From contig NZ_CP024123.1 of assembly GCF_002736105.1 (NCBI RefSeq), positions 1,790,001 to 1,854,000 on the forward strand: a DNA stretch of 64,000 bases, written 5' to 3'. Source of the stretch: Solibacillus sp. R5-41. GTDB taxonomy: Bacteria > Bacillota > Bacilli > Bacillales_A > Planococcaceae. The notes under the pieces are model-generated. The model searched no databases and was not told the origin of the DNA. It was given only the letters and a program-made list of their open reading frames with translations. This document shows, one piece after another, positions 1 through 64,000 of the stretch. The stretch's first letter is position 1. Each line of letters begins with the position of its first letter. The position numbers and the translations under genes were made by a program.

Positions 1-1
1 T

Positions 2-640
2 GCCTTTAGCTTCGAGGTAGGGAAAGTGAATAGTCAATCTGTTCGACAACAAGTTGTGGATATGTTTGTCCATGTAGATAAAGAAATGGCTACTATTATT
101 GCTAAAAATGTAGGAGTGAAAAAACCAACTGGAGAACAATCAAACGTTACGGCTTCTTCTCCTGCCTTGAGTCAAGCAAATACAATAAAACTGCCACAAA
201 CACTTAAAGTCGGTGTACTTATTGGCAATGGGTTCGATGCGATAGAGGTAAATAATGTGTTCAAAACGCTCTCAAAATACGGTGTGAGATATAGTATTAT
301 CGCTGAGCGAATAGGAGCAATTGAAAGTAAGGATGGAGTCAAATTAATGGCGACTGAAACTTATTTAACAACAGACTCCGTTTTGTTTGATGCCCTATAT
401 GTTGTTGGTGTAAGGGCAGACAATCAAGCCAAATTCAATCAAGACATACTAATTAATATCAACCAAGCATTCCGTCACTATAAACCAATTGGTGTTGCTC
501 GAACGGGCGTTCCGTTTTTAAAAGCTTCGAGTGCAAAAATTGGTCCTGGTATTGTAGTGGCTACTGGTAATGATGATTTTGGAGAAAAGTTTGTCGATGC
601 CATTGCAATACAACGTTTTTGGAGTAGAGATATTTATTAA
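2..640 (+). CDS. katE: Large-subunit (HPII-type) catalase, C-terminal part
   Basis: The frame is open to the window edge, so this is the 3' end of a longer gene. The first ~35 residues match the helical end of a catalase core (SFEVGKVN, then a VDM..HVDKEMA helix). A linker leads to a ~140-residue class-I glutaminase/flavodoxin-like domain (LKVGVLIGNGFDAIEVNNVF) that occurs only in large-subunit catalases. The enzyme removes hydrogen peroxide in the cytoplasm as a haem tetramer; haem and active-site residues lie upstream of the window. Assignment is by recognised family pattern. Confidence 0.85.
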   Translation, partial: AFSFEVGKVNSQSVRQQVVDMFVHVDKEMATIIAKNVGVKKPTGEQSNVTASSPALSQANTIKLPQTLKVGVLIGNGFDAIEVNNVFKTLSKYGVRYSIIAERIGAIESKDGVKLMATETYLTTDSVLFDALYVVGVRADNQAKFNQDILININQAFRHYKPIGVARTGVPFLKASSAKIGPGIVVATGNDDFGEKFVDAIAIQRFWSRDIY

Positions 641-823
641 TATCCCTGCAACTAGAGCAAAATCAATTCCGGAGAAGTTATGTAGAGAATGTCCTTTTTG
701 TACTTCAGTTTATCCTAATGGATACTAAGCTACCATATGAATATCAATTTGTGATGAATCTGCCTGAATCCGTTGAAACATTTGAAAAAGTGTCATATAC
801 AAGCAATTTTAAGGAGGAATTTC

Positions 824-1291
824 ATGGCATTAGCTATCAAACCAACAATCAAGGAAGAAGTAGAGGAGCTATTACTTATTCAACAAGAAGCGTTTGCAAA
901 TGATTTAAATAAATATCAAGATTTTGAAACGAGTCCAGTTAATGAATCATCCGAACGATTATTATACAAAGTTGAAAACTTCTTACATTATACAATTTGG
1001 TATGACGAGCAAATTATTGGGGGGATCGATATACGTGAAGGGAAGGAGGCAAAATATCGTTTAAACCGTATCTTTTTGGCAAATACCTATCAAAATAAAG
1101 GATTGGGAACGCATATAATGCAACGAATTGAAGCTGAATTTCCCAATGCAGTCGAATGGAGTTTAGACACACCACATCTCAATAATAGAAATCATCATTT
1201 CTATGAGAAATTAGGCTTTAAAAAAGTAGGGGAACATAAAATTTCGGATAAGCTCATTTTATTTGATTACAAAAAAATAATGGATAAATAA
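824..1291 (+). CDS. GNAT-family N-acetyltransferase
   Basis: A 155-residue protein starting at ATG 824, chosen because AAGGAGG lies at 811-817; a longer in-frame start at 773 has no such site. It has the GNAT fold signature: strands with IIGGIDIR, then the acetyl-CoA-binding turn YQNKGLGTHIMQRIE (Q-x-x-G-x-G/A), and a C-terminal HFYEKLGFKKVGE motif. It transfers an acetyl group from acetyl-CoA to an unknown amine. It stands alone between the catalase and a bidirectional terminator. Confidence 0.85.
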   Translation: MALAIKPTIKEEVEELLLIQQEAFANDLNKYQDFETSPVNESSERLLYKVENFLHYTIWYDEQIIGGIDIREGKEAKYRLNRIFLANTYQNKGLGTHIMQRIEAEFPNAVEWSLDTPHLNNRNHHFYEKLGFKKVGEHKISDKLILFDYKKIMDK

Positions 1292-1435
1292 ATTAAGGTT
1301 AAATTGTTATTAACTTTGAAATTCATTAAAAAGGAATGTAAGTTGAGTACGATATACATGGTCTTTCCGTCTTATCTAGCGAGATCACATTGAAAAAGAA
1401 TAATATTTAATTCATGAAAATTGTTGCTGAATTAA

Positions 1436-1478
1436 AAAATGCCCGCTCTCGCAATTGAAGGAGAGCGGGTATTTTTTT
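1436..1478. terminator. Bidirectional rho-independent terminator
   Basis: CCCGCTCTC (1442-1450) pairs with GAGAGCGGG (1461-1469), with an A-run on the left and a T-run on the right. It serves the acetyltransferase gene on + and the MFS transporter gene on -. Confidence 0.85.
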
Positions 1479-1511
1479 GTGATTTATATGCTTAATACTA
1501 AAGGGAGCGTA

Positions 1512-2777
1512 TTATTTCCACAGACCAGCTTTTTCTAATTTCTTTTTCCCTTTAAACGCTAAATGAACTAACACTGCGTTTAAAAGTAACATAATAGCAA
1601 GTGCATACAGTACAAATGTATAGCTACCAGTAAATTCGTAAACATAACCATAACCCGGTAACGCTACGATACCAGCAACTGCTAAACCGATTGCGGCAGT
1701 AGAATAGATTTGACTGTAATCTTTGTTACCAAATAGCGCTGTTGTTAAAAGTGGACCTAATGTTCCAAGAGATGAAACGATAAAACCAAAAATAACAATA
1801 GCTACCATAAATAGTGTTTGGTTTTCAGGAACAGTTACAAAAATACCAACTGGAACTAAACCTAATAACATTGCAAATATTGCTGTGTTTTTTGCACCAA
1901 TTTTATCGCTTAATACACCAAAAGATAATGCACCAACTAATACACCGATTTGCATTGCACCTAGTGCAGTCCCTGCAAATTTGATATCGTAGCCAACGCC
2001 CATTGCGAATGGCGCAAGATGTTGACTAAAGCTAGCAATCGAAGTGATGATGAAGAAGAAGCCTAATAGAGCAAAGAATGCGCTAGATTTTTTTGCTACT
2101 GCAGCTGAAACACCTTTTGCTGTTTCTTGTTGAGCAGATGCACTTTCATTTGTTACTACTTCATCCATACCTAATGGTTGTAAACCTTTTTGTTTAGGAG
2201 ACATACGAATTATTAATAAAACGATTGGAACGATAATAGCCGCTACAACAATACCTGAAGCAATATACGTAAATCTCCAACCTTGTGTAGCAATTAAATT
2301 ACCTACTGTTGGTTGAATGATTGCACCAAATACACCACCGATTGCAACCATGATGCCGATTGCTAAACCATTATGTTTTTTAAACCAGTTATTGATTAAA
2401 ACAGGACCTGCCATTTGTGTGATGAAAATTGAACCAATTGCCATTGGAATACTGAATAAATACCAGCCCCAAACTGAACTCATAAACCCGAACATTGCGA
2501 ATGAACCAGCCATTAAGATAATAGAAACGATTAATATTAATCTAATATCATATTTTGCCATTAATTTACCAGCAATTGGTAAGAAAATCATTGTGACAAT
2601 GGAGGCAATACTAAAGTACAATGTTAGGCTACCCATTCCGATGCCTAAGTCTTGAGTAACGGGTGTTAGATATAATCCACCTGCAGTTGAAATACCATTT
2701 TTACCAACAGCTACCATGATAGATAAGCCTATTAATAACCACCAAGCATAGTGGATTTTTTTCTTTTGTTTACTCAT
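1512..2777 (-). CDS. MFS transporter, oxalate/formate-antiporter-like (OFA) family
   Basis: A 421-residue membrane protein with about 12 hydrophobic segments and a central hydrophilic loop near residues 195-230. The N-terminus (HYAWWLLIGLSIMVAV) and the motif GLAIGIMVAIGGVFGAI fit the OFA-type subgroup of the major facilitator superfamily, whose members exchange small carboxylates. The substrate cannot be read from sequence. GAGG precedes the ATG. An HxlR-type regulator is transcribed divergently about 480 bp away and is the likely local regulator. Confidence 0.8.
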   Translation of the reverse strand: MSKQKKKIHYAWWLLIGLSIMVAVGKNGISTAGGLYLTPVTQDLGIGMGSLTLYFSIASIVTMIFLPIAGKLMAKYDIRLILIVSIILMAGSFAMFGFMSSVWGWYLFSIPMAIGSIFITQMAGPVLINNWFKKHNGLAIGIMVAIGGVFGAIIQPTVGNLIATQGWRFTYIASGIVVAAIIVPIVLLIIRMSPKQKGLQPLGMDEVVTNESASAQQETAKGVSAAVAKKSSAFFALLGFFFIITSIASFSQHLAPFAMGVGYDIKFAGTALGAMQIGVLVGALSFGVLSDKIGAKNTAIFAMLLGLVPVGIFVTVPENQTLFMVAIVIFGFIVSSLGTLGPLLTTALFGNKDYSQIYSTAAIGLAVAGIVALPGYGYVYEFTGSYTFVLYALAIMLLLNAVLVHLAFKGKKKLEKAGLWK

Positions 2778-3253
2778 AATATAATCCTCTTTTCGCTAAT
2801 TTATATATAATTCCGATTGCTAGTGCAAAATGGTATTCAAAGCAATTATTAAATACCACTTCTTTGCTGTTAAGATTGCTTTTTTCCCTCCTTAGTATGC
2901 ATTTTATATTGATATCTAAAAAATCCTTATAGAATTTTAGAGTTATTTCTTGTAAACTCAATGTTTTTATGACCATGTAAAATGACATTCGTAAAGTTAG
3001 AGAAATGCTATGATACCATGGCAAAGTAGTCACCAATTAAACCGTTTAACTTTAAACTATTTAATATTAAACTATCGGTGTTTGAGTTACATATATAACT
3101 ATAATAGACCGATTAATTAAATGTGTCAATAATATGTATTTTTATTGATTAATCAATTAATTCAGCCCCTAATTAATAGAATTTTATGATAATATTAAAT
3201 GGACAATTAATTCCTTGGTTACTATAAGTGCACTTTAAAAGGAGAGGTTAGTT
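2778..3253. promoter_or_regulatory. Divergent control region between MFS and HxlR genes
   Basis: This 476-bp AT-rich gap contains several TTAATTAA-like palindromic patches, for example around 3111-3122, 3146-3161 and 3170-3177. Clustered half-sites of this type would suit an HxlR dimer acting on both genes. I saw no convincing gene here. The operator role is inference from position and symmetry. Confidence 0.35.
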
Positions 3254-3574
3254 TTGATTAGTCAATATCATGAAACTAAGGTTTGCAATAAAGTCGAAGC
3301 GGCTTATCAATTGATAGGAAAGAAATGGATGTGTTTCATCATCCATTCATTAATGAAAGGGCCAAAAAGATTTAGTGAAATAAACGCTACCATTCCAGAG
3401 CTAAGTAAGCGGATGCTAACGGAGAGAATGAAAGAGCTGGAGGAGAGCGACGTTGTACTGCGAAATGTCATAGCAGATCGCCCTGTACGTACAGAGTATT
3501 CTTTAACTACAAAAGGCTATGACTTAGGTCTAGCCCTTCGAACAGTGGAGAACTGGGCGGATCAATGGATGTAA
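3254..3574 (+). CDS. HxlR-family winged-helix transcriptional regulator
   Basis: A 106-residue DNA-binding protein. The TTG start at 3254 follows AAAGGAGAGG at 3238-3247. It shows the family pattern: a conserved Cys near the N-terminus (VCNKVEAAYQLIGKKW), a winged helix (KRFSEIN..IPELSKRMLTERMKELE), and a wing ending in YSLTTKG. Several HxlR relatives (YodB, HypR) sense thiol stress or electrophiles through that cysteine. Whether this one does is inference. It is divergent from the MFS transporter gene, the most likely target. Confidence 0.85.
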   Translation: MISQYHETKVCNKVEAAYQLIGKKWMCFIIHSLMKGPKRFSEINATIPELSKRMLTERMKELEESDVVLRNVIADRPVRTEYSLTTKGYDLGLALRTVENWADQWM

Positions 3575-3730
3575 TTGATTGAATCAGCAAGGATCACTTT
3601 AGATACCCATTTACTGTTTTACACGTAGACTTATATGAATGTGGAAGTATACAAATGAATGGATTTATACATAATGTAGCATGTTAGTAATTATGAACAG
3701 CTACAGATAAAAAGGAGAGTTCACATTCAT

Positions 3731-4234
3731 ATGAAAAAAATAATGATTGCCATGTTATTAATCTCTCTATTTATAATGCCAAAACAAAGCCTTGCATTGA
3801 AATGTGTAGAGCCTTCTCCACCAAATATTGCTTACGATGAATATGATGCTGTTATAATTGGCGAGGTAGAAAAAATCAAAAAAAAAATTGGAGGAAAAGT
3901 TTTAACAATAAAAGTTCAAAAAAGTTTTAAAGGTGTAGATAAAAACATCATCAAAGTAAAAGAAGATCGTACATGGGGAAAAAGTCAGCTAAACTCCGAG
4001 TATTTATATTTTCTCAATAAAGAAGGGGAAAATTGGGTAAATCCACTTTGTTCTCCTACAACAAACGACACGAAAATAGCAGATGAATTTTTGGTTGATA
4101 GAGAAATTATTACTCTACAGAATGTCGATAGTAACGAAGATGAATTAAAAAGGTGGGGCTTAATTGTTTTTTCAGCAGCACTATTCACTATTGTATTGGT
4201 TGCTTTTTTTATAAAGAAAAGAAAGAACAAATAA
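3731..4234 (+). CDS. Exported, C-terminally anchored protein of unknown function
   Basis: 167 residues with AAAGGAGAG upstream. A signal peptide (residues 1-22, MKKIMIAMLLISLFIMPKQS) precedes a ~110-residue extracytoplasmic domain beginning LKCVEPSPP and holding two cysteines. A membrane segment near 145-162 and a KKRKNK tail complete it. The signal-domain-anchor layout and the pattern C..P.....YDAVIIGEVEKI..K resemble small netrin/TIMP-like domains of Bacillus surface proteins. That resemblance is weak and no function is assigned. Confidence 0.7.
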   Translation: MKKIMIAMLLISLFIMPKQSLALKCVEPSPPNIAYDEYDAVIIGEVEKIKKKIGGKVLTIKVQKSFKGVDKNIIKVKEDRTWGKSQLNSEYLYFLNKEGENWVNPLCSPTTNDTKIADEFLVDREIITLQNVDSNEDELKRWGLIVFSAALFTIVLVAFFIKKRKNK

Positions 4235-4264
4235 TTCGTTTCTGAACCAGTTGCATTATAAAAA

Positions 4265-4305
4265 AAGGCGAAAACCTGTAATTTGAAAGGTTTTCGCCTT
4301 ATTTA
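4265..4305. terminator. Hairpin terminator
   Basis: AAGGCGAAAACCT (4265-4277) pairs perfectly with AGGTTTTCGCCTT (4288-4300). The T-run is stronger on the minus side, but the site directly follows the plus-strand surface-protein gene. Confidence 0.75.
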
Positions 4306-4483
4306 AATAGTAGGCTGGTTGAAACTACTCGTTCATTCACAAAAATGGAATACTCAATCTGGACAGGTGAGTATTGATCAATTAACCAAGCTTGATAGTA
4401 AAGAAATTTTATTGCAAACTACCTACCAAAGACGAAATGGTATAAAATAGTAAATGTTCACATGTCGAAAGGGGGGCGGGATC

Positions 4484-5047
4484 ATGTTTCCGAATTTACA
4501 AACAGAACGATTGATTTTAAGAGAAATTGAACTTCAAGATGCAGAGTATCTTTTTAAAATTTTTTCAGACGATGAAGTAACAAAATACTACGGAATGAAG
4601 ACGTTTGAAAAGTTGGAACAAGCTGAAAAGTTAATTGAGGCATTTGCAATCGGTTTAAAAGAAAAAAAGGGAATCCGTTGGGGGATTGAAAGAAAAGGAA
4701 CACCCGGAATTATCGGGACAATTGGCTTTAACTTATGGTCACCTGCACATAGGCGGGCAGAGGTTGGCTATGAGGTTCATCCTGATTTTTGGAGAACAGG
4801 CTACACATCGGAAGCATTAAAGAAAATAGTCGAATACGGTTTTCAGGAAATGAGGCTGACGCGTATAGGGGCGGTAGTTTTTCTAGAAAATGAAGCGTCA
4901 AATCAGTTGTTGATGAAACAAGGGTTTGAAAAAGAAGGACTGCTGAAAAACTATATGTATCAAAATAATAATGCCTATGATGTCAATATTTATTCAAAAG
5001 TTCTAGGAATAGATGATTTGCGAAAAAAAGCTTTCGATTCATTCTAA
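4484..5047 (+). CDS. RimJ/RimL-type GNAT N-acetyltransferase
   Basis: 187 residues from ATG 4484, chosen because AAAGGGGGG lies just upstream; an in-frame ATG at 4454 has no ribosome site. The protein opens with LQTERLILREIELQDAEYLF, the hallmark of the RimJ/RimL subgroup. It continues with RRAEVGYEVHPDFWRTGYTSEALKKIV (acetyl-CoA pyrophosphate loop) and NEASNQLLMKQGFEKEG. The acceptor is unknown; relatives acetylate protein N-termini, amino acids or antibiotics. Confidence 0.85.
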   Translation: MFPNLQTERLILREIELQDAEYLFKIFSDDEVTKYYGMKTFEKLEQAEKLIEAFAIGLKEKKGIRWGIERKGTPGIIGTIGFNLWSPAHRRAEVGYEVHPDFWRTGYTSEALKKIVEYGFQEMRLTRIGAVVFLENEASNQLLMKQGFEKEGLLKNYMYQNNNAYDVNIYSKVLGIDDLRKKAFDSF

Positions 5048-5075
5048 TGAGAGAATATAACTGAATTTCCAAAAT

Positions 5076-5112
5076 AAAAACGTATTCGCTTTTGATGAAT
5101 ACGTTTTTATAA
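5076..5112. terminator. Bidirectional terminator between acetyltransferase and hmp
   Basis: AAAAACGTATTC (5076-5087) pairs with GAATACGTTTTT (5097-5108). It lies between two convergent genes and has a U-rich 3' side in both directions. Confidence 0.8.
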
Positions 5113-5127
5113 TTTAAACAACTTAAA

Positions 5128-6288
5128 TTAAGCTGTTGTTGGAATTTGTAATGCCATTGCTGGTCCGAAAAATTCATAATGGATTTTTTCAGAGGCAACA
5201 CCAAGTGCAACTAATTGCTCGATAACGGCTTCCATGAATGGTGAAGGACCACATACATAAACTTCAGAATCCGAAGTTAAGAATGGCTCAATTATTGCTT
5301 TTGTAACATAGCCTTCCGTATCGCTATAAATTGCTTTATACATACCATCTAACTGTGCAATTTTTTCCTCGATTGTTTCTTTAAACGCAGCTACGTTTTC
5401 GTTACGTGCACATTGAATGAACGAAGCTTTGCGACCTTGCATTGTATTTAACATACTTTGTAATGGGGTTACACCTACACCACCACTGATAAATAATACA
5501 GAGTTATCATTTTCCACTAATGTGAACACACCCGCTGGAGCACTCACTTCTATACCTAAACCAACTTCAGATGCATGTAAGAAGTTCGATACAACACCAT
5601 TTGGATTATTATCATCTTCACGTTTTACAGAAATACGGTAATACTCTTCTGTGCCCTCTGTAATTGTATATTGGCGGTTCATTAAGAACTCTTCACCTGG
5701 TACTTGTACGCGGATGCTAATATATTGACCAGCTGTGAAAGCAGGAAGTATTACACCGTCAGCAGGCCGTAAATAAAATGATGTAACAGATTCGCTTTCA
5801 TCTACTTTTTTAGCTATTGTAAACGCTTTAAATAAACGCCAGCCGCCTACATTTTCAGTTGCTTTGTATAAATCTTCTTCAACAGAAATAAATACGTCCG
5901 CAATAACTCCGTAAGCTTGTGCCCATGCATCAATAATTTCATCTGTCGCTGCGTCACCTAATACTTCTTTAATGGCAGCTAATAAATATTTTCCGACAAT
6001 TGGATAATGCTCAGGTAAAATACCTAAACTACGGTGTTTGTGCGCAATTTGAACGACAGCAGGCACGATTGCTTCTAAATTTTCAATGTGTACGGCCGCT
6101 GCATAAACAGTATTTGCTAAAGCTGTTTGTTGGCGATCCTTCTTTTGGTTCGTGTGATTAAAAATGTTTAGTAACGCAGGATTATCATTAAATAAGTTCG
6201 AGTAAAAAGTTTTTGTAATGGCTACTCCGTGTACTTCCAATACCGGAACAGTGGCTTTAATCGTTTCAATTGTTTGTTTTGTTAACAT
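5128..6288 (-). CDS. hmp: Flavohaemoglobin (nitric oxide dioxygenase)
   Basis: 386 residues, slightly short for the usual ~395-400. An N-terminal globin domain (1-140) carries the proximal haem His85 in [10 protein letters not shown]. An FAD-binding barrel (about 150-250) has RQYTI in place of the more common R-x-Y-S. A C-terminal NAD-binding domain has [12 protein letters not shown] and [13 protein letters not shown]. The enzyme oxidises NO to nitrate using O2 and NAD(P)H. AAGGGA precedes the ATG. An NsrR-like operator and nsrR lie divergently upstream, which predicts NO-responsive derepression. Confidence 0.95.
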
Positions 6289-6350
6289 GTTTGAACACGT
6301 CCCTTCGCAATCAATATACGACTAATTATAATTCAAAGCAATATATAAAA

Positions 6351-6428
6351 TACATCTTTAACAAAACAGACACAAACATGTATGGGAAATACATGTTTAA
6401 CAAAATAGACACAAACTTATATATAAAA
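6351..6428. promoter_or_regulatory. NsrR-like operator inside a 39-bp tandem repeat
   Basis: Two 39-bp units (6351-6389 and 6390-6428) share TACATsTTTAACAAAAyAGA and CACAAAC. The best site spans 6375-6397: arms AACATGTAT and ATACATGTT around GGGAA, matching the 11-1-11 dyad layout known for NsrR. Each unit start gives a further half-site AAATACATsTT. The site lies between hmp and nsrR, so both could be repressed until NO damages the NsrR cluster. The motif is read directly; binding is inferred. Confidence 0.7.
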
Positions 6429-6507
6429 TACTTTTTTAAATTAAGCGATTGTAGTCGAACTTTCGGAAGGAAATGTTATACTAATACATAGAAAGTTGGT
6501 GGAACAC

Positions 6508-6951
6508 GTGCGCTTAACAGTTTATACGGATTATTCTTTACGTACGCTTATGTATTTAGGCGTGCGAGGTCAAGAGCATTTAGCGACGATTCAAGAAATT
6601 GCAGATGCCTATCAAATTTCAAAAAACCATTTAATGAAGGTAACGTATGATTTAGGGCAGCTTGGCTACATTGAAACGATTCGCGGACGCGGTGGCGGGA
6701 TTCGATTAGCAATGGCTCCTGAAGAAATAAACATTGGCGGGGTCGTAAGAAAAACGGAAGAGGACTTTCATCTCGTGGAATGCTTCAATCCAGAAAGTAA
6801 CTTATGTAAAATCTCGGCAGAATGTCAGCTTAAAGGTGCATTGAATGAAGCGTTAAAAGCCTATATTGCGGTGTTAGATTCTTACACATTGGCCGATGTC
6901 ATAACAACAAAAGATGCGCTCGCCAATTTATTTGGCATAACGAGAAACTAG
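6508..6951 (+). CDS. nsrR: Rrf2-family NO-sensing repressor NsrR
   Basis: 147 residues from GTG 6508, with GGTGGA at 6499-6504; this start gives the family N-terminus MRLTVYTDYSLRTLMYL. A winged helix (about 26-68) ends in GRGGGIRLA. The iron-sulfur ligands are C92, C100 and C106 (C-x7-C-x5-C), as in NsrR proteins. The cluster reacts with nitric oxide and releases DNA. Divergent hmp and the intervening palindrome support NsrR rather than another Rrf2 member. The stop codon lies inside its own terminator stem. Confidence 0.9.
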   Translation: MRLTVYTDYSLRTLMYLGVRGQEHLATIQEIADAYQISKNHLMKVTYDLGQLGYIETIRGRGGGIRLAMAPEEINIGGVVRKTEEDFHLVECFNPESNLCKISAECQLKGALNEALKAYIAVLDSYTLADVITTKDALANLFGITRN

Positions 6952-6980
6952 TAAACGGATAATTGTTTACTAGTTTTTTT
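6945..6980 (+). terminator. nsrR terminator overlapping the stop codon
   Basis: AAACTAGTAAAC (6945-6956) pairs perfectly with GTTTACTAGTTT (6965-6976) and is followed by TTTT. The nsrR TAG at 6949-6951 is inside the 5' arm. Confidence 0.85.
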
Positions 6981-7165
6981 AATAAATAAAATGATAATCT
7001 TCTTATTATAATAGCGTATAGGTACATTAGCTAAAAATATTATACCTAAATTGTGTATATTTGCTAAAAATTAGGAAATTGTCTATATATCAATAGAAAT
7101 TTACTCTGTTAAGTAAAAGTGAAGTTCGATAAAATAGAAGTTGTGAAACAATAGGTGGTGGATAC

Positions 7166-7912
7166 GTGAAAAAAACAATCTTTATTACAGGGGCAACAAG
7201 TGGAATTGGGCTAGAAATGACGAAGCAATTGATTGCACAAGGTCATACCGTTTTTGCAACAGGTCGCAATCAGAGTGCACTAAAATCGTTGGAACATCTA
7301 GGGGCGGTGGCAATTCAAGCAGACTTACGAAATGTGGTGGATATTGACCGTGTCGTTGCCTTATTACCGGCAATTGATGTCGCTATTTTAAATGCAGGAA
7401 TCGGCTATTTTGCGAGCGCGTTTGATTTGTTGGATGAAGAAGTAGATCAAATGCTAGAGCTTAATGTAAAAGCTCCCATTTATTTAGCAAAACGTTTATC
7501 TGCTCAGATGATGGAGCGAAATAGTGGGCATTTTATTTTCATCGGATCACAAGCAGGAAAAGTGGCAACAAAAAAAGCAAGTGTTTATGCAGCAAGTAAG
7601 CACGCCATTACCGGGTTCGTCAATGGATTACGCTTGGAGCTTGCTGAATATAAGATTGCTGTTACAGGCATTTACCCAGGGCCAATTGATACGCCATTTT
7701 TACAAAATGCGGATGCGACAAACGCTTATCGAGATGCCATTAGTAAGTTTCTAATTCAGCCAAGTAAAGTGGCTAGTGAAGTCGTTAAAGCAATTGAAAC
7801 GAAGCCACGAGAAGTCAATTTACCGCGCATATTAGGAATCACAAGTAAAATGTATGCGGTCGCACCAAAAGTTGTGGAATTTTTCGGTAGTGGTTTTTTC
7901 AATAAAAAATAA
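7166..7912 (+). CDS. Short-chain dehydrogenase/reductase
   Basis: 248 residues with GTG start after AGGTGGTGG. It is a classical SDR: cofactor motif TGATSGIG (8-15), NAG at 77-79, catalytic Ser128, Tyr141 and Lys145 (YAASK), then PGPIDTPF. It reduces or oxidises an unknown alcohol/carbonyl using NAD(P). It stands alone, so context does not give a substrate. Confidence 0.88.
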   Translation: MKKTIFITGATSGIGLEMTKQLIAQGHTVFATGRNQSALKSLEHLGAVAIQADLRNVVDIDRVVALLPAIDVAILNAGIGYFASAFDLLDEEVDQMLELNVKAPIYLAKRLSAQMMERNSGHFIFIGSQAGKVATKKASVYAASKHAITGFVNGLRLELAEYKIAVTGIYPGPIDTPFLQNADATNAYRDAISKFLIQPSKVASEVVKAIETKPREVNLPRILGITSKMYAVAPKVVEFFGSGFFNKK

Positions 7913-8125
7913 TAGGCAATTCAACAATCAGATTATTTTTTAAAATCAAATCATTAATAGGATACATAGTATACATGATGTAGTAACTTACTTATGAATC
8001 AAAAATGAGCTCTATTGAATAGGTGTCATTGTAAATCTCGTAATCTTCCACTTGATGTTTACAAAAGTGATGTTCTTGGGCAAGAGTAATACGAATAAAT
8101 TTAATGAGAGAAGGTAAATGACGAA

Positions 8126-9631
8126 ATGAAAAAAAGCGTTATGATCGGAATTATTGTGGCAATGCTTGCAATTGGTGGAGGAGCAACAGCCTTTTTCATC
8201 TTTAACAAATCGGGTAAGCAACAATATTTCCTTGCAGAAACAAAAACAATGGAAAAATCAATCGAGCTTTTCCAGGAGAAGTATGCAAATGAATATGAAT
8301 GGTATGATAAGTCGAAAAATGACAAGACAGAATACGTGATGGATGTTTCCGCAAGCCCAGGGGAAAGTATGATGGCATTTTTAGATCCACAAATGCTTGA
8401 TATTATTGAAAATTCTTCAATAAAACTTACGACTCAATCGGATATGAAAAAAGGCGAAATAATTGCAAATCTGGATGCAAAAGTGATGGATGTTGAATTT
8501 AACGATTTTATCATGTACTTAACGGCTGAAAAATTATTAATGTCCGTTCCATTTTTAAAAGACACAATTCAATTGAATGACAAAGATTTCGGAAAAGTGA
8601 TGCGTATGGTGGATCCAAGCTATGAAGGTACCGAAACATTAGGGCTTGATCAAATGACAGGCAAAAATACATTATACTCAGATGAAATGGCGGAGTATTT
8701 GAAAACGGAATATTTGAAGTATTTCTATGAGGAGCTTCCTGAAGAAGCCTTTACAGTAGGCAATAAGGAAGAAGTAAAAATTGGTGAGAAAAAGCTAACT
8801 GGTGAAAAGGTTACAATGAAATTGACGGAGCAACAAGTGAAAGATCTTTTCGTTAATGTACTGGAAAAAGCGAAAAAGGATGACAAATTAGAGGAACTAA
8901 TTAAAGGATTATATGAGCAAAGTACAGGAATGGCCATGACAACATTAGATATTGATTTCTCAAAAGAGATGGATACGGCTATTGATGAAATGATTCAAGG
9001 AATTAAAGATTCAAGCATTCCAAATGGTTTAACTTCGGAAATTTGGCATCAAAAAGATTTAATTGTTCAACGTCATTTTGAAATGAAAGTTGAAGAGGAA
9101 ACAATCGTTATTGATGGCAAACAATCAATAGATGATGCAAAACAAATTTTTGAATATGAGATTGGCGATAAAACAGATAAAGTAAGTATTTCAGGCGATC
9201 TATCTTGGAAAGACCAAAAAGCGTTAGATACAATCACTGTGAAAGTTGATGGTGATGAGTCATTCCTACAATATAAAGGTGATGAATCACTAAAAGGCGA
9301 TACACGTACGTTTTCAAGAACAATTTCGTTTGAAGATGGTTATTCAATCTACGCGATGGATTGGTCAGGGGAAGCAACACATGAAAAGGATCAAATGAAA
9401 GGGGATCATCAGTTTGCCATTTCGATGGATGAGAGCGAGCTATTAGGCTTAAATATCAATCAAACGGCAAAAGTGATTAAAGAAGTGAAATTTGATGCGG
9501 GCGAAAACGTAATCAATATTGGTGAAATGGACCAAGAAGCTTTCGATCAGTATATTAATGAAACATTATATGGGCAAGCAGAAAAGTGGTTCACTGTAAA
9601 ATTTATGGAATTTGATAATCTTTTCAATTAA
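8126..9631 (+). CDS. Membrane-anchored DUF6583-like protein, first gene of ABC cluster
   Basis: 501 residues: one N-terminal membrane segment (about 5-26, VMIGIIVAMLAIGGGATAFFIF), then a ~470-residue acidic, lysine-rich, mostly beta-predicted outer domain without cysteines. I recall this architecture from DUF6583-type proteins, which tend to sit beside ABC-2 permeases. The gene is followed within about 20 bp by two ABC-2 permease genes and an ATPase gene. An accessory or substrate-receiving role in that exporter is inference. Confidence 0.65.
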   Translation: MKKSVMIGIIVAMLAIGGGATAFFIFNKSGKQQYFLAETKTMEKSIELFQEKYANEYEWYDKSKNDKTEYVMDVSASPGESMMAFLDPQMLDIIENSSIKLTTQSDMKKGEIIANLDAKVMDVEFNDFIMYLTAEKLLMSVPFLKDTIQLNDKDFGKVMRMVDPSYEGTETLGLDQMTGKNTLYSDEMAEYLKTEYLKYFYEELPEEAFTVGNKEEVKIGEKKLTGEKVTMKLTEQQVKDLFVNVLEKAKKDDKLEELIKGLYEQSTGMAMTTLDIDFSKEMDTAIDEMIQGIKDSSIPNGLTSEIWHQKDLIVQRHFEMKVEEETIVIDGKQSIDDAKQIFEYEIGDKTDKVSISGDLSWKDQKALDTITVKVDGDESFLQYKGDESLKGDTRTFSRTISFEDGYSIYAMDWSGEATHEKDQMKGDHQFAISMDESELLGLNINQTAKVIKEVKFDAGENVINIGEMDQEAFDQYINETLYGQAEKWFTVKFMEFDNLFN

Positions 9632-9649
9632 CGAAATCAGGTGATGACG

Positions 9650-10864
9650 ATGAAAAACCTTGTATTTTTCACACATCAATACTTGAAACAAATGAAGAAG
9701 AAGTGGTGGAAACTGCTTCTTCTTTTCGTGTTTCCATTGATATTTATCGCACTTTCCTTTGTGGCCATGACATCACTATTTGCGCATAGCGAACAACAAA
9801 AAATGTCGATTGCCATTGTCAATGAAGATTCTTCAAATGAGAGTCAGCTTTTGACACAACTGATTGTGACGGTTTTGAAAGAAAATACATATGTACATGC
9901 CGAACTCCTTTCAATGGAAGAAGCCGAAGCGAGGATGAAACAAAATGAAAGTACCGCCGCGATTATTTTCCCAATGAATTTCGCCGCAGATTTATATGAA
10001 GGGACTTCTGTAAAGCTTAACGTGCTCGGCAATCCACAGGAAAAAACGCAAAGCTTGGTGGTCAATGAACTCGTAGAAACCATTGCCCGTTATATTGCAT
10101 CTGCGCAGGCGAATATTTTGACGGTGTATCATTATGCGCAAGAGACATCGATTTCACCGGAAGAGTTGGAAAGCTTAAAACTGGAGCTATTAATGGATTT
10201 TACATTTTATACAATGGGGAAAAGCAAAATTTTACGCGAACATGAATGGGTATTGCTGCCATTTGAAAATCCATTGCATTATTATTCATTCGCCATTTTA
10301 TTTTGTTTAACAATCATTTGGTCGATTTTGCTATTCGTATTTTTATCGAAGCAAACATCAAAAAGCTTACAAGTACGTCTGAAGTTGTTTGGTGTTGCAT
10401 TTTGGCAGGAGCATGTCGCGCGTATTTTCACGACATTTATGACGGTGCTCATTATCTCAAGTATCCTTTTTGTTATCGGACTTTCACAATTAGATATAAA
10501 TTATTTTGCACTTGATTACATGAGAATCTTCTTATTTGTCAGCTTGCTCATATTGCTTACGCTCGTCTTATGCGCCATTTTTGATGTTGTTTTCCATTCT
10601 GATAAAGTGAAGCTACTCATCTCGTTATTTTTATGCGCGTTTCTCATTGCTGTGAGTGGGGCGGTTTTTCCGACGATTTATTTCCCCTATAGCTTACAAC
10701 AAATGTTCCCGTATTTTTATACGTATGATAGTTGGAAATGGTTGACGGAGCTTATTTTTGAAGAACGTAACTTTGCATCCTATACAAAAAGCGGGTTTAT
10801 GCTCGCCTTAGCACTCATCGTTTATAGTAGTCTCCTATATGTAAAGGGGAGGTTCGCGCGTTGA
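9650..10864 (+). CDS. ABC-2 type transporter permease
   Basis: 404 residues. ATG 9650 is preferred because CAGGTGATG lies just before it; GTG 9641 is possible. One N-terminal membrane segment (about 24-45) precedes a large extracytoplasmic domain (MSIAIVNEDSS motif typical of YhgE/ABC-2 permeases). Five to six membrane segments fill the C-terminal half. It should form the channel with the next permease and the ATPase. Its stop overlaps the next start by 4 bp. Confidence 0.8.
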   Translation: MKNLVFFTHQYLKQMKKKWWKLLLLFVFPLIFIALSFVAMTSLFAHSEQQKMSIAIVNEDSSNESQLLTQLIVTVLKENTYVHAELLSMEEAEARMKQNESTAAIIFPMNFAADLYEGTSVKLNVLGNPQEKTQSLVVNELVETIARYIASAQANILTVYHYAQETSISPEELESLKLELLMDFTFYTMGKSKILREHEWVLLPFENPLHYYSFAILFCLTIIWSILLFVFLSKQTSKSLQVRLKLFGVAFWQEHVARIFTTFMTVLIISSILFVIGLSQLDINYFALDYMRIFLFVSLLILLTLVLCAIFDVVFHSDKVKLLISLFLCAFLIAVSGAVFPTIYFPYSLQQMFPYFYTYDSWKWLTELIFEERNFASYTKSGFMLALALIVYSSLLYVKGRFAR

Positions 10865-11979
10865 AAATATTCCTATATACAAGAATGCTGCTATTGAAAA
10901 AGCAGGCATTTTCTACGTTAATCTGGCTCGTAATGCCACTTGTTTTAACGATTGTGCTCGTCCAGTGGATGACTGATGTTATCGAGGATGGGCAAATTCC
11001 AATCGCCATAGTGGATGAAGACAACAGTGAGCTGTCAAAAGCATTTATTCAGGAGCTACAGCTAATCGACCCTTTAAACATTCAGGTAATGAGCAAGCAA
11101 AAAGCGCTGTACGCATTAGAAAAAAATCAGATGGATAGCGTATTTATTGTCAAGCGCAATTTTGAAAAACAATTGCGAAATAATAAACGAAATTATTTAA
11201 TTGATGCTTATTCAACGAACCGGTCGTATTTTTACTTTGCGGTAAAAGAAAATATTAGTTCTCTTGCACAGCGCAAAGCGACGCAAGCAAAAGCAGCTCA
11301 TGAAGTGAAAAATTTACTCAACAAATATAATAGTGATATTCACTGGTCGTTTGATGAAATCGTGGTGGAAGGTCAACAGCGTGAAGAACGCTATGAATTA
11401 TTGACTGTTAATTTTTCCTTTTATAATAAATCTTCTACCCCTACTGAAAAAGATGTTTTACTGACTCCGTGGGGCATTTGGGCCTTTTTTACGCTCATTT
11501 CAACCTTTTATTTATTGGATTGGATCATAAAAGAATCCAATCATCCGGTCGTCGTGCGCTGGTTACAAACAAAAATATCTTATATCACTTTTTTTTTCAG
11601 TACATTAGGTGTCTATTTCTTGATTATGCTAGGTATGGATTTTTTGACATATCAATTATTAGAAACGCAATTTGTATGGTCTGAATTTTTAGCGATTGTC
11701 GTTTTTCGATTAAGTTGTGTTGCACTGGCTCTATTTGTCGCAGTACATATGAAAAATACGCTGGGCTATTATTTCATCACACCTATACTTACGTTACTAC
11801 TCGCATTTCTTGGTGGTGCATTCATCCCAATAGAATCACTTGTTGTGAAATGGCCAATCTTGAGCGAGTTGAGCCCTGTTTATGCATTATTACAATGGGA
11901 TGTTTCGCTCAGTTGGAGTTTTTTCATAGTGCTATTATGCATTTATGTGTATCGAAAGGAGTCGAGCCGTTTTGCTTGA
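10861..11979 (+). CDS. ABC-2 type transporter permease (second subunit)
   Basis: 372 residues beginning with TTG at 10861 inside the end of the preceding gene, so the two are translationally coupled. The topology repeats that of its neighbour: an N-terminal membrane segment, an extracytoplasmic domain with IPIAIVDEDNSELSKAF, and a C-terminal block of membrane helices. It is probably the partner half of a heterodimeric exporter. The substrate is unknown. Confidence 0.8.
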   Translation: MKIFLYTRMLLLKKQAFSTLIWLVMPLVLTIVLVQWMTDVIEDGQIPIAIVDEDNSELSKAFIQELQLIDPLNIQVMSKQKALYALEKNQMDSVFIVKRNFEKQLRNNKRNYLIDAYSTNRSYFYFAVKENISSLAQRKATQAKAAHEVKNLLNKYNSDIHWSFDEIVVEGQQREERYELLTVNFSFYNKSSTPTEKDVLLTPWGIWAFFTLISTFYLLDWIIKESNHPVVVRWLQTKISYITFFFSTLGVYFLIMLGMDFLTYQLLETQFVWSEFLAIVVFRLSCVALALFVAVHMKNTLGYYFITPILTLLLAFLGGAFIPIESLVVKWPILSELSPVYALLQWDVSLSWSFFIVLLCIYVYRKESSRFA

Positions 11980-12643
11980 AGTGAAAAATATTTCAAAAAG
12001 TTATCGGAGTCATGAAATTTTACAAAATGTTTCGATGCATATTTCGCGCGGTGAAGTAGTGGGGCTTGTCGGACAAAATGGCGCAGGGAAATCAACTCTT
12101 TTGCAGATTGTTGCAACAGCAATGAGCGCAAATTCCGGCGAGTTAATGCTAAATTCACTTTCCTATAAAGACAATTTAAAGGTTATACGTCGTCAAATCG
12201 GCTTTGTTCCACAAGAGGTCGCATTGTGGGAGCATATGACAGTTCGGGAAAATATGCTGTTTTTTGCCAAGCTCAGCTGGACAAAATTATCCGAGGAGCA
12301 ATGCCGCGCAATTTGTTTAAATATGCAATTGCATGAATGGGATAAACAAGTAAGTGCATTATCCGGCGGCATGAAACGCAAGCTCAATATTGCATTAAGC
12401 CTTATTGATGATCCACAGCTCCTTATATTAGATGAGCCGACAGTAGGCATTGATTTAAAATCCAAAACGGAAATTGTGCGCTTCCTTATGCAGCAAGCAA
12501 AGGAGCACCAAAAAATGATTCTTTACACGTCTCATGATATGGAGGAAATTACGACCTACTGTGATCGGGTCTATATAATGGGAGAGGACTCATTTTACTA
12601 TGAGTATTTACAGGGAAAGGGTATTTTTATTGAAAAAATGTAA
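11972..12643 (+). CDS. ABC transporter ATP-binding protein
   Basis: 223 residues from TTG 11972, which gives the typical start MLEVKNISKSY; AAAGGAG lies at 11954-11960 with slightly long spacing. Walker A is GQNGAGKST, Q-loop VPQEVALW, signature LSGGMKRKL, Walker B LLILDEPTVGID, and the switch His is in YTSHDMEE. It overlaps the second permease by 8 bp and powers that exporter. Length and motifs place it in the DrrA/CcmA-like exporter ATPases. No terminator is evident after it. Confidence 0.92.
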   Translation: MLEVKNISKSYRSHEILQNVSMHISRGEVVGLVGQNGAGKSTLLQIVATAMSANSGELMLNSLSYKDNLKVIRRQIGFVPQEVALWEHMTVRENMLFFAKLSWTKLSEEQCRAICLNMQLHEWDKQVSALSGGMKRKLNIALSLIDDPQLLILDEPTVGIDLKSKTEIVRFLMQQAKEHQKMILYTSHDMEEITTYCDRVYIMGEDSFYYEYLQGKGIFIEKM

Positions 12644-12837
12644 AATTAACCTAATGGGTATGCTAGGCTAAATTAAGCATGAACGGACAAATTTTAGAAA
12701 AAAGCGACTTAAACGAGTATTCTGAAACATCTTGAAGTAGTAGTTTTCAGACATGGTGAAAAAGTCTAAAATTTTATATAAATACAGTTGCGTTTATTTT
12801 TATTCCATGTTACTATTCGTGTATAAAGTTTTATATA

Positions 12838-12855
12838 AATGTATAAACATACATA
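12838..12855. promoter_or_regulatory. ARG-box-like operator upstream of argG
   Basis: ATGTAT-AAAC-ATACAT is a perfect 6-bp dyad. The 18-bp site matches the ArgR/AhrC consensus TNTGNATWWWWATNCANA at all but two positions. It lies 20 bp before the argG start, overlapping the expected transcription start or leader, so arginine-dependent repression is likely. A nearby TATAAAGTTTTATA patch may be a second weak box. Confidence 0.6.
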
Positions 12856-12874
12856 AAAGTTGGAGGCGATTTAC

Positions 12875-14071
12875 ATGGCAAACAAAAAAGTAGTGCTAGC
12901 ATATTCAGGTGGCCTTGATACATCCGTAGCAATTCCATGGTTAACAGAACAAGGGTGGGACGTTATCGCAGTATGTCTTGACGTTGGCGAAGGGAAAGAT
13001 TTAGAGTTCATTAAAAACAAAGCGCTTCAAGTAGGTGCGGTTGAATCATATATGGTGGATGCGAAAGATGAATTTGCAGAAGATTACGCATTAATTTCTT
13101 TACAAGGTCACACATGGTATGAACAAAAATATCCATTAGTATCAGCATTATCTCGTCCATTAATTTCAAAAAAATTAGTTGAAATTGCAAATGAAGTGAA
13201 GGCCGATGCAGTAGCGCATGGTTGTACGGGTAAGGGGAATGACCAAGTCCGTTTTGAAGTTTCGATTAAGGCGTTAAATCCAGATTTAGAAGTTTTAGCA
13301 CCTGTACGTGAGTGGGGCTGGAGCCGTGATGAGGAAATCGAATACGCACAAAAGCATGGCGTTCCGATTCCCGCAACACTTGACTCACCATTTTCAATCG
13401 ACCAAAACTTATGGGGTCGTGCGAATGAAGCGGGCGTAATGGAAGATCCTTGGGTAGCACCACCAGAAGAAGCGTATGGCTTAACTGTTGCACTTGAAAA
13501 TACACCCAACGAAGCAGAAATCGTAGAAATCGAATTTGTAGCAGGTAAACCAGTTTCTTTAAATGGTACAGCTATGAAGCTAGCAGATTTAATTGAAAAA
13601 TTAAATGAAGTAGCAGGTGCACATGGTATTGGACGTATTGACCATGTAGAAAACCGTTTAGTAGGAATTAAATCACGTGAAGTGTACGAAATTCCAGGTG
13701 CACAAGTGTTATTAACAGCGCATAAGGAATTAGAAGACATTACGCTTGTTAAAGAGCTTGCACATTTCAAGCCAATGATCGAGCATAAATTATCTGAAAT
13801 CATTTACAACGGTTTATGGTTCAACCCAATCCGTACTGCTTTAGAAGCTTTCTTAAAAGAAACGCAAAAGTATGTAAATGGTACAGTTCGCGTAAAATTA
13901 TTCAAAGGTCATGCGATTGTTGAAGGACGTAAATCACCAAATTCTTTATACTCTGAAGAATTAGCGACGTACTCAAAACATGACAAGTTCAATCATGCAT
14001 CAGCAGTAGGCTTTATCGAATTATGGGGTATGCCTACAGTTGTAGCATCAGAAGTAGCTAAAAATAAATAA
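12875..14071 (+). CDS. argG: Argininosuccinate synthase
   Basis: 398 residues, the normal length; ATG 12875 follows GGAGG. The N-terminal ATP pyrophosphatase motif is [16 protein letters not shown], and the citrulline/aspartate region includes [14 protein letters not shown]. It condenses citrulline and aspartate with ATP to argininosuccinate, the penultimate step of arginine synthesis. argH follows after a ~250-bp gap filled by an interspersed repeat. Confidence 0.97.
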
Positions 14072-14116
14072 TTTTAGTGGGTGAGCGATTCGCGTGTCGA
14101 GTCGCTTATTCTTATC

Positions 14117-14308
14117 AATTACGCCTCGGCGTAATTGCGTCCAGATTTTTTTCGAGCTTGCTCGAAAAGTTCCACTAAAAATCTGTGACATCCGCCGGGG
14201 GCATTAACTTGATTCAACAGGGGTACGGACCCAAACTGAATTAAGGTCATATTTGGCATTTATCCCCTTTATTATAGAAGTGGAAAATGAATGCTGAAAC
14301 AAGTTAAA
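14117..14308. repeat. Interspersed hairpin-rich repeat, copy 1 (between argG and argH)
   Basis: It starts with a perfect hairpin (AATTACGCC/GGCGTAATT, 14117-14136). A nested stem follows: outer CAGATTTTT/AAAAATCTG, inner TTTTCGAGC/GCTCGAAAA. It ends in TGAAACAAGTTAA, roughly inverted to TTAACTTGATTCA at 14203-14215. Related copies lie at 22091-22342 and 28690-28874. This copy lacks the middle part with the TTGCCGCACGA motif. There is no coding capacity, and if argGH is one transcript this element is transcribed within it. Confidence 0.75.
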
Positions 14309-14320
14309 TAGGAGTGTTGA

Positions 14321-15697
14321 ATGATGGCGAAATTATGGGGCGGTCGTTTCCAAAAATCCGCAGAAGCTTGGGTAGATGAATTTGGGGCTTCTATCGGCTT
14401 TGACCAACAATTAGTGCTGGAAGATCTAGAAGGCTCAGTAGCACACGTTACGATGCTCGGTGCACAGGAGATTTTACCGCATGAAGATGTCGAGAAAATT
14501 TTAGCGGGGTTAGCGCAATTAAAAGTAAAGGCAGAAGCAGGAGAGCTTGAATTTTCTGTTGCCAATGAGGATATTCATTTAAATTTAGAAAAAATGCTGA
14601 TTGACTTGATTGGTCCAGTAGGTGGCAAACTTCATACAGGGCGTTCTCGTAATGACCAAGTGGCAACAGATATGCATTTATTCTTAAAAAAACGTGTTCC
14701 TGAAGTGATTGGTTTAATTGAAAGCTTCCAAACAACAATTATTGATCAAGCACAGCAACACGTTGAAACGATTGCACCGGGCTATACGCATTTACAACGT
14801 GCACAGCCAATTTCATTTGCGCATCATTTAATGGTTTATTTCTGGCAGCTACAACGCGATAAAGAGCGTTTTGGTGAATCAATGAAGCGTATTGATATTT
14901 TACCATTAGGTGCAGGCGCGATGGCAGGTACAACTTTCCCAATTGATCGCTTAAAATCAGCGGAATTGCTTGGTTTTAGTGATGTGTATGCGAATTCAAT
15001 GGATGCTGTTAGTGACCGTGACTTTATCGTAGAATTTTTATCAAATTCAGCGCTGTTAATGACGCATTTATCACGCTTTGCGGAAGAAATAATCATTTGG
15101 TCTACGGATGAATTTAAATTTATCGAGCTTGATGATGCATTTTCTACGGGTTCATCAATCATGCCACAAAAGAAAAATCCAGATATGGCGGAGTTGATCC
15201 GTGGTAAGGCAGGACGTGCATTTGGTAATTTGGTAGGCCTACTAACGGTTTTAAAAGGGACACCACTTACGTATAACAAAGATATGCAAGAGGACAAAGA
15301 GGGCATGTTCGATACGATGGAAACTGTACTAGGCTCACTTAAAATTTTCGAAGGTATGGTCCGTACGATGACGGTCAATACGGCACGTTTACATAGCGCT
15401 GTACATTCGGACTTCTCAAATGCGACGGAACTTGCGGATTATTTAGCAACTAAAGGTATGCCATTCCGCGAAGCTCATGAAGTAACAGGGAAATTAGTAT
15501 TCACCTGCATTCAGCAAGGCATTTACTTACTGGACCTACCGTTAGCGGAAATGCAAAATGAATCGGCATTAATCGAACAAGATATTTACGACGTGCTGGC
15601 ACCAGAAGCGGCGGTAAGTCGTCGTAATTCACTTGGTGGTACAGGCTTTGAACAAGTGAAAATTCAATTACAACAAGCAAAAGCATTATTAGGCTAA
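14321..15697 (+). CDS. argH: Argininosuccinate lyase
   Basis: 458 residues, normal length; ATG 14321 or 14324 are both possible after GGAG at 14311-14314. It begins AKLWGGRFQ and has the fumarase/aspartase superfamily signature [12 protein letters not shown], with [13 protein letters not shown] and the catalytic-His region [10 protein letters not shown]. It splits argininosuccinate into arginine and fumarate, the last step of arginine synthesis. It is paired with argG and shares its presumed arginine control unless it has its own promoter in the repeat-filled gap. Confidence 0.97.
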
Positions 15698-15702
15698 TTA
15701 TG

Positions 15703-15742
15703 AAATCCCGTTCTGTAAATGTAAGCAGAGCGGGATTTTTTC
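15703..15742 (+). terminator. argH terminator
   Basis: AAATCCCGTTCTG (from 15703) pairs with CAGAGCGGGATTT (15726-15738), one G-T wobble, and is followed by T-rich sequence, 6 bp after the argH stop. Confidence 0.85.
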
Positions 15743-15774
15743 GTTTGGTAATGGATGGGGTTTGATGGGGAAAC

Positions 15775-15858
15775 GGAAAGAAAGCTTGAACTGAGGATAG
15801 AAATGTGAAAGTGATGGATAGAAAGACAAAACTGACGGATAGAGAAAATACACTGGAC
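15775..15858. repeat. Four-unit array with 21-bp period
   Basis: Units start at 15775, 15795, 15816 and 15837. The middle two begin GGATAGAAA and carry AAAGTGAT or AAACTGAC; the first and last are more degenerate. The array lies in the ~285-bp gap between argH and folA, where I saw no gene. The 21-bp period equals two helical turns. The remainder of the gap (15859-16027) shows nothing recognisable. Confidence 0.6.
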
Positions 15859-16027
15859 AAGTAATTATTTTGAACACCCGAAACAATTGACGCTCGCGAT
15901 TATCGAAATTCCGGTTCAAATAATCGAACAGTGATGAAGTTTTCCATTTCAAAACACTCACACCCTTGAACTATTTAATAAAACACATTAAGCTTAGAGT
16001 AAAACTTGATTAGAAATGAGGAAAATA

Positions 16028-16498
16028 ATGATTTCACTAATTGTAGCGCATGATAAAAACTATGTAATCGGCTATGAAAACTCAATGCCGTGGCATTTAC
16101 CAGGAGATTTACAGTATTTCAAGGAAATGACGATGGGCAAGCCAATTATTATGGGGAGAAAAACATTTGAATCAATCGGTCGTCCGCTACCAGGTCGTCG
16201 CAATATTGTCATTACGCGAAATGCGGATTATGAAGCACAAGGCGTTGAAGTAGTAGGAAGCTTAGATGAGGCACTGTTACTTGTAAAAGATGTAGAGGAA
16301 ATAATGATTATTGGCGGTGCTCAAATATTCGAGCAAGCAATGACGATAGCCGATAAATTATACATTACTGTAATCCATCATGAATTTAACGGGGATACGT
16401 ATTTCCCGAAATATGAACAGTGGCAACGTACCTCATGTCAGGAAACGATCACTGCAAAAGAAGGTTACACATTCCAGTACTGTATATATGAAAAATAA
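16028..16498 (+). CDS. folA: Dihydrofolate reductase
   Basis: 156 residues from ATG 16028 (GAGG at 16018-16021); an in-frame ATG at 16016 overlaps that site. It begins MISLIVAHDKNYVIG and has PWHLPGDLQYFK with the catalytic Asp27, GRKTFESIGRPLPGR for NADPH binding, and IGGAQIFEQ. It reduces dihydrofolate to tetrahydrofolate for thymidylate and purine synthesis. In many Bacillales a thymidylate synthase gene precedes it; here argH and repeats do. Confidence 0.95.
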   Translation: MISLIVAHDKNYVIGYENSMPWHLPGDLQYFKEMTMGKPIIMGRKTFESIGRPLPGRRNIVITRNADYEAQGVEVVGSLDEALLLVKDVEEIMIIGGAQIFEQAMTIADKLYITVIHHEFNGDTYFPKYEQWQRTSCQETITAKEGYTFQYCIYEK

Positions 16499-16501
16499 TA
16501 A

Positions 16502-16550
16502 AACAGCTGTCACCAATCATAGTAGTAGAATGGTGGCAGCTGTTTTTTTT
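16502..16550. terminator. Bidirectional terminator between folA and LCP gene
   Basis: AACAGCTGTCACCA (16502-16515) pairs with TGGTGGCAGCTGTT (16531-16544), with T-runs on both outer sides. It separates two convergent genes. Confidence 0.88.
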
Positions 16551-16570
16551 CAATTATTGAATGAATCGGA

Positions 16571-17521
16571 TTAAGGCTCAATGATGGGTTCTTCTTCAAG
16601 ATGTGCATTCAGCTTGGCACTAATATCATGAAGCTCTCCGTCATCGAAAATATAGTACCATAAGCCATCTTTTCGAATACCTTCGCCTTTTTCAAATTGG
16701 ATTTGCTCAATATTTTTATCTAGTTTGCCATAAAGCTTTTGTAAAGCTAAAATTTGTTTTTGAGAGAAATTCATTGAAACATTATCGCCCATTACTTCAA
16801 AAATATCGTCAAGCTTCAATAGGATAGAAGGATTTTTAGCCTTTGCAAAAAGAGCCTCTAATAATTGTTTTTGACGAAGCTGGCGACCAAAATCACCGCG
16901 CGGATCCTCGTAGCGAATACGAGAGAATATTAATGCTTCCTCACCATTTAGTGAAATATTTCCTTTTGGGAACGTATATTCATTACGGATTAGTTCCATA
17001 TCGTTATTCACCTCGATATTACCGAGTACGTCGATGATGGATAAAAAGCCTTCCATATTGACTGCCACATAAAAATCAATTGGAATATCGAGTGCTTCTT
17101 CTACTGTTGCTATAGACATTGGAATGCCACCACGCGCATAGGCATGATTGATTTTTTCAGTTGTCCCGTTTCCGACAATCTCCACACGAGAATCACGCGG
17201 AATACTCAACATTTTCATCGTGCCTAAATCGGGATTGACAGTTACGACAATCATCGTATCCGTACGTCCTGTATCGTTTTCCCGCTCATCAATCCCGAGC
17301 AATAATACGGAGAATGGATCAATATGCGGTAAAATATCTGGGATTTTTTCAGATGTAGAATCACCTGTAGTGTTCATTTTTGAAATTGCATTTTGGAATG
17401 AATTGTAATAATAAAAAATCGTTCCACCAACCCCTAAAGCCAGTATTAATAGCGACCATAATACGATTTTAGTTATTTTTGATCTCTTTTTAGATGTATT
17501 GCGTAATTTTCTTTCAGTCAT
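16571..17521 (-). CDS. LytR-CpsA-Psr (LCP) family cell-wall glycopolymer ligase
   Basis: 316 residues from ATG 17521; the reading frame extends further upstream but lacks a plausible start. A basic N-terminus and one membrane segment (about 19-40) put the catalytic domain outside. LCP motifs are LLLGIDERE, GRTDTMIVVTVN, SIPRDSRVEI, KINHAYARGG and RIRYEDPRGDFGRQLRQKQ. LCP enzymes transfer lipid-linked polymers such as teichoic acids to peptidoglycan. The exact polymer is unknown. Confidence 0.93.
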   Translation of the reverse strand: MTERKLRNTSKKRSKITKIVLWSLLILALGVGGTIFYYYNSFQNAISKMNTTGDSTSEKIPDILPHIDPFSVLLLGIDERENDTGRTDTMIVVTVNPDLGTMKMLSIPRDSRVEIVGNGTTEKINHAYARGGIPMSIATVEEALDIPIDFYVAVNMEGFLSIIDVLGNIEVNNDMELIRNEYTFPKGNISLNGEEALIFSRIRYEDPRGDFGRQLRQKQLLEALFAKAKNPSILLKLDDIFEVMGDNVSMNFSQKQILALQKLYGKLDKNIEQIQFEKGEGIRKDGLWYYIFDDGELHDISAKLNAHLEEEPIIEP

Positions 17522-17693
17522 CGGACAAAACCTTTCTTCATATAAATCGATGTTACTAGTCCAAGACGAAGTTCCTATCGTTTTGGTTGCAGGCACACTG
17601 GAGCCTACTATTTTGATTATCCGATAAATGATTTGAAAAGGAAAGAAATATACATTCAATAAATGGAATTTTTCAAAAATATACCATTATTTT

Positions 17694-18335
17694 CTACATG
17701 AAGAAATAAATACAGCTTACCATACAGCCACAGCCCATAATGACAAACAGATGCCAAATTGCATGATTATACGGCAACCGCGTCCATGCGTAAAAAATCG
17801 CACCGAACGTAAAAAATAGTCCGCCAGCTAGTAACAGTAAAAAGCCATCCCATTGTAAATAAGCATAAATCGGCTTAACAGCAAAAATAATGAGCCAGCC
17901 CATGACTAAATACAGCAGGAGTGAAACGCGTTCAAAGCGATGGATAAATAAAAATTTAAAAACGACGCCAAAAATTGCAAGTCCCCAAATAATACAAAGT
18001 AATACAAAACCTAATGTACCGCCGATCGCAATTAATAAGAACGGTGTATATGTCCCGGCAATCAATAAATAAATGCAGGAATGATCCAAAATAGCAAAAA
18101 TCCGTTTGTACCTCAGTGGTACACTATGTAAAAGCGTCGACATTAAAAACAAGAGAATTAATGTTGTCCCAAAAATAGAATAAGAAACAATATGCATAGC
18201 CGTCCCATGTTGAGCTGCATAAATAATTAATAAAACACACGCTGGAATGCTTAAAATGAATCCAAATCCATGTGTTATTGCATTCCATAGTTCCTCTTTT
18301 ACATTTTTATAATCAATTGCGTACTCATGTTGCAT
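17694..18335 (-). CDS. Hemolysin III / PAQR-type membrane protein
   Basis: 213 residues with seven predicted membrane segments; AAAGGAG precedes the ATG. Family marks are EELWNAITHGFG, STLLHSVP, ILDHSCIYLLIAGTYTPF and the C-terminal NHAIWHLFVIMG, whose histidines and Asp bind metal in PAQR-fold proteins. Bacterial members are implicated in membrane homeostasis; haemolytic activity was reported for B. cereus HlyIII. It is divergent from degV. Confidence 0.9.
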   Translation of the reverse strand: MQHEYAIDYKNVKEELWNAITHGFGFILSIPACVLLIIYAAQHGTAMHIVSYSIFGTTLILLFLMSTLLHSVPLRYKRIFAILDHSCIYLLIAGTYTPFLLIAIGGTLGFVLLCIIWGLAIFGVVFKFLFIHRFERVSLLLYLVMGWLIIFAVKPIYAYLQWDGFLLLLAGGLFFTFGAIFYAWTRLPYNHAIWHLFVIMGCGCMVSCIYFFM

Positions 18336-18534
18336 TTTTCATCACTCCTTTCATAATTTCACTATAATAAAATAAACGCAGAGTAAATATTGTAATTTGT
18401 CATTTTGTTATACTAAAATATGTCATGGTAGAAAGATGATAATTTAAGGGTTTATTGAATGACAAATGTCATATTGGTAAATAATTATTTATTAATTATA
18501 CTTAAAGAGAAGAAATATAAAGGATGTGTAAACA

Positions 18535-19380
18535 TTGGGACAAATTCATATTGTAACGGATTCAACATGTGATTTAACTGATGAGGAGATTAAGCGACAT
18601 GGGATTCATATTGTTCCATTATCAGTTCAAATTAATGGGAAAACGTATAAAGACCGCATTGATTTACAACCAGATACATTTATGGATTTAATGCGTAGTG
18701 CGGAAGAGCTTCCAAAAAGCTCACAGCCAGCCCCAGGTGTTTTTAAGGAAATTTACGATGAACTTGGAAAAGACGGGTCCCAGATTATTTCGATACATAT
18801 GACGGGTGGTATGAGTGGGACGGCCCAATCAGCGCATCAAGCATCAGAAATGACGGATTCGGATGTAACGGTTATTGATTCTCGCTATATTGCGTTTGGG
18901 TTAGCTTTCCAATTGCGTGAAGTAATTCGTTTACGTGATGCAGGAGCAACGGTTGAAGAAATCTTGTCATCAGTGGAAAAAGTACGTGAAAATACACGTT
19001 TATTTGTAGTACTCGATACACTGGATAACATGGTAAAAGGGGGCCGCATCGGAAAAGGAAAAGCCGTCGTAAGCTCTTTATTAAATATTAAACCGATCGG
19101 CCATTTAGATATCGGAGAAGTGACAATTTGTGCAAAGCCACGTAGTCACAAGCAAGTTATCAAATTTTTGATGGGCGAATTTGAAAAAGATACGGCTGGA
19201 AAAACGGTCAAATCAATCGGAATTTCTCATGCGAATTCTATTGAAACATTAGTTAATCCATTAATCGAACAAATAAAAGCAACAGGCTATGAAAAGGAAA
19301 TTGAAGTTGCTTATACATCACCTGTTATTAGTACACATACAGGTGAAGGCGCAATTGGCTTTATGTATTACGCTGAATAA
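18535..19380 (+). CDS. degV: DegV-family fatty-acid-binding protein
   Basis: 281 residues; TTG start with AAAGGATG upstream. It begins IHIVTDSTCDLT and has the ligand loop TGGMSGTAQSA, the DSRY motif, NMVKGGRIGKG and the C-terminal HTGEGAIGFMYY. DegV proteins bind fatty acids; in Firmicutes they act as FakB-type subunits presenting fatty acids to the kinase FakA. It has its own terminator before ypmR. Confidence 0.93.
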   Translation: MGQIHIVTDSTCDLTDEEIKRHGIHIVPLSVQINGKTYKDRIDLQPDTFMDLMRSAEELPKSSQPAPGVFKEIYDELGKDGSQIISIHMTGGMSGTAQSAHQASEMTDSDVTVIDSRYIAFGLAFQLREVIRLRDAGATVEEILSSVEKVRENTRLFVVLDTLDNMVKGGRIGKGKAVVSSLLNIKPIGHLDIGEVTICAKPRSHKQVIKFLMGEFEKDTAGKTVKSIGISHANSIETLVNPLIEQIKATGYEKEIEVAYTSPVISTHTGEGAIGFMYYAE

Positions 19381-19396
19381 ATTGTAATATGGTACA

Positions 19397-19437
19397 AGTA
19401 CTCTAATCTGATTCACAGGATTAGGGTACTTTTTTTG
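19397..19437 (+). terminator. degV terminator
   Basis: AGTACTCTAATC (19397-19408) pairs with GATTAGGGTACT (19419-19430), followed by TTTTTTT. Confidence 0.85.
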
Positions 19438-19533
19438 GGATGAATAAAAACTTGAAAAATCAAGGCAGTTAATTGTTCCAATTGAAGAAAAATAACCTAT
19501 AATGGAATAATAAAGAATTGAAGGGGAATTTTT

Positions 19534-20472
19534 ATGTGGCGATTTGTTTTCATCTTCATTTTTGTGTTAAGTCTCGCGGGATGCTCGGTTACGATCGATC
19601 AAAAAAATAGTGAGCCTAAAGATAATGAGCTCAATCAAGAAGAGCAGCAACTAGACGACACGAAAGTGACTGAATCCACAATTGAACAGGAAAGTGAACA
19701 ATATCAGGACTCGAATGGATTCGTTGATTTACTTGAAAATGTGTTTAATATAGATTGGTCTACTAGGGTCGATGTAGAGGCAAGAGATGTGAAGTATTTA
19801 GCGTTGGGAGACTCCTTAACAAGAGGCATTGGGGATGAGACAAAGGAATTTGGATACACAATTAGACTTCAAAAGGAACTTGAGAAATGGTCCGCGGTTA
19901 AAGAGGTGGAGCTAGATAATCGAGGGAAAAATGGGCGCCGCAGTGATCAATTATTAGCACTCTTGCAAAAGGGGCATTATGATGAGGAAATAGCAGGTGC
20001 AGACTTGATTACGGTGACACTTGGTGGCAATGATGTCATGAAGGTTGTTAAGAAAAATATATTTAAGTTACAAAAAACGATGTTTGATAAAGAAGTACCG
20101 AAATTTACTGCCAACTATGAAGAAATTATGGCTGAAATTCGTATGAGAAATCCGGAAGTACCGATTATTTTGGTTGGTTTTTATAACCCCTTCTCCATAA
20201 TCGTCGATGAAATTACACCATTCGAACCAATCGTCCGTGAGTGGAATACCACTATTGAGGATTTAGCAAAACAGGATGAAAATGCATGTTTTGTTTCGAT
20301 TGAGGATTTATTTACATCAAATGAGGACATGGTATATCATGTAGACTTCTTTCATCCGAATAGTGCTGGCTATGACCGGATGACGAGACGAATTATCGAA
20401 ACGATGCAGCAATGTAATATTAAACAAATGTCGGATGGTTTATTTGGTTTTGAGGAGTGGGAAAATGAATAG
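19534..20472 (+). CDS. ypmR: SGNH/GDSL-type lipoprotein hydrolase, YpmR-like
   Basis: 312 residues. A signal peptide ends in lipobox LAGC (C17), and an acidic linker runs to about residue 75. The SGNH blocks follow: LGDSLTRGIGD (Ser), NRGKNGRRSDQ, LGGNDVMK, and C-terminal DFFHPNSAGYDRM. It is an esterase or lipase-like enzyme held on the outer face of the membrane; substrate unknown. The gene overlaps ypmS, and degV-ypmR-ypmS-msr order is conserved in Bacillus. Confidence 0.88.
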   Translation: MWRFVFIFIFVLSLAGCSVTIDQKNSEPKDNELNQEEQQLDDTKVTESTIEQESEQYQDSNGFVDLLENVFNIDWSTRVDVEARDVKYLALGDSLTRGIGDETKEFGYTIRLQKELEKWSAVKEVELDNRGKNGRRSDQLLALLQKGHYDEEIAGADLITVTLGGNDVMKVVKKNIFKLQKTMFDKEVPKFTANYEEIMAEIRMRNPEVPIILVGFYNPFSIIVDEITPFEPIVREWNTTIEDLAKQDENACFVSIEDLFTSNEDMVYHVDFFHPNSAGYDRMTRRIIETMQQCNIKQMSDGLFGFEEWENE

Positions 20473-21037
20473 GTGGAAGATTGCATTTTTAATCCTTGCT
20501 GGGGCGATTATTTTCGCCGCAGCTGGACTTTTTTATTATGCTACGGCAGATGTGGAGCAGGCGGTCATACAAGATCCAGTGCATCCAAAAGGCAATGTGC
20601 TAACGGTGGAAACGACGGCAAAAGAATTTGAAGCAATTGCAAAAAAATATTTAAGTGACGAAATGAAAAAAACGCCGATCCAATTGGAAATGGCTATTGA
20701 GGATAAAATTTATTTATACAGCACATTAAAGGCTTTTAATGTGGAAGTACCGATTCAAATGGATTACGAACCGATTGTGAAAGATGGTAACATTATTTTG
20801 AAGCAAACGGCTGTGCATGTTGGAAAAGCCAATATTTCTCCAAAAGCGGTGCTGAAGCTGATTCATGGTAACGTAGAATTTCCCACTTGGATAACGGTTC
20901 AACCGAATGACGAGCAAATTTATGTTGATTTATCGCTTATCAATATTGCATCGGGTTCAAGGGTGCGTGCAAAAGAAATTGATTTAGCAAAAGATAAAAT
21001 ATTGTTAGAAGTAATCATACCAAATGAAAAGAAGTAG
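20465..21037 (+). CDS. ypmS: YpmS-like membrane protein (DUF2140)
   Basis: 190 residues from ATG 20465, overlapping the ypmR stop by 8 bp. One N-terminal membrane segment (about 5-25) and an outer domain with PKGNVLTVETTAKEFEAIAKKYL and a repeated beta pattern fit DUF2140/YpmS. No enzyme motif is visible. Tight coupling to ypmR suggests a joint role at the outer face of the membrane. Confidence 0.85.
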   Translation: MNRWKIAFLILAGAIIFAAAGLFYYATADVEQAVIQDPVHPKGNVLTVETTAKEFEAIAKKYLSDEMKKTPIQLEMAIEDKIYLYSTLKAFNVEVPIQMDYEPIVKDGNIILKQTAVHVGKANISPKAVLKLIHGNVEFPTWITVQPNDEQIYVDLSLINIASGSRVRAKEIDLAKDKILLEVIIPNEKK

Positions 21038-21052
21038 GGAGGCAGTTGAACG

Positions 21053-21589
21053 ATGACAACACAATTAGCAACGTTCGCAGGAGGATGTTTTTGGTGCATG
21101 GTGAAGCCGTTCGATGAGCAGCCTGGCATTAATAGTGTCCTATCGGGTTATACCGGGGGACATGTTGAAAATCCGACGTACGAGCAAGTTTGTAGTGAAA
21201 CAACGGGCCATTTGGAGGCGGTGCAAATTGCCTTTGATCCAGAATTGTACCCGTATGAGCAGCTTGTGGAACTGTACTGGACTTTAATTGATCCAACTGA
21301 TGCAGGCGGACAATTTTATGACCGAGGGGAATCGTATTCAACGGCCATTTTTTATGAAAATGAACAGCAAAAAGAAATTGCAGAAGCATCGAAAGCCCGT
21401 CTTGAAGCGAGTGGGAAATTTCTTACACCGGTTGCAGTGAAAATCCTTCCTGCTAAGACATTTTATAAGGCGGAGGAATACCATCAGCACTATTACAAGA
21501 AAAATCCTGCACATTACAATCGCTATTCAGTCGGTTCAGGTCGCGTAGCATTTATTGAAAAGCATTGGGGGGGAAAAGAACATGAATAA
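21053..21589 (+). CDS. msrA: Peptide methionine-(S)-sulfoxide reductase
   Basis: 178 residues; GGGAGG upstream. The catalytic motif GGCFWC (Cys12) is near the N-terminus, followed by [16 protein letters not shown] and a C-terminal [16 protein letters not shown] segment. It reduces the S-epimer of methionine sulfoxide. Its end overlaps the msrB start by 8 bp, so the two repair activities are coupled. Confidence 0.96.
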
Positions 21590-22010
21590 AGAACAGCGCT
21601 TAAAAGAATTAACGGAACTACAATATTATGTGACACAACAGCAAGGAACCGAACCACCGTTTCGCAATGAGTTTGATCAGCATTTTGAACAGGGTATTTA
21701 TGTTGACATCGTATCAGGGAAGCCATTATTCAGCTCAAAGGACAAGTATGATGCAGGTTGTGGTTGGCCCGCTTTCACAAAGCCATTAGATGTACCTGAA
21801 GTTACGGAGCACTTTGATAGCACACATGGCATGCGCCGAGTAGAGGTTCGCAGTAAAACAGCCGATTCCCATTTAGGACATGTCTTCCCAGATGGACCAA
21901 AAGAATATGGTGGAATGCGCTATTGTATCAACTCAGCCGCATTGCGCTTCATACCTGTTTCAAAATTGCAGGACGAAGGTTACGGTGAGTACGTAGCCTA
22001 TTTTGAATAA
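21582..22010 (+). CDS. msrB: Peptide methionine-(R)-sulfoxide reductase
   Basis: 142 residues from ATG 21582 with GGGGGG before it. It has the SelR-domain blocks [40 protein letters not shown] and the catalytic Cys in RYCINSAAL. It reduces the R-epimer of methionine sulfoxide and complements MsrA. Confidence 0.96.
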
Positions 22011-22013
22011 AAG

Positions 22014-22053
22014 AAAAAACTTACGAAATGTGGAAGCTTCGTAAGTTTTTTTT
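22014..22053 (+). terminator. msrAB terminator
   Basis: AAAAAACTTACGAA (22014-22027) pairs with TTCGTAAGTTTTTT (22038-22051), continuing as a T-run, directly after the msrB stop. Confidence 0.88.
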
Positions 22054-22090
22054 GTTGTGCCTGGCATGTTGAATTTACTGAAAGCGTAAA

Positions 22091-22342
22091 ATCAATTACG
22101 GCTTGGGTTACTGTATTCTAGATTTTTTTCGAGCTCTCTCGAAAAGCGCCCTTTAAAAATTTGTGACATCCGATGAGGCAATGGGCAAACGTGATGTTGG
22201 TCACAAAGGCGTTGCCGCACGATGCGGCGTCATTAGCCTAGTTCCTCCATTAAGTCGGGGTTCGAACACCCACTGTAGTAACTTGCATATTTAGCATTCA
22301 TCTCCCACTCGTATAGAAGTAGGGGACTTCTGCTGAATCAAA
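22091..22342. repeat. Interspersed hairpin-rich repeat, copy 2
   Basis: It shares with copy 3 the order CAATTACGGC, AGATTTTTTTCGAG/CTCGAAAA, TTTGTGACATC, GTTGGTCAC, GTTGCCGCACGATG and TTAGCCTAGTTC. It ends GAAGTAGGGGACTTCTGCTGAATCAAATTAA. It is the longest copy. Its right end abuts the stop codon of the chemoreceptor gene. No coding potential was seen. Confidence 0.75.
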
Positions 22343-24133
22343 TTAAATTTTAAATTCATTCACAACACTTCTTAAATCATCGGCCTGCGTTGCGAGATCT
22401 ACTGCAGAAGCATTGATTTGCTGCATGGAAGAAGAGCCTTGTGTAGCTGCAGCAGCACTTTTTTCTGTATTCGACGCTGTATTTTCAGCAATCGCTGTTA
22501 CGTGGACGAAAGAAGCTGTAACGTCGTGACTATTTAATAGAGTTTGTTCAATTTGTTCCACCATATGGCTTAAAATCGTTGATGTCGTCTCGGTTTGTTT
22601 CAAAATATTTTGAAGTGAATTGGTCGTTTCGTTTGCTACCTCGACACCACGAATAACTGTTTGTACGCCGGTTACGTTTTGCTCAATAATCGAACTGACT
22701 TCACTTTGAATCGAGCCAACAATCGTTGACACCTTGCTCGCAGCCAATTGAGATTGCTCGGCTAATTTACGCACTTCATTCGCTACAACGGCAAATCCAC
22801 GACCATGCTCACCAGCTCTTGCCGCCTCAATTGCCGCATTTAATGCCAGTAAATTTGTTTGTTCAGCAATGGCGGTAATGGTGCCAATAATCGACGTGAT
22901 GTCCGTTGATTTACGACCTAAAGCTTCTACTGTAGCCGATGTACTCGCCATCGTTTCTTCTATTTCTAACATCACATTGGATGATTGCGTAACGGATTGA
23001 CTGCCGATATACGCGGCATTTTTCATCTCGATAGATGCCTGCTGTACTTCACGTGCTTTTTCCGTTAACTCATGCATTGATTGCTCCAACGTGTGCATTT
23101 CATTTGCTGCAACGCCAATTCTTTTCATAATTTCTGTACTATCATTGGCAATGTCCAATGTCGAATTAGCAATGGAATTAATGGTGTGCGAATTTTCATC
23201 GGCTAAGGCCATTAGCTCCTGAGAACTGCCCGACACATTTTCAGCTAAGTTCGAAACACGTTTAACTAATGTTGAAATCGAATCAATTAAAATATTTGTT
23301 GAATCGGCAATTTGCGCGAACTCGTCCTTCGTTTTTACTTGAACGCGACGTGTTAAATCGCCACCAGCCTGTGCAATATCAATAATGGAATGATTGATGG
23401 CATGCGTATTACGTCGAATCGATTTAGATAAAACGATACTTAATGAAATCGTAATAAACATAGCTATAGCGGACAAAATGAAAAATGATATTTTTGAAGC
23501 AAGTGCAAACGCTTCCAATTCTAAAATGGTCTTCTCATTATTTTGCTCTAATAAACTAATTAGCGTTGCTGTATGTTCATCGATGTAATTTTTGAAATTT
23601 TGACTTCCGCTATTTTTGAATAAGGTTGCCGCATTTTCATACCCGTATTTTTGACGCACTTCAATTGTCGTATTAGAATAAGAAATATAATTCAAGTAGA
23701 ATTGTTTAATCGAACTCGCTGCTTTTGCTTCTTCTTCACGATTTTCAAGCGAAGCAAGGATCGTTTCTAAATTGGTATCAATGAGTGATTTAGTCTTTTC
23801 AAATGCTTGTAAATATTTTTCATCACCTGTAATTAAAAATGTTTGTTCATGACTAGTAAGCTTAGCAATATCACTTGCTAAACTGTTGATTTGCATTTGT
23901 TCTTTTAAATTTTCATCAGCAAAGTCTCTAAGACTATTTTGCAAATTTGTGATATTAATATAAGATAAAATTTGCATCGCGATAATAATCGTCAATAATG
24001 TAGAAAAGCTTAAAATAATTCTACCACGAATCGAATGCAAGAAAAAAAAATTCGATTTCGTTTTTTTAGATGCTTTCTTGCTTTTTTCTGCTTGGCGATT
24101 AGATTTTTTTCTCTTAAGCAAAAAACTCACCAC
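22343..24133 (-). CDS. Methyl-accepting chemotaxis protein
   Basis: 596 residues from GTG 24133 (a second GTG follows). A very basic N-terminus leads to membrane segment 1 (about 42-62), a ~150-residue extracytoplasmic helical sensor ([24 protein letters not shown]3/helical-bundle-like) and membrane segment 2 (about 213-233). A HAMP domain and the signalling domain follow, with hairpin tip [40 protein letters not shown]. It relays ligand signals to CheA/CheW. The ligand is unknown. Confidence 0.94.
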
Positions 24134-24232
24134 TTTCTGAATAATCGATATTTTATTTTATTACTATTCTACTACATAAATTTCATAATTTATACAATAT
24201 ATTGTAAATAATGTAAACTAGGAGGAATACTA

Positions 24233-24457
24233 TTGGAAAAATCATTTTATCACTATGCTATAACGTTTCGAGGGGGAGATTGGTCTGATAATAAGACTAA
24301 ATTTTCGGAAAGTATGTTCATTGATCCTGGGTTTCCGAAAACTTCATCAAATTTCGACGAACTTTCTTCTTATATTGAATTGCAATCTAATGAGTATTTG
24401 ACAACATCAGCCTTCGATGAGCTGTGGGATTTGTATGCGCTGAAGTATGATATATGA
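24233..24457 (+). CDS. yozE: YozE-family small protein
   Basis: 74 residues; AGGAGG precedes the TTG start. The pattern KSFYHYAITFRGG...FPKTSSNFDELSSYIEL....TTSAFDELWDLY matches the YozE SAM-like domain of Bacillus. Function is unknown. Confidence 0.85.
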   Translation: MEKSFYHYAITFRGGDWSDNKTKFSESMFIDPGFPKTSSNFDELSSYIELQSNEYLTTSAFDELWDLYALKYDI

Positions 24458-24607
24458 TTTATTGCATCGGTTGAACAAATAATTCTATGGTAAAAATAAT
24501 TAATCTTCAGATTTGATTAAAAATGAAACTATCTAATCCCTTGAACGTAAATTTATTTAAGAAAAATTAAAATTGGTTGCGATTTTTGGGAAATGAGGTT
24601 GATTCCT

Positions 24608-24802
24608 ATGAAGGAATGGTGGCAAAAAAAGAAAAGCAAAACAAGGAGACGCCGGAAAGGTGATGATAATTATTCCCTTTTTGATTTTCTTCTGGAAGTA
24701 TTGTTTTGGATACCAGAACTAATTTTATTCCCATTAAGACTAATTTTTTGGATGCTTAGAGGTTTAGGGAAGCTTATTGGTGAGGTATTTAATGTTGTAT
24801 AA
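24608..24802 (+). CDS. Small basic membrane-associated protein
   Basis: 64 residues from ATG 24608 (GAGG at 24595); ATG 24593 is also in frame. A strongly basic N-terminus (KKKSKTRRRRKG) is followed by an acidic turn and a long hydrophobic/aromatic stretch (LFDFLLEVLFWIPELILFPL). The design suggests insertion in, or attachment to, the inner membrane leaflet. No family was recognised. The ~290 bp after it show no gene. Confidence 0.55.
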   Translation: MKEWWQKKKSKTRRRRKGDDNYSLFDFLLEVLFWIPELILFPLRLIFWMLRGLGKLIGEVFNVV

Positions 24803-25091
24803 ACTAAAAGATATTATTTAATAAGATGAACGATGGATCCAGGTGGCTAAACAGAGCTTTATATACTAAAAGCAATGCACTGGATTCATCCTCCATGTCT
24901 TTGTTCCTGTTTTACATGTTGTATTGAAGCTCTTCTATCATGTAATGCATATCCTCCCTGAATAAAACACCTTTACAAAATACCTAGATGTTTAGATATT
25001 ATTAAATTCATTTGAATCAAGCTATGGACTAGCGAAAGGGTAAAACAAACATCATTTACGATAAATAGAAATCACACATAGGAGGGGTATT

Positions 25092-25832
25092 ATGAATGGG
25101 AAGAATTTTCTGGATATGATTGCACAGTCGGATATTGGAATCCATAAAGAGTACTTACGCCAAGTTTTGAGGCCTGCTATTGATGTACTTAAGCATAAAG
25201 ATGCGGAACTTCAATTGGGCTGTAGTCGTTTTGGAGGAGAACCTGATTTACAGGTTGGTAGTGAATGGCCTACATATGGGACGAATCCTTATCGTTTCCT
25301 TGGGCAAATAAACTTTGCAGAAATTCCCTCTACCGAGGCAAATTTTCCAACAAAAGGTATTTTAAGTCTTTTTGTAGCAGATGATCATCCTGATTATGAC
25401 TGTAATCTAGAGGTATTTGAGGAAGGATATATTCATGGTATATATATACCTGAACTAACAAATCTGGAGACCATAATCTCGCCAAATCCAGATATAGGAA
25501 GGGCTATAGCGATTAAGTTTTCTTCGAGGATTGACATTCCTTTTGACGAATACCAGTTGAAGGACTCGCCTTTTATGGAAAATCAAAGTGACCAATACAC
25601 TGAAATACGTGACTCTTTACATAAAAGTACAGACTATCTACTAGGCTATCCTTCACATTATACACTAGCATATGATCCAACTCCGGGAGAAGAATGGGTA
25701 TCACTACTAACAATTGATTCAGATGATGATCTGGAGTGGTGTTGGCATGACGGCGACAAATTAATGATATTTATTGAATTAGAAAGACTGAAGAATTTGG
25801 ACTTTAGTAGATTAAGGTCTGATGCAGGCTAA
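25092..25832 (+). CDS. YwqG-like DUF1963 protein
   Basis: 246 residues with AGGAGG upstream. DUF1963 marks are SRFGGEPDLQVGSEWPTYG, FLGQINFAEI, GILSLFVADD, HYTLAYDPTPGEEWVSLLTIDSDDDLEWCWHDGDKLMIFIE. Members are soluble proteins of unknown function, often found near toxin-immunity or orphan genes. The gene precedes a Nudix gene by 34 bp. Confidence 0.85.
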   Translation: MNGKNFLDMIAQSDIGIHKEYLRQVLRPAIDVLKHKDAELQLGCSRFGGEPDLQVGSEWPTYGTNPYRFLGQINFAEIPSTEANFPTKGILSLFVADDHPDYDCNLEVFEEGYIHGIYIPELTNLETIISPNPDIGRAIAIKFSSRIDIPFDEYQLKDSPFMENQSDQYTEIRDSLHKSTDYLLGYPSHYTLAYDPTPGEEWVSLLTIDSDDDLEWCWHDGDKLMIFIELERLKNLDFSRLRSDAG

Positions 25833-25866
25833 AGCGAAATTTATCCTTATAAAGGAATGAAAACGA

Positions 25867-26382
25867 ATGCTAAATAAAATACGTGTTAATTGGGGCGGAC
25901 ATAAAGTCAAACTTACATGGTTATCCAAAAAGGTTGTAGATCTTCAAAAAGTGACAAGTGTTCATGGGTATTGCTTCTATCAAGGGAAAATATTATTAGT
26001 GCATGTAGAAGGAAGGGGGTTTAATATACCTGGAGGGCACGTTGAAAAAGGTGAAAGCCCAGAGGAAACATTCAATAGAGAGGTTTACGAAGAGGCTTAT
26101 GTAGAAGGGGATATTCAATATCTTGGAGCCATTGAAGTTAGCCACGAAGATAACCCTTTGTTTGTTGAGGGAGGGAAGTATCCACTTATTGGCTATCAAC
26201 TATTCTATAAAATGGATATACAAAAGTGTCATCCTTTCCTTCGAGAAAATGAAACTACCTGTAGAATATGGGTGGAGCCAGAAGAGGTTCAACATGTTTT
26301 AAATGACCATGAGCTTTCTTTATTAGTCTTGAAAGATGCAATAAACTTGAACACTTTGCACATGGAGCACAAACAAACCTGA
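25867..26382 (+). CDS. Nudix hydrolase with imperfect Nudix box
   Basis: 171 residues. The Nudix box reads GGHVEKGESPEETFNREVYEEA: the metal-binding REVxEE core is intact, but the usual Gly after EEx is Tyr. It should hydrolyse a nucleoside-diphosphate-linked substrate; the substrate is not predictable. It may be co-transcribed with the upstream DUF1963 gene. A weak GCGC hairpin follows at about 26405-26435. Confidence 0.85.
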   Translation: MLNKIRVNWGGHKVKLTWLSKKVVDLQKVTSVHGYCFYQGKILLVHVEGRGFNIPGGHVEKGESPEETFNREVYEEAYVEGDIQYLGAIEVSHEDNPLFVEGGKYPLIGYQLFYKMDIQKCHPFLRENETTCRIWVEPEEVQHVLNDHELSLLVLKDAINLNTLHMEHKQT

Positions 26383-26466
26383 CAACAATTCACAATTAGT
26401 AATCCGAGCGCTTTCTAAATAGGTGGCGCTTTTGTTATACATAGAACAACAATATTTTGAGAATCC

Positions 26467-26510
26467 TAAAAAAGCGCATATCCCAATAACTCTAGGGATT
26501 GCGCTCTTTG
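26467..26510 (-). terminator. gltS terminator
   Basis: On the minus strand GAGCGCAATCCC pairs with GGGATATGCGCTT and is followed by TTTTT. Confidence 0.8.
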
Positions 26511-26516
26511 GAATTT

Positions 26517-27695
26517 CTATTTAAACATATTGATTGTCGTAATTATAATCGGCATGCCGAATACATCGATTAAGAATGCGCCTACAATTGGTACAATAAG
26601 GAATGCTTTACGTGATGGACCGTATTTAGCAACGACTGCTGACATATTGGCCATTGCGTTTGGTGTCGCACCCAGTCCATGACCAAGGAAACCTGATACC
26701 ATAATTGCTGCATCGAAGTTTTTGCCAAGTACGCGGAAAAGAACGAACACAGCAAATAATACGATGAAGACTACTTGTACGAAAACGATTACAAATAGCG
26801 GTAAGGCTAAGTCTGCAACTTCCCATAATTTTATGCTCATCAATGCCATTGATAAGAAGATACCTAATGAAATATCACCTATTAAATTGATTTCTTTCAT
26901 GTTGATGATATCCGGATTGAAACGGTCTACGATGTTACGGACGATCACAGCTACGAACATTGCCCCTACATAGGCCGGTAATACGAAGCCTGTTAGCGTT
27001 GAGAACCAATCGCCAAGATATGTTCCGATAGCCATACTAAATGTGATTAAGAAAACTTGTAACATGAATGATTTTTCTGTAACCGGATGCTCTGCTTTTT
27101 CAACATATGTTTCTGTTTCATCAGCTGAAGGCTTAAGATCATATTTACGAATTAAGTATTGTACTACTGGCCCTCCAACAAGTGCTCCAGCGATTAAACC
27201 ACAAGTCGCTGCAGCCATACCGATTGAGATAGCTGAAGGTACGCCTAAAGCTTCAATCGTTTGCCCGTAAGCAGCAGCAGATCCATGTCCACCTTCCATT
27301 GACACAGCTCCTGCCATCACTCCGATTAAAGGGTGAATGTCCAAAAGTTTTGCTAATGAAACGCCAATTACGTTTTGCATTAAGGCTAAAAATCCACATG
27401 CTATCCAATAAATGATAAGCAGTTTTCCACCAAGTTTAACAAGCTTGAAACTTGCACCAAGTCCAATTGTCGTAAAGAATGTAATCATGAAAATGGATTG
27501 TAACGAAGTATCTAACGTAATTTCAATAATGTCGAAGCTTTTTAAAAGTGTTGCAAAAATAGCAAATAGTAAGCCCCCTACTACAGGTGCTGGAATACAA
27601 AATCGATTTAAAAATGAAATCTTATTTACTAAAAATGTACCAATTAAAAATAATGTTACTGCTAAGCATAGTGTTGTAATTTGATCGAATGTCAT
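26517..27695 (-). CDS. gltS: Sodium/glutamate symporter
   Basis: 392 residues with about 10-12 hydrophobic segments and family marks CIPAPVVGGLLFA, MEGGHGSAAAYG, AATCGLIAGALVGGP and FLGHGLGATPNAMANM. It imports glutamate with sodium. It is co-directional with hutG, 16 bp upstream, so transcription as hutG-gltS is likely; glutamate is the end product of histidine breakdown. Confidence 0.93.
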   Translation of the reverse strand: MTFDQITTLCLAVTLFLIGTFLVNKISFLNRFCIPAPVVGGLLFAIFATLLKSFDIIEITLDTSLQSIFMITFFTTIGLGASFKLVKLGGKLLIIYWIACGFLALMQNVIGVSLAKLLDIHPLIGVMAGAVSMEGGHGSAAAYGQTIEALGVPSAISIGMAAATCGLIAGALVGGPVVQYLIRKYDLKPSADETETYVEKAEHPVTEKSFMLQVFLITFSMAIGTYLGDWFSTLTGFVLPAYVGAMFVAVIVRNIVDRFNPDIINMKEINLIGDISLGIFLSMALMSIKLWEVADLALPLFVIVFVQVVFIVLFAVFVLFRVLGKNFDAAIMVSGFLGHGLGATPNAMANMSAVVAKYGPSRKAFLIVPIVGAFLIDVFGMPIIITTINMFK

Positions 27696-27711
27696 ATATT
27701 TCCTCCTCTGT

Positions 27712-28644
27712 CTAATCGATGCTGTTCATAATGACTTCGTTGATGAAATAAGCTCCTAATTTTACTGTTTGATTATTAACATCTAGTAAAGGGTTAACCT
27801 CACAAATACTAAAGCTGACTGTGTTTTTATGCGCGGCCATTTGACGCAAAACTTCTCGAACTTTTAAAGCGGATAAGCCAAAAGGTGAAGGTGCACTGAC
27901 ACCAGGTGCCTCGGCAGCATTTAGAACATCCATACAGAGCGTAACGAGTAAAATGTCGTGTGCATCCATAAACTCTTTTAATGCTGTAGTGAATGTTGTA
28001 GAATCCAATTCTTCATCTAAATAATATCGTACATTATATTGGTCGGCTGTGTTGAATAGGGCAGTCGTATTGCCGTATTTTTGAATGCCGCATACGAAAT
28101 AATAGGCATTTGGATCCTCATCTAAAATTTGCTTAAACATTGTTCCTGATGAGGTTTGTGCTTCATATGAACGCATATCAAAGTGAGCATCAATATTTAG
28201 TAGGCCAATAGAAGCGTTAGGACCAACTGCTTTTCGCACTCCTAAGTATTGACCATAAAGCGTTTCGTGTCCACCCCCAAGTACGATTGCCTTGCCATAA
28301 GTTAAAATAGTAGAAATTTGATTTCCTAATTCCTGCTGGGCACTTTCTAATTCATTGCCTTCACAAACGATATCTCCAAAATCGATTAAACTATTGTTTG
28401 AAGACTGTTTTCGCCAAGGTATGGATGCTAACTGCTTCCGTAGGGCAAGTGGCGCGTCCTTTGCCCCAATATTCCCGTTATTTCGGCGTACACCTTCGTC
28501 ACAAGAAAAACCGATTAATCCAATGGAGCCTTTATTAATAGGTTCAGATGCGATTTGAACAATTTGGTGATAACGAAAGTATGTATCATCCGTTTCATGA
28601 TCGATACGTCCTTGCCAGACGCTTGAATCCGCTTTTTTATACAT
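27712..28644 (-). CDS. hutG: Formimidoylglutamase (arginase-family)
   Basis: 310 residues from ATG 28644 (GGGAGAGG upstream). Manganese-ligand motifs are GGGHET, NIDAHFDMR and CMDVLNAAEAPG, an unusual form of the common DxDxxDPxxAPG. ATSI-type substrate loops fit HutG better than arginase or agmatinase. It would hydrolyse N-formimidoylglutamate to glutamate and formamide. No other hut genes are in the window, so another ureohydrolase substrate remains possible. Confidence 0.8.
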   Translation of the reverse strand: MYKKADSSVWQGRIDHETDDTYFRYHQIVQIASEPINKGSIGLIGFSCDEGVRRNNGNIGAKDAPLALRKQLASIPWRKQSSNNSLIDFGDIVCEGNELESAQQELGNQISTILTYGKAIVLGGGHETLYGQYLGVRKAVGPNASIGLLNIDAHFDMRSYEAQTSSGTMFKQILDEDPNAYYFVCGIQKYGNTTALFNTADQYNVRYYLDEELDSTTFTTALKEFMDAHDILLVTLCMDVLNAAEAPGVSAPSPFGLSALKVREVLRQMAAHKNTVSFSICEVNPLLDVNNQTVKLGAYFINEVIMNSID

Positions 28645-28689
28645 TACGACCTCTCCCTTTTCAATCATTTTCGCTTCGACTAACTTTAG

Positions 28690-28874
28690 TCCAGATTTTT
28701 TTCGAGCTTGCTCGAAAAACCCTTCAAAAAAATCTGTGACATCTGCAGGGGATTTGGGCCAACATGCAGTTGGTCATTTAGGCATTGCCGCACGACGATG
28801 CGTTCTTAGCCTGAGTTCCCCTATTCAGTCAGGGTTTAACCCCCCAACTGAATGAATGCTAAAACAAGTTTAAT
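28690..28874. repeat. Interspersed hairpin-rich repeat, copy 3
   Basis: It shares CCAGATTTTTTTCGAGC, GCTCGAAAA, AAATCTGTGACATC, GTTGGTCA, TTGCCGCACGA, TTAGCCTGAGTTC and the AAACAAGTTTA end with the copies at 14.1 and 22.1 kb. It fills most of the hutG/LysR divergent promoter region, so it may carry or disturb their control signals. Confidence 0.75.
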
Positions 28875-28965
28875 GTTATACTACTATTATATTTCTAAGT
28901 ATTTATATTAACAAATATTAATTTTTTATCTTATAATAGCATTAAGCTATAAATGAGGTGGTAAA

Positions 28966-29844
28966 ATGGACTTAAGGAAGATGTATTATTTTGTTGCGAT
29001 TGTAAAATATCAAAGCTTTTCAAGGGCTGCTAATGCCTTGCATATTTCACAGCCTTCATTAAGTAATGCAATCAAAACACTCGAACGGGAAATCGGTGCC
29101 TTGCTTATTGAACGAACGACAAAACAATTTCAATTAACAGAATTAGGGGAACAATTTTATGAGCGTTCCAACCGTTTAATTGCTCAATTTGAAGTAATGG
29201 AAACCGAATTAAAGGAGTTTGCAGAGGGGGAGCATATCGAAATTCGATTAGGTATGATCGAATCCGCGAATTACTGGTTTTCGCAAGTAATTATTGCCTA
29301 TCAACAACAATTCCCATACAATAAAATTACACTAATAGATACACTCTATAACCAAACTGTGCGTGAAGCGTTATTACGTTTAAATGTCCATGGCGTCATT
29401 ACGAACCAACAAATTGTAGATCATGAAATTAAAAGTGAATTATTGTATAACGAACCGTACGTAATCTTAACAAAAATAGATCATCCATTTGCATCTCAGG
29501 AACTAATAAAGCTTTCAGATTTTGCGGAAGAAACGTTAATTATCGGTATGCCTGAATTTCAAACGAGTGGACAAATATTAAAAGCTTTTGAACAGGAAGA
29601 GATAACACCGCATATTCAATATAAAATAGAGCGATTTGAGATGATCAAATTATTGGTAGAAGAAGGGCTAGGAATAGCGATTTTACCTCATCATTATGTG
29701 GCACAGCCGTTGCCAGAATGCTTAATGACACACCGAGTACAAAGTGAGTTTCTAAATCGAAATGTATACTTATGCACAATGAAGGATCGTACATTTCCAG
29801 AAAGTATCATAAAGTTATTCGAGCTCATTAAAAAAATGCATTGA
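28966..29844 (+). CDS. LysR-family transcriptional regulator
   Basis: 292 residues; AGGTGG upstream of ATG. The N-terminal winged helix is MDLRKMYYFVAIVKYQSFSRAANALHISQPSLSNAIKTLERE. The C-terminal effector domain has IRLGMIESANYWF, LLRLNVHGVI and LVEEGLGIAILPHHY. It faces hutG-gltS and probably activates that unit with a small-molecule inducer, possibly glutamate or formimidoylglutamate (inference). Confidence 0.92.
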   Translation: MDLRKMYYFVAIVKYQSFSRAANALHISQPSLSNAIKTLEREIGALLIERTTKQFQLTELGEQFYERSNRLIAQFEVMETELKEFAEGEHIEIRLGMIESANYWFSQVIIAYQQQFPYNKITLIDTLYNQTVREALLRLNVHGVITNQQIVDHEIKSELLYNEPYVILTKIDHPFASQELIKLSDFAEETLIIGMPEFQTSGQILKAFEQEEITPHIQYKIERFEMIKLLVEEGLGIAILPHHYVAQPLPECLMTHRVQSEFLNRNVYLCTMKDRTFPESIIKLFELIKKMH

Positions 29845-29875
29845 GTAGATGGAAAATGGGTACAGGTTTTCAGCC

Positions 29876-29911
29876 TAAAAAATCCCCTTCGCTCATATTG
29901 AGAAGGGGATC
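29876..29911 (-). terminator. Terminator after the ABC ATPase gene
   Basis: ATCCCCTTC (29882-29890) pairs with GAAGGGGAT (29902-29910); the T-run is on the minus side, suiting the ATPase gene. It can also end the LysR gene. Confidence 0.8.
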
Positions 29912-29942
29912 TAGCTATAATATTCTACTTGCTTTAGCTTTC

Positions 29943-31052
29943 TTAGTCTTGATCTGGGTGAATACGATTTTCCGTTTCTTTATCAAAGAAATGGGCTTTG
30001 TTCATATTTAATGCCATTGTAAGTACTTCGCCTGGTTTAACGTCCGTGTAAGCATCGACACGAGAGATAAATGGTTGTCCCTCAATTTGAGAGTAAAGAA
30101 TTGTTTCGGCACCGAGTAATTCCGCTACCTCGATTTTCACCTCAATTTTAGAACCTGGTGAAGCTTCAATGGATGCAAGTTCAGTATGGAAATCTTCCGG
30201 GCGAACACCCATCGTAATTTCTTTGTTTACATAACCTTGCTTACGTAAATAGTTCATTTTTTCTTCTGGGATGGAAAGTGAAACATTGCCAATGGTCATT
30301 TTTCCATCTAATAGTTTACCCGAGAAGAAGTTCATTGCAGGCGAACCAATAAAACCGCCGACAAAAACATTTTTTGGTCGCTCGTACACATCTTTAGGTG
30401 TCCCAACTTGTTGAATAATACCGTCCTTCATAACAACAAGTCTAGTTGCCATTGTCATTGCTTCCGTTTGGTCATGTGTTACATAAATCGTCGTTGTTTG
30501 TAATCGCTGATGAAGCTTAGTGATTTCAGCACGCATATGTACACGAAGCTTTGCATCTAAATTTGATAATGGCTCATCCATTAAGAAAACTCTTGCATCT
30601 CGAACGATTGCACGACCTAATGCAACACGCTGACGCTGACCACCAGATAAGGCTTTCGGTTTACGATTTAAATATTGCTCAAGATCCAAAATTTTGGCAG
30701 CTTCCTTTACACGACGATCAATTTCTTCTTTTGGTAGCTTTCGTAACTTCAGACCAAATGCCATATTATCGTACACACTCATGTGCGGATAGAGTGCATA
30801 GTTTTGGAATACCATCGCGATATCGCGGTCTTTAGGCGCTACATCATTCATTCGTTTTCCATCGATTAGCAATTCACCTTTTGAAATTTCTTCTAAACCA
30901 GCCACCATACGCAATGTTGTTGATTTTCCACACCCCGAAGGACCAACGAAAACAATAAACTCTTTATCTTTGATATCAAGGTTAAAATCTTTAACCGCTG
31001 CTACATCTTTATCATAAATCTTGTAAATGTTTTCTAATTTTAATTCAGCCAT
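29943..31052 (-). CDS. msmX: Sugar ABC transporter ATPase, MsmX/UgpC-type
   Basis: 369 residues from ATG 31052. Walker A GPSGCGKST, Q-loop FQNYALYPHMSVYDNM, signature LSGGQRQRVALGRAIVR, Walker B VFLMDEPLSNLDAKLR, plus a C-terminal TOBE/OB domain (GVRPEDFH). MsmX energises several sugar importers lacking their own ATPase. The importer starting at 32572 has no ATPase, so this is the obvious partner. A cre-like site upstream suggests carbon catabolite control. Confidence 0.93.
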   Translation of the reverse strand: MAELKLENIYKIYDKDVAAVKDFNLDIKDKEFIVFVGPSGCGKSTTLRMVAGLEEISKGELLIDGKRMNDVAPKDRDIAMVFQNYALYPHMSVYDNMAFGLKLRKLPKEEIDRRVKEAAKILDLEQYLNRKPKALSGGQRQRVALGRAIVRDARVFLMDEPLSNLDAKLRVHMRAEITKLHQRLQTTTIYVTHDQTEAMTMATRLVVMKDGIIQQVGTPKDVYERPKNVFVGGFIGSPAMNFFSGKLLDGKMTIGNVSLSIPEEKMNYLRKQGYVNKEITMGVRPEDFHTELASIEASPGSKIEVKIEVAELLGAETILYSQIEGQPFISRVDAYTDVKPGEVLTMALNMNKAHFFDKETENRIHPDQD

Positions 31053-31073
31053 TGTCAATATCCCCCTTAAAAA

Positions 31074-31088
31074 TGAAAGCGTTTTACA
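31074..31088. promoter_or_regulatory. cre-like CcpA site upstream of msmX
   Basis: TGAAAGCGTTTTACA fits the cre consensus TGWAARCGYTWNCW with mismatches only near its right end. It lies about 20 bp upstream of the msmX start codon. Confidence 0.5.
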
Positions 31089-31252
31089 TAGTGTAGAGGA
31101 AAGGGGTGTGAAATGTAAATATTCACATTGCACAAAATTTTCGGACTATTTATAGGGCAATGTGTACAAAATTGGTTCATCATTCATTTTTCGTAGCTGA
31201 CAACGCGTTAAACATCCCTATAAAAGAAGAAGCACTCTGAATTACGACATTC

Positions 31253-32152
31253 TTAATCAGTTCTCTTAGTGATTAATGGAATCGCAAGCGCTAGAAATAC
31301 TGCATTTGAGAAATCTCGACAGTCAATGCCCGTTTTATTAGTTAATTTATCGAATCGGTATTGCAGGCTATTCCGATGAATATGTAATCTTTTAGCGGCT
31401 AGAGAAGCATTCAAATTATATTGTAAAAACACTTTTAACGTATGAAGCAATTCCCCATCCTCAAGACTTTCAATTAAATAGTTGGAGAGTAGTTTTTTCT
31501 CGATTAAATGTGCCGATGTAACGAGAATGATAGGAAAAGCTTCATAAAATAGGACCGTTTTTTCTTGTTCAATATAAGTAAGTAGTTCTTGAAAGCATTG
31601 TTTTTCCATTCTAAATTTCTCTTTTAAAAACAAATCCGCCTTATGTAATTGTCCGATAAAACTATAAATAACAACAAGAAAGTCACTTGTTAATGTGTCG
31701 CTTAACTGGATAAAATCCTCCTTATCAAAAATACTTAGTGGTTTTTCTTCAATAATAATTCCGTACATATTGTTAATCCATATAACGATCGGTTGCTGGA
31801 AAGCCCCTTTAATGGCTTCTTCAAAGTTAATCGGGTCAATGATTGGTTGTTTTAAACGAAAATAAAAAAAACGAATGGATTCAACATCTTCCGAAAAAGG
31901 GAAGTCGTTTGAATCACCAAATAAAAATTGTTGCCATTTGATATGAACAACATTTTTTTTTGAATTCGTTTCCGTGTCCTCAATTGGAAGAAATAATGAT
32001 CGCAATAGGTTTAGTTCCACTTCTGAAAGAGCTGTTTTTAATAGGCCAAAAATTTGCCCGTCTTCTGTTTGGAACCAATAGTTGTTTGTGTCTTTAATTG
32101 TGAATTCGGAAGTAAAAGCCATTTGGAAATGGTTCGCTAGTTTTTCAATCAT
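31253..32152 (-). CDS. CdaR/PucR-like transcriptional regulator
   Basis: 299 residues from ATG 32152 (AAGGAG upstream). The C-terminus is the PucR/CdaR helix-turn-helix: HTLKVFLQYNLNASLAAKRLHIHRNSLQYRFDKLTNKTG. The N-terminal ~220 residues are a sensor of unknown ligand. It sits between msmX and the divergent sugar-import operon and is the best candidate for their specific regulator. The perfect inverted repeat at 32253-32298 may be its site (inference). Confidence 0.85.
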   Translation of the reverse strand: MIEKLANHFQMAFTSEFTIKDTNNYWFQTEDGQIFGLLKTALSEVELNLLRSLFLPIEDTETNSKKNVVHIKWQQFLFGDSNDFPFSEDVESIRFFYFRLKQPIIDPINFEEAIKGAFQQPIVIWINNMYGIIIEEKPLSIFDKEDFIQLSDTLTSDFLVVIYSFIGQLHKADLFLKEKFRMEKQCFQELLTYIEQEKTVLFYEAFPIILVTSAHLIEKKLLSNYLIESLEDGELLHTLKVFLQYNLNASLAAKRLHIHRNSLQYRFDKLTNKTGIDCRDFSNAVFLALAIPLITKRTD

Positions 32153-32252
32153 ATGCACTGCTCCTTCTACTAGAAAATAATTCTCATTACTTGTTATTAA
32201 TTTGCTTGAAAAGGATAACTTTGTCAATGGAAAGGGGTGTTAGCGTCTATTT

Positions 32253-32298
32253 TGTAAATAATTTTCTAAAATTAAAAATATTTAGAAAATTATTTACA
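32253..32298. promoter_or_regulatory. Perfect 18-bp inverted repeat, candidate operator
   Basis: Arms TGTAAATAATTTTCTAAA (32253-32270) and its exact complement (32281-32298) flank a 10-nt AT-rich spacer. It lies 101 bp upstream of the CdaR-like start and about 270 bp upstream of the binding-protein gene. There is no T-run or GC-rich stem, so an operator is more likely than a terminator. Confidence 0.55.
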
Positions 32299-32484
32299 TA
32301 TGCTAAAGTGTAGTTTACCTTCAATGGTATTTAAAGTTTATATCGCCTTTTCTTCACGTTTGAAAGAGGTTGTATAGAAAAAGGATCGTTCATGTCGGTA
32401 GAATAGTTTGAATTTTCTATATCTTCAAAATAAATAGTGGATTGAACATCCTAAATAAGGTATAATTTAACAGTAACACTTACT

Positions 32485-32498
32485 TGTAAGCGCTTTAA
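32485..32498. promoter_or_regulatory. cre-like CcpA site upstream of the sugar operon
   Basis: TGTAAGCGCTTTAA has the full palindromic core AAGCGCTT and misses one position of the cre consensus. It lies 74 bp before the binding-protein start. The rest of the 32299-32571 gap shows no gene. Confidence 0.65.
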
Positions 32499-32571
32499 AG
32501 TGGTGTTTAAAAAAATATAGGGAGATAGGGGGATTAGTAGAAATGCATAAAAATAATGGGGTGAGAAAGTT

Positions 32572-33879
32572 ATGAGTGGACTAAAAAAATTACTATTTGT
32601 AGCAATGATGTTTATTCTTATTTTAGGTACCTTAGCAGCGTGTAATGCAGAAGAATCCGGAAAGGAAGTTGATCCTCCGAAAGAATCCGGAAAGGAAGTT
32701 AATCTTCCGAAAGACAAGGTGGAAAACACGTCTGTCGAGTTTTGGACTATTTCTCTTCAACCAACATTTAATGATTACTTTAATGAATTAATAGCTAATT
32801 ATGAGAAAGAGAATCCAGGTGTAAAAATTGAATGGAAAGACTTCCCGTATGACGCAATCCAAAATAAATTATTAACAAGCATTGCGAGTAAGCAAGCACC
32901 GGATGTTGTTAATTTAAATACTGAATTTGCAAGTCAAATGGCTTCAAAAGGTGCATTAACAGACTTTAATAAACAATTAACAGAAGAACAGCGAAGTATC
33001 TATTTTGACGGAATCTACAATTCTACAGTAGTTGATAATGGTGCATATGCATTGCCTTGGTATACAGGAATTCCAGTGCTTTATATCAACACAGACTTAG
33101 TAGAAAAAGCTGGACTAGATATAAAAGCTCCTCCACAAACAAAAGCAGATTTGGCTAACTGGGGTAAACAAATTCAAGAAAAAACGGGTTCTTTCGGTTA
33201 TGTTTTCACGATGGAAACGCGCTCTATTCTTGAAGAAGGATTCAAAGTGGCTGAAGGAGGAAAAGCTGCATTTAATAATGATGAAGTAAAAGCGTATATC
33301 CAAAGCAATATAGAGCTAATTAAAGCTGGGGTTATTCCTAAGGGTATTCCTGCATTCGCCCAACAAGTTCAACAATTTGGTAGTGAGCAAGTAGCGATGA
33401 TGATCTCGAGTTCATCATTTATTAATCAATTAAAAACGGCTTCACCAGATGTATACAAGAAAACGATTGCCGTGCCAGCACCTCTTGGAAAAGCAGGTAT
33501 TCGTTTTACGAACTCTATGAATCTAGTTGTACCAAATGCTTCTGATAATGTTGAAGCAGCCACTGCATTTGCACACTATGTAACAAACGATGCAAATCAA
33601 TTGGCTTTCTCTAAAGCAGCAAATACACTGCCTTCAACGAAAGCAGCTGCGAAGGATGAATTCTTCTATAAAAATGATGGGACATTAGAGGGGCAAGCAT
33701 TAACAGCATCTGTTGAAAGCTTAGATAAAGCGTCAGACTTTTACCTAGGTATTGAAAATGCGAATGATGTAAATAAAGCCTTTAATAAGCGCCTGCAAAA
33801 TATCTATATTAATGATCAAGATCTTAATACTGAATTGGATGCAGCTGAAAAAGAAATTAACGATATCTTAAGCCGCTAA
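32572..33879 (+). CDS. Sugar ABC transporter substrate-binding lipoprotein
   Basis: 435 residues. Signal peptide with lipobox LAAC (C24). Residues 28-47 hold two copies of a 10-residue unit, ESGKEVDPPK and ESGKEVNLPK, from an exact-length 30-bp tandem duplication in the flexible linker. The mature domain is a family-1 solute-binding protein (VEFWTISLQPTFNDYFNELIANYEKENPGVKIEW). It should capture an oligosaccharide or amino sugar for the two permeases downstream. Confidence 0.92.
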   Translation: MSGLKKLLFVAMMFILILGTLAACNAEESGKEVDPPKESGKEVNLPKDKVENTSVEFWTISLQPTFNDYFNELIANYEKENPGVKIEWKDFPYDAIQNKLLTSIASKQAPDVVNLNTEFASQMASKGALTDFNKQLTEEQRSIYFDGIYNSTVVDNGAYALPWYTGIPVLYINTDLVEKAGLDIKAPPQTKADLANWGKQIQEKTGSFGYVFTMETRSILEEGFKVAEGGKAAFNNDEVKAYIQSNIELIKAGVIPKGIPAFAQQVQQFGSEQVAMMISSSSFINQLKTASPDVYKKTIAVPAPLGKAGIRFTNSMNLVVPNASDNVEAATAFAHYVTNDANQLAFSKAANTLPSTKAAAKDEFFYKNDGTLEGQALTASVESLDKASDFYLGIENANDVNKAFNKRLQNIYINDQDLNTELDAAEKEINDILSR

Positions 33880-33935
33880 AGAAAAAATGAATGGGTAGAT
33901 GCATTTCTACCCATTTTCGATAGGAGTGGAGCCCT

Positions 33936-34835
33936 TTGAAACAGAAAAGAGTTGCAAAATTAAGTAGATTTTCAGAGGTCCAAACAGCATGGTTATTTAT
34001 GGGTCCGGGATTAATATTGCTCGCTCTATTTACCTTTTGGCCCATTATTTATAGTGTCCCTCTAGCCTTTACAAATTATTCGGTGATCGGTGAAACAAGT
34101 TTTGTAGGCTTTGAAAACTTTAAACGGGCATTTTCTGATGTCAATTTTATTGCATCTATTAAAAATTCGCTGTTATACATGATTATTGTTCCTTTTATTC
34201 AAATTTTATCAATACTTATGGCAATATTAGTCAATCGAAAAATCGCGGGGATTAAATTTTTCCGAGCTGCCTTTTATATTCCCGTCGTTACTTCGATGGT
34301 TGCGGTTTCGATTATTTGGGGATGGTTAATGAGTTCAAATGGGGTTTTGAACTATACACTCCTTTCGATTGGCATTATAAATGAAAAAATCAATTGGTTA
34401 TCTGATAAAGACACTGCACTTTGGGCAGTAATGTTTATTACCCTATGGAAAGGGTTGGGCTATTACATGATGATTTATCTTGCAGGCTTGCAGGCAATTC
34501 CGTCAGACTGCATTGAGGCAGCGAAGATTGATGGGGCAAGCAACTTCCAAGTCATTAGAAAAATCACCATTCCTTTATTAAAACCATATGTGTTTTTCTG
34601 CACATTGATTTCCCTTATGGCAGCGATACGTGTGTTTGATGAAGTATTTGTCTTAACATCTGGAGGGCCCGGGAATGAAACGTTAACGAGTAGCCTATAT
34701 ATTTACCAACAGGGTTTCGAAGTATTTGAATTTGGCTATTCATCCGCATTAGGCATAATTATTAGTTTTATTATTATGTTCTTTAGTATTTTCATCTTCC
34801 TATTTAATAAGAAGGGTGGTGTAAATCCATATTAA
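33936..34835 (+). CDS. Sugar ABC transporter permease (MalF-type)
   Basis: 299 residues; TTG start. Six membrane segments and the ATPase-docking loop EAAKIDGASNFQVIRKITIPLLKP (EAA motif) are visible. It forms half of the import channel. Its stop shares one base with the next start. Confidence 0.92.
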   Translation: MKQKRVAKLSRFSEVQTAWLFMGPGLILLALFTFWPIIYSVPLAFTNYSVIGETSFVGFENFKRAFSDVNFIASIKNSLLYMIIVPFIQILSILMAILVNRKIAGIKFFRAAFYIPVVTSMVAVSIIWGWLMSSNGVLNYTLLSIGIINEKINWLSDKDTALWAVMFITLWKGLGYYMMIYLAGLQAIPSDCIEAAKIDGASNFQVIRKITIPLLKPYVFFCTLISLMAAIRVFDEVFVLTSGGPGNETLTSSLYIYQQGFEVFEFGYSSALGIIISFIIMFFSIFIFLFNKKGGVNPY

Positions 34836-35680
34836 TGGATAAAGCGATGAAAAAAAGAAAATTACTAAAAACCATTCAAAAGAAGTTCCTTATTTATGTA
34901 CCGTTAACACTATTTGCGCTTTTTATGATGGGACCATTCCTTTGGTTAATAAGTGTTTCGTTAATGCCAGGGAAAAATGTATTTTCCTTTCCACCTGCTA
35001 TATTTCCTACATTTATTGACTTTAAAAATTATGTAGACGTTTGGCGGTATATGGATTTTCTTAAATACATCTGGAATACAGTCATTATCACATTTTTTGG
35101 TGTGATATTCAGTATTTTATTATGTAGTTTAACCGCATATCCATTAGCTATTTTTAAGTTTAAAGGTAAGAATATTATTTTTGTGGCGATGATTGCTACG
35201 ATGATTATACCTGCCGCTGCGGGTCTAGTTGTCAATTATTTAACAATAAATAAGCTCGGTTTAATCAATACATTTACTGGCGTAGTACTTCCAAGCTTAG
35301 TAACAGTGTTTAATGTATTTCTTTTTAGGCAGGCATTTATGGGTATTCCTAGCGACATTAGGGACTCAGGAAAGATGGATGGTGCCTCTGAATTTCGTAT
35401 TTGGTGGCAACTAATGATGCCGATGATAAAACCAGCGATTGCTGTTGTTGCTCTATTCGAATTTATGGCAAGTTGGAACAGCTTTTTATGGCCAATTATC
35501 GTATTAAATACAGACAAGTATCCATTAGCTTCTGCTTTAAGTACCCTAAATGGACAGTTTTCTTATAACTTTGGATGGATAGCAGCAGGAACGGTTATCT
35601 CTGTTCTTCCGATTATTATCGTATTTTTATTAACTCAAAAATACTTTATGGAAGGCATTTCAGGTGCTATAAAAGGGTAG
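34835..35680 (+). CDS. Sugar ABC transporter permease (MalG-type)
   Basis: 281 residues, six membrane segments, with docking loop RDSGKMDGASEFRIWWQLMMPMIKP; the usual EAA is changed to RDSGK, as in some CUT1 permeases. It pairs with the preceding permease. No ATPase gene follows, so MsmX-type ATPase sharing is expected. Confidence 0.92.
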   Translation: MDKAMKKRKLLKTIQKKFLIYVPLTLFALFMMGPFLWLISVSLMPGKNVFSFPPAIFPTFIDFKNYVDVWRYMDFLKYIWNTVIITFFGVIFSILLCSLTAYPLAIFKFKGKNIIFVAMIATMIIPAAAGLVVNYLTINKLGLINTFTGVVLPSLVTVFNVFLFRQAFMGIPSDIRDSGKMDGASEFRIWWQLMMPMIKPAIAVVALFEFMASWNSFLWPIIVLNTDKYPLASALSTLNGQFSYNFGWIAAGTVISVLPIIIVFLLTQKYFMEGISGAIKG

Positions 35681-35725
35681 CTGATCTGCTAATTTTAAAA
35701 ACGTCGATTACGAGGGGGTGTATAC

Positions 35726-37270
35726 ATGCAAAAAATTGTTTATGTTCCATTAGATGACCGACCATGTAATTATTCTTTTCCAAACCTTTTAACCGATCAA
35801 ACCGAAGTAAATCTTGTCCGCCCTAGTTTAAATTTAATGGGGGAAAAAAAGAAACCAGGGGACACAGAACAACTGTGGGATTGGTTATATAAGGAGTCAA
35901 TGGATGCAGATGGTCTTATTCTTTCAATAGATACATTATTATTTGGCGGGATTATCCCTTCAAGACTGCATCAACTGTCGTTAGAGACTTGCGAAAAAAT
36001 ACTAAACAGGCTCACGAGAATCAAGGCGTGTAACCCAAAAGTAAAAATATATGCTTTTAATTTAATTATGAGATGTCCTCAGTATTCTAGTAATGACGAA
36101 GAACCCGATTACTATGAGTACTGGGGAAAAGAAATCTTTAGATATGGCGAACTTTCACATTTAATATCTGCTAACCTCGCATCATTGGAGGAAAAAAAGG
36201 AATGTGAAGCATTAAATGGTCTATTGCCTAAAGAGCATATTGAGGATTATTTAGCGAGAAGAAAGATTAATGTTGGTGTCAATCAACTTGTACTAGAATA
36301 TGTAAGCAATGGAATTATTGATTTCCTTATTATCCCGCAAGATGATTCGGCTCCCTATGGTTGGACTGCTATGGACCAACAGGCAGTTAGAGGAGCTATT
36401 GCAACTCATAATTTAGAACTAGATGTCTATATGTATCCAGGTGCAGATGAAGTTGGTTGCACTTTACTCGCAAGAATGTTGAATGCTTCTAAAGACAAGA
36501 GACCGTTGATTTATCCGGTATTTTCAAGTATTCAAGGACCAGCCGTTACGCCACTATACGAAGACAGGCCATTATTTGAGACACTTAAATATCAAATAAT
36601 AGCCGCGGGGGGACTGATGACTACAAATATGCAAGAAGCGAATCTTGTTTTATTTGTAAATGCACCTGTAGAGCCAATGTTAGAGGCTGCCTGTCAAGGG
36701 GACCTGAGTACAACTTATCAAGTGAATCGAAATCTTATTGATTTTGTTGAACAACTCGAATTCACGGTGAAGAAACGAGCTATCCCTTGTATTGTAGCGG
36801 ATGTAGCTTTCGCGAATGGTTCAGATTTAGAACTTGTAAAATTAATGAAAAACAAAAAAGTTCTTTTCTCATTGGCTGGATATGCAGGTTGGAATACAAG
36901 TTCAAATTCATTAGGAACATGCATAGCGCAGGGGATGTTCTACAATATTTTTGGCGAATCACAAGGCCATCGCAATTTTTTAGCATTGCGCTATGTAGAA
37001 GATGCTGGATATTGTAGCTATGTAAGAAATGATGTAACGAATAATAAATTACGGGAGCTAGGTTACAATTACTTCCGCGTGGATGGCAAAAAAGGGGTCG
37101 TTGCTAACATTGTGCAATCACAACTAACTTCATTTATACAGGAGCATATTAACGATGATGAAAACAGCATACAAATCAAGGAATGTACGATGCCATGGAG
37201 CCGGATGTTTGAAGTTGGCTTGACGGTTGAATATTTCAAAAGGGCAGGGAATGAGAAAGCTACTGAATAA
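35726..37270 (+). CDS. DUF4127-family protein of unknown function
   Basis: 514 residues, GAGGGGGTG upstream. The start IVYVPLDDRPCNYSFPNLL is the DUF4127 signature. Other notable blocks are LSIDTLLFGGIIPSRLH, NLIMRCPQYSSNDEEPDYYEYWG, IPQDDSAPYGW and YPGADEVGCTLLARM; conserved Asp, Arg and Glu residues suggest an enzyme. There is no signal peptide, so it acts inside the cell. The position between importer genes and oxidoreductase, glycosidase-like and esterase-like genes suggests a step in breaking down the imported sugar. That role is inferred. Confidence 0.85.
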   Translation: MQKIVYVPLDDRPCNYSFPNLLTDQTEVNLVRPSLNLMGEKKKPGDTEQLWDWLYKESMDADGLILSIDTLLFGGIIPSRLHQLSLETCEKILNRLTRIKACNPKVKIYAFNLIMRCPQYSSNDEEPDYYEYWGKEIFRYGELSHLISANLASLEEKKECEALNGLLPKEHIEDYLARRKINVGVNQLVLEYVSNGIIDFLIIPQDDSAPYGWTAMDQQAVRGAIATHNLELDVYMYPGADEVGCTLLARMLNASKDKRPLIYPVFSSIQGPAVTPLYEDRPLFETLKYQIIAAGGLMTTNMQEANLVLFVNAPVEPMLEAACQGDLSTTYQVNRNLIDFVEQLEFTVKKRAIPCIVADVAFANGSDLELVKLMKNKKVLFSLAGYAGWNTSSNSLGTCIAQGMFYNIFGESQGHRNFLALRYVEDAGYCSYVRNDVTNNKLRELGYNYFRVDGKKGVVANIVQSQLTSFIQEHINDDENSIQIKECTMPWSRMFEVGLTVEYFKRAGNEKATE

Positions 37271-37286
37271 AAGGGGGTGCTTCTAT

Positions 37287-38864
37287 ATGATTAAACAAAA
37301 AACTTCGGATGTTATTGTCATAGGTGGAGGCCTAGGCGGTTGCATGGCAGCATTAGCTGTTGCCAAAATGGGCTATAAGGTCATTATGACGGAGGAAACA
37401 GATTGGTTAGGTGGACAGCTTACAAGTCAAGGAGTACCACCAGATGAACATCGATGGATTGAAAGCTTTGGCTGTACAAGTACATACCGGGAATTTAGGA
37501 ATCGGGTGCGCCAATATTATCGTGACAACTATCCACTTACAAAGGAAGCAAAAGAAAACGATTTATTGAATCCTGGAAATGGTTGGGTGAGTAGGCTAGC
37601 ACATGAGCCTAAAGTTGCGCTAAATGTAATTTCCGATATGCTGGCACCCTTTGTAAATAGTGGAAAAATAAAAATTTTATATAACTATAAACCGATAGAC
37701 GCAACAAAGGACGGAGATACGGTACAGTCCATCACAGTTGTACATGTCAATGAGTTGGCAAAAATTGAATTGAGTGGGCACTATTTTTTGGATGCAACTG
37801 AATGTGGTGATGTCCTACCAATTGCAGGGGTTGAATATGTAACAGGTGCTGAATCTAGATCAATTACTGGGGAACCTCATGCTTTAGAAGAATCAAATCC
37901 GAAAGATATGCAGTCCTTTACTTATGTTTATGCTGTTGATTATATAGAAGGTGGAAATTTTGTTATTGAAAAGCCAGAGCAATATGATTTTTGGCGTAAC
38001 TATATGCCAAAGTTCTCGTACCTTCCTTTATTTAGCTGGTATGCAGTAGATGCAAATGATACGACAAAATTAAAGGAATTCACATTATTCCCCAATGAAC
38101 AACAGATACCCTCTTTGTTTACATATCGGAGAATACTGGATACTAAAAATATTGATGGAGCGCTATATGAGGGTGATATATCACTAATAAATTGGGCGCA
38201 AAATGATTATTTTCTAGGGCCAATTATTGGAGTTTCTAATGAGGAAATTGAGAAGAACTTAAAAAATGCTAAACAACAAAGCTTATCCCTCTTATACTGG
38301 CTTCAAACAGAGGCGCCAAGATTAGATGGGGGAAAAGGTTTTCCAAGTTTAAGGCTTCGAAAGGATGTTATGGGTACAGAGGATGGGCTAGCAAAGTATC
38401 CATATATTCGAGAATCGAGAAGAATTAAAGCTATGCATACAATAACAGAGCAAGAAGTTAGTAAGGAAATAAGGGGTGAAAAAGGCATTTTCACCTATTT
38501 CGATAGTGTCGGTGTTGGTAGCTATCATTTAGATCTACATCATACGACGGTAACGAACCGAAGCTTTTATATACCAAACTATCCTTATGAAATCCCGTTA
38601 GGTGCCTTACTGCCTATCCGCGTAAAAAATGTAATTCCAGCTTGTAAAAATATTGGCACAACACAAATTACAAATGGCTGCTATAGGCTACATCCAACAG
38701 AGTGGAATATTGGTGAATCAGCAGGATATTTAGTGGCATTTTCTATGTTGAATCAGGTTACTCCTCATCAGGTAAGACAAGAGCAAAAGTATTTGAAAGA
38801 GTACCAAACGTTACTTCTCGCTAATGGCGTTCAGCTTCATTGGCCAGAGGATATTGACTTATAA
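37287..38864 (+). CDS. FAD-dependent oxidoreductase (FAD_oxidored family)
   Basis: 525 residues from ATG 37287 (AAAGGGGGTG before it). The dinucleotide motif is VIVIGGGLGGCMAALAVAKMG, then TEETDWLGGQLTSQGVPPDEH, and the C-terminal flavin-contact region CKNIGTTQITNGCYRLHPTEWNIGESAG. The family is linked to polysaccharide and amino-sugar loci but mostly uncharacterised. No signal peptide. It probably oxidises a sugar or sugar acid after import (inference). Confidence 0.85.
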   Translation: MIKQKTSDVIVIGGGLGGCMAALAVAKMGYKVIMTEETDWLGGQLTSQGVPPDEHRWIESFGCTSTYREFRNRVRQYYRDNYPLTKEAKENDLLNPGNGWVSRLAHEPKVALNVISDMLAPFVNSGKIKILYNYKPIDATKDGDTVQSITVVHVNELAKIELSGHYFLDATECGDVLPIAGVEYVTGAESRSITGEPHALEESNPKDMQSFTYVYAVDYIEGGNFVIEKPEQYDFWRNYMPKFSYLPLFSWYAVDANDTTKLKEFTLFPNEQQIPSLFTYRRILDTKNIDGALYEGDISLINWAQNDYFLGPIIGVSNEEIEKNLKNAKQQSLSLLYWLQTEAPRLDGGKGFPSLRLRKDVMGTEDGLAKYPYIRESRRIKAMHTITEQEVSKEIRGEKGIFTYFDSVGVGSYHLDLHHTTVTNRSFYIPNYPYEIPLGALLPIRVKNVIPACKNIGTTQITNGCYRLHPTEWNIGESAGYLVAFSMLNQVTPHQVRQEQKYLKEYQTLLLANGVQLHWPEDIDL

Positions 38865-38880
38865 GGAGGGGAAGAACTAA

Positions 38881-40059
38881 ATGGAACAATCAAATATTTT
38901 ATGGGTAGATTTTTTAGCGAATGCTACTAGATTACTAGATGCTAATAAAATGAAAGAGTTAATCGAACATGCCCAAAATTGTAAAATAACGCATTTAGTA
39001 GTTGATGCGAAAATTCCATATGGATTTACAACATATCCAAGTCAATTTGCCTATCATGTAAGCGAAATGAAAGATGAACAATATAGGAGATGGGAAGGCC
39101 GAGATTTTCTTCAAGAGATGATTGAACATGCTAAAGGGTCTGGTTTGAAGGTTATTGCAAATGTTGATGTGTTTTCAGAAGGCAATGGCATAGATAAAGA
39201 AGGGATGGTATATAGCAGACCGGAGTGGAGGGTTACTCACTATGATGAGACATTTTTTAATATGCCAACAGCTATGGAAAATCATAATGATCCGACCATT
39301 TTCGTCAATCCAATTCACCCAGAAGTGGAGGCTTATGAATTAACTATTATTCAAGAAATTATTAATCATTACGAAATCGATGGTGTCGTATTAGATAGAT
39401 GCCGTTATCCGAATATTTATGGAGATTTTAGTCGTTTAAGTAAAGAAAAATTTGAAGCTTATATTGAACAAAAAATAGAAAATTGGCCGACGGATATTAT
39501 GACGGTTGAGCAAAAAAAACCTGTTTTTGGTAAGCTGTTCCCGAAATGGGCAGAGTTCCGAGCAAATAATATTAAGAATTTCGTTAAAAAAGCAAGAAAT
39601 GTAGTGAAAACAAAAAATACAGATTTGATTTTTACTGTATATGTTGGTTCGTGGTACCCACTTTATTACAATGAAGGTGTCAACTGGGGTAGCAAAACGT
39701 ATCAGCCATCTTTCGAATGGGTTTCAGATACATACTGCACAGTAGCGTATGCAGAGGAATTTGATTTTATCATGACAGGCTGCTATTACCCAGAAGTCAC
39801 GATTGAAGAGGCTAAAAACAATCAAAGACCAGCTAATTGGTACAGCGTTGAAGGTGCAATTGAAATGAGCAAAGAAGTGATTAACGGGCAAATACCTGTT
39901 ATCGCTAGTTTGTATTTGAAAGATTATCAAGATAATGTCGAGCAATTTTTGAAGGCTGTAAAGTTATGTAAAGAACAAACAAATGGGGTTATGTTATTTG
40001 ACACGATATATTTAGAGGATTATCAATGGTGGGGCGAATTTGAAAGGTTCATAAAATAA
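38881..40059 (+). CDS. Glycosyl-hydrolase-like (GHL10-type) protein
   Basis: 392 residues, AAGGAGGGG upstream. The sequence has TIM-barrel glycosidase features of the GHL10 group: KITHLVVDAKIPYGFTTYPS, GLKVIANVDVFSEGNG, HPEVEAYELTIIQEIINHYEIDGVVLDRCRYP and DFIMTGCYYPEV. The Asp/Arg in VVLDRCRYP and the acidic residues in YAEEFDFIMTG are candidate catalytic residues. It lacks a signal peptide, so it would cut an imported oligosaccharide. Specificity is unknown. Confidence 0.8.
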   Translation: MEQSNILWVDFLANATRLLDANKMKELIEHAQNCKITHLVVDAKIPYGFTTYPSQFAYHVSEMKDEQYRRWEGRDFLQEMIEHAKGSGLKVIANVDVFSEGNGIDKEGMVYSRPEWRVTHYDETFFNMPTAMENHNDPTIFVNPIHPEVEAYELTIIQEIINHYEIDGVVLDRCRYPNIYGDFSRLSKEKFEAYIEQKIENWPTDIMTVEQKKPVFGKLFPKWAEFRANNIKNFVKKARNVVKTKNTDLIFTVYVGSWYPLYYNEGVNWGSKTYQPSFEWVSDTYCTVAYAEEFDFIMTGCYYPEVTIEEAKNNQRPANWYSVEGAIEMSKEVINGQIPVIASLYLKDYQDNVEQFLKAVKLCKEQTNGVMLFDTIYLEDYQWWGEFERFIK

Positions 40060-40114
40060 AGCACTCAGAAAATGAATACGTATATTGCCACGCTGCTAGA
40101 AGGAGCTAAATGCA

Positions 40115-40822
40115 TTGAATAAAGGTCATCGTGTGTTCAATAGTCTTCATTTAAATAAAACGATAAATTATACAGTTCTCACTATGTGTAATGATATAAA
40201 AAATGCGTATATAATATATGTTCAGGACGGATTTGACTATTTGGAATTGGGAAATTTAGAACAAGCCATGCTTCATTTAGTACATGACAATCCTGAATTA
40301 GCGCAGCACCTTGTGTTTGTGTGCATTCATCCTGGAGATTCGTTTGAAAGATGGGCATCATTTAGTAGCAAGGGTGCGCTTTTTTCGCAATATATTCGCT
40401 TTATGAACGACGAATTTATCTCCACTTTCGAGAAAAGTTTAAAGGTTGAAGTGATTTTAAAAAGAGGGCTATTAGGAGATTCGTTAGCAGGTAATATTAG
40501 TTTAAATATCGCATTGGAAAACCCGGATCGATGGACGCATTTAATGCTACAATCTGCTGCTGTGTCAATAGAGGATATAGGGCGAATAGGGAACATTAAT
40601 CTTTCGGGGTGGCATGTATATCAAACTGTTGGTATATACGAGGACGAATTTATAACCCCCATGTCAAACGAAAAATTATATATTTTGACGAGAAACCGTC
40701 AATTGTATAAAAGCTTTCTTTTACACAGTGCAAATGTGAACTATAAAGAAACGCAAGATGAACATCTCTGGCGTGTTTGGGAAAGTGATTTATTAAATGC
40801 ATTAAGATTTTTTGTAATGTAG
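40115..40822 (+). CDS. Esterase-D-like alpha/beta hydrolase
   Basis: 235 residues, TTG start after AAGGAG. The nucleophile elbow is GDSLAG (Ser123), and a C-terminal DEHLWRVWESDL supplies the likely catalytic His, both in the arrangement of esterase family PF00756. Last gene of the operon. It may remove acetyl or other ester groups from the imported glycan; that link is from context only. Confidence 0.8.
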   Translation: MNKGHRVFNSLHLNKTINYTVLTMCNDIKNAYIIYVQDGFDYLELGNLEQAMLHLVHDNPELAQHLVFVCIHPGDSFERWASFSSKGALFSQYIRFMNDEFISTFEKSLKVEVILKRGLLGDSLAGNISLNIALENPDRWTHLMLQSAAVSIEDIGRIGNINLSGWHVYQTVGIYEDEFITPMSNEKLYILTRNRQLYKSFLLHSANVNYKETQDEHLWRVWESDLLNALRFFVM

Positions 40823-41072
40823 GCTTCTGTGTGGAGCTGTTTTTACCGGAAATTGTGCTCCTCAGCACTGATTTCGGAATTTCAATTTTCCAATTGTTAA
40901 AAATGTGTATTTTAATTATGCAAAATACAGTAGTTGTTTGTCTAGCCATAATAATTACGAGGAACATTAGATGAAGGTCAATTTGGCAATCGGAAACCTC
41001 AACCTCAACCTCAACAAATTAAGACAACTCTATATATTGAATAAAATAACAGTCTTTTTATTTTCATCGGAA

Positions 41073-41113
41073 GGCCGGTAGTAAAGCACCTGCTTTACTC
41101 CCGGCCTCTTTTT
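41073..41113 (+). terminator. Strong terminator ending the sugar operon
   Basis: GGCCGGTAGTAAAGCA pairs with TGCTTTACTCCCGGCC across a short loop and is followed by TCTTTTT. The surrounding gap (40823-41241) also holds three CTCAAC-type hexamer repeats at about 41000-41017 and no gene. Confidence 0.9.
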
Positions 41114-41241
41114 AAAATGGCCGGAGCGACTGTAGCAGCTATTCCGATGTTATTAATCTTTATTTTCTTCCAGAGGTATTTTACAAAAGGAATTACGCTT
41201 GGATCGGATAAGTAATATTTTTTACGTGGAGATGTATGTAA

Positions 41242-41937
41242 ATGAATAAAAAACAAGGAATTTTTAATCGTATTCATGGACAATTAATCGTTTCATGTCA
41301 GGCGCTTCCAGAAGAACCCCTTCATAGCCCTTTTATTATGAGTAAAATGGCTTACGCTGCAATGCTTGGAGGGGCAAAGGGGATTCGAGCTAATAGTGTG
41401 GAAGATATTAAAGAAATGAAAAAGGTTGTTGAACTGCCGATTATTGGCATTATTAAGCAGGTGTATGAAGGGTCGGATGTATTTATAACACCGACAAATA
41501 AAGAAATTGAACTTCTTTACGTGGAAGGTGTAGATATTATTGCACTCGATGCAACGAAAAGGATTCGACCTGACGGAAAGACAATCAGTGAAGTATTCCC
41601 TGAAATTAGGGAAACGTATAAAGAGCAAATTTTTATGGCGGATTGTTCGACCTATGAAGAAGCGAAAGAGGCTTATGAATTAGGGTTTGATTGCTTAGGT
41701 ACAACATTAAGCGGTTATACGGAATATACAATGGGGCAGCAATTACCCAATCTACCGTTAATGGAAAAATTAGTACAGGATTTCCCGATCCCTGTCATTG
41801 CGGAAGGGGGAATTTGGACGCCGGAGCAACTGAAGCGCGTTTTCGAAGTAGGCGTTCATACAGCTGTCGTTGGCACAGCGATTACGAGACCTATGGAAAT
41901 TACCAAAAGATTTATTTCTGCCATAAAAGATGAATAA
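41242..41937 (+). CDS. nanE: N-acetylmannosamine-6-phosphate 2-epimerase
   Basis: 231 residues. NanE motifs: LIVSCQALPEEPLHSPFIM, MLGGAKGIRANSV, IIGIIKQVY, DIIALDATKR, MADCSTYEEA, LGTTLSGYT, and IAEGGIWTPEQ. It converts ManNAc-6-P to GlcNAc-6-P, joining sialic acid or ManNAc use to amino-sugar catabolism. A ROK kinase and an RpiR regulator follow. No NanA lyase gene is present, so free ManNAc may be the entering sugar. Confidence 0.93.
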   Translation: MNKKQGIFNRIHGQLIVSCQALPEEPLHSPFIMSKMAYAAMLGGAKGIRANSVEDIKEMKKVVELPIIGIIKQVYEGSDVFITPTNKEIELLYVEGVDIIALDATKRIRPDGKTISEVFPEIRETYKEQIFMADCSTYEEAKEAYELGFDCLGTTLSGYTEYTMGQQLPNLPLMEKLVQDFPIPVIAEGGIWTPEQLKRVFEVGVHTAVVGTAITRPMEITKRFISAIKDE

Positions 41938-41984
41938 AGAAGGTATTATTCTGCTAGAAAAGATAGATGTAGAGGATGACGAAA

Positions 41985-42863
41985 ATGAAAATATTGGCAG
42001 CCGATATTGGCGGAACATCTATAAAAGTTGGCATCTCAAATAAAGAGGGTAAGATTGAATTATTGCAAGCGTTCGACACGGAAAGTGAAAAAGGTGGAAA
42101 ATATTTAGTTGAAAAACTAATTAAGATAATAAGTGAATACGAGGACTTTGATGCGATTGGCATTAGCACTGCTGGGCAGGTTAATAGTATAGAAGGTTCG
42201 ATCATTTATGCGAACGACAATATTCCTAACTATACCGGCACACAATTAAAGAAAATTTTTGAAAATCACTTTAAAGTTCCCGTTAAAGTTGAAAATGATG
42301 TATATGCAGCCGCTTTAGGCGAACAGCACTTTGGGGTTGCCAAGGAGTTTAATGATTTTTTATGTTTAACATATGGTACAGGTATTGGTGGTGCCATTGT
42401 ACTGAATTCGAAATTATATAAAGGGTATACCGGTTTAGCAGCAGTATTTGGGCATATCATTACCCACCCTTTTGGAAATAAGTGTAACTGTAGCAAGGCA
42501 GGTTGCTATGAAACATACGCCTCGACAACCGCTTTAATTAAAAAAGCACAGGAAATACATCCTGACGTAATAAATGGTCGCCTATTTTTTGATCGATTAG
42601 CTGAGGGAGATAAGAGCCTCGCAAAAGTTCTTCATGATTGGGTTGAAGAAGTAGCATTAGGCCTCACATCCCTTATTCACATTTTTAACCCACCAGCAAT
42701 TATTATCGGTGGCGGCGTAATGGAGCAGGAAAGTGTTGTCAATATGGTATCAAGTAAAGTTCGAGAGTTGACGATGGAGTGCTTTTCAGATGTGAAAATT
42801 ATGAAAGCCTCCCTTGGCAATAAGGCTGGACTTCTTGGTGCAGTGTCACTACATCAAAATTGA
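41985..42863 (+). CDS. nanK: ROK-family kinase, probable ManNAc kinase
   Basis: 292 residues from ATG 41985 (AGAGG upstream; ATG 41976 also in frame). ATP motif AADIGGTSIKVG, sugar/catalytic VENDVYAAALGE, and zinc motif CNCSKAGCYE. The usual Glu of the ROK E-x-G-H sugar-binding motif is Val here (GLAAVFGHI). Next to nanE it would phosphorylate ManNAc, but the Glu loss makes substrate or activity uncertain. Confidence 0.82.
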   Translation: MKILAADIGGTSIKVGISNKEGKIELLQAFDTESEKGGKYLVEKLIKIISEYEDFDAIGISTAGQVNSIEGSIIYANDNIPNYTGTQLKKIFENHFKVPVKVENDVYAAALGEQHFGVAKEFNDFLCLTYGTGIGGAIVLNSKLYKGYTGLAAVFGHIITHPFGNKCNCSKAGCYETYASTTALIKKAQEIHPDVINGRLFFDRLAEGDKSLAKVLHDWVEEVALGLTSLIHIFNPPAIIIGGGVMEQESVVNMVSSKVRELTMECFSDVKIMKASLGNKAGLLGAVSLHQN

Positions 42864-42880
42864 AAATAAAGGAGTTCCAC

Positions 42881-43735
42881 ATGGCAAACCAAGATATTTT
42901 TTCACTCATTCATTCAAGGTATAATTCATTCACGAACACAGAGAAAAAAGTGGCTGACTATATTCTTGAAAATATGAAAGACGTTATTTACATGTCCATA
43001 ACGGATTTAGCAGACGCATGCAATGTAGGGGAATCCAGTGTTTTTAGATTTTGCAAAACGATGGATTTGAAAGGATACCAAGAATTTAAAATTGTTTTAG
43101 CACATAGCATTTCCCTTGATGACGAAACCCCACAACTATCCAGCATTATTACTATGCAAGACACGATTGGAGAGTTAGCATCTAAAGCATTATCCTCAAA
43201 TGTCAATGCACTAACAGAGACGTATAATTTAATGTCAGAAATTGATATTTCCGATGCCGTTGAAAGTATGGTACAAGCGGAAAGAATTCACTTTTTTGGG
43301 GTAGGTTCCTCCTTAATGACCGCAATGGAAGCGAAAAACAAGTTTATGAGGGTTACGAATAAAACGGAATGCTCGATCGATTCACATCTTCAAGTAATGT
43401 CCGCTGCCTTAATGACAGAAAAAGATGTAGCGATCCTCATTTCCTATTCAGGTTCAACAAAAGATACGATCGAAGTGGCAAAAGTAGCAAAAGAACGCAG
43501 CGCAAAAATTATTTCCATTACAAGATTCGCAAAATCCCCTTTGACGAGCTTCTCGGACATTACTTTGCTTTGCGGTGCGAATGAAGGCCCACTTCAAGGG
43601 GGGAGTTTATCTGCAAAAATCGCGCAACTGTATCTTTTAGATCTTCTCTACTTTGAATATTTTAAACGAACGAATACGGAAGCGGTACCGAACAAAGAGC
43701 GAACGGCAAAGGCTGTTATTGAAAAGATGCTGTAA
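42881..43735 (+). CDS. RpiR-family transcriptional regulator
   Basis: 284 residues from ATG 42881 (AAAGGAG upstream). N-terminal RpiR helix-turn-helix (SFTNTEKKVADYILEN...SITDLADACNVGESSVFRFCK) and C-terminal SIS sugar-phosphate domain (RIHFFGVGSSLMTAMEA, LISYSGSTKDTIEVAKVAKE). Relatives respond to sugar phosphates such as GlcNAc-6-P or ManNAc-6-P, which suits nanE-nanK control. Confidence 0.92.
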   Translation: MANQDIFSLIHSRYNSFTNTEKKVADYILENMKDVIYMSITDLADACNVGESSVFRFCKTMDLKGYQEFKIVLAHSISLDDETPQLSSIITMQDTIGELASKALSSNVNALTETYNLMSEIDISDAVESMVQAERIHFFGVGSSLMTAMEAKNKFMRVTNKTECSIDSHLQVMSAALMTEKDVAILISYSGSTKDTIEVAKVAKERSAKIISITRFAKSPLTSFSDITLLCGANEGPLQGGSLSAKIAQLYLLDLLYFEYFKRTNTEAVPNKERTAKAVIEKML

Positions 43736-43807
43736 GTAGAGATGCATGAAGTTAGTTATTTAAGCTGTTACGAGAAGTCACTTCCATATTGGCTACTCGT
43801 AATAGTT

Positions 43808-43855
43808 TTAACTTGATTTAGTAGAAGTCCCCCCGCTTCTACTGAATCAAGTTAA
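43808..43855. repeat. Palindromic mini-element (20-bp arms)
   Basis: TTAACTTGATTTAGTAGAAG and its near-exact complement (one mismatch) flank TCCCCCCG. The same TTAACTTGATTCA and GAATCAAGTTAA ends close the larger interspersed repeats at 14.2 and 22.3 kb. It sits between the RpiR gene and the broken mutarotase gene. Confidence 0.75.
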
Positions 43856-43876
43856 TCCCCGGCGGAAAAAAATATT

Positions 43877-44119
43877 GGAACAGCAGGTGTGTTAGCTGGT
43901 TCTTATAAAGACTATGTCATCGTTGGAGGAGGGGCAAATTTCCCTTACGAAACGGTTAAATGGAGGATTACTTGGAGATCAGTAGGAAAGGTTCCGTTTG
44001 ATGCACCTTGTGGGGAAGGTCTAGTTTTAATGGGGGATACGATTCATTCGATCAATGGCGAAACGAAACCAGGTGTAAGAACAAATGCCATTTATTCAGG
44101 AACAATCCCTTCTAAGTAA
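43877..44119 (+). pseudogene. Decayed nanM-like (kelch mutarotase) gene
   Basis: 80 codons remain: GTAGVLAGSYKDYVIVGGGANFP is the start of a cyclically permuted kelch mutarotase, and TWRSVGKVPFDAPCGEGLVLMGDTIHSINGET...IPSK its end. Most blades between are missing, and the first residues are gone. The join lies near codon 35. NanM converts alpha- to beta-N-acetylneuraminate, so its ruin suggests the locus once handled sialic acid or a related sugar. Confidence 0.75.
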
Positions 44120-44346
44120 GAGGAGATATTTTTTTTGTAAAATTTGCTAAAACCTTATAAAAAAATCGGCTTTTCCTCGAATGGATAAATGTATCCAACT
44201 ACGGAGATGCTATTTTTTATTGCGAAAAATTCAATTTTGTTTATTTTATGTACAATAAATATATAAAGCAAGACGTCTAACGATTGAATAGCGAAGCAAA
44301 AGAAAGTATAATTTGTATTGAAGACAGAAGAAAAGAGGTTTTTTAA

Positions 44347-45054
44347 ATGAGTATTCATATTAGTGCAAAACAAGGTGAAATTGCGGAGATTGTTTTATTA
44401 CCTGGAGATCCACTTCGCGCAAAGTATATTGCAGAAACATTTTTAGAAGATGTTGTTCAGTATAATGAAGTTCGTAATATTTTAGGTTACACAGGTACAT
44501 ACAAAGGCAAGCGCGTATCTGTACAAGGAACAGGAATGGGTGTTCCATCATTCTCGATTTATGCAACGGAATTAATGCAAGAGTATGGCGTGCAAAAATT
44601 AATCCGTGTTGGTACTTGTGGTGCCATCCAAAAAGACGTAAAAGTACGCGACGTAATTATCGCACAAAGCTCGTCATCAGATTCAAACATGAACCGTGTT
44701 ATTTTTGGTGGCAATATCGACTTCGCACCAACAGCGGACTTTGACTTATTATTAAAAGCTTATAATGCTGGTACAGAAGCAGGCTTAAACTTAAAAGTCG
44801 GAAATATTTTCACAGCTGATATGTTCTACTCAGATGAAGAGCAAAATGAAAAATTAGCGCAATATGGCGTGTTAGCGGTTGAAATGGAAACAACAGCACT
44901 ATATACATTAGCTGCAAAATTCGGCCGTCAAGCATTAGCAATCTTAACAGTATCTGACCACATCATCACAGGTGAAGTGACAACTTCAGAAGAACGTCAA
45001 ACTACTTTCAATGATATGATGATTGTTGCACTTGAGGCTGCTATTCAAGACTAA
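44347..45054 (+). CDS. deoD: Purine-nucleoside phosphorylase, DeoD-type
   Basis: 235 residues, normal length. [30 protein letters not shown], phosphate loop [21 protein letters not shown], and the C-terminal [29 protein letters not shown]. It cleaves purine nucleosides with phosphate. Its 3' end is the integration target: two further 3' ends occur at 58.1 and 61.0 kb. The present last codons may come from an inserted element and keep the enzyme intact. Confidence 0.96.
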
Positions 45055-45091
45055 GCACAGCAAGGGTTTGGGAGTTACCAAATTTTACAAA

Positions 45092-45112
45092 GGGACTAAA
45101 AAGGGACTATAA
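45092..45112. repeat. Candidate att-linked direct repeat, left copy
   Basis: GGGACTAAAAA followed by GGGACTATAA, 38 bp after the deoD stop. An identical 21-mer recurs at 61128-61148 at the same distance from a deoD 3' end, and a version one base shorter at 57985-58004. The exact crossover cannot be set from this sequence alone. Confidence 0.6.
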
Positions 45113-45136
45113 CCTTTCAATTGTCCTTCTAAAGCT

Positions 45137-45168
45137 CACTAGACAAGTAATTGTTTAGTGGGCTTTTT
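45137..45168. terminator. Bidirectional terminator between deoD and integrase
   Basis: CACTAGACAA, loop GTAA, TTGTTTAGTG, then GGCTTTTT. The same hairpin follows the deoD fragments at 58.3 and 61.2 kb, so it travels with the attachment region. Confidence 0.85.
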
Positions 45169-46337
45169 CAATGGAAAGAATCGAATAATGAGGTTGCATT
45201 TTCCTTCTGTTCCCTTGTCACATGTGAATAGGTATTGAGTGTTTCACGAATGTTAGAATGACCAAGCTGTTCTTGAATAACTTTTATATTTATCCCCTTA
45301 GAGAGCATATATGAGGCGTAGGAGTGACGTAAGCCATGAAATGTAATAGCAGGTAGTTCATGTCGTATTACAATATCACTCCATTGTTTACTCATACGGT
45401 CAGGGTGATTAGGGTAACCATTGTCTTTTGAGAAAATGAAGTAAATAGCTTTTCCCTTATCATCGAGAAGGGGATTGAACTTGTCGCCGAGTTTGTCTAG
45501 CTTCTTTTTCTTTTGCTCAATGTAAGCTTGTAGTTCCTGTATAAGCGTTTTTGGAGCGTATACAAGGCGATTCTCACCTGTCTTAGTTGAATCTAAGAAG
45601 AAACGATTTGAAAGCTTGTCATACTGTAATGTGTTTTCAACAAGGATAGTATTGTGAGCGAAGTCCAATGATTCAAAGCGTAGAGCTACAATCTCAGTCA
45701 TACGTAAGCCACAAAATAGTGCAATCTTAGTTTGTAATTGGTGCTTAATATGGAACTTAGGTAAAACAGCTAATAGATGTTGAATTTGAGATTCAGTATA
45801 GAAGTTGATACGTTTCGATTTAGCACGCTTAGGTTTTACAGCTTTGTCACATGGGTTAGATTGGATATACCCCCATTCAATAGCTTTATTAAACATGCTC
45901 TTTAATAAAACAAACTTCTCGACTAATGAACCTGCTTTATTAGCTTTTTGCTCAAGGAAGAAATGGTTCACTAGACCTGTAGTAATTTTTGATAATAGCA
46001 TATGACCAAAGTAAGAAGTAATGCCTTGCTTTAAATAGTTCTCATAGGTGTTACGAGATTTAACCTTTAGCTCTTGCTGTACATAGTTCAGCATAAACTC
46101 TTCTGAGAACGAATGAAATGTCCTTTTTAATGGATTTTCAAAAATAGGTGTTCCAATTCCTAAAGATTTTTCGAATTGAGCTATAGCGTTGATAATATTA
46201 GCTTCTGAGAGCATGGGTAAAGTAATTGTCTTTCTTTTACGTAGTCTTTTACCATGTTCATCGTAGCCATATTCCACAAGAACTTTGATTCGAGGTTTTC
46301 CATCTTTTGTTGGTGTTAAAATTTCATAGCTTGCCAT
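45168..46337 (-). CDS. int: Tyrosine integrase of the deoD-site element
   Basis: 389 residues from ATG 46337 (AAAGGAG upstream). N-terminal arm-binding domain (about 1-60), core-binding helices (about 75-170), and a catalytic domain with Arg212 (CGLRMTE), His334 and Arg337 (HGLRHSY), His360 (LGHSN) and Tyr370 (LNTYSH). It catalyses site-specific insertion and excision. The gene is convergent with and 113 bp from deoD, the usual position of an integrase next to its att site. Confidence 0.95.
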   Translation of the reverse strand: MASYEILTPTKDGKPRIKVLVEYGYDEHGKRLRKRKTITLPMLSEANIINAIAQFEKSLGIGTPIFENPLKRTFHSFSEEFMLNYVQQELKVKSRNTYENYLKQGITSYFGHMLLSKITTGLVNHFFLEQKANKAGSLVEKFVLLKSMFNKAIEWGYIQSNPCDKAVKPKRAKSKRINFYTESQIQHLLAVLPKFHIKHQLQTKIALFCGLRMTEIVALRFESLDFAHNTILVENTLQYDKLSNRFFLDSTKTGENRLVYAPKTLIQELQAYIEQKKKKLDKLGDKFNPLLDDKGKAIYFIFSKDNGYPNHPDRMSKQWSDIVIRHELPAITFHGLRHSYASYMLSKGINIKVIQEQLGHSNIRETLNTYSHVTREQKENATSLFDSFH

Positions 46338-46441
46338 TATAAGCTCCTTTAATGGCATAGTGATTCTCAAGTTTTCATAGGAACATTATACCTTGTTTTA
46401 AGTAAGGTTTGGTAGGGGAGGAGTAAAGTTATTGCGAGGGC

Positions 46442-46471
46442 TTGCTAAAATAATTCTTATTGTGCTATAAT
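46442..46471 (+). promoter_or_regulatory. Sigma-A-like promoter upstream of initiator-like gene
   Basis: TTGCTA, 18-bp spacer, TATAAT. It would give a ~220-nt leader that includes the hairpin at 46587-46656 before the gene at 46704. Confidence 0.6.
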
Positions 46472-46586
46472 TTTCGAAGGCACTTGAAGCCATTATTTGA
46501 AGCTTTATATTTAAAATGAAACCTAAACCTAACAGAGCCATTAAAGCTCATACTATATGAAACCTATTACATTCTACTATTGAAGC

Positions 46587-46656
46587 GGTAGACAATACTA
46601 AATTGGACTTTTCTTAGAAATAAGAAGGTCTGATTAGTGTTGTCTACCCTTTTTTG
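46587..46656 (+). terminator. Long leader hairpin with T-run, attenuator candidate
   Basis: GGTAGACAATACTAA (46587-46601) pairs with TTAGTGTTGTCTACC (46634-46648). The inside also folds (TTCTTA-GAAA-TAAGAA), and CTTTTTT follows. It lies between a promoter and the start of the winged-helix gene, so it may be a transcription attenuator as in plasmid rep leaders. Confidence 0.6.
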
Positions 46657-46703
46657 TTGGCTCTGAGTACCTAATAGACTAATTAGGAAAAGGAAGATTT
46701 AAA

Positions 46704-47639
46704 ATGAAGGTTGAAGAAATTAAAAGAGTATTAAGTATTACAGGAAAGGAACCAGATATATTCTTGCCCAATGAAATATTCAGCGACTTGCAGGGCTATC
46801 TTACCAACAGCAAAAAAGTAGCGTTTGCTTATAGTTACTGCTATCTGACGCAGTTTTTATATCGCAATTGCAAATACTTTAATACTGAGGAGCTTATTGA
46901 TAATAATGTTATTAAGCAGATTCTAGGTTACAGCGAGAGCAACCGCACGATGAACGACATCACTAAGAGAAAAGGTGGTCTACTAGAAGAAATTGGCTAC
47001 CTTGAATCGACAAAGGATTTTCCTTTAAGTTGGAATTTTAAGAAAGATGATGGCGAGGGGTTATCATTCCTTATGTCCTCTGAAATGGATAAGGATATGT
47101 TACCACCTATCCCTAAAATGTTCTTCTTAAAAAAACCTCTTAAAGCATTTGAGCGAACTATCTTAAAGCAAAACGTAGAAACTAATCAGATAGAAGAAGT
47201 GGAAACAGGAGCGTTTTACGATGTATCGAACACTCATTCAGTGGACTTTAATGTATTTATGTACTGTATGGCAAATAAGGAGCTTGGTACAACAGGTTTT
47301 TATCTGTACAGTTGGTTGAAGCATAAGCATGACATTTTTAGAAATGGTTATGATGTATCCTACGAAAAATTAAGTGCTGAAACAGGTCTACCAAGACGCA
47401 CAATGATTCAATATCTTAACGCACTAAAGGGCTATAATCTGATTTCTTTCAAGTTTAATCAGCAGTATTATGTGATAGGTATGGCTGATGGTGATAGAAT
47501 GGCAACTACTTACTATGCAAACAGCTACAGTAATTTTTATGAAGAACCAAAGCCATTTAAAAAGATGATGGTTATGAGCAAAGATGATTACAACAAAAGA
47601 AACGATGTAGTAGTGACTATGGAGCAACTACCTTTTTAA
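46704..47639 (+). CDS. Winged-helix, replication-initiator-like protein
   Basis: 311 residues; AAAAGGAAG upstream. The C-terminal third has a helix-turn-helix (YEKLSAETGLPRRTMIQYLNALKGYNLISFKFNQQYYVIG) of the kind found in RepA_N/DnaD-like initiators and plasmid regulators. The N-terminal half has another helical, DNA-binding-like region (NNVIKQILGYSESNRTMNDITKRKGGLLEEIGYLES). It is the first plus-strand gene beyond the integrase and is followed by phased A-tract arrays, which fits an initiator with its origin. Function is inferred. Confidence 0.5.
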   Translation: MKVEEIKRVLSITGKEPDIFLPNEIFSDLQGYLTNSKKVAFAYSYCYLTQFLYRNCKYFNTEELIDNNVIKQILGYSESNRTMNDITKRKGGLLEEIGYLESTKDFPLSWNFKKDDGEGLSFLMSSEMDKDMLPPIPKMFFLKKPLKAFERTILKQNVETNQIEEVETGAFYDVSNTHSVDFNVFMYCMANKELGTTGFYLYSWLKHKHDIFRNGYDVSYEKLSAETGLPRRTMIQYLNALKGYNLISFKFNQQYYVIGMADGDRMATTYYANSYSNFYEEPKPFKKMMVMSKDDYNKRNDVVVTMEQLPF

Positions 47640-47913
47640 AAATTAACAAATGTATATATTCGCACTATATATAATATAGGTGTAAATTAACTACCACCAA
47701 CATATGTATCCTTATATATTGAGGGGAAAGGTCATAGGAATGTTAATGCTGTTATATTATATATAGTGCAGAAACACACAATTGTTGATTAATATTGAAT
47801 TGGTACATCATTAATTGATGTGCTTTTTCTATTCTTATCCCACTCAAAGCAACCTCACATAACTGAGGAGCTTATTACTGTTACCAAACACTGAGCTTTC
47901 AAAAAGTAAACAA

Positions 47914-48103
47914 TTTAAAATGATATGAAAGTTTATTGAAGTATTTTAAATGATTTAAAGGTTTTTTAAAGCATATAAAACAGTTTGAAATGCTTTGAAA
48001 GCTTATTGAAGTATTTCAAACAATCTGAAATGGTTTAAAGGTTTTTTATACAATTTAAAACAGTTTAAGGGTTATTTAAAAGTATTTCAAAAGATATTAA
48101 AGG
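47914..48103. repeat. Array of 19 phased decamers, copy 1
   Basis: Nineteen consecutive 10-mers with pattern TtTNAAAnnn (for example TTTAAAATGA, TTTAAAGGTT, TTTGAAATGC) keep one 10-bp register over 190 bp. A/T tracts repeated once per helical turn predict curved DNA. No reading frame is involved. The gap before it (47640-47913) shows short AT-rich stretches and no gene. A second array lies at 49053-49242. Confidence 0.85.
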
Positions 48104-48284
48104 GTTTAGTTTCTAAGGTGGGTACTTTTAAGCTCCACAAAACAGGATTCTAAGTAATCGAGATTCGTTCAAGTGTATAGTTGGTCATGTGGAACGCTTA
48201 CAGGTTGGTTCTAATGGTGTGTTCCTGTGAGCTTGTGAGAGCATAACAAAAGGACTTGCGTGTAATTCTACGCACAAGCCCACA
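48104..48284 (-). repeat. Conserved intergenic module with terminator, copy 1
   Basis: It starts GTTTAGTTTCTAAGGTGGGTA, then AAGCTCCACA, TCGAGATTCGTTCAAGTG, AGTTGGTCA and GCATAACAAAAGGACTTG. The right end (48251-48282) folds on the minus strand as GGGCTTGTGCGTA...TACACGCAAGTCC plus TTTTG, terminating the VOC gene. The same module follows the lipoprotein gene at 49243-49420. Confidence 0.75.
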
Positions 48285-48300
48285 GATTGAAATGTGAGGG

Positions 48301-48792
48301 CTATTGTTTCGATTGTTGAATAATTGATGGTAGCTTTAGTTTATTTGTTTTCCATTCTGCTAATGTCATCATTTTGAAATCTTCAGGTATATCTAAACGT
48401 AATGGTGAAATTAGTTCTATAGAGTTCCCATCTAAGTCATTGAAATAAATAGCTGCATGAGCATGTGGATTGTTAGGTAATACTAATGGTTGCATTTCTG
48501 GACTAAATCCAAAAGCAGTGCGTACTTCGATTCCCAATGATTCTAGCCATGCTTTTGCTTTATCAATATCCTCTTTATCCACTTTAAATGCTAAATGGCG
48601 GATAGAAGGATGATATGGAATATTGACTGTTTCATTTTCCCATAAACCTAACCAACTTTCTCCTTTTATTATCCAAAGGAAAGCTAATTTTTCTTTAACA
48701 TATGCAAGCTCTAAACCTAACTTTTTATAAAAAACAATTGATTCTTCTAAGTTACTAACTGGCAAATGTGCCTCATATAACCCTTTAATCAT
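48301..48792 (-). CDS. VOC (glyoxalase/dioxygenase-fold) family protein
   Basis: 163 residues from ATG 48792 (a GTG at 48801 is possible). Two beta-alpha-beta-beta-beta modules: YEAHLPVSNLEESIVFYKKLGLELAYV and HLAFKVDKEDIDKAKAWLESLGIEV, with AAIYFNDLDGNSIELISP. Metal-site residues would be His, His and Glu. VOC proteins include lyases, dioxygenases and resistance proteins; substrate unknown. It is a single-gene unit flanked by two copies of the array-plus-module repeat. A decayed 3' end of a related gene lies at 63215-63300. Confidence 0.85.
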   Translation of the reverse strand: MIKGLYEAHLPVSNLEESIVFYKKLGLELAYVKEKLAFLWIIKGESWLGLWENETVNIPYHPSIRHLAFKVDKEDIDKAKAWLESLGIEVRTAFGFSPEMQPLVLPNNPHAHAAIYFNDLDGNSIELISPLRLDIPEDFKMMTLAEWKTNKLKLPSIIQQSKQ

Positions 48793-49052
48793 ATTATTCA
48801 CTCTTTCTAAAAATTCTGTATTTATATTCCATTCTAATTAAGGGATTATGATTTTTATATTAGACCTTAGTATGAGAGCTGCTTTTTAACAAAAAATCTA
48901 TACAAAAGTTAGTGGAATCATTCACACAGTTTGTCTGATTGGAGCTATAGGCAAAGACCTACAATTAAATTCATACAATAGTAAGCACATTATTAATAGT
49001 TGTACTTTTTCTTTTGGAAGCTCCACAGAACAGCATTGCAACAACTAAACAA

Positions 49053-49242
49053 TTTAAAATGGTTTAAAGGTTTTTTTCAAATGTTTAAAATGATTTACAG
49101 GTTTTTTATAGCATATAAAACAGTTTGAAATGCTTTGAAAGCTTTTTAAAGTATTTAAAACAATAGCAAATGGTTCAAAGGTTTTTTAAACAATTTTAAT
49201 TAGTTTAAGGGTTTTTTAAAAGTATTTTAAAAGGTATTAAAA
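49053..49242. repeat. Array of ~19 phased decamers, copy 2
   Basis: Same design as 47914-48103, 1139 bp away, with one 1-nt slip after the third unit and then an unbroken 10-bp register (GTTTGAAATG, CTTTGAAAGC, GTTTAAGGGT and others). It is followed by the same GGTTTAGTTTCTAAGGTGGG module. Upstream, 48880-49052 contains GAAGCTCCACAGAACAGCAT, a motif shared with the modules. Confidence 0.85.
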
Positions 49243-49420
49243 GGTTTAGTTTCTAAGGTGGGTAATTTGAAGCTCCGCAGAACAGCATTGAAAGCAATCG
49301 AGATTGGTTCAAGTGGATAGTTGGTCACGTTGATTAATCTCACAGTGTGATTCAATGAAGCGTTCTTGTGACCGTTGAGAACATAACAAAAGGACTTGCA
49401 TATGACATACAAGACCTTTT
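49243..49420 (-). repeat. Conserved intergenic module with terminator, copy 2
   Basis: It carries TTTAGTTTCTAAGGTGGGTA, GAAGCTCCGCAGAACAGCAT, ATCGAGATTGGTTCAAGTG, AGTTGGTCACGT and ACATAACAAAAGGACTTG. On the minus strand 49391-49418 folds as GGTCTTGTAT...ATATGCAAGTCC plus TTTTG and should terminate the lipoprotein gene. Confidence 0.75.
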
Positions 49421-49429
49421 ATTGAAATA

Positions 49430-49813
49430 TTATTGTTCTAATTCGGCTTTGAGTGCTTTAGCTTCTTCTAGCTTATCTGATAAAACTATATCGGCTAATT
49501 GAATGAATTTCTCTTTATCAGTTGCATCAGTCATTTTTTCAGCTTGTTGTTTGATAACCCCTGAATAAGATTCTAATCGGTCAGCTTCTTGTGTGCCATT
49601 CTTTTCGGTTAACTCTATGTAACGGTCAGCTTCTGATAATGCAATTTTGCGATATGACGCTTGCCATTCTTCTTCTGTTGGGTCGTTACTACTTGCTTGT
49701 GACGATTCTTCTTGGACTTTTTCTGTTGGGTTAGTTGAATCTGTTGAATCATTACCGCAAGCGCTAATCAGCATTGCTGTAAGTAACAGACCGCTAAATT
49801 TAATAAGTTTCAT
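49430..49813 (-). CDS. Small lipoprotein
   Basis: 127 residues; AAAGAGGG before ATG. Signal peptide and lipobox ISAC (C19), a Ser/Thr/Glu-rich linker, then an acidic, helical domain (EEEWQASYRKIALSEADRYIELTEKNG...EEAKALKAELEQ), probably coiled coil. It resembles small Bacillales lipoproteins of unknown role. It sits within the island with its own terminator module. Confidence 0.75.
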   Translation of the reverse strand: MKLIKFSGLLLTAMLISACGNDSTDSTNPTEKVQEESSQASSNDPTEEEWQASYRKIALSEADRYIELTEKNGTQEADRLESYSGVIKQQAEKMTDATDKEKFIQLADIVLSDKLEEAKALKAELEQ

Positions 49814-49894
49814 TTAAATCCCTCTTTGTATATGTTTGTTGTAAGAAAGATAACACCTTACAATTATACCACATTTCACTATATTAGTATTCTC

Positions 49895-50197
49895 TTAACC
49901 ATGCTTATGTGATTGACTTTTTAAAGCTTCCACACCTGAATTAGTTTGTTTTTTGATTAGCAAAATGACAAGAGCTTGTACAGTCATTGCAAGTACAATG
50001 AATACTAAATGAGTGTTGTGATGGAAAAACTTACAAATGAAATAAAATATCGGGGCAGAGGATAAATAAGAAATATATTGGTTTTTAGTTGTAAGGAAAA
50101 TGATTGTTGAGATACAAGTAGTAACCAATATAAGCTCGAAAACAATTCCGATTGAACCACTGTCTAAGTAATACTGTAATTCGTTAAAATAGGACAT
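49895..50197 (-). CDS. Small integral membrane protein
   Basis: 100 residues with about three membrane segments (18-38, 43-60, 65-84) and a basic C-terminal tail ending KSQSHKHG. AGAGAGG precedes the ATG. It lies 81 bp upstream of the lipoprotein gene on the same strand and could be co-transcribed. No family recognised. Confidence 0.65.
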   Translation of the reverse strand: MSYFNELQYYLDSGSIGIVFELILVTTCISTIIFLTTKNQYISYLSSAPIFYFICKFFHHNTHLVFIVLAMTVQALVILLIKKQTNSGVEALKSQSHKHG

Positions 50198-50961
50198 TCA
50201 AAACACCTCTCTTTCTTTGATTAACCACATTAAGTATTTACAAAAATTGTAACATAAGGAAGTTTTATTTGGTAGAGAAATGGTAAATGTGCATTAAATA
50301 AAGTCCACTGTTACCACAGGCGATGCGATAAGCCCTTTACTGCTACTAATCTAATCATTAACTTATCCTAGAGGAATCACATCATAAACCTGTATTAATT
50401 GCACCAATGGATAATCAAATGAAAGAGCAGCGAAACATAGGTCAAGTTGCTCCGTTGATTAAGCGAGAGATTATATATGGATATTCATATAGAGAAATGT
50501 AGGTGCTTACGATAGGGGATAAGTTAACATTAACCCACCTTTGGGGAAGCTACAGATTGAAAGTGGAGAGGGAAATCCTACTAAGAAGAAGCAACTAAAG
50601 GCAACTGTATCTGAGCACAGAGAGCCTTTAGTTGATATGTATTTGGAATATTTTTGTGAGGAGCTGTTTGAAGACTTCAATGATGTTGCTGTTGTGGCTG
50701 AAGATGTGATTGTTCCGATTCCGCCGACTTTGGCTAATACAGGTCGATTCACTAGCTCCTGTGACAGTCTAATACTACAGCAGGAGAGGTGATAAGAGGT
50801 TAAAGGTTTAACTTTGAGTTAGTATATCAGAACAATAGGAAAACACTCACAGAGCCTTTTAACGAGCTTGTGAGTGTTTGTGTTGAGGTAGAAGTGTAAC
50901 AATTAGCGTGAACATTTGTTTGGTACATACTGTTGAGTCTAATATGAAAATTGTGAAATTT
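50198..50961. other. Intergenic island stretch with degenerate coding traces
   Basis: No gene I trust. A 31-codon frame at about 50407-50502 ends in LIKREIIYGYSYREM, which looks like a helix-turn-helix remnant. An 83-codon plus-strand frame (50541-50792) lacks a family match and a good ribosome site. Around 50808-50877, CTTTGAGTTA and CTTTTAACGAGCTTGTGAG recur near 63081-63141, so this is another island repeat. Confidence 0.45.
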
Positions 50962-51681
50962 TCACTTAATCATAAGCTGTTTAACAAAAGGTAACACAGT
51001 ATCTGTAACAGAATTCCCCAGTTCTAATACAGAGTTTAATTTATCTATGATTCCAAAGAAACGTGAAACATTTTGGTCGTCACTTATCTCGGTAAGAGTT
51101 GAGTTATTAACAAAGATAGAGCCTATGGTTTTTTCTAAAGCCTTTTGAAGCTCTTGTTCACCAAAGAGAGTGTACTGATATAAAGATACCTTTATAGAAG
51201 ATAGGTTATTTATCAAGAGAGCTTTTGCTTCGGCTGGCAGGTTGGATTCTGAAATATTCTTTATTAGTTCTTCTATTTCATTTTGCAATTCACTTACAGT
51301 GTTGCTGTCAATGTTTAAGTTTGAGAAGTTAAAATGGTCATCTATGCTATCTGCAATATAAGAAAGTGCTACTAGCGTTGCCTCGGATATGTATGTATTA
51401 AATTGGTATACGCTGTCGTTAAAGTCGAGAGATGAAAAAGCTTGCTGAATACTGTGTAAAGCTTTTTGGTTCTTAGCATTATTTAAGCGCTCATATTGTT
51501 CTACTAAGAGTATAGTCTCCTCTACTAATTTCTGTGTATAGTATAAATGATTTATTAATTCATGTGTACTATTTATAGGGGTTTTAAAAGTTGAAATCAA
51601 TGCAGTTTTAAGGTATTGGTTTCCTTCGAATGAAAGAATACTTTCTAGAATTGTATGAAGTTTCAAAGCAGGGTTTTCCAT
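50962..51681 (-). CDS. Uncharacterised helical protein
   Basis: 239 residues, predicted almost entirely alpha-helical, acidic and leucine-rich, with no membrane segment and no cysteines. No motif recognised. The start is uncertain: the region before ATG 51681 lacks a strong ribosome site. Cargo of the island. Confidence 0.6.
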   Translation of the reverse strand: MENPALKLHTILESILSFEGNQYLKTALISTFKTPINSTHELINHLYYTQKLVEETILLVEQYERLNNAKNQKALHSIQQAFSSLDFNDSVYQFNTYISEATLVALSYIADSIDDHFNFSNLNIDSNTVSELQNEIEELIKNISESNLPAEAKALLINNLSSIKVSLYQYTLFGEQELQKALEKTIGSIFVNNSTLTEISDDQNVSRFFGIIDKLNSVLELGNSVTDTVLPFVKQLMIK

Positions 51682-52026
51682 ATTATAAACAAACTCCCTT
51701 TTTATATTTTATGTGTAAAATAATAACACATTTAGTGCTAGAGGTACAGGTTGGTGGCTATTATATATTACTTACTAGCTACTACAGTAAAATGACCTTG
51801 TTACCTTTCACGATACGATAGCGTTTGACTGCTTTTGTTCTTTTAGGACAATCAATCCTTTTGTTCCAATCAGTAGCGGTCTTTTAGTCAAATAGTAGAA
51901 TCAATCATATAACAGTAGCAGGAGCATAGAACAGCACAATTGTTGGGGAATCATAGGAGCTTGACGATAGCAATTACGACAGATTTCCTTAGAAACTGTT
52001 AATAACAGTTATTTTAATTCAGTAAT

Positions 52027-52061
52027 AAAAAGCTTAATTAGATAGATTCTAACTAAGCTTA
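52027..52061 (-). terminator. Terminator of the TDFGT-repeat operon
   Basis: On the minus strand AAGCTTAGTTAGA and TCTAATTAAGCTT pair across ATCTA, followed by TTTATT. Confidence 0.75.
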
Positions 52062-52071
52062 GTAAAAATTA

Positions 52072-52275
52072 TTATTCTTTTGTAGGGTCTGTACTTTCTT
52101 TGACAGGTCTAGTCCCAAAATCGGTTCTTTCAAAGTTAGTCGAACTAGTTCCAAAATCTGTATTAGAGCTATTGTAATTGTTTAATGACAAACGAGTTCC
52201 AAAATCTGTATCAGTGTTCGTACTAGTTCCTTGTGTTAAATGAGTTCCGAAATCGGTTTTATTATTATTTGACAT
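52072..52275 (-). CDS. Small TDFGT-repeat protein
   Basis: 67 residues, GAGGAGGTGG before ATG. The pentapeptide TDFGT occurs at residues 7-11, 23-27, 39-43 and 51-55, spaced 12-16 residues, followed by R/H/S-L/S/P. The rest is Asn/Ser/Thr-rich and probably unstructured. It is 15 bp behind a predicted membrane protein gene and ends in its own terminator, so the pair forms a two-gene operon. No family recognised; a short linear binding motif is likely. Confidence 0.7.
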   Translation of the reverse strand: MSNNNKTDFGTHLTQGTSTNTDTDFGTRLSLNNYNSSNTDFGTSSTNFERTDFGTRPVKESTDPTKE

Positions 52276-52290
52276 TGTACCACCTCCTCT

Positions 52291-52896
52291 TTAAATTACT
52301 TGTTTAAGTATATTTTGTAAAAAGTAAACAAAAACAACGATTATTAATGAAAAATACATTAATTTTATCCCTTTGTTTAATTGCTTGGCTTTCTCTTCGT
52401 TGACATTGTGATTTCCAAGAACTACGTCTTTATAATTAATGGCTAAATCCATTGAGACAGAATCTGAAGCTTTTTTTCCTACTTCAATCTTAAAGCCATC
52501 CAATCTAAGTCTGTCATAAGATTTAGCATCTAATATCTTTAAAAAATTCCATAAAGCCGTTAGTAATGTAATCAATGGCAAGAGGTATACCAAAACTAGG
52601 AAAACAACGGCTATGTATTCGAACGGAGTAGAAGCTTCTTTGGCAAAGGAATAGTCTAATGTATTAGCGTAAAAACCTATTAAAGCTCCTGATAAAGCAA
52701 TTAGAACGCCTGCTCGATTTTCTAAATCCCTTTTTCTTGAAGTTTCTATGTCATATTCATGTTGGATTGTTTCTAATAAAACTTGTCCACTCGGAAATTG
52801 TGGTACTTGGCTACTTGATTCATCTGATACTTGAGTTTCAGTTACTTGAGTTACTTGGTTACTTGAGTTATTTGAACTGATAAAATCACCTTCCAA
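52291..52896 (-). CDS. Three-TM membrane protein, SLATT/Pycsar-effector-like
   Basis: 201 residues as read from TTG 52896; the true start is unclear because no good start codon follows the only GGAAGGTG. A Gln/Ser/Thr/Val-rich N-terminus with repeated TQV precedes a helix (IQHEYDIETSRKRDLENRAG), membrane hairpin (about 62-80 and 93-116), a soluble helical part, and membrane segment 3 (about 178-196) after NHNVNEEKAKQLNKG. This plan resembles 2-3 TM effector proteins of bacterial defence systems. The similarity is by pattern only. Confidence 0.6.
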   Translation of the reverse strand: MEGDFISSNNSSNQVTQVTETQVSDESSSQVPQFPSGQVLLETIQHEYDIETSRKRDLENRAGVLIALSGALIGFYANTLDYSFAKEASTPFEYIAVVFLVLVYLLPLITLLTALWNFLKILDAKSYDRLRLDGFKIEVGKKASDSVSMDLAINYKDVVLGNHNVNEEKAKQLNKGIKLMYFSLIIVVFVYFLQNILKQVI

Positions 52897-52967
52897 AATA
52901 CAAAATTCAACAGTTCTATTTTACAATATGTTACATCAAAATGGAACGATTTCCAGTTAATTAAAAC

Positions 52968-53606
52968 ATGACAAACACAAAAACATTCGGCTATATACGA
53001 GTAAGTGACAAAGGGCAGAACATAGACCGACAAATAGTTGAAATGCAGGCACTAAGCATTGGCGAGCGTGATATTTTTATAGACAAAGTAAGTGGTAAGA
53101 ACTTTGAACGCCCACAGTATCAAGCACTTAAAGCTCAACTACGCAAAGGCGACCTAGTTTATATCACTTCATTAGACCGTTTAGGTCGTAATAGAAATGA
53201 AATCCATAAAGAATGGGAAGCAATTACAAAGGAAATTGGAGCAGATATAGTTGTGCTTGATATGCCTTTGCTTGATACAAGACAACACAAAGATACGCTA
53301 GGAACATTCGTTTCTGATTTAGTTTTACAGGTGCTTTCATTCATGGCTGAAAATGAGCGAGAGAAAATTCTTGCTAGACAAGCAGAAGGAATCGCAGTTG
53401 CTAAAGCTAAAGGCAAGCACTTAGGTAGACCACAATTAAACCTTAACACTTTGACAAAGCAACAGAGGACAGACCTTGAAGCTAACTATCAAGCATGGAA
53501 AGATAAATCAATCACAGGTGTAAAGTTCATGGAAATCTTAGAGCTGAAAAAGAACTCGTTCTATAAGATTATCGGTGAGTATGAACAAACTATTCAGCAG
53601 AGCTAA
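52968..53606 (+). CDS. Serine recombinase (resolvase/invertase family)
   Basis: 212 residues. Catalytic Ser13 in FGYIRVSDKGQNIDRQ, then VSGKNFERPQ, LVYITSLDRLGRNRNEI, and the E-helix MAENEREKILARQAEGIAVAKAKGKHLGRP. A C-terminal helix-turn-helix follows. Typical of plasmid resolvases and invertases. It is divergent from the 3-TM gene. A decayed second recombinase lies at 56468-56778. Confidence 0.93.
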   Translation: MTNTKTFGYIRVSDKGQNIDRQIVEMQALSIGERDIFIDKVSGKNFERPQYQALKAQLRKGDLVYITSLDRLGRNRNEIHKEWEAITKEIGADIVVLDMPLLDTRQHKDTLGTFVSDLVLQVLSFMAENEREKILARQAEGIAVAKAKGKHLGRPQLNLNTLTKQQRTDLEANYQAWKDKSITGVKFMEILELKKNSFYKIIGEYEQTIQQS

Positions 53607-53618
53607 GGAGCAACCTAG

Positions 53619-53744
53619 ATGAAAAAGCGTACATTACAGCAGATTCAAGTTAGTAAAGCTCTTTACCGCAAACATGCACAGCGTTATAAGTCTAATGACT
53701 TTCCTTTACATAGAGCATTGCGAATGATGGCTTATACAGCATAA
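53619..53744 (+). CDS. Small basic protein behind the recombinase
   Basis: 41 codons, ATG at 53619 with AAGGAG (53605-53610) overlapping the recombinase stop. MKKRTLQQIQVSKALYRKH is strongly basic and helical. Translational coupling supports a real gene; function unknown. Confidence 0.5.
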   Translation: MKKRTLQQIQVSKALYRKHAQRYKSNDFPLHRALRMMAYTA

Positions 53745-54661
53745 TTAAGTAAGGCTGTTGCTGTTGCAGGGGAACGATAAATGAGCTTCAAACGAGCGGT
53801 ATATAAGGGTTTTATGACCGCTCGCTATGCCTTCATACTACAAGTAAAATTCACATTTTACTTAGAGATGATATTACAGGTCATGAGCATGTCAGAGCCG
53901 TAGAGATGGCTTCACAGGAGCTTGTTGCAGAGTCGTCACAAGTCAGGTCGATACCATAAGTCATGTAAGTGTCAGAACGTCTCAGAAGGGCATCTGACAA
54001 GGGATTTGAAAATATTTACAAGTGGCAGTATACCTCCCCCCTAATTAGCGATATTCAGCATACCATTAATCACCACACTCCAAGTCCTGCTCCACACACA
54101 CGAATTGACCTACCGAACGAAACGATATGATAGCTAAAAAAATTAAGTGCTGGCATAAGCTTGCACTTTTTTGTTAAAACGACGATTTGGGTAAACAGTT
54201 GAAGTAGTTTTTATTGGCTTGTGAGAAGTGCATAGCAAGCTCATAGCGTGTCCCTAGAGGTCGATTGGATATTGGGTAGTGGAGATAGAAAGCTTATAAC
54301 AGAGCCATTTCAACTATCATTTGGCAAGGCTTAGGTAGGGGGTGTAGTAAGTGATAAATTGAAGATGATGAATGAAGAATCCAAGCTATCTGTTACATCC
54401 ACACCAAAAGGAAAATGAAGCGAAACGTGAACAACCTTGTGAAGCTGAAATATGGTTGAATCACTGATAATGAAACAATATTATAAATGGAGGGCTTTGT
54501 TCTTTTGGAGTTTGTGTTGTAAAAGTAACCTTAGGTGCTTAGGGGGGTATAAACTACGTGTTTATACCTTTTTTAGAGTGATATTCCTAAATTCATGGGT
54601 TGTTAAGATAAATATAAATGTTTTATAATTACCATTAAATATAAATATAGGAAGTGTTGAT
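53745..54661. other. Long intergenic stretch with hairpins and a possible 40-aa gene
   Basis: A 40-codon frame at 53781-53903 has AGGGGAA upstream but no family. GAGCGGT (53797-53803) and ACCGCTC (53818-53824) form a hairpin inside it. Further right are a terminator-like AAGTGC/GCACTT plus T-run (54145-54172) and the motif CACACACACGAATT (54093-54106) shared with 55.8 and 57.9 kb. A hairpin GGTATAAAC/GTTTATACC with T-run lies at 54546-54574, and a promoter follows at 54600-54629 (TTGTTA, 18 bp, TATAAT). Confidence 0.5.
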
Positions 54662-55354
54662 GTGGGGATAGGAACAGTAAAAAATAGTGAAGAAGAAATT
54701 CAAGAATTTATGAGGAAGCTTGCTTTGTCAATTTTACCTCAATTAATAGTACAACATGGATTAGAGGAGGAATTTGAAAAAGATAAGGATGCTACTCTTT
54801 CGAAAATTTTGGAAGAGATAAAAGACGAAGATACATTTAATGATGATTCTATGATTTTTGTGATAAAAGATAAGTATACACAACTCCATGATATAGAAAA
54901 TTATATGAACTTACATAAGGAGTTAGTAGACAAGTTCCCAGAAATGTTCTTGTTTAAAATTTTCTCGATATTCGAAGGCTTTATTAACCATTATTTATAT
55001 TCTGAAGTGGTATTAAATTATGATTTTTCTTTAAATAAGGTAAGCAAAATTTTGAGTAAACTTTCCGTTTCTGACAAAGTTGATTGGTTTATGGAAATTG
55101 TTGTTGGAAAATCATTTCTTGGGCATTCGGCATGGGGAGAAATAAAGCCATTTTTAAATGTGAGAAATAGCTTAGTTCATTTAAAACCTATGCAGTCGAG
55201 TAAAGAAACCGAACTAAAAGAAAAAATAACTTTTGAAAATTTGTTATATTTAAAAGAACAAATAGTAGTAATATCTAAAGAAATATCACAGACTCAAAGT
55301 ATTAAAATGTTAGAAAATGAAGATAAGATAGCATATATTAGAGGGAAATTGTAA
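54662..55354 (+). CDS. HEPN-like protein
   Basis: 230 residues, GTG start with AGGAAG before it and a consensus promoter about 35 bp upstream. Helical throughout; VRNSLVHLKP (R168-N169, H173) matches the R-x4-6-H active-site pattern of HEPN ribonucleases, following a long helix EMFLFKIFSIFEGFINHYLY. HEPN proteins are often RNases in toxin-antitoxin or antiphage systems. The fold call is from motif and helical plan. No obvious antitoxin overlaps it. Confidence 0.6.
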   Translation: MGIGTVKNSEEEIQEFMRKLALSILPQLIVQHGLEEEFEKDKDATLSKILEEIKDEDTFNDDSMIFVIKDKYTQLHDIENYMNLHKELVDKFPEMFLFKIFSIFEGFINHYLYSEVVLNYDFSLNKVSKILSKLSVSDKVDWFMEIVVGKSFLGHSAWGEIKPFLNVRNSLVHLKPMQSSKETELKEKITFENLLYLKEQIVVISKEISQTQSIKMLENEDKIAYIRGKL

Positions 55355-55900
55355 ATTATTTATTAGGTTGGAATTTAGATGTGAAGAATCGTAATTTACA
55401 TAAGCTATAGATAAGGTATCCTTAGACGATTATAAGGTCAAAGAATGGCTTGTGAGCGTTCCTGTGAATCAAACTGAACAATTGATAATTGAGTTCCATT
55501 GAGTGTACAGAGCAAGCTCAAGTGTTAAGGAAGTAATAGAATATAAGTAGCAAAGAAGCGAGATAAACAAAGTGTTTTGTCTCGTTTTTTTATTTGAAAT
55601 GGGTCTTGGTACAAGATTAAATAATAGTTATAGGTTGTAGTTCATGTAAGCCACAAAAGCTATCTGTGGAGCTATAGGAACGACTGAGAGAAGTGCTGTG
55701 AGTGAAGTTAACTAATTCTTTGTTGGTGATGTGAACGCTTGTGGAGCTTATAGTGAACAGGTAGTAGGGGCTTAGATTCCGATATTGAGGTAGGGTGTCT
55801 TCTTATTAAGGTGACCTCTGTCAGCCACACGAATTGAAGTGGTCTACGAAATGATTCTATTTAACAACTTGACACCAAGTATTAATACAAGGGGTAAAAA
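55355..55900. other. Intergenic module of the plus-strand gene group, copy 1
   Basis: No gene. It carries GCGTTCCTGTG, GTACAGAGCAAGCTCAAG (55504-55522), a weak terminator GCGAGATAAACA/TGTTTTGTCTCG with T-run (55558-55592), and AGGTGACCTCTGTCAGCCACACGAATT near 55810-55835. The same pieces recur in the same order at 57595-57950. Confidence 0.6.
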
Positions 55901-56458
55901 ATGAATATTACTATATCGGATATAAACTTAAATGAACAAGTTTCTTTGTTTGAAGACTCATTAAGACCTAATTGGAATGACAAATATTACTTATATGAAG
56001 CTTTGTTTAATCACATTGTTGAATACAAATCAATCAAAGGTATAGATATTGAAATACCTCTAATGGAAATTAAATGTTCTTGTTCATATTTTTCTACTTA
56101 TGGTAAGAGATTTAAAGGGAAAGGTGGAATTTACTTTTTATTCGATAAAAATGGTAAGCTTCTTAATATTGGTAACACTAGTGATTTATACGATAGAATC
56201 TTAAAAAAATGGATTGGGAAAAACGGCGGTTCCAAGGCTGATTATTATTTTTCTGATTACTATCATAGCGTAGCGCTATTTTGTGAAAATGATGATATGA
56301 AAAGAAGGTTATATGAACCATATTTAATCAACAAACTTAAACCACCTTTAAATAAAGAATTTAACTACTATGATACAAGCACTTATATAGAAACGTTAAA
56401 AAAAGAAGAAGAGGCTGCTCGGAGTAGTTTTTTCTCAAGGTATAAAAGGAATTATTAG
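55901..56458 (+). CDS. GIY-YIG nuclease-domain protein
   Basis: 185 residues. The GIY-YIG core occupies about 74-155: GIYFLF (GIY 76-78), LLNIGNT (NIG 89-91 instead of YIG), SDLYDRIL with the conserved Arg, metal-binding Glu139 in YEPYLINKLKPPLN, and Asn. A unique ~70-residue N-terminus precedes it. Such single-domain nucleases occur in homing, repair and antiphage proteins. The Tyr-to-Asn change in the second motif may weaken catalysis. Confidence 0.75.
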   Translation: MNITISDINLNEQVSLFEDSLRPNWNDKYYLYEALFNHIVEYKSIKGIDIEIPLMEIKCSCSYFSTYGKRFKGKGGIYFLFDKNGKLLNIGNTSDLYDRILKKWIGKNGGSKADYYFSDYYHSVALFCENDDMKRRLYEPYLINKLKPPLNKEFNYYDTSTYIETLKKEEEAARSSFFSRYKRNY

Positions 56459-56467
56459 CTTACTAAT

Positions 56468-56778
56468 TTGAATATCGGTCTTTTAGATAATACATCCTCT
56501 TCAAAGTTGATTAAGAATATCTTCTTAGCTTTCGCAGAATTTGAGCTTGACATGATTGTTGAGCGTACACAGTAGGGCAAGGCGATAGCTAAACAGAATC
56601 CCGACTTCAAAGAAGGTAGACCAAAGAAGTACAACCAATATCAACTAGATGAAGCTATGAAGCTATGAAGCTACTTGAAACAATGTCGTTTGCACAGGTT
56701 GAAAAAGAAATGCACCGTAGAGGTACTAAAATCAGTATGAGTACGCTTAAACGTGAAGCTAAGAAGCGGAAAGCTTAA
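56468..56778 (+). pseudogene. Serine recombinase remnant (C-terminal half)
   Basis: Reads LNIGLLDNTSSSKLIKNIFLAFAEFELDMIVERTQ, a stop, then [30 protein letters not shown]. An 8-bp unit ATGAAGCT occurs three times in tandem and shifts the frame; removing one copy restores LLETMSFAQVEKEMHRRGTKISMSTLKREAKKRKA to the stop. The catalytic N-terminal ~100 residues are absent. It is unlike the intact recombinase at 52968. Confidence 0.85.
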
Positions 56779-56900
56779 CAACTAGCACAGGAAGTTTAAG
56801 GATTTTGAAAGCAGGTGCATGTCAGTGTTGATATATTCATTTTTGTGCATTAGCTAAATACAGTATAATATAGGTATAAATGGAAAAGGGGGTGTAGAGA

Positions 56901-57479
56901 TTGCAACGATTAGATATGTATTATAAAGCTCTTGAGATGGGAAATGAAAACTTAAGCAATGCTGCAGGTGATAAAGAGCGAGTTTTAGAAGAAGTGAGAA
57001 ATGAAAGCCTCCTTCAAGTCATATTAAGAGTTCATTTGTACACCGAGCGAGAATTAAACACGATGTTAAACGAATTGAATTTAGATGCTAAAGGTATTCA
57101 TAACAATAGATTCAAAACAAAGTTAGATATTATTTATAAGCTAAGTGTGATTGATATGAAGTTATATGATGTGCTTACAAAGCTGAATTCAATTAGAAAT
57201 GAGTTTGCCCATAAAATTGATACCAAAGGAGATGAGGAACTTTATAAACAATTGTTAGAGGGAGCTTCTGGGTTTGTATTAGACAATCATAAGATTGATG
57301 TGAAAATGAAAGAACTATTGTACAAAGAAAAACTGTCTACAAACCATAAGATTAAAATACTATTAGTAAACATTTGGCTTAAATTGAAGCTTACTTCTAC
57401 TAATATGAATAAAGTGAAGCTAGATATGGCTAAACGATTAGAAGATGAAGTGCGACAAAAGATAAATGAATTAGAATAA
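56901..57479 (+). CDS. HEPN/MtlR-like protein
   Basis: 192 residues, TTG start after GGGGGTG. Helical with the motif LNSIRNEFAHKID (R99-N100, H104), the HEPN R-N-x3-H signature also seen in mannitol-repressor-like proteins. It follows the layout RVHLYTERELNTMLNEL...KLDIIYKLSVID. An RNase or RNA-binding role in defence is possible; a regulatory MtlR-like role is the alternative. Confidence 0.65.
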   Translation: MQRLDMYYKALEMGNENLSNAAGDKERVLEEVRNESLLQVILRVHLYTERELNTMLNELNLDAKGIHNNRFKTKLDIIYKLSVIDMKLYDVLTKLNSIRNEFAHKIDTKGDEELYKQLLEGASGFVLDNHKIDVKMKELLYKEKLSTNHKIKILLVNIWLKLKLTSTNMNKVKLDMAKRLEDEVRQKINELE

Positions 57480-58091
57480 GCGTTATTTAACAACTAGATG
57501 ATACGGTTTGAAATCAATTCGAGGTCACTTGATTTTCAACTAATATGGTTTTAATAATAGAAATAGTGTCGAGAAGCAATGTCGAAAGGCTCATGTCAGT
57601 TCATATGCTCGCCCTAGAGAAGTCTTGTGAAGCTAAATGACGAACAGGTCAATCGAGCTAATGGAAGCGTACAGAGCATGCTCAAGCTGTTGAGGGATAA
57701 GGAGATTAGGTGACTAATAAAGTGAGTTAGCCTAAGGATTTATCTCGTTTTTTATTTGAGAAGGGAAATAGAAAAGGGCATCTGAGATAGCCCTGTAAGC
57801 GTTCCTGTGCTTTGATGTTGACTATGTTTGCCGATAGAGTTTTAGGGTTGTTTAAAGAGCTTGTAGTAGACAAGAAGGAGGCATGGTTTCCGATAATCGG
57901 GTATGGTATTTTGCTGTGGATAGGTGACCTGCTACAGCCACACGAATTTAGGTAGCTTATGAAAAAATGTCCCTTAAAAAACAGGGGACTAAAAGGGACT
58001 ATAAATTTGAATTTTTTGTAGAAGAATCACTATGCCAAGTGTATTTTGTTTTGAAAACTTGAATGTTTAAAACAGCTCGAAACCCTGTCAT
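57480..58091. other. Intergenic module of the plus-strand gene group, copy 2, up to deoD fragment
   Basis: No gene. GCGTACAGAGCATGCTCAAG (57667-57686), a T-rich hairpin remnant near 57717-57755, TCTGAGATAG, GCGTTCCTGTG, TTTCCGATA and GCTACAGCCACACGAATT (57931-57948) repeat the order found at 55440-55835. It ends with an att-like direct repeat (57985-58004). Confidence 0.6.
57985..58004. repeat. Candidate att-linked direct repeat, middle copy
   Basis: GGGACTAAAA followed by GGGACTATAA, one A shorter than the copies at 45092 and 61128. It lies 88 bp before the first deoD 3' fragment. Confidence 0.55.
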
Positions 58092-58219
58092 GTCAAGCAT
58101 TAGCAATCTTAACAGTATCAGACCACATCATCACAGGTGAAGTGACAACTTCAGAAGAACGTCAAACGACTTTCAATGATATGATGATTGTTGCACTTGA
58201 GGCTGCTATTCAAGACTAA
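58092..58219 (+). pseudogene. deoD 3' fragment 1
   Basis: 128 bp match the end of deoD (44927-45054) with two substitutions, including the stop codon. No start or upstream part is present. The near identity suggests a displaced host deoD end or a recent element of the same lineage. Confidence 0.93.
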
Positions 58220-58311
58220 GCGTATCAAGGGTTTTAGAGGTTGAATTCTAATTCGATATTATTAGCAAGCGACCAAAAAGTGACCAACATCTTTTAAAAG
58301 TTCGAATTGAG

Positions 58312-58346
58312 CCTACTAGACAAGTAATTGTTTAGTGGGCTTTTTT
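58312..58346. terminator. Terminator copied with deoD fragment 1
   Basis: CCTACTAGACAA, loop GTAA, TTGTTTAGTGGGC, then TTTTTT, the same hairpin as at 45137-45168. Confidence 0.8.
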
Positions 58347-58348
58347 GG

Positions 58349-58466
58349 AGCGAATCAAAAAAGGAAGTTGCATATTGTTTCTGTTCCATTGTCACATGCG
58401 AATACGTGTTTAGTGTCTCACGTATATTAGCGTGTCCTAGTTGTTCTTGAATGACTTTAATAGTTT
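58349..58466 (-). pseudogene. Tyrosine integrase C-terminal remnant 1
   Basis: On the minus strand it reads KVIQEQLGHANIRETLNTY then SHVTMEQKQYATSFFDSL, homologous to the end of the intact integrase (45168) including the catalytic His and Tyr. Everything upstream is lost. Its placement beside deoD fragment 1 mirrors the intact arrangement. Confidence 0.9.
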
Positions 58467-58528
58467 AGCCTACGTCCCCAAGAAGACGATAAAGTGTTAT
58501 AATATTGTAAGTTTAGGAGGGGTAAGAG

Positions 58529-59047
58529 GTGGAAGAAAAGTTTAAGTCTACTTTACAAGCGATTGTTAAAGGAACAAAGGATTATAAAATTACTTGGGAA
58601 TACCTTTCAGATGGTTACTATAACAATATTGAAGATTATTATGATAGAAAATTCAAAAATGATGATAGAAAATTCAAAATGTCTTTTGATTCAGGATTCG
58701 AAGTGGCATATGAAGGATTATTATTTTTACTATTATGTATCGATGTAAAGTCTAAAAAACGAAAGAAAAAGAAGAACGAATCCAATGATAATAAACATTT
58801 CTTAAATGATGTTGAAGAAATGTTTGAATTACGAATCTATCAATATGATGTAAGAGATAAACCGATTATTAGAGCTATTGATTTTGAGTTTGAATCTACG
58901 TTGCTATTGTTTAACTCATTGGAAGAAAAGTATGAGCAAGAGCTTAAGCAATTATATTCTCTTGCAGCTGGCAGTGCTAGTGGAGCAGACAGAGTTATGG
59001 ATAAAATAATAAATGAATTAGGAAATGAAAAAAATTTACATTTATAA
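58529..59047 (+). CDS. Uncharacterised island protein
   Basis: 172 residues, AGGAGGGG upstream. Helical and charged with a KKRKKKKNESND linker near residues 75-87. A 21-bp tandem duplication gives DRKFKND then DRKFKM at residues 39-50. No family recognised. It is directly upstream of a good terminator. Confidence 0.6.
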   Translation: MEEKFKSTLQAIVKGTKDYKITWEYLSDGYYNNIEDYYDRKFKNDDRKFKMSFDSGFEVAYEGLLFLLLCIDVKSKKRKKKKNESNDNKHFLNDVEEMFELRIYQYDVRDKPIIRAIDFEFESTLLLFNSLEEKYEQELKQLYSLAAGSASGADRVMDKIINELGNEKNLHL

Positions 59048-59056
59048 GAATTTCAG

Positions 59057-59084
59057 CACATCACTAATTTGTGGTGTGTTTTTT
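59057..59084 (+). terminator. Terminator after the 58.5-kb gene
   Basis: CACATCAC (59057-59064) pairs with GTGGTGTG (59071-59078), one wobble, followed by TTTTTT. Confidence 0.75.
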
Positions 59085-59329
59085 ATTGTTAAGGAAACGA
59101 TAGATTTTGGCATTGTGGATAACTTTTATGTAAAATAATGTTATGGGGTGTTGGAAATGCAATTCGATCACAGAGGAATATTCAAGAAGCTCTCAGCAAA
59201 TATAGTTGATACATAAGCGTTTTGAATGTACTTATTGAAACTTGATAACACAAGTAAAACATTGATTTTATTGAGTTATCATTAGCTGTCATGAACACGT
59301 TAGAAGGCTTATTCAAGGTAACTCGCCTT

Positions 59330-59402
59330 TTTTGTGTTCTATCAATATGTGAGTAGGTGTTAAGTATTTTACGTAAATTAGCGTGACCTAGCTGTTCTTT
59401 GG
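59330..59402 (-). pseudogene. Tyrosine integrase C-terminal remnant 2
   Basis: The minus strand reads KEQLGHANLRKILNTYSHIDRTQ, a more diverged relative of the integrase end with catalytic His and Tyr codons still readable. No deoD fragment is recognisable next to it. Rest of the gap 59085-59581 has no gene. Confidence 0.82.
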
Positions 59403-59581
59403 GATCAGCTCAAAAACAAGTTGCTGTGATTAATGGAGAGCGTAGCAAAGCGGATATCACGCACCCTTTTTAATTGAAAGAAACATAGAATATTACACCT
59501 ATCTCAAATATTGGAATTATGATAACATATATCTGAATCTCTTAACTTTAGGAAATATGAAAGGAAGTGTAATAATCAGAG

Positions 59582-60943
59582 ATGAAAAAGATATTGAAAC
59601 CATTGATTAGTGTTATTGCCATTGGTGCCATCTCTCTATCTGTAAATACAGATAAAAATATATTTGCTAATAATATTGCAAATACATGTGAGTATGATTC
59701 GGCATCGAAAGGAAACCCTGATTATTCCACAATGAACTGTTTGTTAACCGAAACAGCATTGATTTATGATGTTCCTCCTGAAATTGTGAAGGCAATAGCG
59801 GAAGGTGAAAGTGGAAATTGGCGTCATTTCGATAAGAATGGTGAGGCAATTGTGACCGCTGATAATGGAATTGGCATTATGCAAATTACAAATCAAGAAG
59901 GCTACAATCAAGATAGACTAAAAAGCGATCTTGTCTATAATATTCAAGCTGGTGTAGAGACTCTAGATAAAATGTTTAAGCGGAAGGATTTGCCTATCAT
60001 TAACGGTGGGGAAAGAGATGTATTGGAACATTGGTACTTCGCTATTATGGCTTATAACGGAACTAAGCCAGTAAATAGTCCGATTGTCCAAGCAACTGGT
60101 GAAAAAAATAGTAAAGCCTACCAAGAGAAAATCTTCGGAATCATTGAGAAATTTGCAATGTTAGACTTAGCAGAGCTACCTTTTTCACGCGAACATTTTC
60201 AATATGATTCTAGCAGTAGTGAAAATATTAAATTTACAACGATGAAGTTTAATTTTGAGTTACCATTAACAAAATCAAAGCATTATTTTGAAACAAATCA
60301 AAAAGTTAGTGCAACTACTACTGTAAATTTTAGAACAAAACCTAATAAGGATAGTGATTCTAAGGGTTCATTAAGTAAAGGGGAAATTGTTACCGTTACG
60401 GGCCCTTTTGAATATGATGAAGATTCAACGAAAAAAAACCATTTTGTTTGGTATCCTGTGAAAAGAAATGACGGGACAGAGGGGTATGTAGCATCGAGTT
60501 ATTTAAACTACTCAACACCAACACCAACACCAACACCAACACCAACACCAAAGCCATTACCTCCAGTTACCTCTGCAAGTAATGACGTAGTAGTTGTCGA
60601 TGGTGGGAAAGTAGTAAACGGCAGGACACTTGTGCCTATTCGTGTAATTTCCGAAGAGTTTAGTTCAAAAGTAGATTGGAATCAAAAGTCAAAAACAGTA
60701 ACAATTAATGACGGTACAAGCGAAGTTGTTTTAACTGCAAATTCTAAAAAGATTACAGTTAATGGTCAACCAAAGATCATTGATGTTCCAGTTCGAGTTG
60801 AGAATGGAAAGACTCTCGTTCCTTTAGTTGTTGCTAGTCCAAGCGGATCAAAAGCTTCATGGGATCAGAATAAGAAACAAGCTAGTATTTCATTTAATGG
60901 CAAAACTGTTATTGTCAATGTCAATCCTAACAATCAAAATTAA
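59582..60943 (+). CDS. Secreted lytic-transglycosylase-like protein with SH3 and stalk domains
   Basis: 453 residues. Signal peptide (1-29). A lysozyme-like SLT domain (about 45-190) has IVKAIAEGESGNW with likely catalytic Glu76, GIGIMQITN and MAYNGTKPVNSP. An SH3 domain (about 245-315, VNFRTKPNKDSDSKGSLSKGEIVTV..GYVASSYL) is followed by a (TP)n linker and a copper-amine-oxidase-N-like stalk domain (KVVNGRTLVPIRVISEEF...WNQKSKTVTI). It should cut peptidoglycan outside the cell. Among island cargo it may act on neighbours or on the host wall. Confidence 0.82.
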   Translation: MKKILKPLISVIAIGAISLSVNTDKNIFANNIANTCEYDSASKGNPDYSTMNCLLTETALIYDVPPEIVKAIAEGESGNWRHFDKNGEAIVTADNGIGIMQITNQEGYNQDRLKSDLVYNIQAGVETLDKMFKRKDLPIINGGERDVLEHWYFAIMAYNGTKPVNSPIVQATGEKNSKAYQEKIFGIIEKFAMLDLAELPFSREHFQYDSSSSENIKFTTMKFNFELPLTKSKHYFETNQKVSATTTVNFRTKPNKDSDSKGSLSKGEIVTVTGPFEYDEDSTKKNHFVWYPVKRNDGTEGYVASSYLNYSTPTPTPTPTPTPKPLPPVTSASNDVVVVDGGKVVNGRTLVPIRVISEEFSSKVDWNQKSKTVTINDGTSEVVLTANSKKITVNGQPKIIDVPVRVENGKTLVPLVVASPSGSKASWDQNKKQASISFNGKTVIVNVNPNNQN

Positions 60944-60970
60944 TCTCGCCTATTAACTAACGAGAGAAAG

Positions 60971-61090
60971 TTAACGCTTATCTCAAAAGCTGACCATATC
61001 ATAACAGGTGGGGTAAAAACTTCTAAAGAACGTCAAACTACGTTTAATGACATGATGTTTGTTGCGTTAGAAGCAGCGATTCAAGATTAA
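60971..61090 (+). pseudogene. deoD 3' fragment 2 (diverged)
   Basis: Reads [20 protein letters not shown] then [19 protein letters not shown] and a stop, aligning with the DeoD C-terminus but clearly diverged at the DNA level. The following CACAGCAAGGGTTTG matches the sequence right after intact deoD. Confidence 0.9.
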
Positions 61091-61127
61091 GCACAGCAAG
61101 GGTTTGTGAGTTGGAATAAATTTCAAA

Positions 61128-61148
61128 GGGACTAAAAAGGGACTATAA
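61128..61148. repeat. Candidate att-linked direct repeat, right copy
   Basis: Identical to 45092-45112 over 21 bp and placed 38 bp after a deoD stop in both cases. Candidate right boundary of the array. Confidence 0.6.
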
Positions 61149-61170
61149 CCTTTGAAATGTCCAATTGAAG

Positions 61171-61207
61171 CCTACTAGACAAGTAATTGTTTAGTGGGCT
61201 ATTTTTA
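61171..61207. terminator. Terminator copied with deoD fragment 2
   Basis: CTACTAGACAA, loop GTAA, TTGTTTAGTGGGCT and ATTTTT: third copy of the deoD/integrase terminator. Confidence 0.75.
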
Positions 61208-61235
61208 GTTGAATGAATCGAATAAAGAAGTACCT

Positions 61236-61471
61236 GTGAGCGTTGATAGTGAAGTAAAGGAATCATTCACACAGGTTGTCTGATTGGTATTACAGAGCGC
61301 ATCGTACTATTGATGTGTTTTCTTTTTTAGTCCCTCAGACCATTCGGAAATTAGCTAGGCGTATATTTGGTTACGTGGATTGCTCTCAAGTTAGTTCTCC
61401 ATTCTGGAGTGATTGGGAAAGCATAACAAAAGGACTTGTGCTTGTATAGTTGTTTCATACGCACAAGCCCT
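61236..61471 (-). repeat. Conserved intergenic module with terminator, copy 3
   Basis: GGAATCATTCACACAGGTTG recalls 48912-48931, then GGTTACGTGGAT, GCTCTCAAG, and GCATAACAAAAGGACTTG (61421-61438). The minus-strand hairpin GGGCTTGTGCGTAT...AAGCACAAGTCC plus TTTTG terminates the gene at 61534. The phased decamer array is absent here. Confidence 0.7.
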
Positions 61472-61533
61472 TTGATTGATGAAAAGTCAACGATAGTATT
61501 CCTCAAAAAAATTATGTACTTCTAATAATGACT

Positions 61534-62097
61534 TTAAGGATACCAGGAAAGTTTAGAATCACTGTCTAATGGTTTCGTTTTTATTTCCTCACTCAAAGTA
61601 TTGAACCATTTACTTAAAATGTCTTCTTTTTCTAAATTAACATGGTCATCATCTTCCCAAATTATATGAGAAAACCAAGCACCTGTTGCCCATTCAAATT
61701 GCAGTTCAGCAAATGAAATTCTAGGATGGTTAACTTGAGTGAATTTGTCATTTACTGCGATAGCTACATTAGAAGCTTGAGGTAGTAACTCATTTTGAAT
61801 TTTTTCTGTAATAATAGGATTTTCAAGCTCATTCCACATCATTAGACACCCATCAATTTGGTAAAAAATATTGAAAGATGGATGTTCGCCCATATCTATT
61901 AAAATAAAGGCACGTTCTATTGTGTTGTCAGTCGCCTTAACTGCGTTTACGATAATATTTTGTGCCATTTCCACCCAAAAGTTATTTGCTTCATCTAATG
62001 GCGACTCTAAATAAAACTCAGATTCAAGTTCAGAAACAGCGACTTCTCCTTTATTAACATCTTCAATTTTTTTAAAAAACCTATCAAAGAACCCCAT
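61534..62097 (-). CDS. Uncharacterised soluble protein
   Basis: 187 residues from ATG 62097 (GGAAGGTG upstream). It starts MGFFDRFFKKIEDVNKGE; central FNIFYQIDGCLMMWNELENP and C-terminal WATGAWFSHIIWEDDDHVNLEKEDILSKWF. Small acidic proteins of this kind are common orphan immunity-like genes in Bacillales islands, but no family is recognised with confidence. Confidence 0.6.
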   Translation of the reverse strand: MGFFDRFFKKIEDVNKGEVAVSELESEFYLESPLDEANNFWVEMAQNIIVNAVKATDNTIERAFILIDMGEHPSFNIFYQIDGCLMMWNELENPIITEKIQNELLPQASNVAIAVNDKFTQVNHPRISFAELQFEWATGAWFSHIIWEDDDHVNLEKEDILSKWFNTLSEEIKTKPLDSDSKLSWYP

Positions 62098-62425
62098 TAA
62101 TTGCACACCTTCCAATTTTATTTATGTTAAATGATTTTAGTAATTCTGCTTATTCGATGACAAAAAAATATATATATTACAAATAGTAACATATAAAAGA
62201 GTGGGATAGTAGATAAATGGTAATTTTCCAACGAATGAGATTGACCGTTAAACCCACCGATTCGATATATCCATTCGCCTCAATTTGAATTTAGCGTACA
62301 CAATTAGTAAGATTATAGAAGGCATGTGAGGGTTGGAGCAGAGGAGTCAAATACATAGGTTGTCTAATTGTTGCTACAGAGCTATTTGTGGAGCTACATG
62401 AGAGGTTGTGTGAAGCATAACAAAA

Positions 62426-62466
62426 AGACTTGCATATATGAGATTCAATCAAACACGCAAGTCCTG
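62426..62466 (-). terminator. Terminator in intergenic module copy 4
   Basis: On the minus strand AGGACTTGCGTGT...ATATATGCAAGTCT pairs and is followed by TTTTTG. It is adjacent to GCATAACAAAAAGACTTGC (62415-62433) and preceded by AGGTTGTCTAATTGTTGC (62363-62380), as in the other modules. Confidence 0.7.
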
Positions 62467-62488
62467 TTCTTATTTAACTAAGCACCTG

Positions 62489-62932
62489 TTAGCTAAATAA
62501 TTTCTTTATTTTTTTGCATTCTAAATATCTCTTATCTATGACCGCTTTTATTTTAAAATAGTTTTCCCAATTGTCATTTACATGGTATAAAGTTTCTAAA
62601 TTAGGGAAAGTTTCTTCATAATCCTTCAAATATAATCCTGTTCCAAAATCAAAATAAGACTTTGCGAATTTATTTCCTTCATCGTTTAACATATCATCTG
62701 TTAATACTCCATCCCAACACATATAAATATGTGTTCCTGAGATTTCTCTTTGTTTAAATTTGTTTATCTCTATTTGTGTTTCTTCTTCAAACTCTTTACT
62801 AAATAAATTATTATCAATTAACCAACCCAAGAACATCCCTGTGTGTACGAATGCTTGGTCGGATGATATATCATTTGGAAATTCACTTTGATAATGATAC
62901 TTTGCTTTATCATATACAAAAACATCTGACAT
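62489..62932 (-). CDS. Uncharacterised protein, AFVHTGMFLGW family
   Basis: 147 residues. The block KAKYHYQSEFPNDISSDQAFVHTGMFLGWLID is a recurring pattern in small Bacillales proteins (I recall it as a DUF7832-like family). It continues SGTHIYMCWDGVLTDDMLNDEGNKFAKSYF. Function unknown; such genes often occur singly in orphan/immunity gene clusters. Confidence 0.65.
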   Translation of the reverse strand: MSDVFVYDKAKYHYQSEFPNDISSDQAFVHTGMFLGWLIDNNLFSKEFEEETQIEINKFKQREISGTHIYMCWDGVLTDDMLNDEGNKFAKSYFDFGTGLYLKDYEETFPNLETLYHVNDNWENYFKIKAVIDKRYLECKKIKKLFS

Positions 62933-63214
62933 TACCTCGCCCCTTTTAATATATTGTCAAGTAAGTTTTCTTCCACTATACTACTTTGTTAGTTGAATAA
63001 CAGAATAATAAGTCTCTTATTAAAGTGTAACATATTTCCAAATGTTGGTGTAGGGAAGTGTGTATGACTAATCAGCTTCAACTTTGAGTTAACTTATAAC
63101 AACAACCGTAGCAACCTCTTAGAAGCTTTTAACGAGGCTGTGAGGAACAGATATTGAAGCAGGGTAATTATAGACAGAGGTTATCTAATCGTTGCCACAG
63201 AGCCATGTGCTCAT

Positions 63215-63290
63215 GCGCACAGCCCCTAGATTGAAGTGTAATGGGCTACTGTTTTGAGTGTCGAAAAAGTGATAGTAGCGAACTTGAATT
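63215..63290 (-). pseudogene. Remnant of a VOC-gene 3' end and its flank
   Basis: AGATTGAAGTGTAATGGGCTACTGTTTTGAGTGTCGAA parallels the VOC gene end at 48280-48320 (AGATTGAAATGTG..GGGCTATTGTTTCG). About 60 bp of similarity remain; the rest of that gene is absent. The stretch 62933-63214 before it has no gene. Confidence 0.55.
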
Positions 63291-63420
63291 TTATTTGCGT
63301 TTCTTTTTAGTATAAACCAAAAACCAAACAAAATATAAGATTGTAACTAGTGATAAACCTAATGAAACATATCTATTTTGCTCATAGGGCAAAATAATAG
63401 CAAGGACAATAGTTAATATA
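63291..63420 (-). pseudogene. Membrane-protein tail fused to chemoreceptor debris
   Basis: The minus strand reads EYILTIVLAIILPYEQNRYV then SLGLSLVTILYFVWFLVYTKKKRK and a stop: two membrane segments with a basic tail and no own start. The frame runs directly from the receptor fragment to its right. Confidence 0.6.
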
Positions 63421-63550
63421 TATTCTCCAGCCCTTGCTGCCTCAATAGCGCGTTTAACGCTAGTAGGTTTGTTTGGTCTGCAATCACAGTAATTAGACCT
63501 ACAATTTTGCTTATTTCAGTTGATTTTTCTCCTAACGATTGAACGACTCC
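63421..63550 (-). pseudogene. Methyl-accepting chemotaxis protein fragment
   Basis: The minus strand reads VQSLGEKSTEISKIVGLITV then [12 protein letters not shown], the signalling-domain tip. A one-base deletion (GCGGCT reduced to GCGCT) shifts the frame, after which IEAARAGE continues. It is a relative, not a copy, of the receptor at 22343. Confidence 0.85.
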
Positions 63551-63774
63551 CAATAAAATTTTATCGTTTTTCGATAAAAAATAATTGACTTAAGATATAT
63601 TTCAAGTTATTCTAGCATTAGTAGTTAAGGAGGTACTTTACAAAACAAAAAGAATTTATCAATCTAATTAAAATTGATAAATGTGATTTGCGAATTATTT
63701 GGTTTACTGTTTTGAATCTATGTTAGAACTGAATTAGGAATAAAAAATTATAATTAAATGGAGGATAATATATA

Positions 63775-63990
63775 ATGAAAAAATATGTAATTGCATGGAC
63801 ACTAATTCTTTTAGGAATAATCTGTTTTATTGCGAAGGTTATCATTGGAAGTAATGTAGCTGCAGATGGCCGTTTAGAAGAGCCTTTCTTTTTGCTTCCA
63901 ATTGGATTTTTATTATTTTTCTTAGGGATTGTGTCATTAGCTGGTGTGGCGCTGATTTCAGTGTTTAAGAAAACACAAGTTTCAAAATAG
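63775..63990 (+). CDS. DUF3955-family small membrane protein
   Basis: 71 residues; TGGAGG precedes ATG. Two membrane segments (about 5-25 and 40-63) and the pattern IIGSNVAADGRLEEPFFLLPIGFLLFFLGI match DUF3955. Function unknown. It is the last gene, ending 10 bp before the window edge. Confidence 0.85.
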   Translation: MKKYVIAWTLILLGIICFIAKVIIGSNVAADGRLEEPFFLLPIGFLLFFLGIVSLAGVALISVFKKTQVSK

Positions 63991-64000
63991 AAATTTTGCA

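Follow-up and report, generated by a model that had tools for sequence, protein, structure and literature searches.

About an even chance (probability roughly 0.5) is given to the reading that the DUF4127 operon of Solibacillus sp. R5-41 encodes a glycan salvage route that yields ManNAc and bypasses sialic acid, with the DUF4127 protein freeing ManNAc or ManNAc-6-phosphate from an imported disaccharide. The ABC importer would take up a small ManNAc-containing oligosaccharide, which accessory enzymes (the esterase and GHL10 protein; GH84, GH20C or NagZ in some relatives) may trim or shorten. The reaction that we infer for DUF4127 is cleavage of the ManNAc glycosidic bond, giving ManNAc at ABC loci and ManNAc-6-phosphate at PTS loci. 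The ROK kinase would convert ManNAc to ManNAc-6-P, NanE would convert this to GlcNAc-6-P, and NagA, encoded elsewhere in the genome, would take GlcNAc-6-P onward. The RpiR-type protein would be the pathway sensor, probably via ManNAc-6-P, and the FAD enzyme could, as an optional first step, oxidise the sugar. If true, the DUF4127 family would gain its first function, and with DUF4127 as a ManNAc-releasing enzyme, what becomes of ManNAc after wall turnover could be tested with one protein and one disaccharide.

The features of the locus are given in Table 1, where the window is the whole stretch of 64,000 nucleotides that was analysed. Four closely spaced enzyme-like genes lie 3' of a sugar importer on the + strand, as the earlier note had described. 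The listed start of the FAD gene, TTG 37227, gives an overlap with the DUF4127 gene; the start was moved to ATG 37287 because it has an SD-like stretch and the first possible start of the orthologues at loci L039 and L040 matches this position. Given this start, the gaps from permease B through the esterase are 45, 16, 16 and 55 nt. For the RpiR gene, ATG 42881 with its SD-like stretch is a likelier start than the listed 42860. The ATPase, which we take to be MsmX-type from its protein make-up, is encoded by a gene that adjoins the cluster also at the related locus L039. The PucR/CdaR-type regulator, a putative regulator of this operon, belongs to a cluster found at 2 of 81 mapped loci, the window and L039.

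Table 1. Features of the DUF4127 locus in the window, with best profile matches (E-values) or other support.
Feature	Position	Strand	Support
Candidate MsmX-type sugar ABC ATPase	29943..31133	-	ORF; candidate importer energiser
PucR/CdaR-type regulator with HTH_30	31253..32227	-	PF13556 1.7e-16
Sugar-binding protein, ABC importer	32572..33879	+	PF13416 1.1e-40, PF01547 2.2e-39
ABC permease A	33936..34835	+	PF00528 2.4e-17
ABC permease B	34835..35680	+	UgpE/MalG-type profiles, scores under their cut-offs
DUF4127 protein, proposed ManNAc-releasing enzyme	35726..37270	+	PF13552 3.1e-163
FAD_oxidored flavoprotein	37287..38864 (ORF from 37227)	+	PF12831 2.5e-97
GHL10 + DUF4985 glycosidase-like protein	38881..40059	+	PF02638 5.4e-25, PF16373 1e-34
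Esterase, TTG start, SD-like AAGGAG	40115..40822	+	PF00756 3.4e-15
Intrinsic terminator, hairpin + T5	41072..41113	+	
32-residue remnant, MalG-type permease C-terminus	41117..41212	+	tblastn 69% identity to locus L116
NanE, ManNAc-6-phosphate 2-epimerase	41242..41937	+	PF04131 5.4e-67
ROK kinase, probable ManNAc kinase	41976..42863	+	PF00480 3.2e-64
RpiR-type regulator	42860..43735	+	PF01418 2.3e-25, PF01380 7.6e-26

The gene set had been described as ending at one strong terminator. The hairpin exists, about 250 nt beyond the esterase end (segment 41066-41125: -26.2 kcal/mol, z -3.9), but the functional set does not appear to stop there: the NanE, ROK kinase and RpiR genes (41242-43735), which belong with the DUF4127 set, lie just 3' of the hairpin in the window, whereas relatives have them within the gene run itself. 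The terminator pattern scan missed this hairpin, perhaps due to an internal mismatch; it returned only a weak 6-pair candidate at the very end of the esterase gene (40822-40838), and 9 terminator-like sites over 30000-44000 compared with 9.9 in shuffles. NanE, the kinase and RpiR, which the earlier note had left out of the set, together point to ManNAc or ManNAc-6-P as the product. This ties the set to a textbook route.

NanE scored 303.8 bits against NF002231, over the cut-off of 189. The best PDB relative of the ROK protein was the ManNAc kinase 5nck (1.1e-57), followed by a glucokinase (6.1e-43); in NCBIfam a ROK glucokinase model was top (180.6 bits), with all listed models, including both NanK models, below cut-off. 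The protein is probably a ManNAc kinase. Two nagA genes over cut-off are present in the genome. Typical nan operons comprise NanE, a ROK kinase, an RpiR regulator, a sugar importer (here of ABC type) and esterases, and the locus also has the ManNAc-6-P node in common with them; it is quite improbable, though consistent with these parts, that DUF4127 replaces NanA in a pathway for sialic acid or a related nonulosonate, as a non-homologous lyase whose conserved arginines bind the carboxylate. Four arginines of DUF4127 (R12, R80, R116 and R179) are invariant in both alignments, and the genome has a single DHDPS-family gene, taken as DapA. Unlike nan operons, however, the locus has DUF4127 and FAD_oxidored in a genome where the NanA profile TIGR00683 found no match at 1e-60 and the one sialidase family searched for, PF13088, found none either. 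The 81 unassigned operon proteins matched 92 families, and the 25 families with the most matches included no sialidase; the neighbours of DUF4127 are GH84, GH20C, GH31, NAGPA and GDPD, which argues against a sialic acid substrate. The NanA profile matched none of 62 DUF4127 genomes at the same threshold, but as it found only 3 of 398 genomes, 0 over cut-off, its absence outside the window's genome is weak evidence and the exclusion of NanA by DUF4127 is uninformative. PMC12713135 reports ManNAc-6-P binding by an RpiR regulator.

The neighbourhoods of 80 named DUF4127 loci, the best-scoring ones and hence biased to near relatives, were surveyed for same-strand partners no more than 8 kb away, using a crude ORF caller and profiles trained on the same loci. 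NanE was found at 41 loci, the FAD gene at 38, the sugar-binding protein at 35, RpiR at 32 and ROK at 31. The earlier proposal of an importer-linked glycan pathway with DUF4127 is supported, the unit being conserved across genera. Genes often found with DUF4127 encode the importer, the FAD enzyme, NanE, ROK kinase and RpiR; GHL10 and the esterase are variable. GH20C was found at 12 loci, the short GHL10 at 10, GH84 at 9 and the esterase at 6; the claimed constancy of GHL10 and esterase was not borne out, and they were ruled out as defining genes of the system. NAGPA and GDPD profiles each matched 8 of the 80 loci (4 and 3 members Pfam-checked); the 15 loci with either were mostly clostridial, outside the lineage of the window, with a FAD gene nearby in none. 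Queries for PTS, HAD and manA at 1e-10 in the same neighbourhoods found 0, 0 and 0 loci, and a NagZ query found 2. None of NanE, ROK, RpiR or FAD was near DUF4127 at 24 of the 80 loci.

Of 398 genomes sampled from the phylum, 62 had DUF4127 over cut-off, and the family also occurred on plasmids. It was present in 27 of 44 genomes with NanE and in 35 of 354 without. Independent scatter of the homologues, named beforehand as refuting the proposal, was not seen for near relatives: in the genus of the window DUF4127 and the FAD gene are both present in 4 of 16 genomes and both absent from 12. Distant members are scattered, with no NanE, ROK, RpiR or FAD gene near on the same strand at 23 of 33 phylum loci below 550 bits. 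Distant copies adjoin unrelated genes, so the family need not have one common role. The NanE/ROK label was clustered on the DUF4127 tree (120 rows; 16 changes versus a shuffled mean of 40.6, with 0 of 500 shuffles as low), a statistic inflated by near-copies among the rows.

A PTS form of the locus was seen in plasmid records only, as the PTS query matched none of the surveyed loci. The Carnobacterium cassette is a contiguous NanE-HAD-DUF4127-PTS IIC-RpiR run, and the Enterococcus cassette is NanE-HAD-DUF4127-PTS IIC with a divergent RpiR and unannotated flanking ORFs. The Carnobacterium PTS IIC was over the lactose/cellobiose-family cut-off, which fits disaccharide import; importers of this class are unsuited to sialic acid, a further point against a lyase role. 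In the contiguous Carnobacterium run no glycosidase was annotated and DUF4127 is the only unassigned enzyme, the phosphatase aside.

The FAD protein scored 327.2 bits against PF12831 (cut-off 27), and G13, G17, G18 and E36 of its N-terminal glycine-rich FAD motif are invariant in 20 sequences. Sequence searches matched little outside the nucleotide-binding part, and the PDB matches of its model were mostly fumarate reductase, succinate dehydrogenase or flavocytochrome c3, with FAD monooxygenase, at TM values of at most 0.36 by query length. The earlier note had proposed redox-assisted cleavage. In such a mechanism a hydroxyl on the sugar ring would first be oxidised by the FAD enzyme, and DUF4127 would then break the glycosidic bond by elimination to give ManNAc. 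The FAD gene is the next profile match beside DUF4127 in 26 cases, adjoins it on a Deinococcus plasmid and is co-inherited with it in the genus. The beta-ManNAc bond cannot exploit the 2-acetamido assistance of GH20 and GH84 enzymes, and 3-keto pathways degrade glycosides by oxidation, elimination and reduction, with an oxidoreductase beside an enzyme of perhaps lyase function, as at the DUF4127 locus. Here, in contrast to those pathways, the flavoprotein is of the PF12831 family, and its gene is often missing: it was found near DUF4127 at 0 of 12 GH31-type loci and in neither the Carnobacterium nor the Enterococcus stretch (a copy may lie elsewhere in those genomes). The close FAD family occurs in 11 of 398 genomes, 10 with DUF4127 and 11 with NanE (genome G413 has the FAD gene and NanE without DUF4127), and it was missing from 52 of 62 DUF4127 genomes, an upper bound as at most three candidates were scored per genome. 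Redox-assisted cleavage is quite improbable, a necessary FAD step is not supported, and from the two plasmid cassettes the FAD step looks optional, the role that we infer for it in ManNAc salvage.

The DUF4127 protein matched PF13552 over positions 1-488 of 489 with 544.3 bits (cut-off 27), and is full-length. No paper naming DUF4127 or PF13552 was found in the open-access library searched. The AlphaFold2 model had a mean pLDDT of 95.9 and a pTM of 0.94. Among the 50 Foldseek matches listed from the PDB, no TM value exceeded 0.21 when scaled to query length or 0.35 when scaled to target length, too low for these to be accepted as homologues; sequence and profile searches of the PDB gave chance-level matches, with no solved relative, convincing fold match or glycosidase fold match. 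A structure search of a viral library returned one unnamed protein with the same fold. Weak fold hints among PDB matches with UDP-GlcNAc 2-epimerase and xylose isomerase (TM at most 0.27), and partial SGNH/GDSL-hydrolase matches in the PDB and viral library searches, would fit DUF4127 as a later or accessory protein (an isomerase, a deacylase or non-catalytic), with GHL10, GH84 or GH20 making the ManNAc. This is unlikely, since none of the short GHL10, GH84 and GH20C is constant in the survey and the Carnobacterium cassette lacks an annotated glycosidase. Two partial DUF4127 matches were seen in unannotated phage records. Cluster f21, a candidate partner gene, was read from its positions as an antisense ORF over DUF4127 at GC-rich loci.

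The GHL10 protein scored 88.6 bits against PF02638 (cut-off 27.9). PMC6016235 reports lytic transglycosylase activity for the GHL10 domain of Cwp19, so the earlier statement that most GHL10 proteins lack an assigned reaction no longer fully holds. The window protein has the PF02638 domain in common with Cwp19, but, unlike it, shows no signal peptide on inspection by eye and does not match CWB2 in Pfam; it carries DUF4985 and is not a constant partner of DUF4127.

The likeliest substrate that can be proposed for ManNAc salvage comes from Gram-positive wall polymers, namely their ManNAc-beta-1,4-GlcNAc unit, in either the teichoic-acid linker or the secondary cell wall polymer. PMC7086022 describes this disaccharide as the teichoic-acid linker, and PMC6030368 describes pyruvylated beta-ManNAc in secondary wall polymers. 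Searches of the open-access library found no paper with any of four spellings of N-acetylmannosaminidase, and among the papers listed none described cleavage of the ManNAc-GlcNAc bond by an enzyme; the passages found on wall-polymer metabolism (TagA, CsaB, GlpQ) concern synthesis or trimming, unlike the cleavage proposed here. It is tentatively suggested, as a doubtful extension, that DUF4127 may be the first of a new class of glycosidases, differing in fold from every solved structure and dedicated to the wall-polymer ManNAc bond, and that in some lineages the FAD enzyme adds an optional oxidation of capped (e.g. pyruvylated) ManNAc. Gene content also suggests a link to wall-polymer metabolism, with GDPD and NAGPA at relatives' loci and genes of the TagA (PF03808) and CsaB (PF04230) families 3.6 kb apart in the genome of Solibacillus sp. 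R5-41.

The gene set of the window (table below), carried by a source genome of 4.28 Mb in one contig, is read as a route in which an imported ManNAc-containing glycan gives ManNAc or ManNAc-6-P, which NanE passes to GlcNAc-6-P without sialic acid as an intermediate (probability about 0.8). The four enzymes named in the earlier note, DUF4127, FAD_oxidored, GHL10 and the esterase, were all identified correctly. At the surveyed DUF4127 loci L040-L044, NanE and the ROK kinase lie within one gene run 3' of GHL10, whereas in the window they are split from the GHL10 run by a terminator and a permease remnant. This in-frame remnant of 32 residues corresponds to the C-terminus of a MalG-type ABC permease, is 69% identical to a stretch of surveyed locus L116, and suggests that nanE formerly stood 3' of another sugar importer. 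Soon after the cluster are a tyrosine-integrase-like ORF and an ORF that by eye resembles a replication initiator, from which an integrated element is possible.

Features of the window, in gene order, and of two other stretches
Feature	Position	Strand
Sugar-binding protein		+
Permease		+
Permease		+
DUF4127	35726-37270	+
FAD_oxidored (most likely start; earlier listed as 37227)	37287-38864	+
GHL10+DUF4985		+
Esterase		+
Terminator		+
MalG-type permease remnant	41117-41212	
NanE		+
ROK kinase		+
RpiR		+
Possible integrated element	two ORFs below	
Tyrosine-integrase-like ORF	45168-46370	-
Replication-initiator-like ORF	46704-47639	
CsaB-family and TagA-family genes, source genome	G000:C1:542178-547104	
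DUF4127 triplet, Acholeplasmataceae contig L066	6299-7816 and neighbours	

Neighbours within 8 kb of DUF4127 on the same strand were counted at the best 80 of at least 595 matching stretches in genome_contigs (570 of the 595 being relatives), to which 40 phylum-sample loci were added. The 80 loci contained permeases (48 and 47), a sugar-binding protein (35), NanE (41), FAD (38), RpiR (32) and ROK (31), followed by the glycosidase types GH20C (12), GH31 (12), GH84 (9) and GH26 (7), short and long GHL10 (10 and 7), and GDSL and PF00756 esterases (12 and 6). FAD was found at 14 of the 40 phylum loci, ROK at 11, RpiR at 9 and NanE at 5, and FAD was nearby at all 7 phylum loci with a DUF4127 of at least 550 bits. 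NanE, ROK, RpiR and FAD were all absent from this interval at 24 of the best 80 and 23 of the 40 phylum loci. The grouping of DUF4127, FAD, GHL10 and esterase put forward earlier is thus real, but while FAD is a frequent partner, GHL10 and the esterase are variable; on these counts the core consists of the importer and DUF4127 together with NanE, the kinase and the regulator. The L066 contig has three consecutive DUF4127 genes, flanked by GH84/long-GHL10 and long-GHL10 genes.

Across 398 phylum genomes DUF4127 exceeded the cut-off in 62, comprising 27 of 44 genomes with NanE (E <1e-20) compared to 35 of 354 others; the curated NanE cut-off gave 27 of 54. Members of the close FAD family occurred in 11 of the 398, accompanied by DUF4127 in 10 and NanE in 11. 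One-sided Fisher tests, which ignore relatedness, gave 6e-14 for NanE-DUF4127, 4e-8 for FAD-DUF4127 and 9e-12 for FAD-NanE. In the genus of the window DUF4127 and the FAD gene were present in the identical 4 of 16 genomes, as if gained or lost as one block, and a wider family sample had DUF4127 in 9 of 151.

A tblastn search located DUF4127 in 9 of 72,556 plasmid records, and the neighbourhoods of 7 were inspected. Carnobacterium pCAR50 carries consecutive NanE, Cof-type HAD hydrolase, DUF4127, lactose/cellobiose-class PTS IIC and RpiR, with more PTS genes and an aldolase upstream and no kinase alongside. The NanE-HAD-DUF4127-IIC order recurs on an Enterococcus faecalis plasmid, RpiR being divergent within that stretch. 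On each of two Priestia megaterium plasmids the genes are acetylxylan esterase, DUF4127, ROK, manA, a PTS IIBC-type transporter, NanE and RpiR; one of the two also shows, upstream of these, a permease, a FAD enzyme and GH38. On a Deinococcus plasmid a sugar-binding protein, GH20 and permeases are joined by FAD and DUF4127, NagZ being divergent, while the genes around the copies in Alkaliphilus and Deinococcus ficus are unrelated. These PTS cassettes provide the strongest argument for the role of DUF4127. A sugar imported by a PTS should arrive phosphorylated, the Carnobacterium cassette has no kinase, NanE needs ManNAc-6-P, and DUF4127 is, the phosphatase aside, the only enzyme of the run without an assigned role; DUF4127 would therefore liberate ManNAc-6-P, or ManNAc where an ABC importer and a kinase are present. 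The odds that DUF4127 is the ManNAc-releasing enzyme are put at about even. The open-access literature searched, outside which most subscription papers fall, contained no paper naming DUF4127 or PF13552 and none with the term N-acetylmannosaminidase in four spellings.

Lower odds are given to DUF4127 itself being a sialic-acid lyase. The source genome has one DHDPS-family gene, distant from the window and taken to be dapA; the genome gave no match to the PF13088 sialidase or to TIGR00683 at 1e-60, and phmmer with the DHDPS-family gene found no relative at 1e-3 across the surveyed loci. For the ManNAc route, the closest solved relative of the ROK kinase is 5nck, annotated as an N-acetylmannosamine kinase and presumably, to judge by the title of PMC5458393, from Fusobacterium nucleatum; in NCBIfam a glucokinase model ranks first, but below cut-off.

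The predicted DUF4127 structure (64 sequences) had a mean pLDDT of 95.9 and a pTM of 0.94. Among the 50 PDB matches listed, TM by query length did not exceed 0.21, and the highest TM by target length (0.35) came from a partial alignment with a GDSL-like lipase. Residues D10, R12, R80, R116, R179, N182, D207, D241, D359, N390, T391, N394, Y429 and W491 were invariant in both the near (64) and wide (22) alignments; several sit directly after strands in the model, and the set would fit a sugar that is anionic or phosphorylated. BFVD entry A0A346TNQ6, a predicted 693-aa viral protein, shares the DUF4127 fold, with a TM of 0.79 by query length and 23% identity. The FAD protein model (pLDDT 87.3, 20 sequences) bore a loose likeness to proteins of the fumarate-reductase and flavocytochrome c3 types, TM by query length being no higher than 0.36. 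An obligate redox step is considered unlikely.

A wall polymer as substrate is rated slightly short of even. PMC7086022 describes the wall teichoic acid linker as ManNAc-beta-1,4-GlcNAc, and PMC6030368 gives pyruvylated beta-ManNAc, made by TagA and CsaB, as a component of secondary wall polymers. In the source genome 3.6 kb separates a PF03808 (TagA-family) gene from one of PF04230 (CsaB-family), and this pair likely marks a secondary wall polymer locus. With custom profiles, phosphodiester glycosidase (NAGPA; 4 members Pfam-checked) and glycerophosphodiesterase (GDPD; 3 checked) were each near DUF4127 at 8 of the best 80 loci, mostly clostridial. The DUF4127 operon may be linked to walls. 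DUF4127, NanE and FAD also occur together at 3 of 5 Acholeplasma-type loci (L066, L070, L078, L080, L085); these bacteria have no cell wall, and the role there should therefore be scavenging and not self-recycling.
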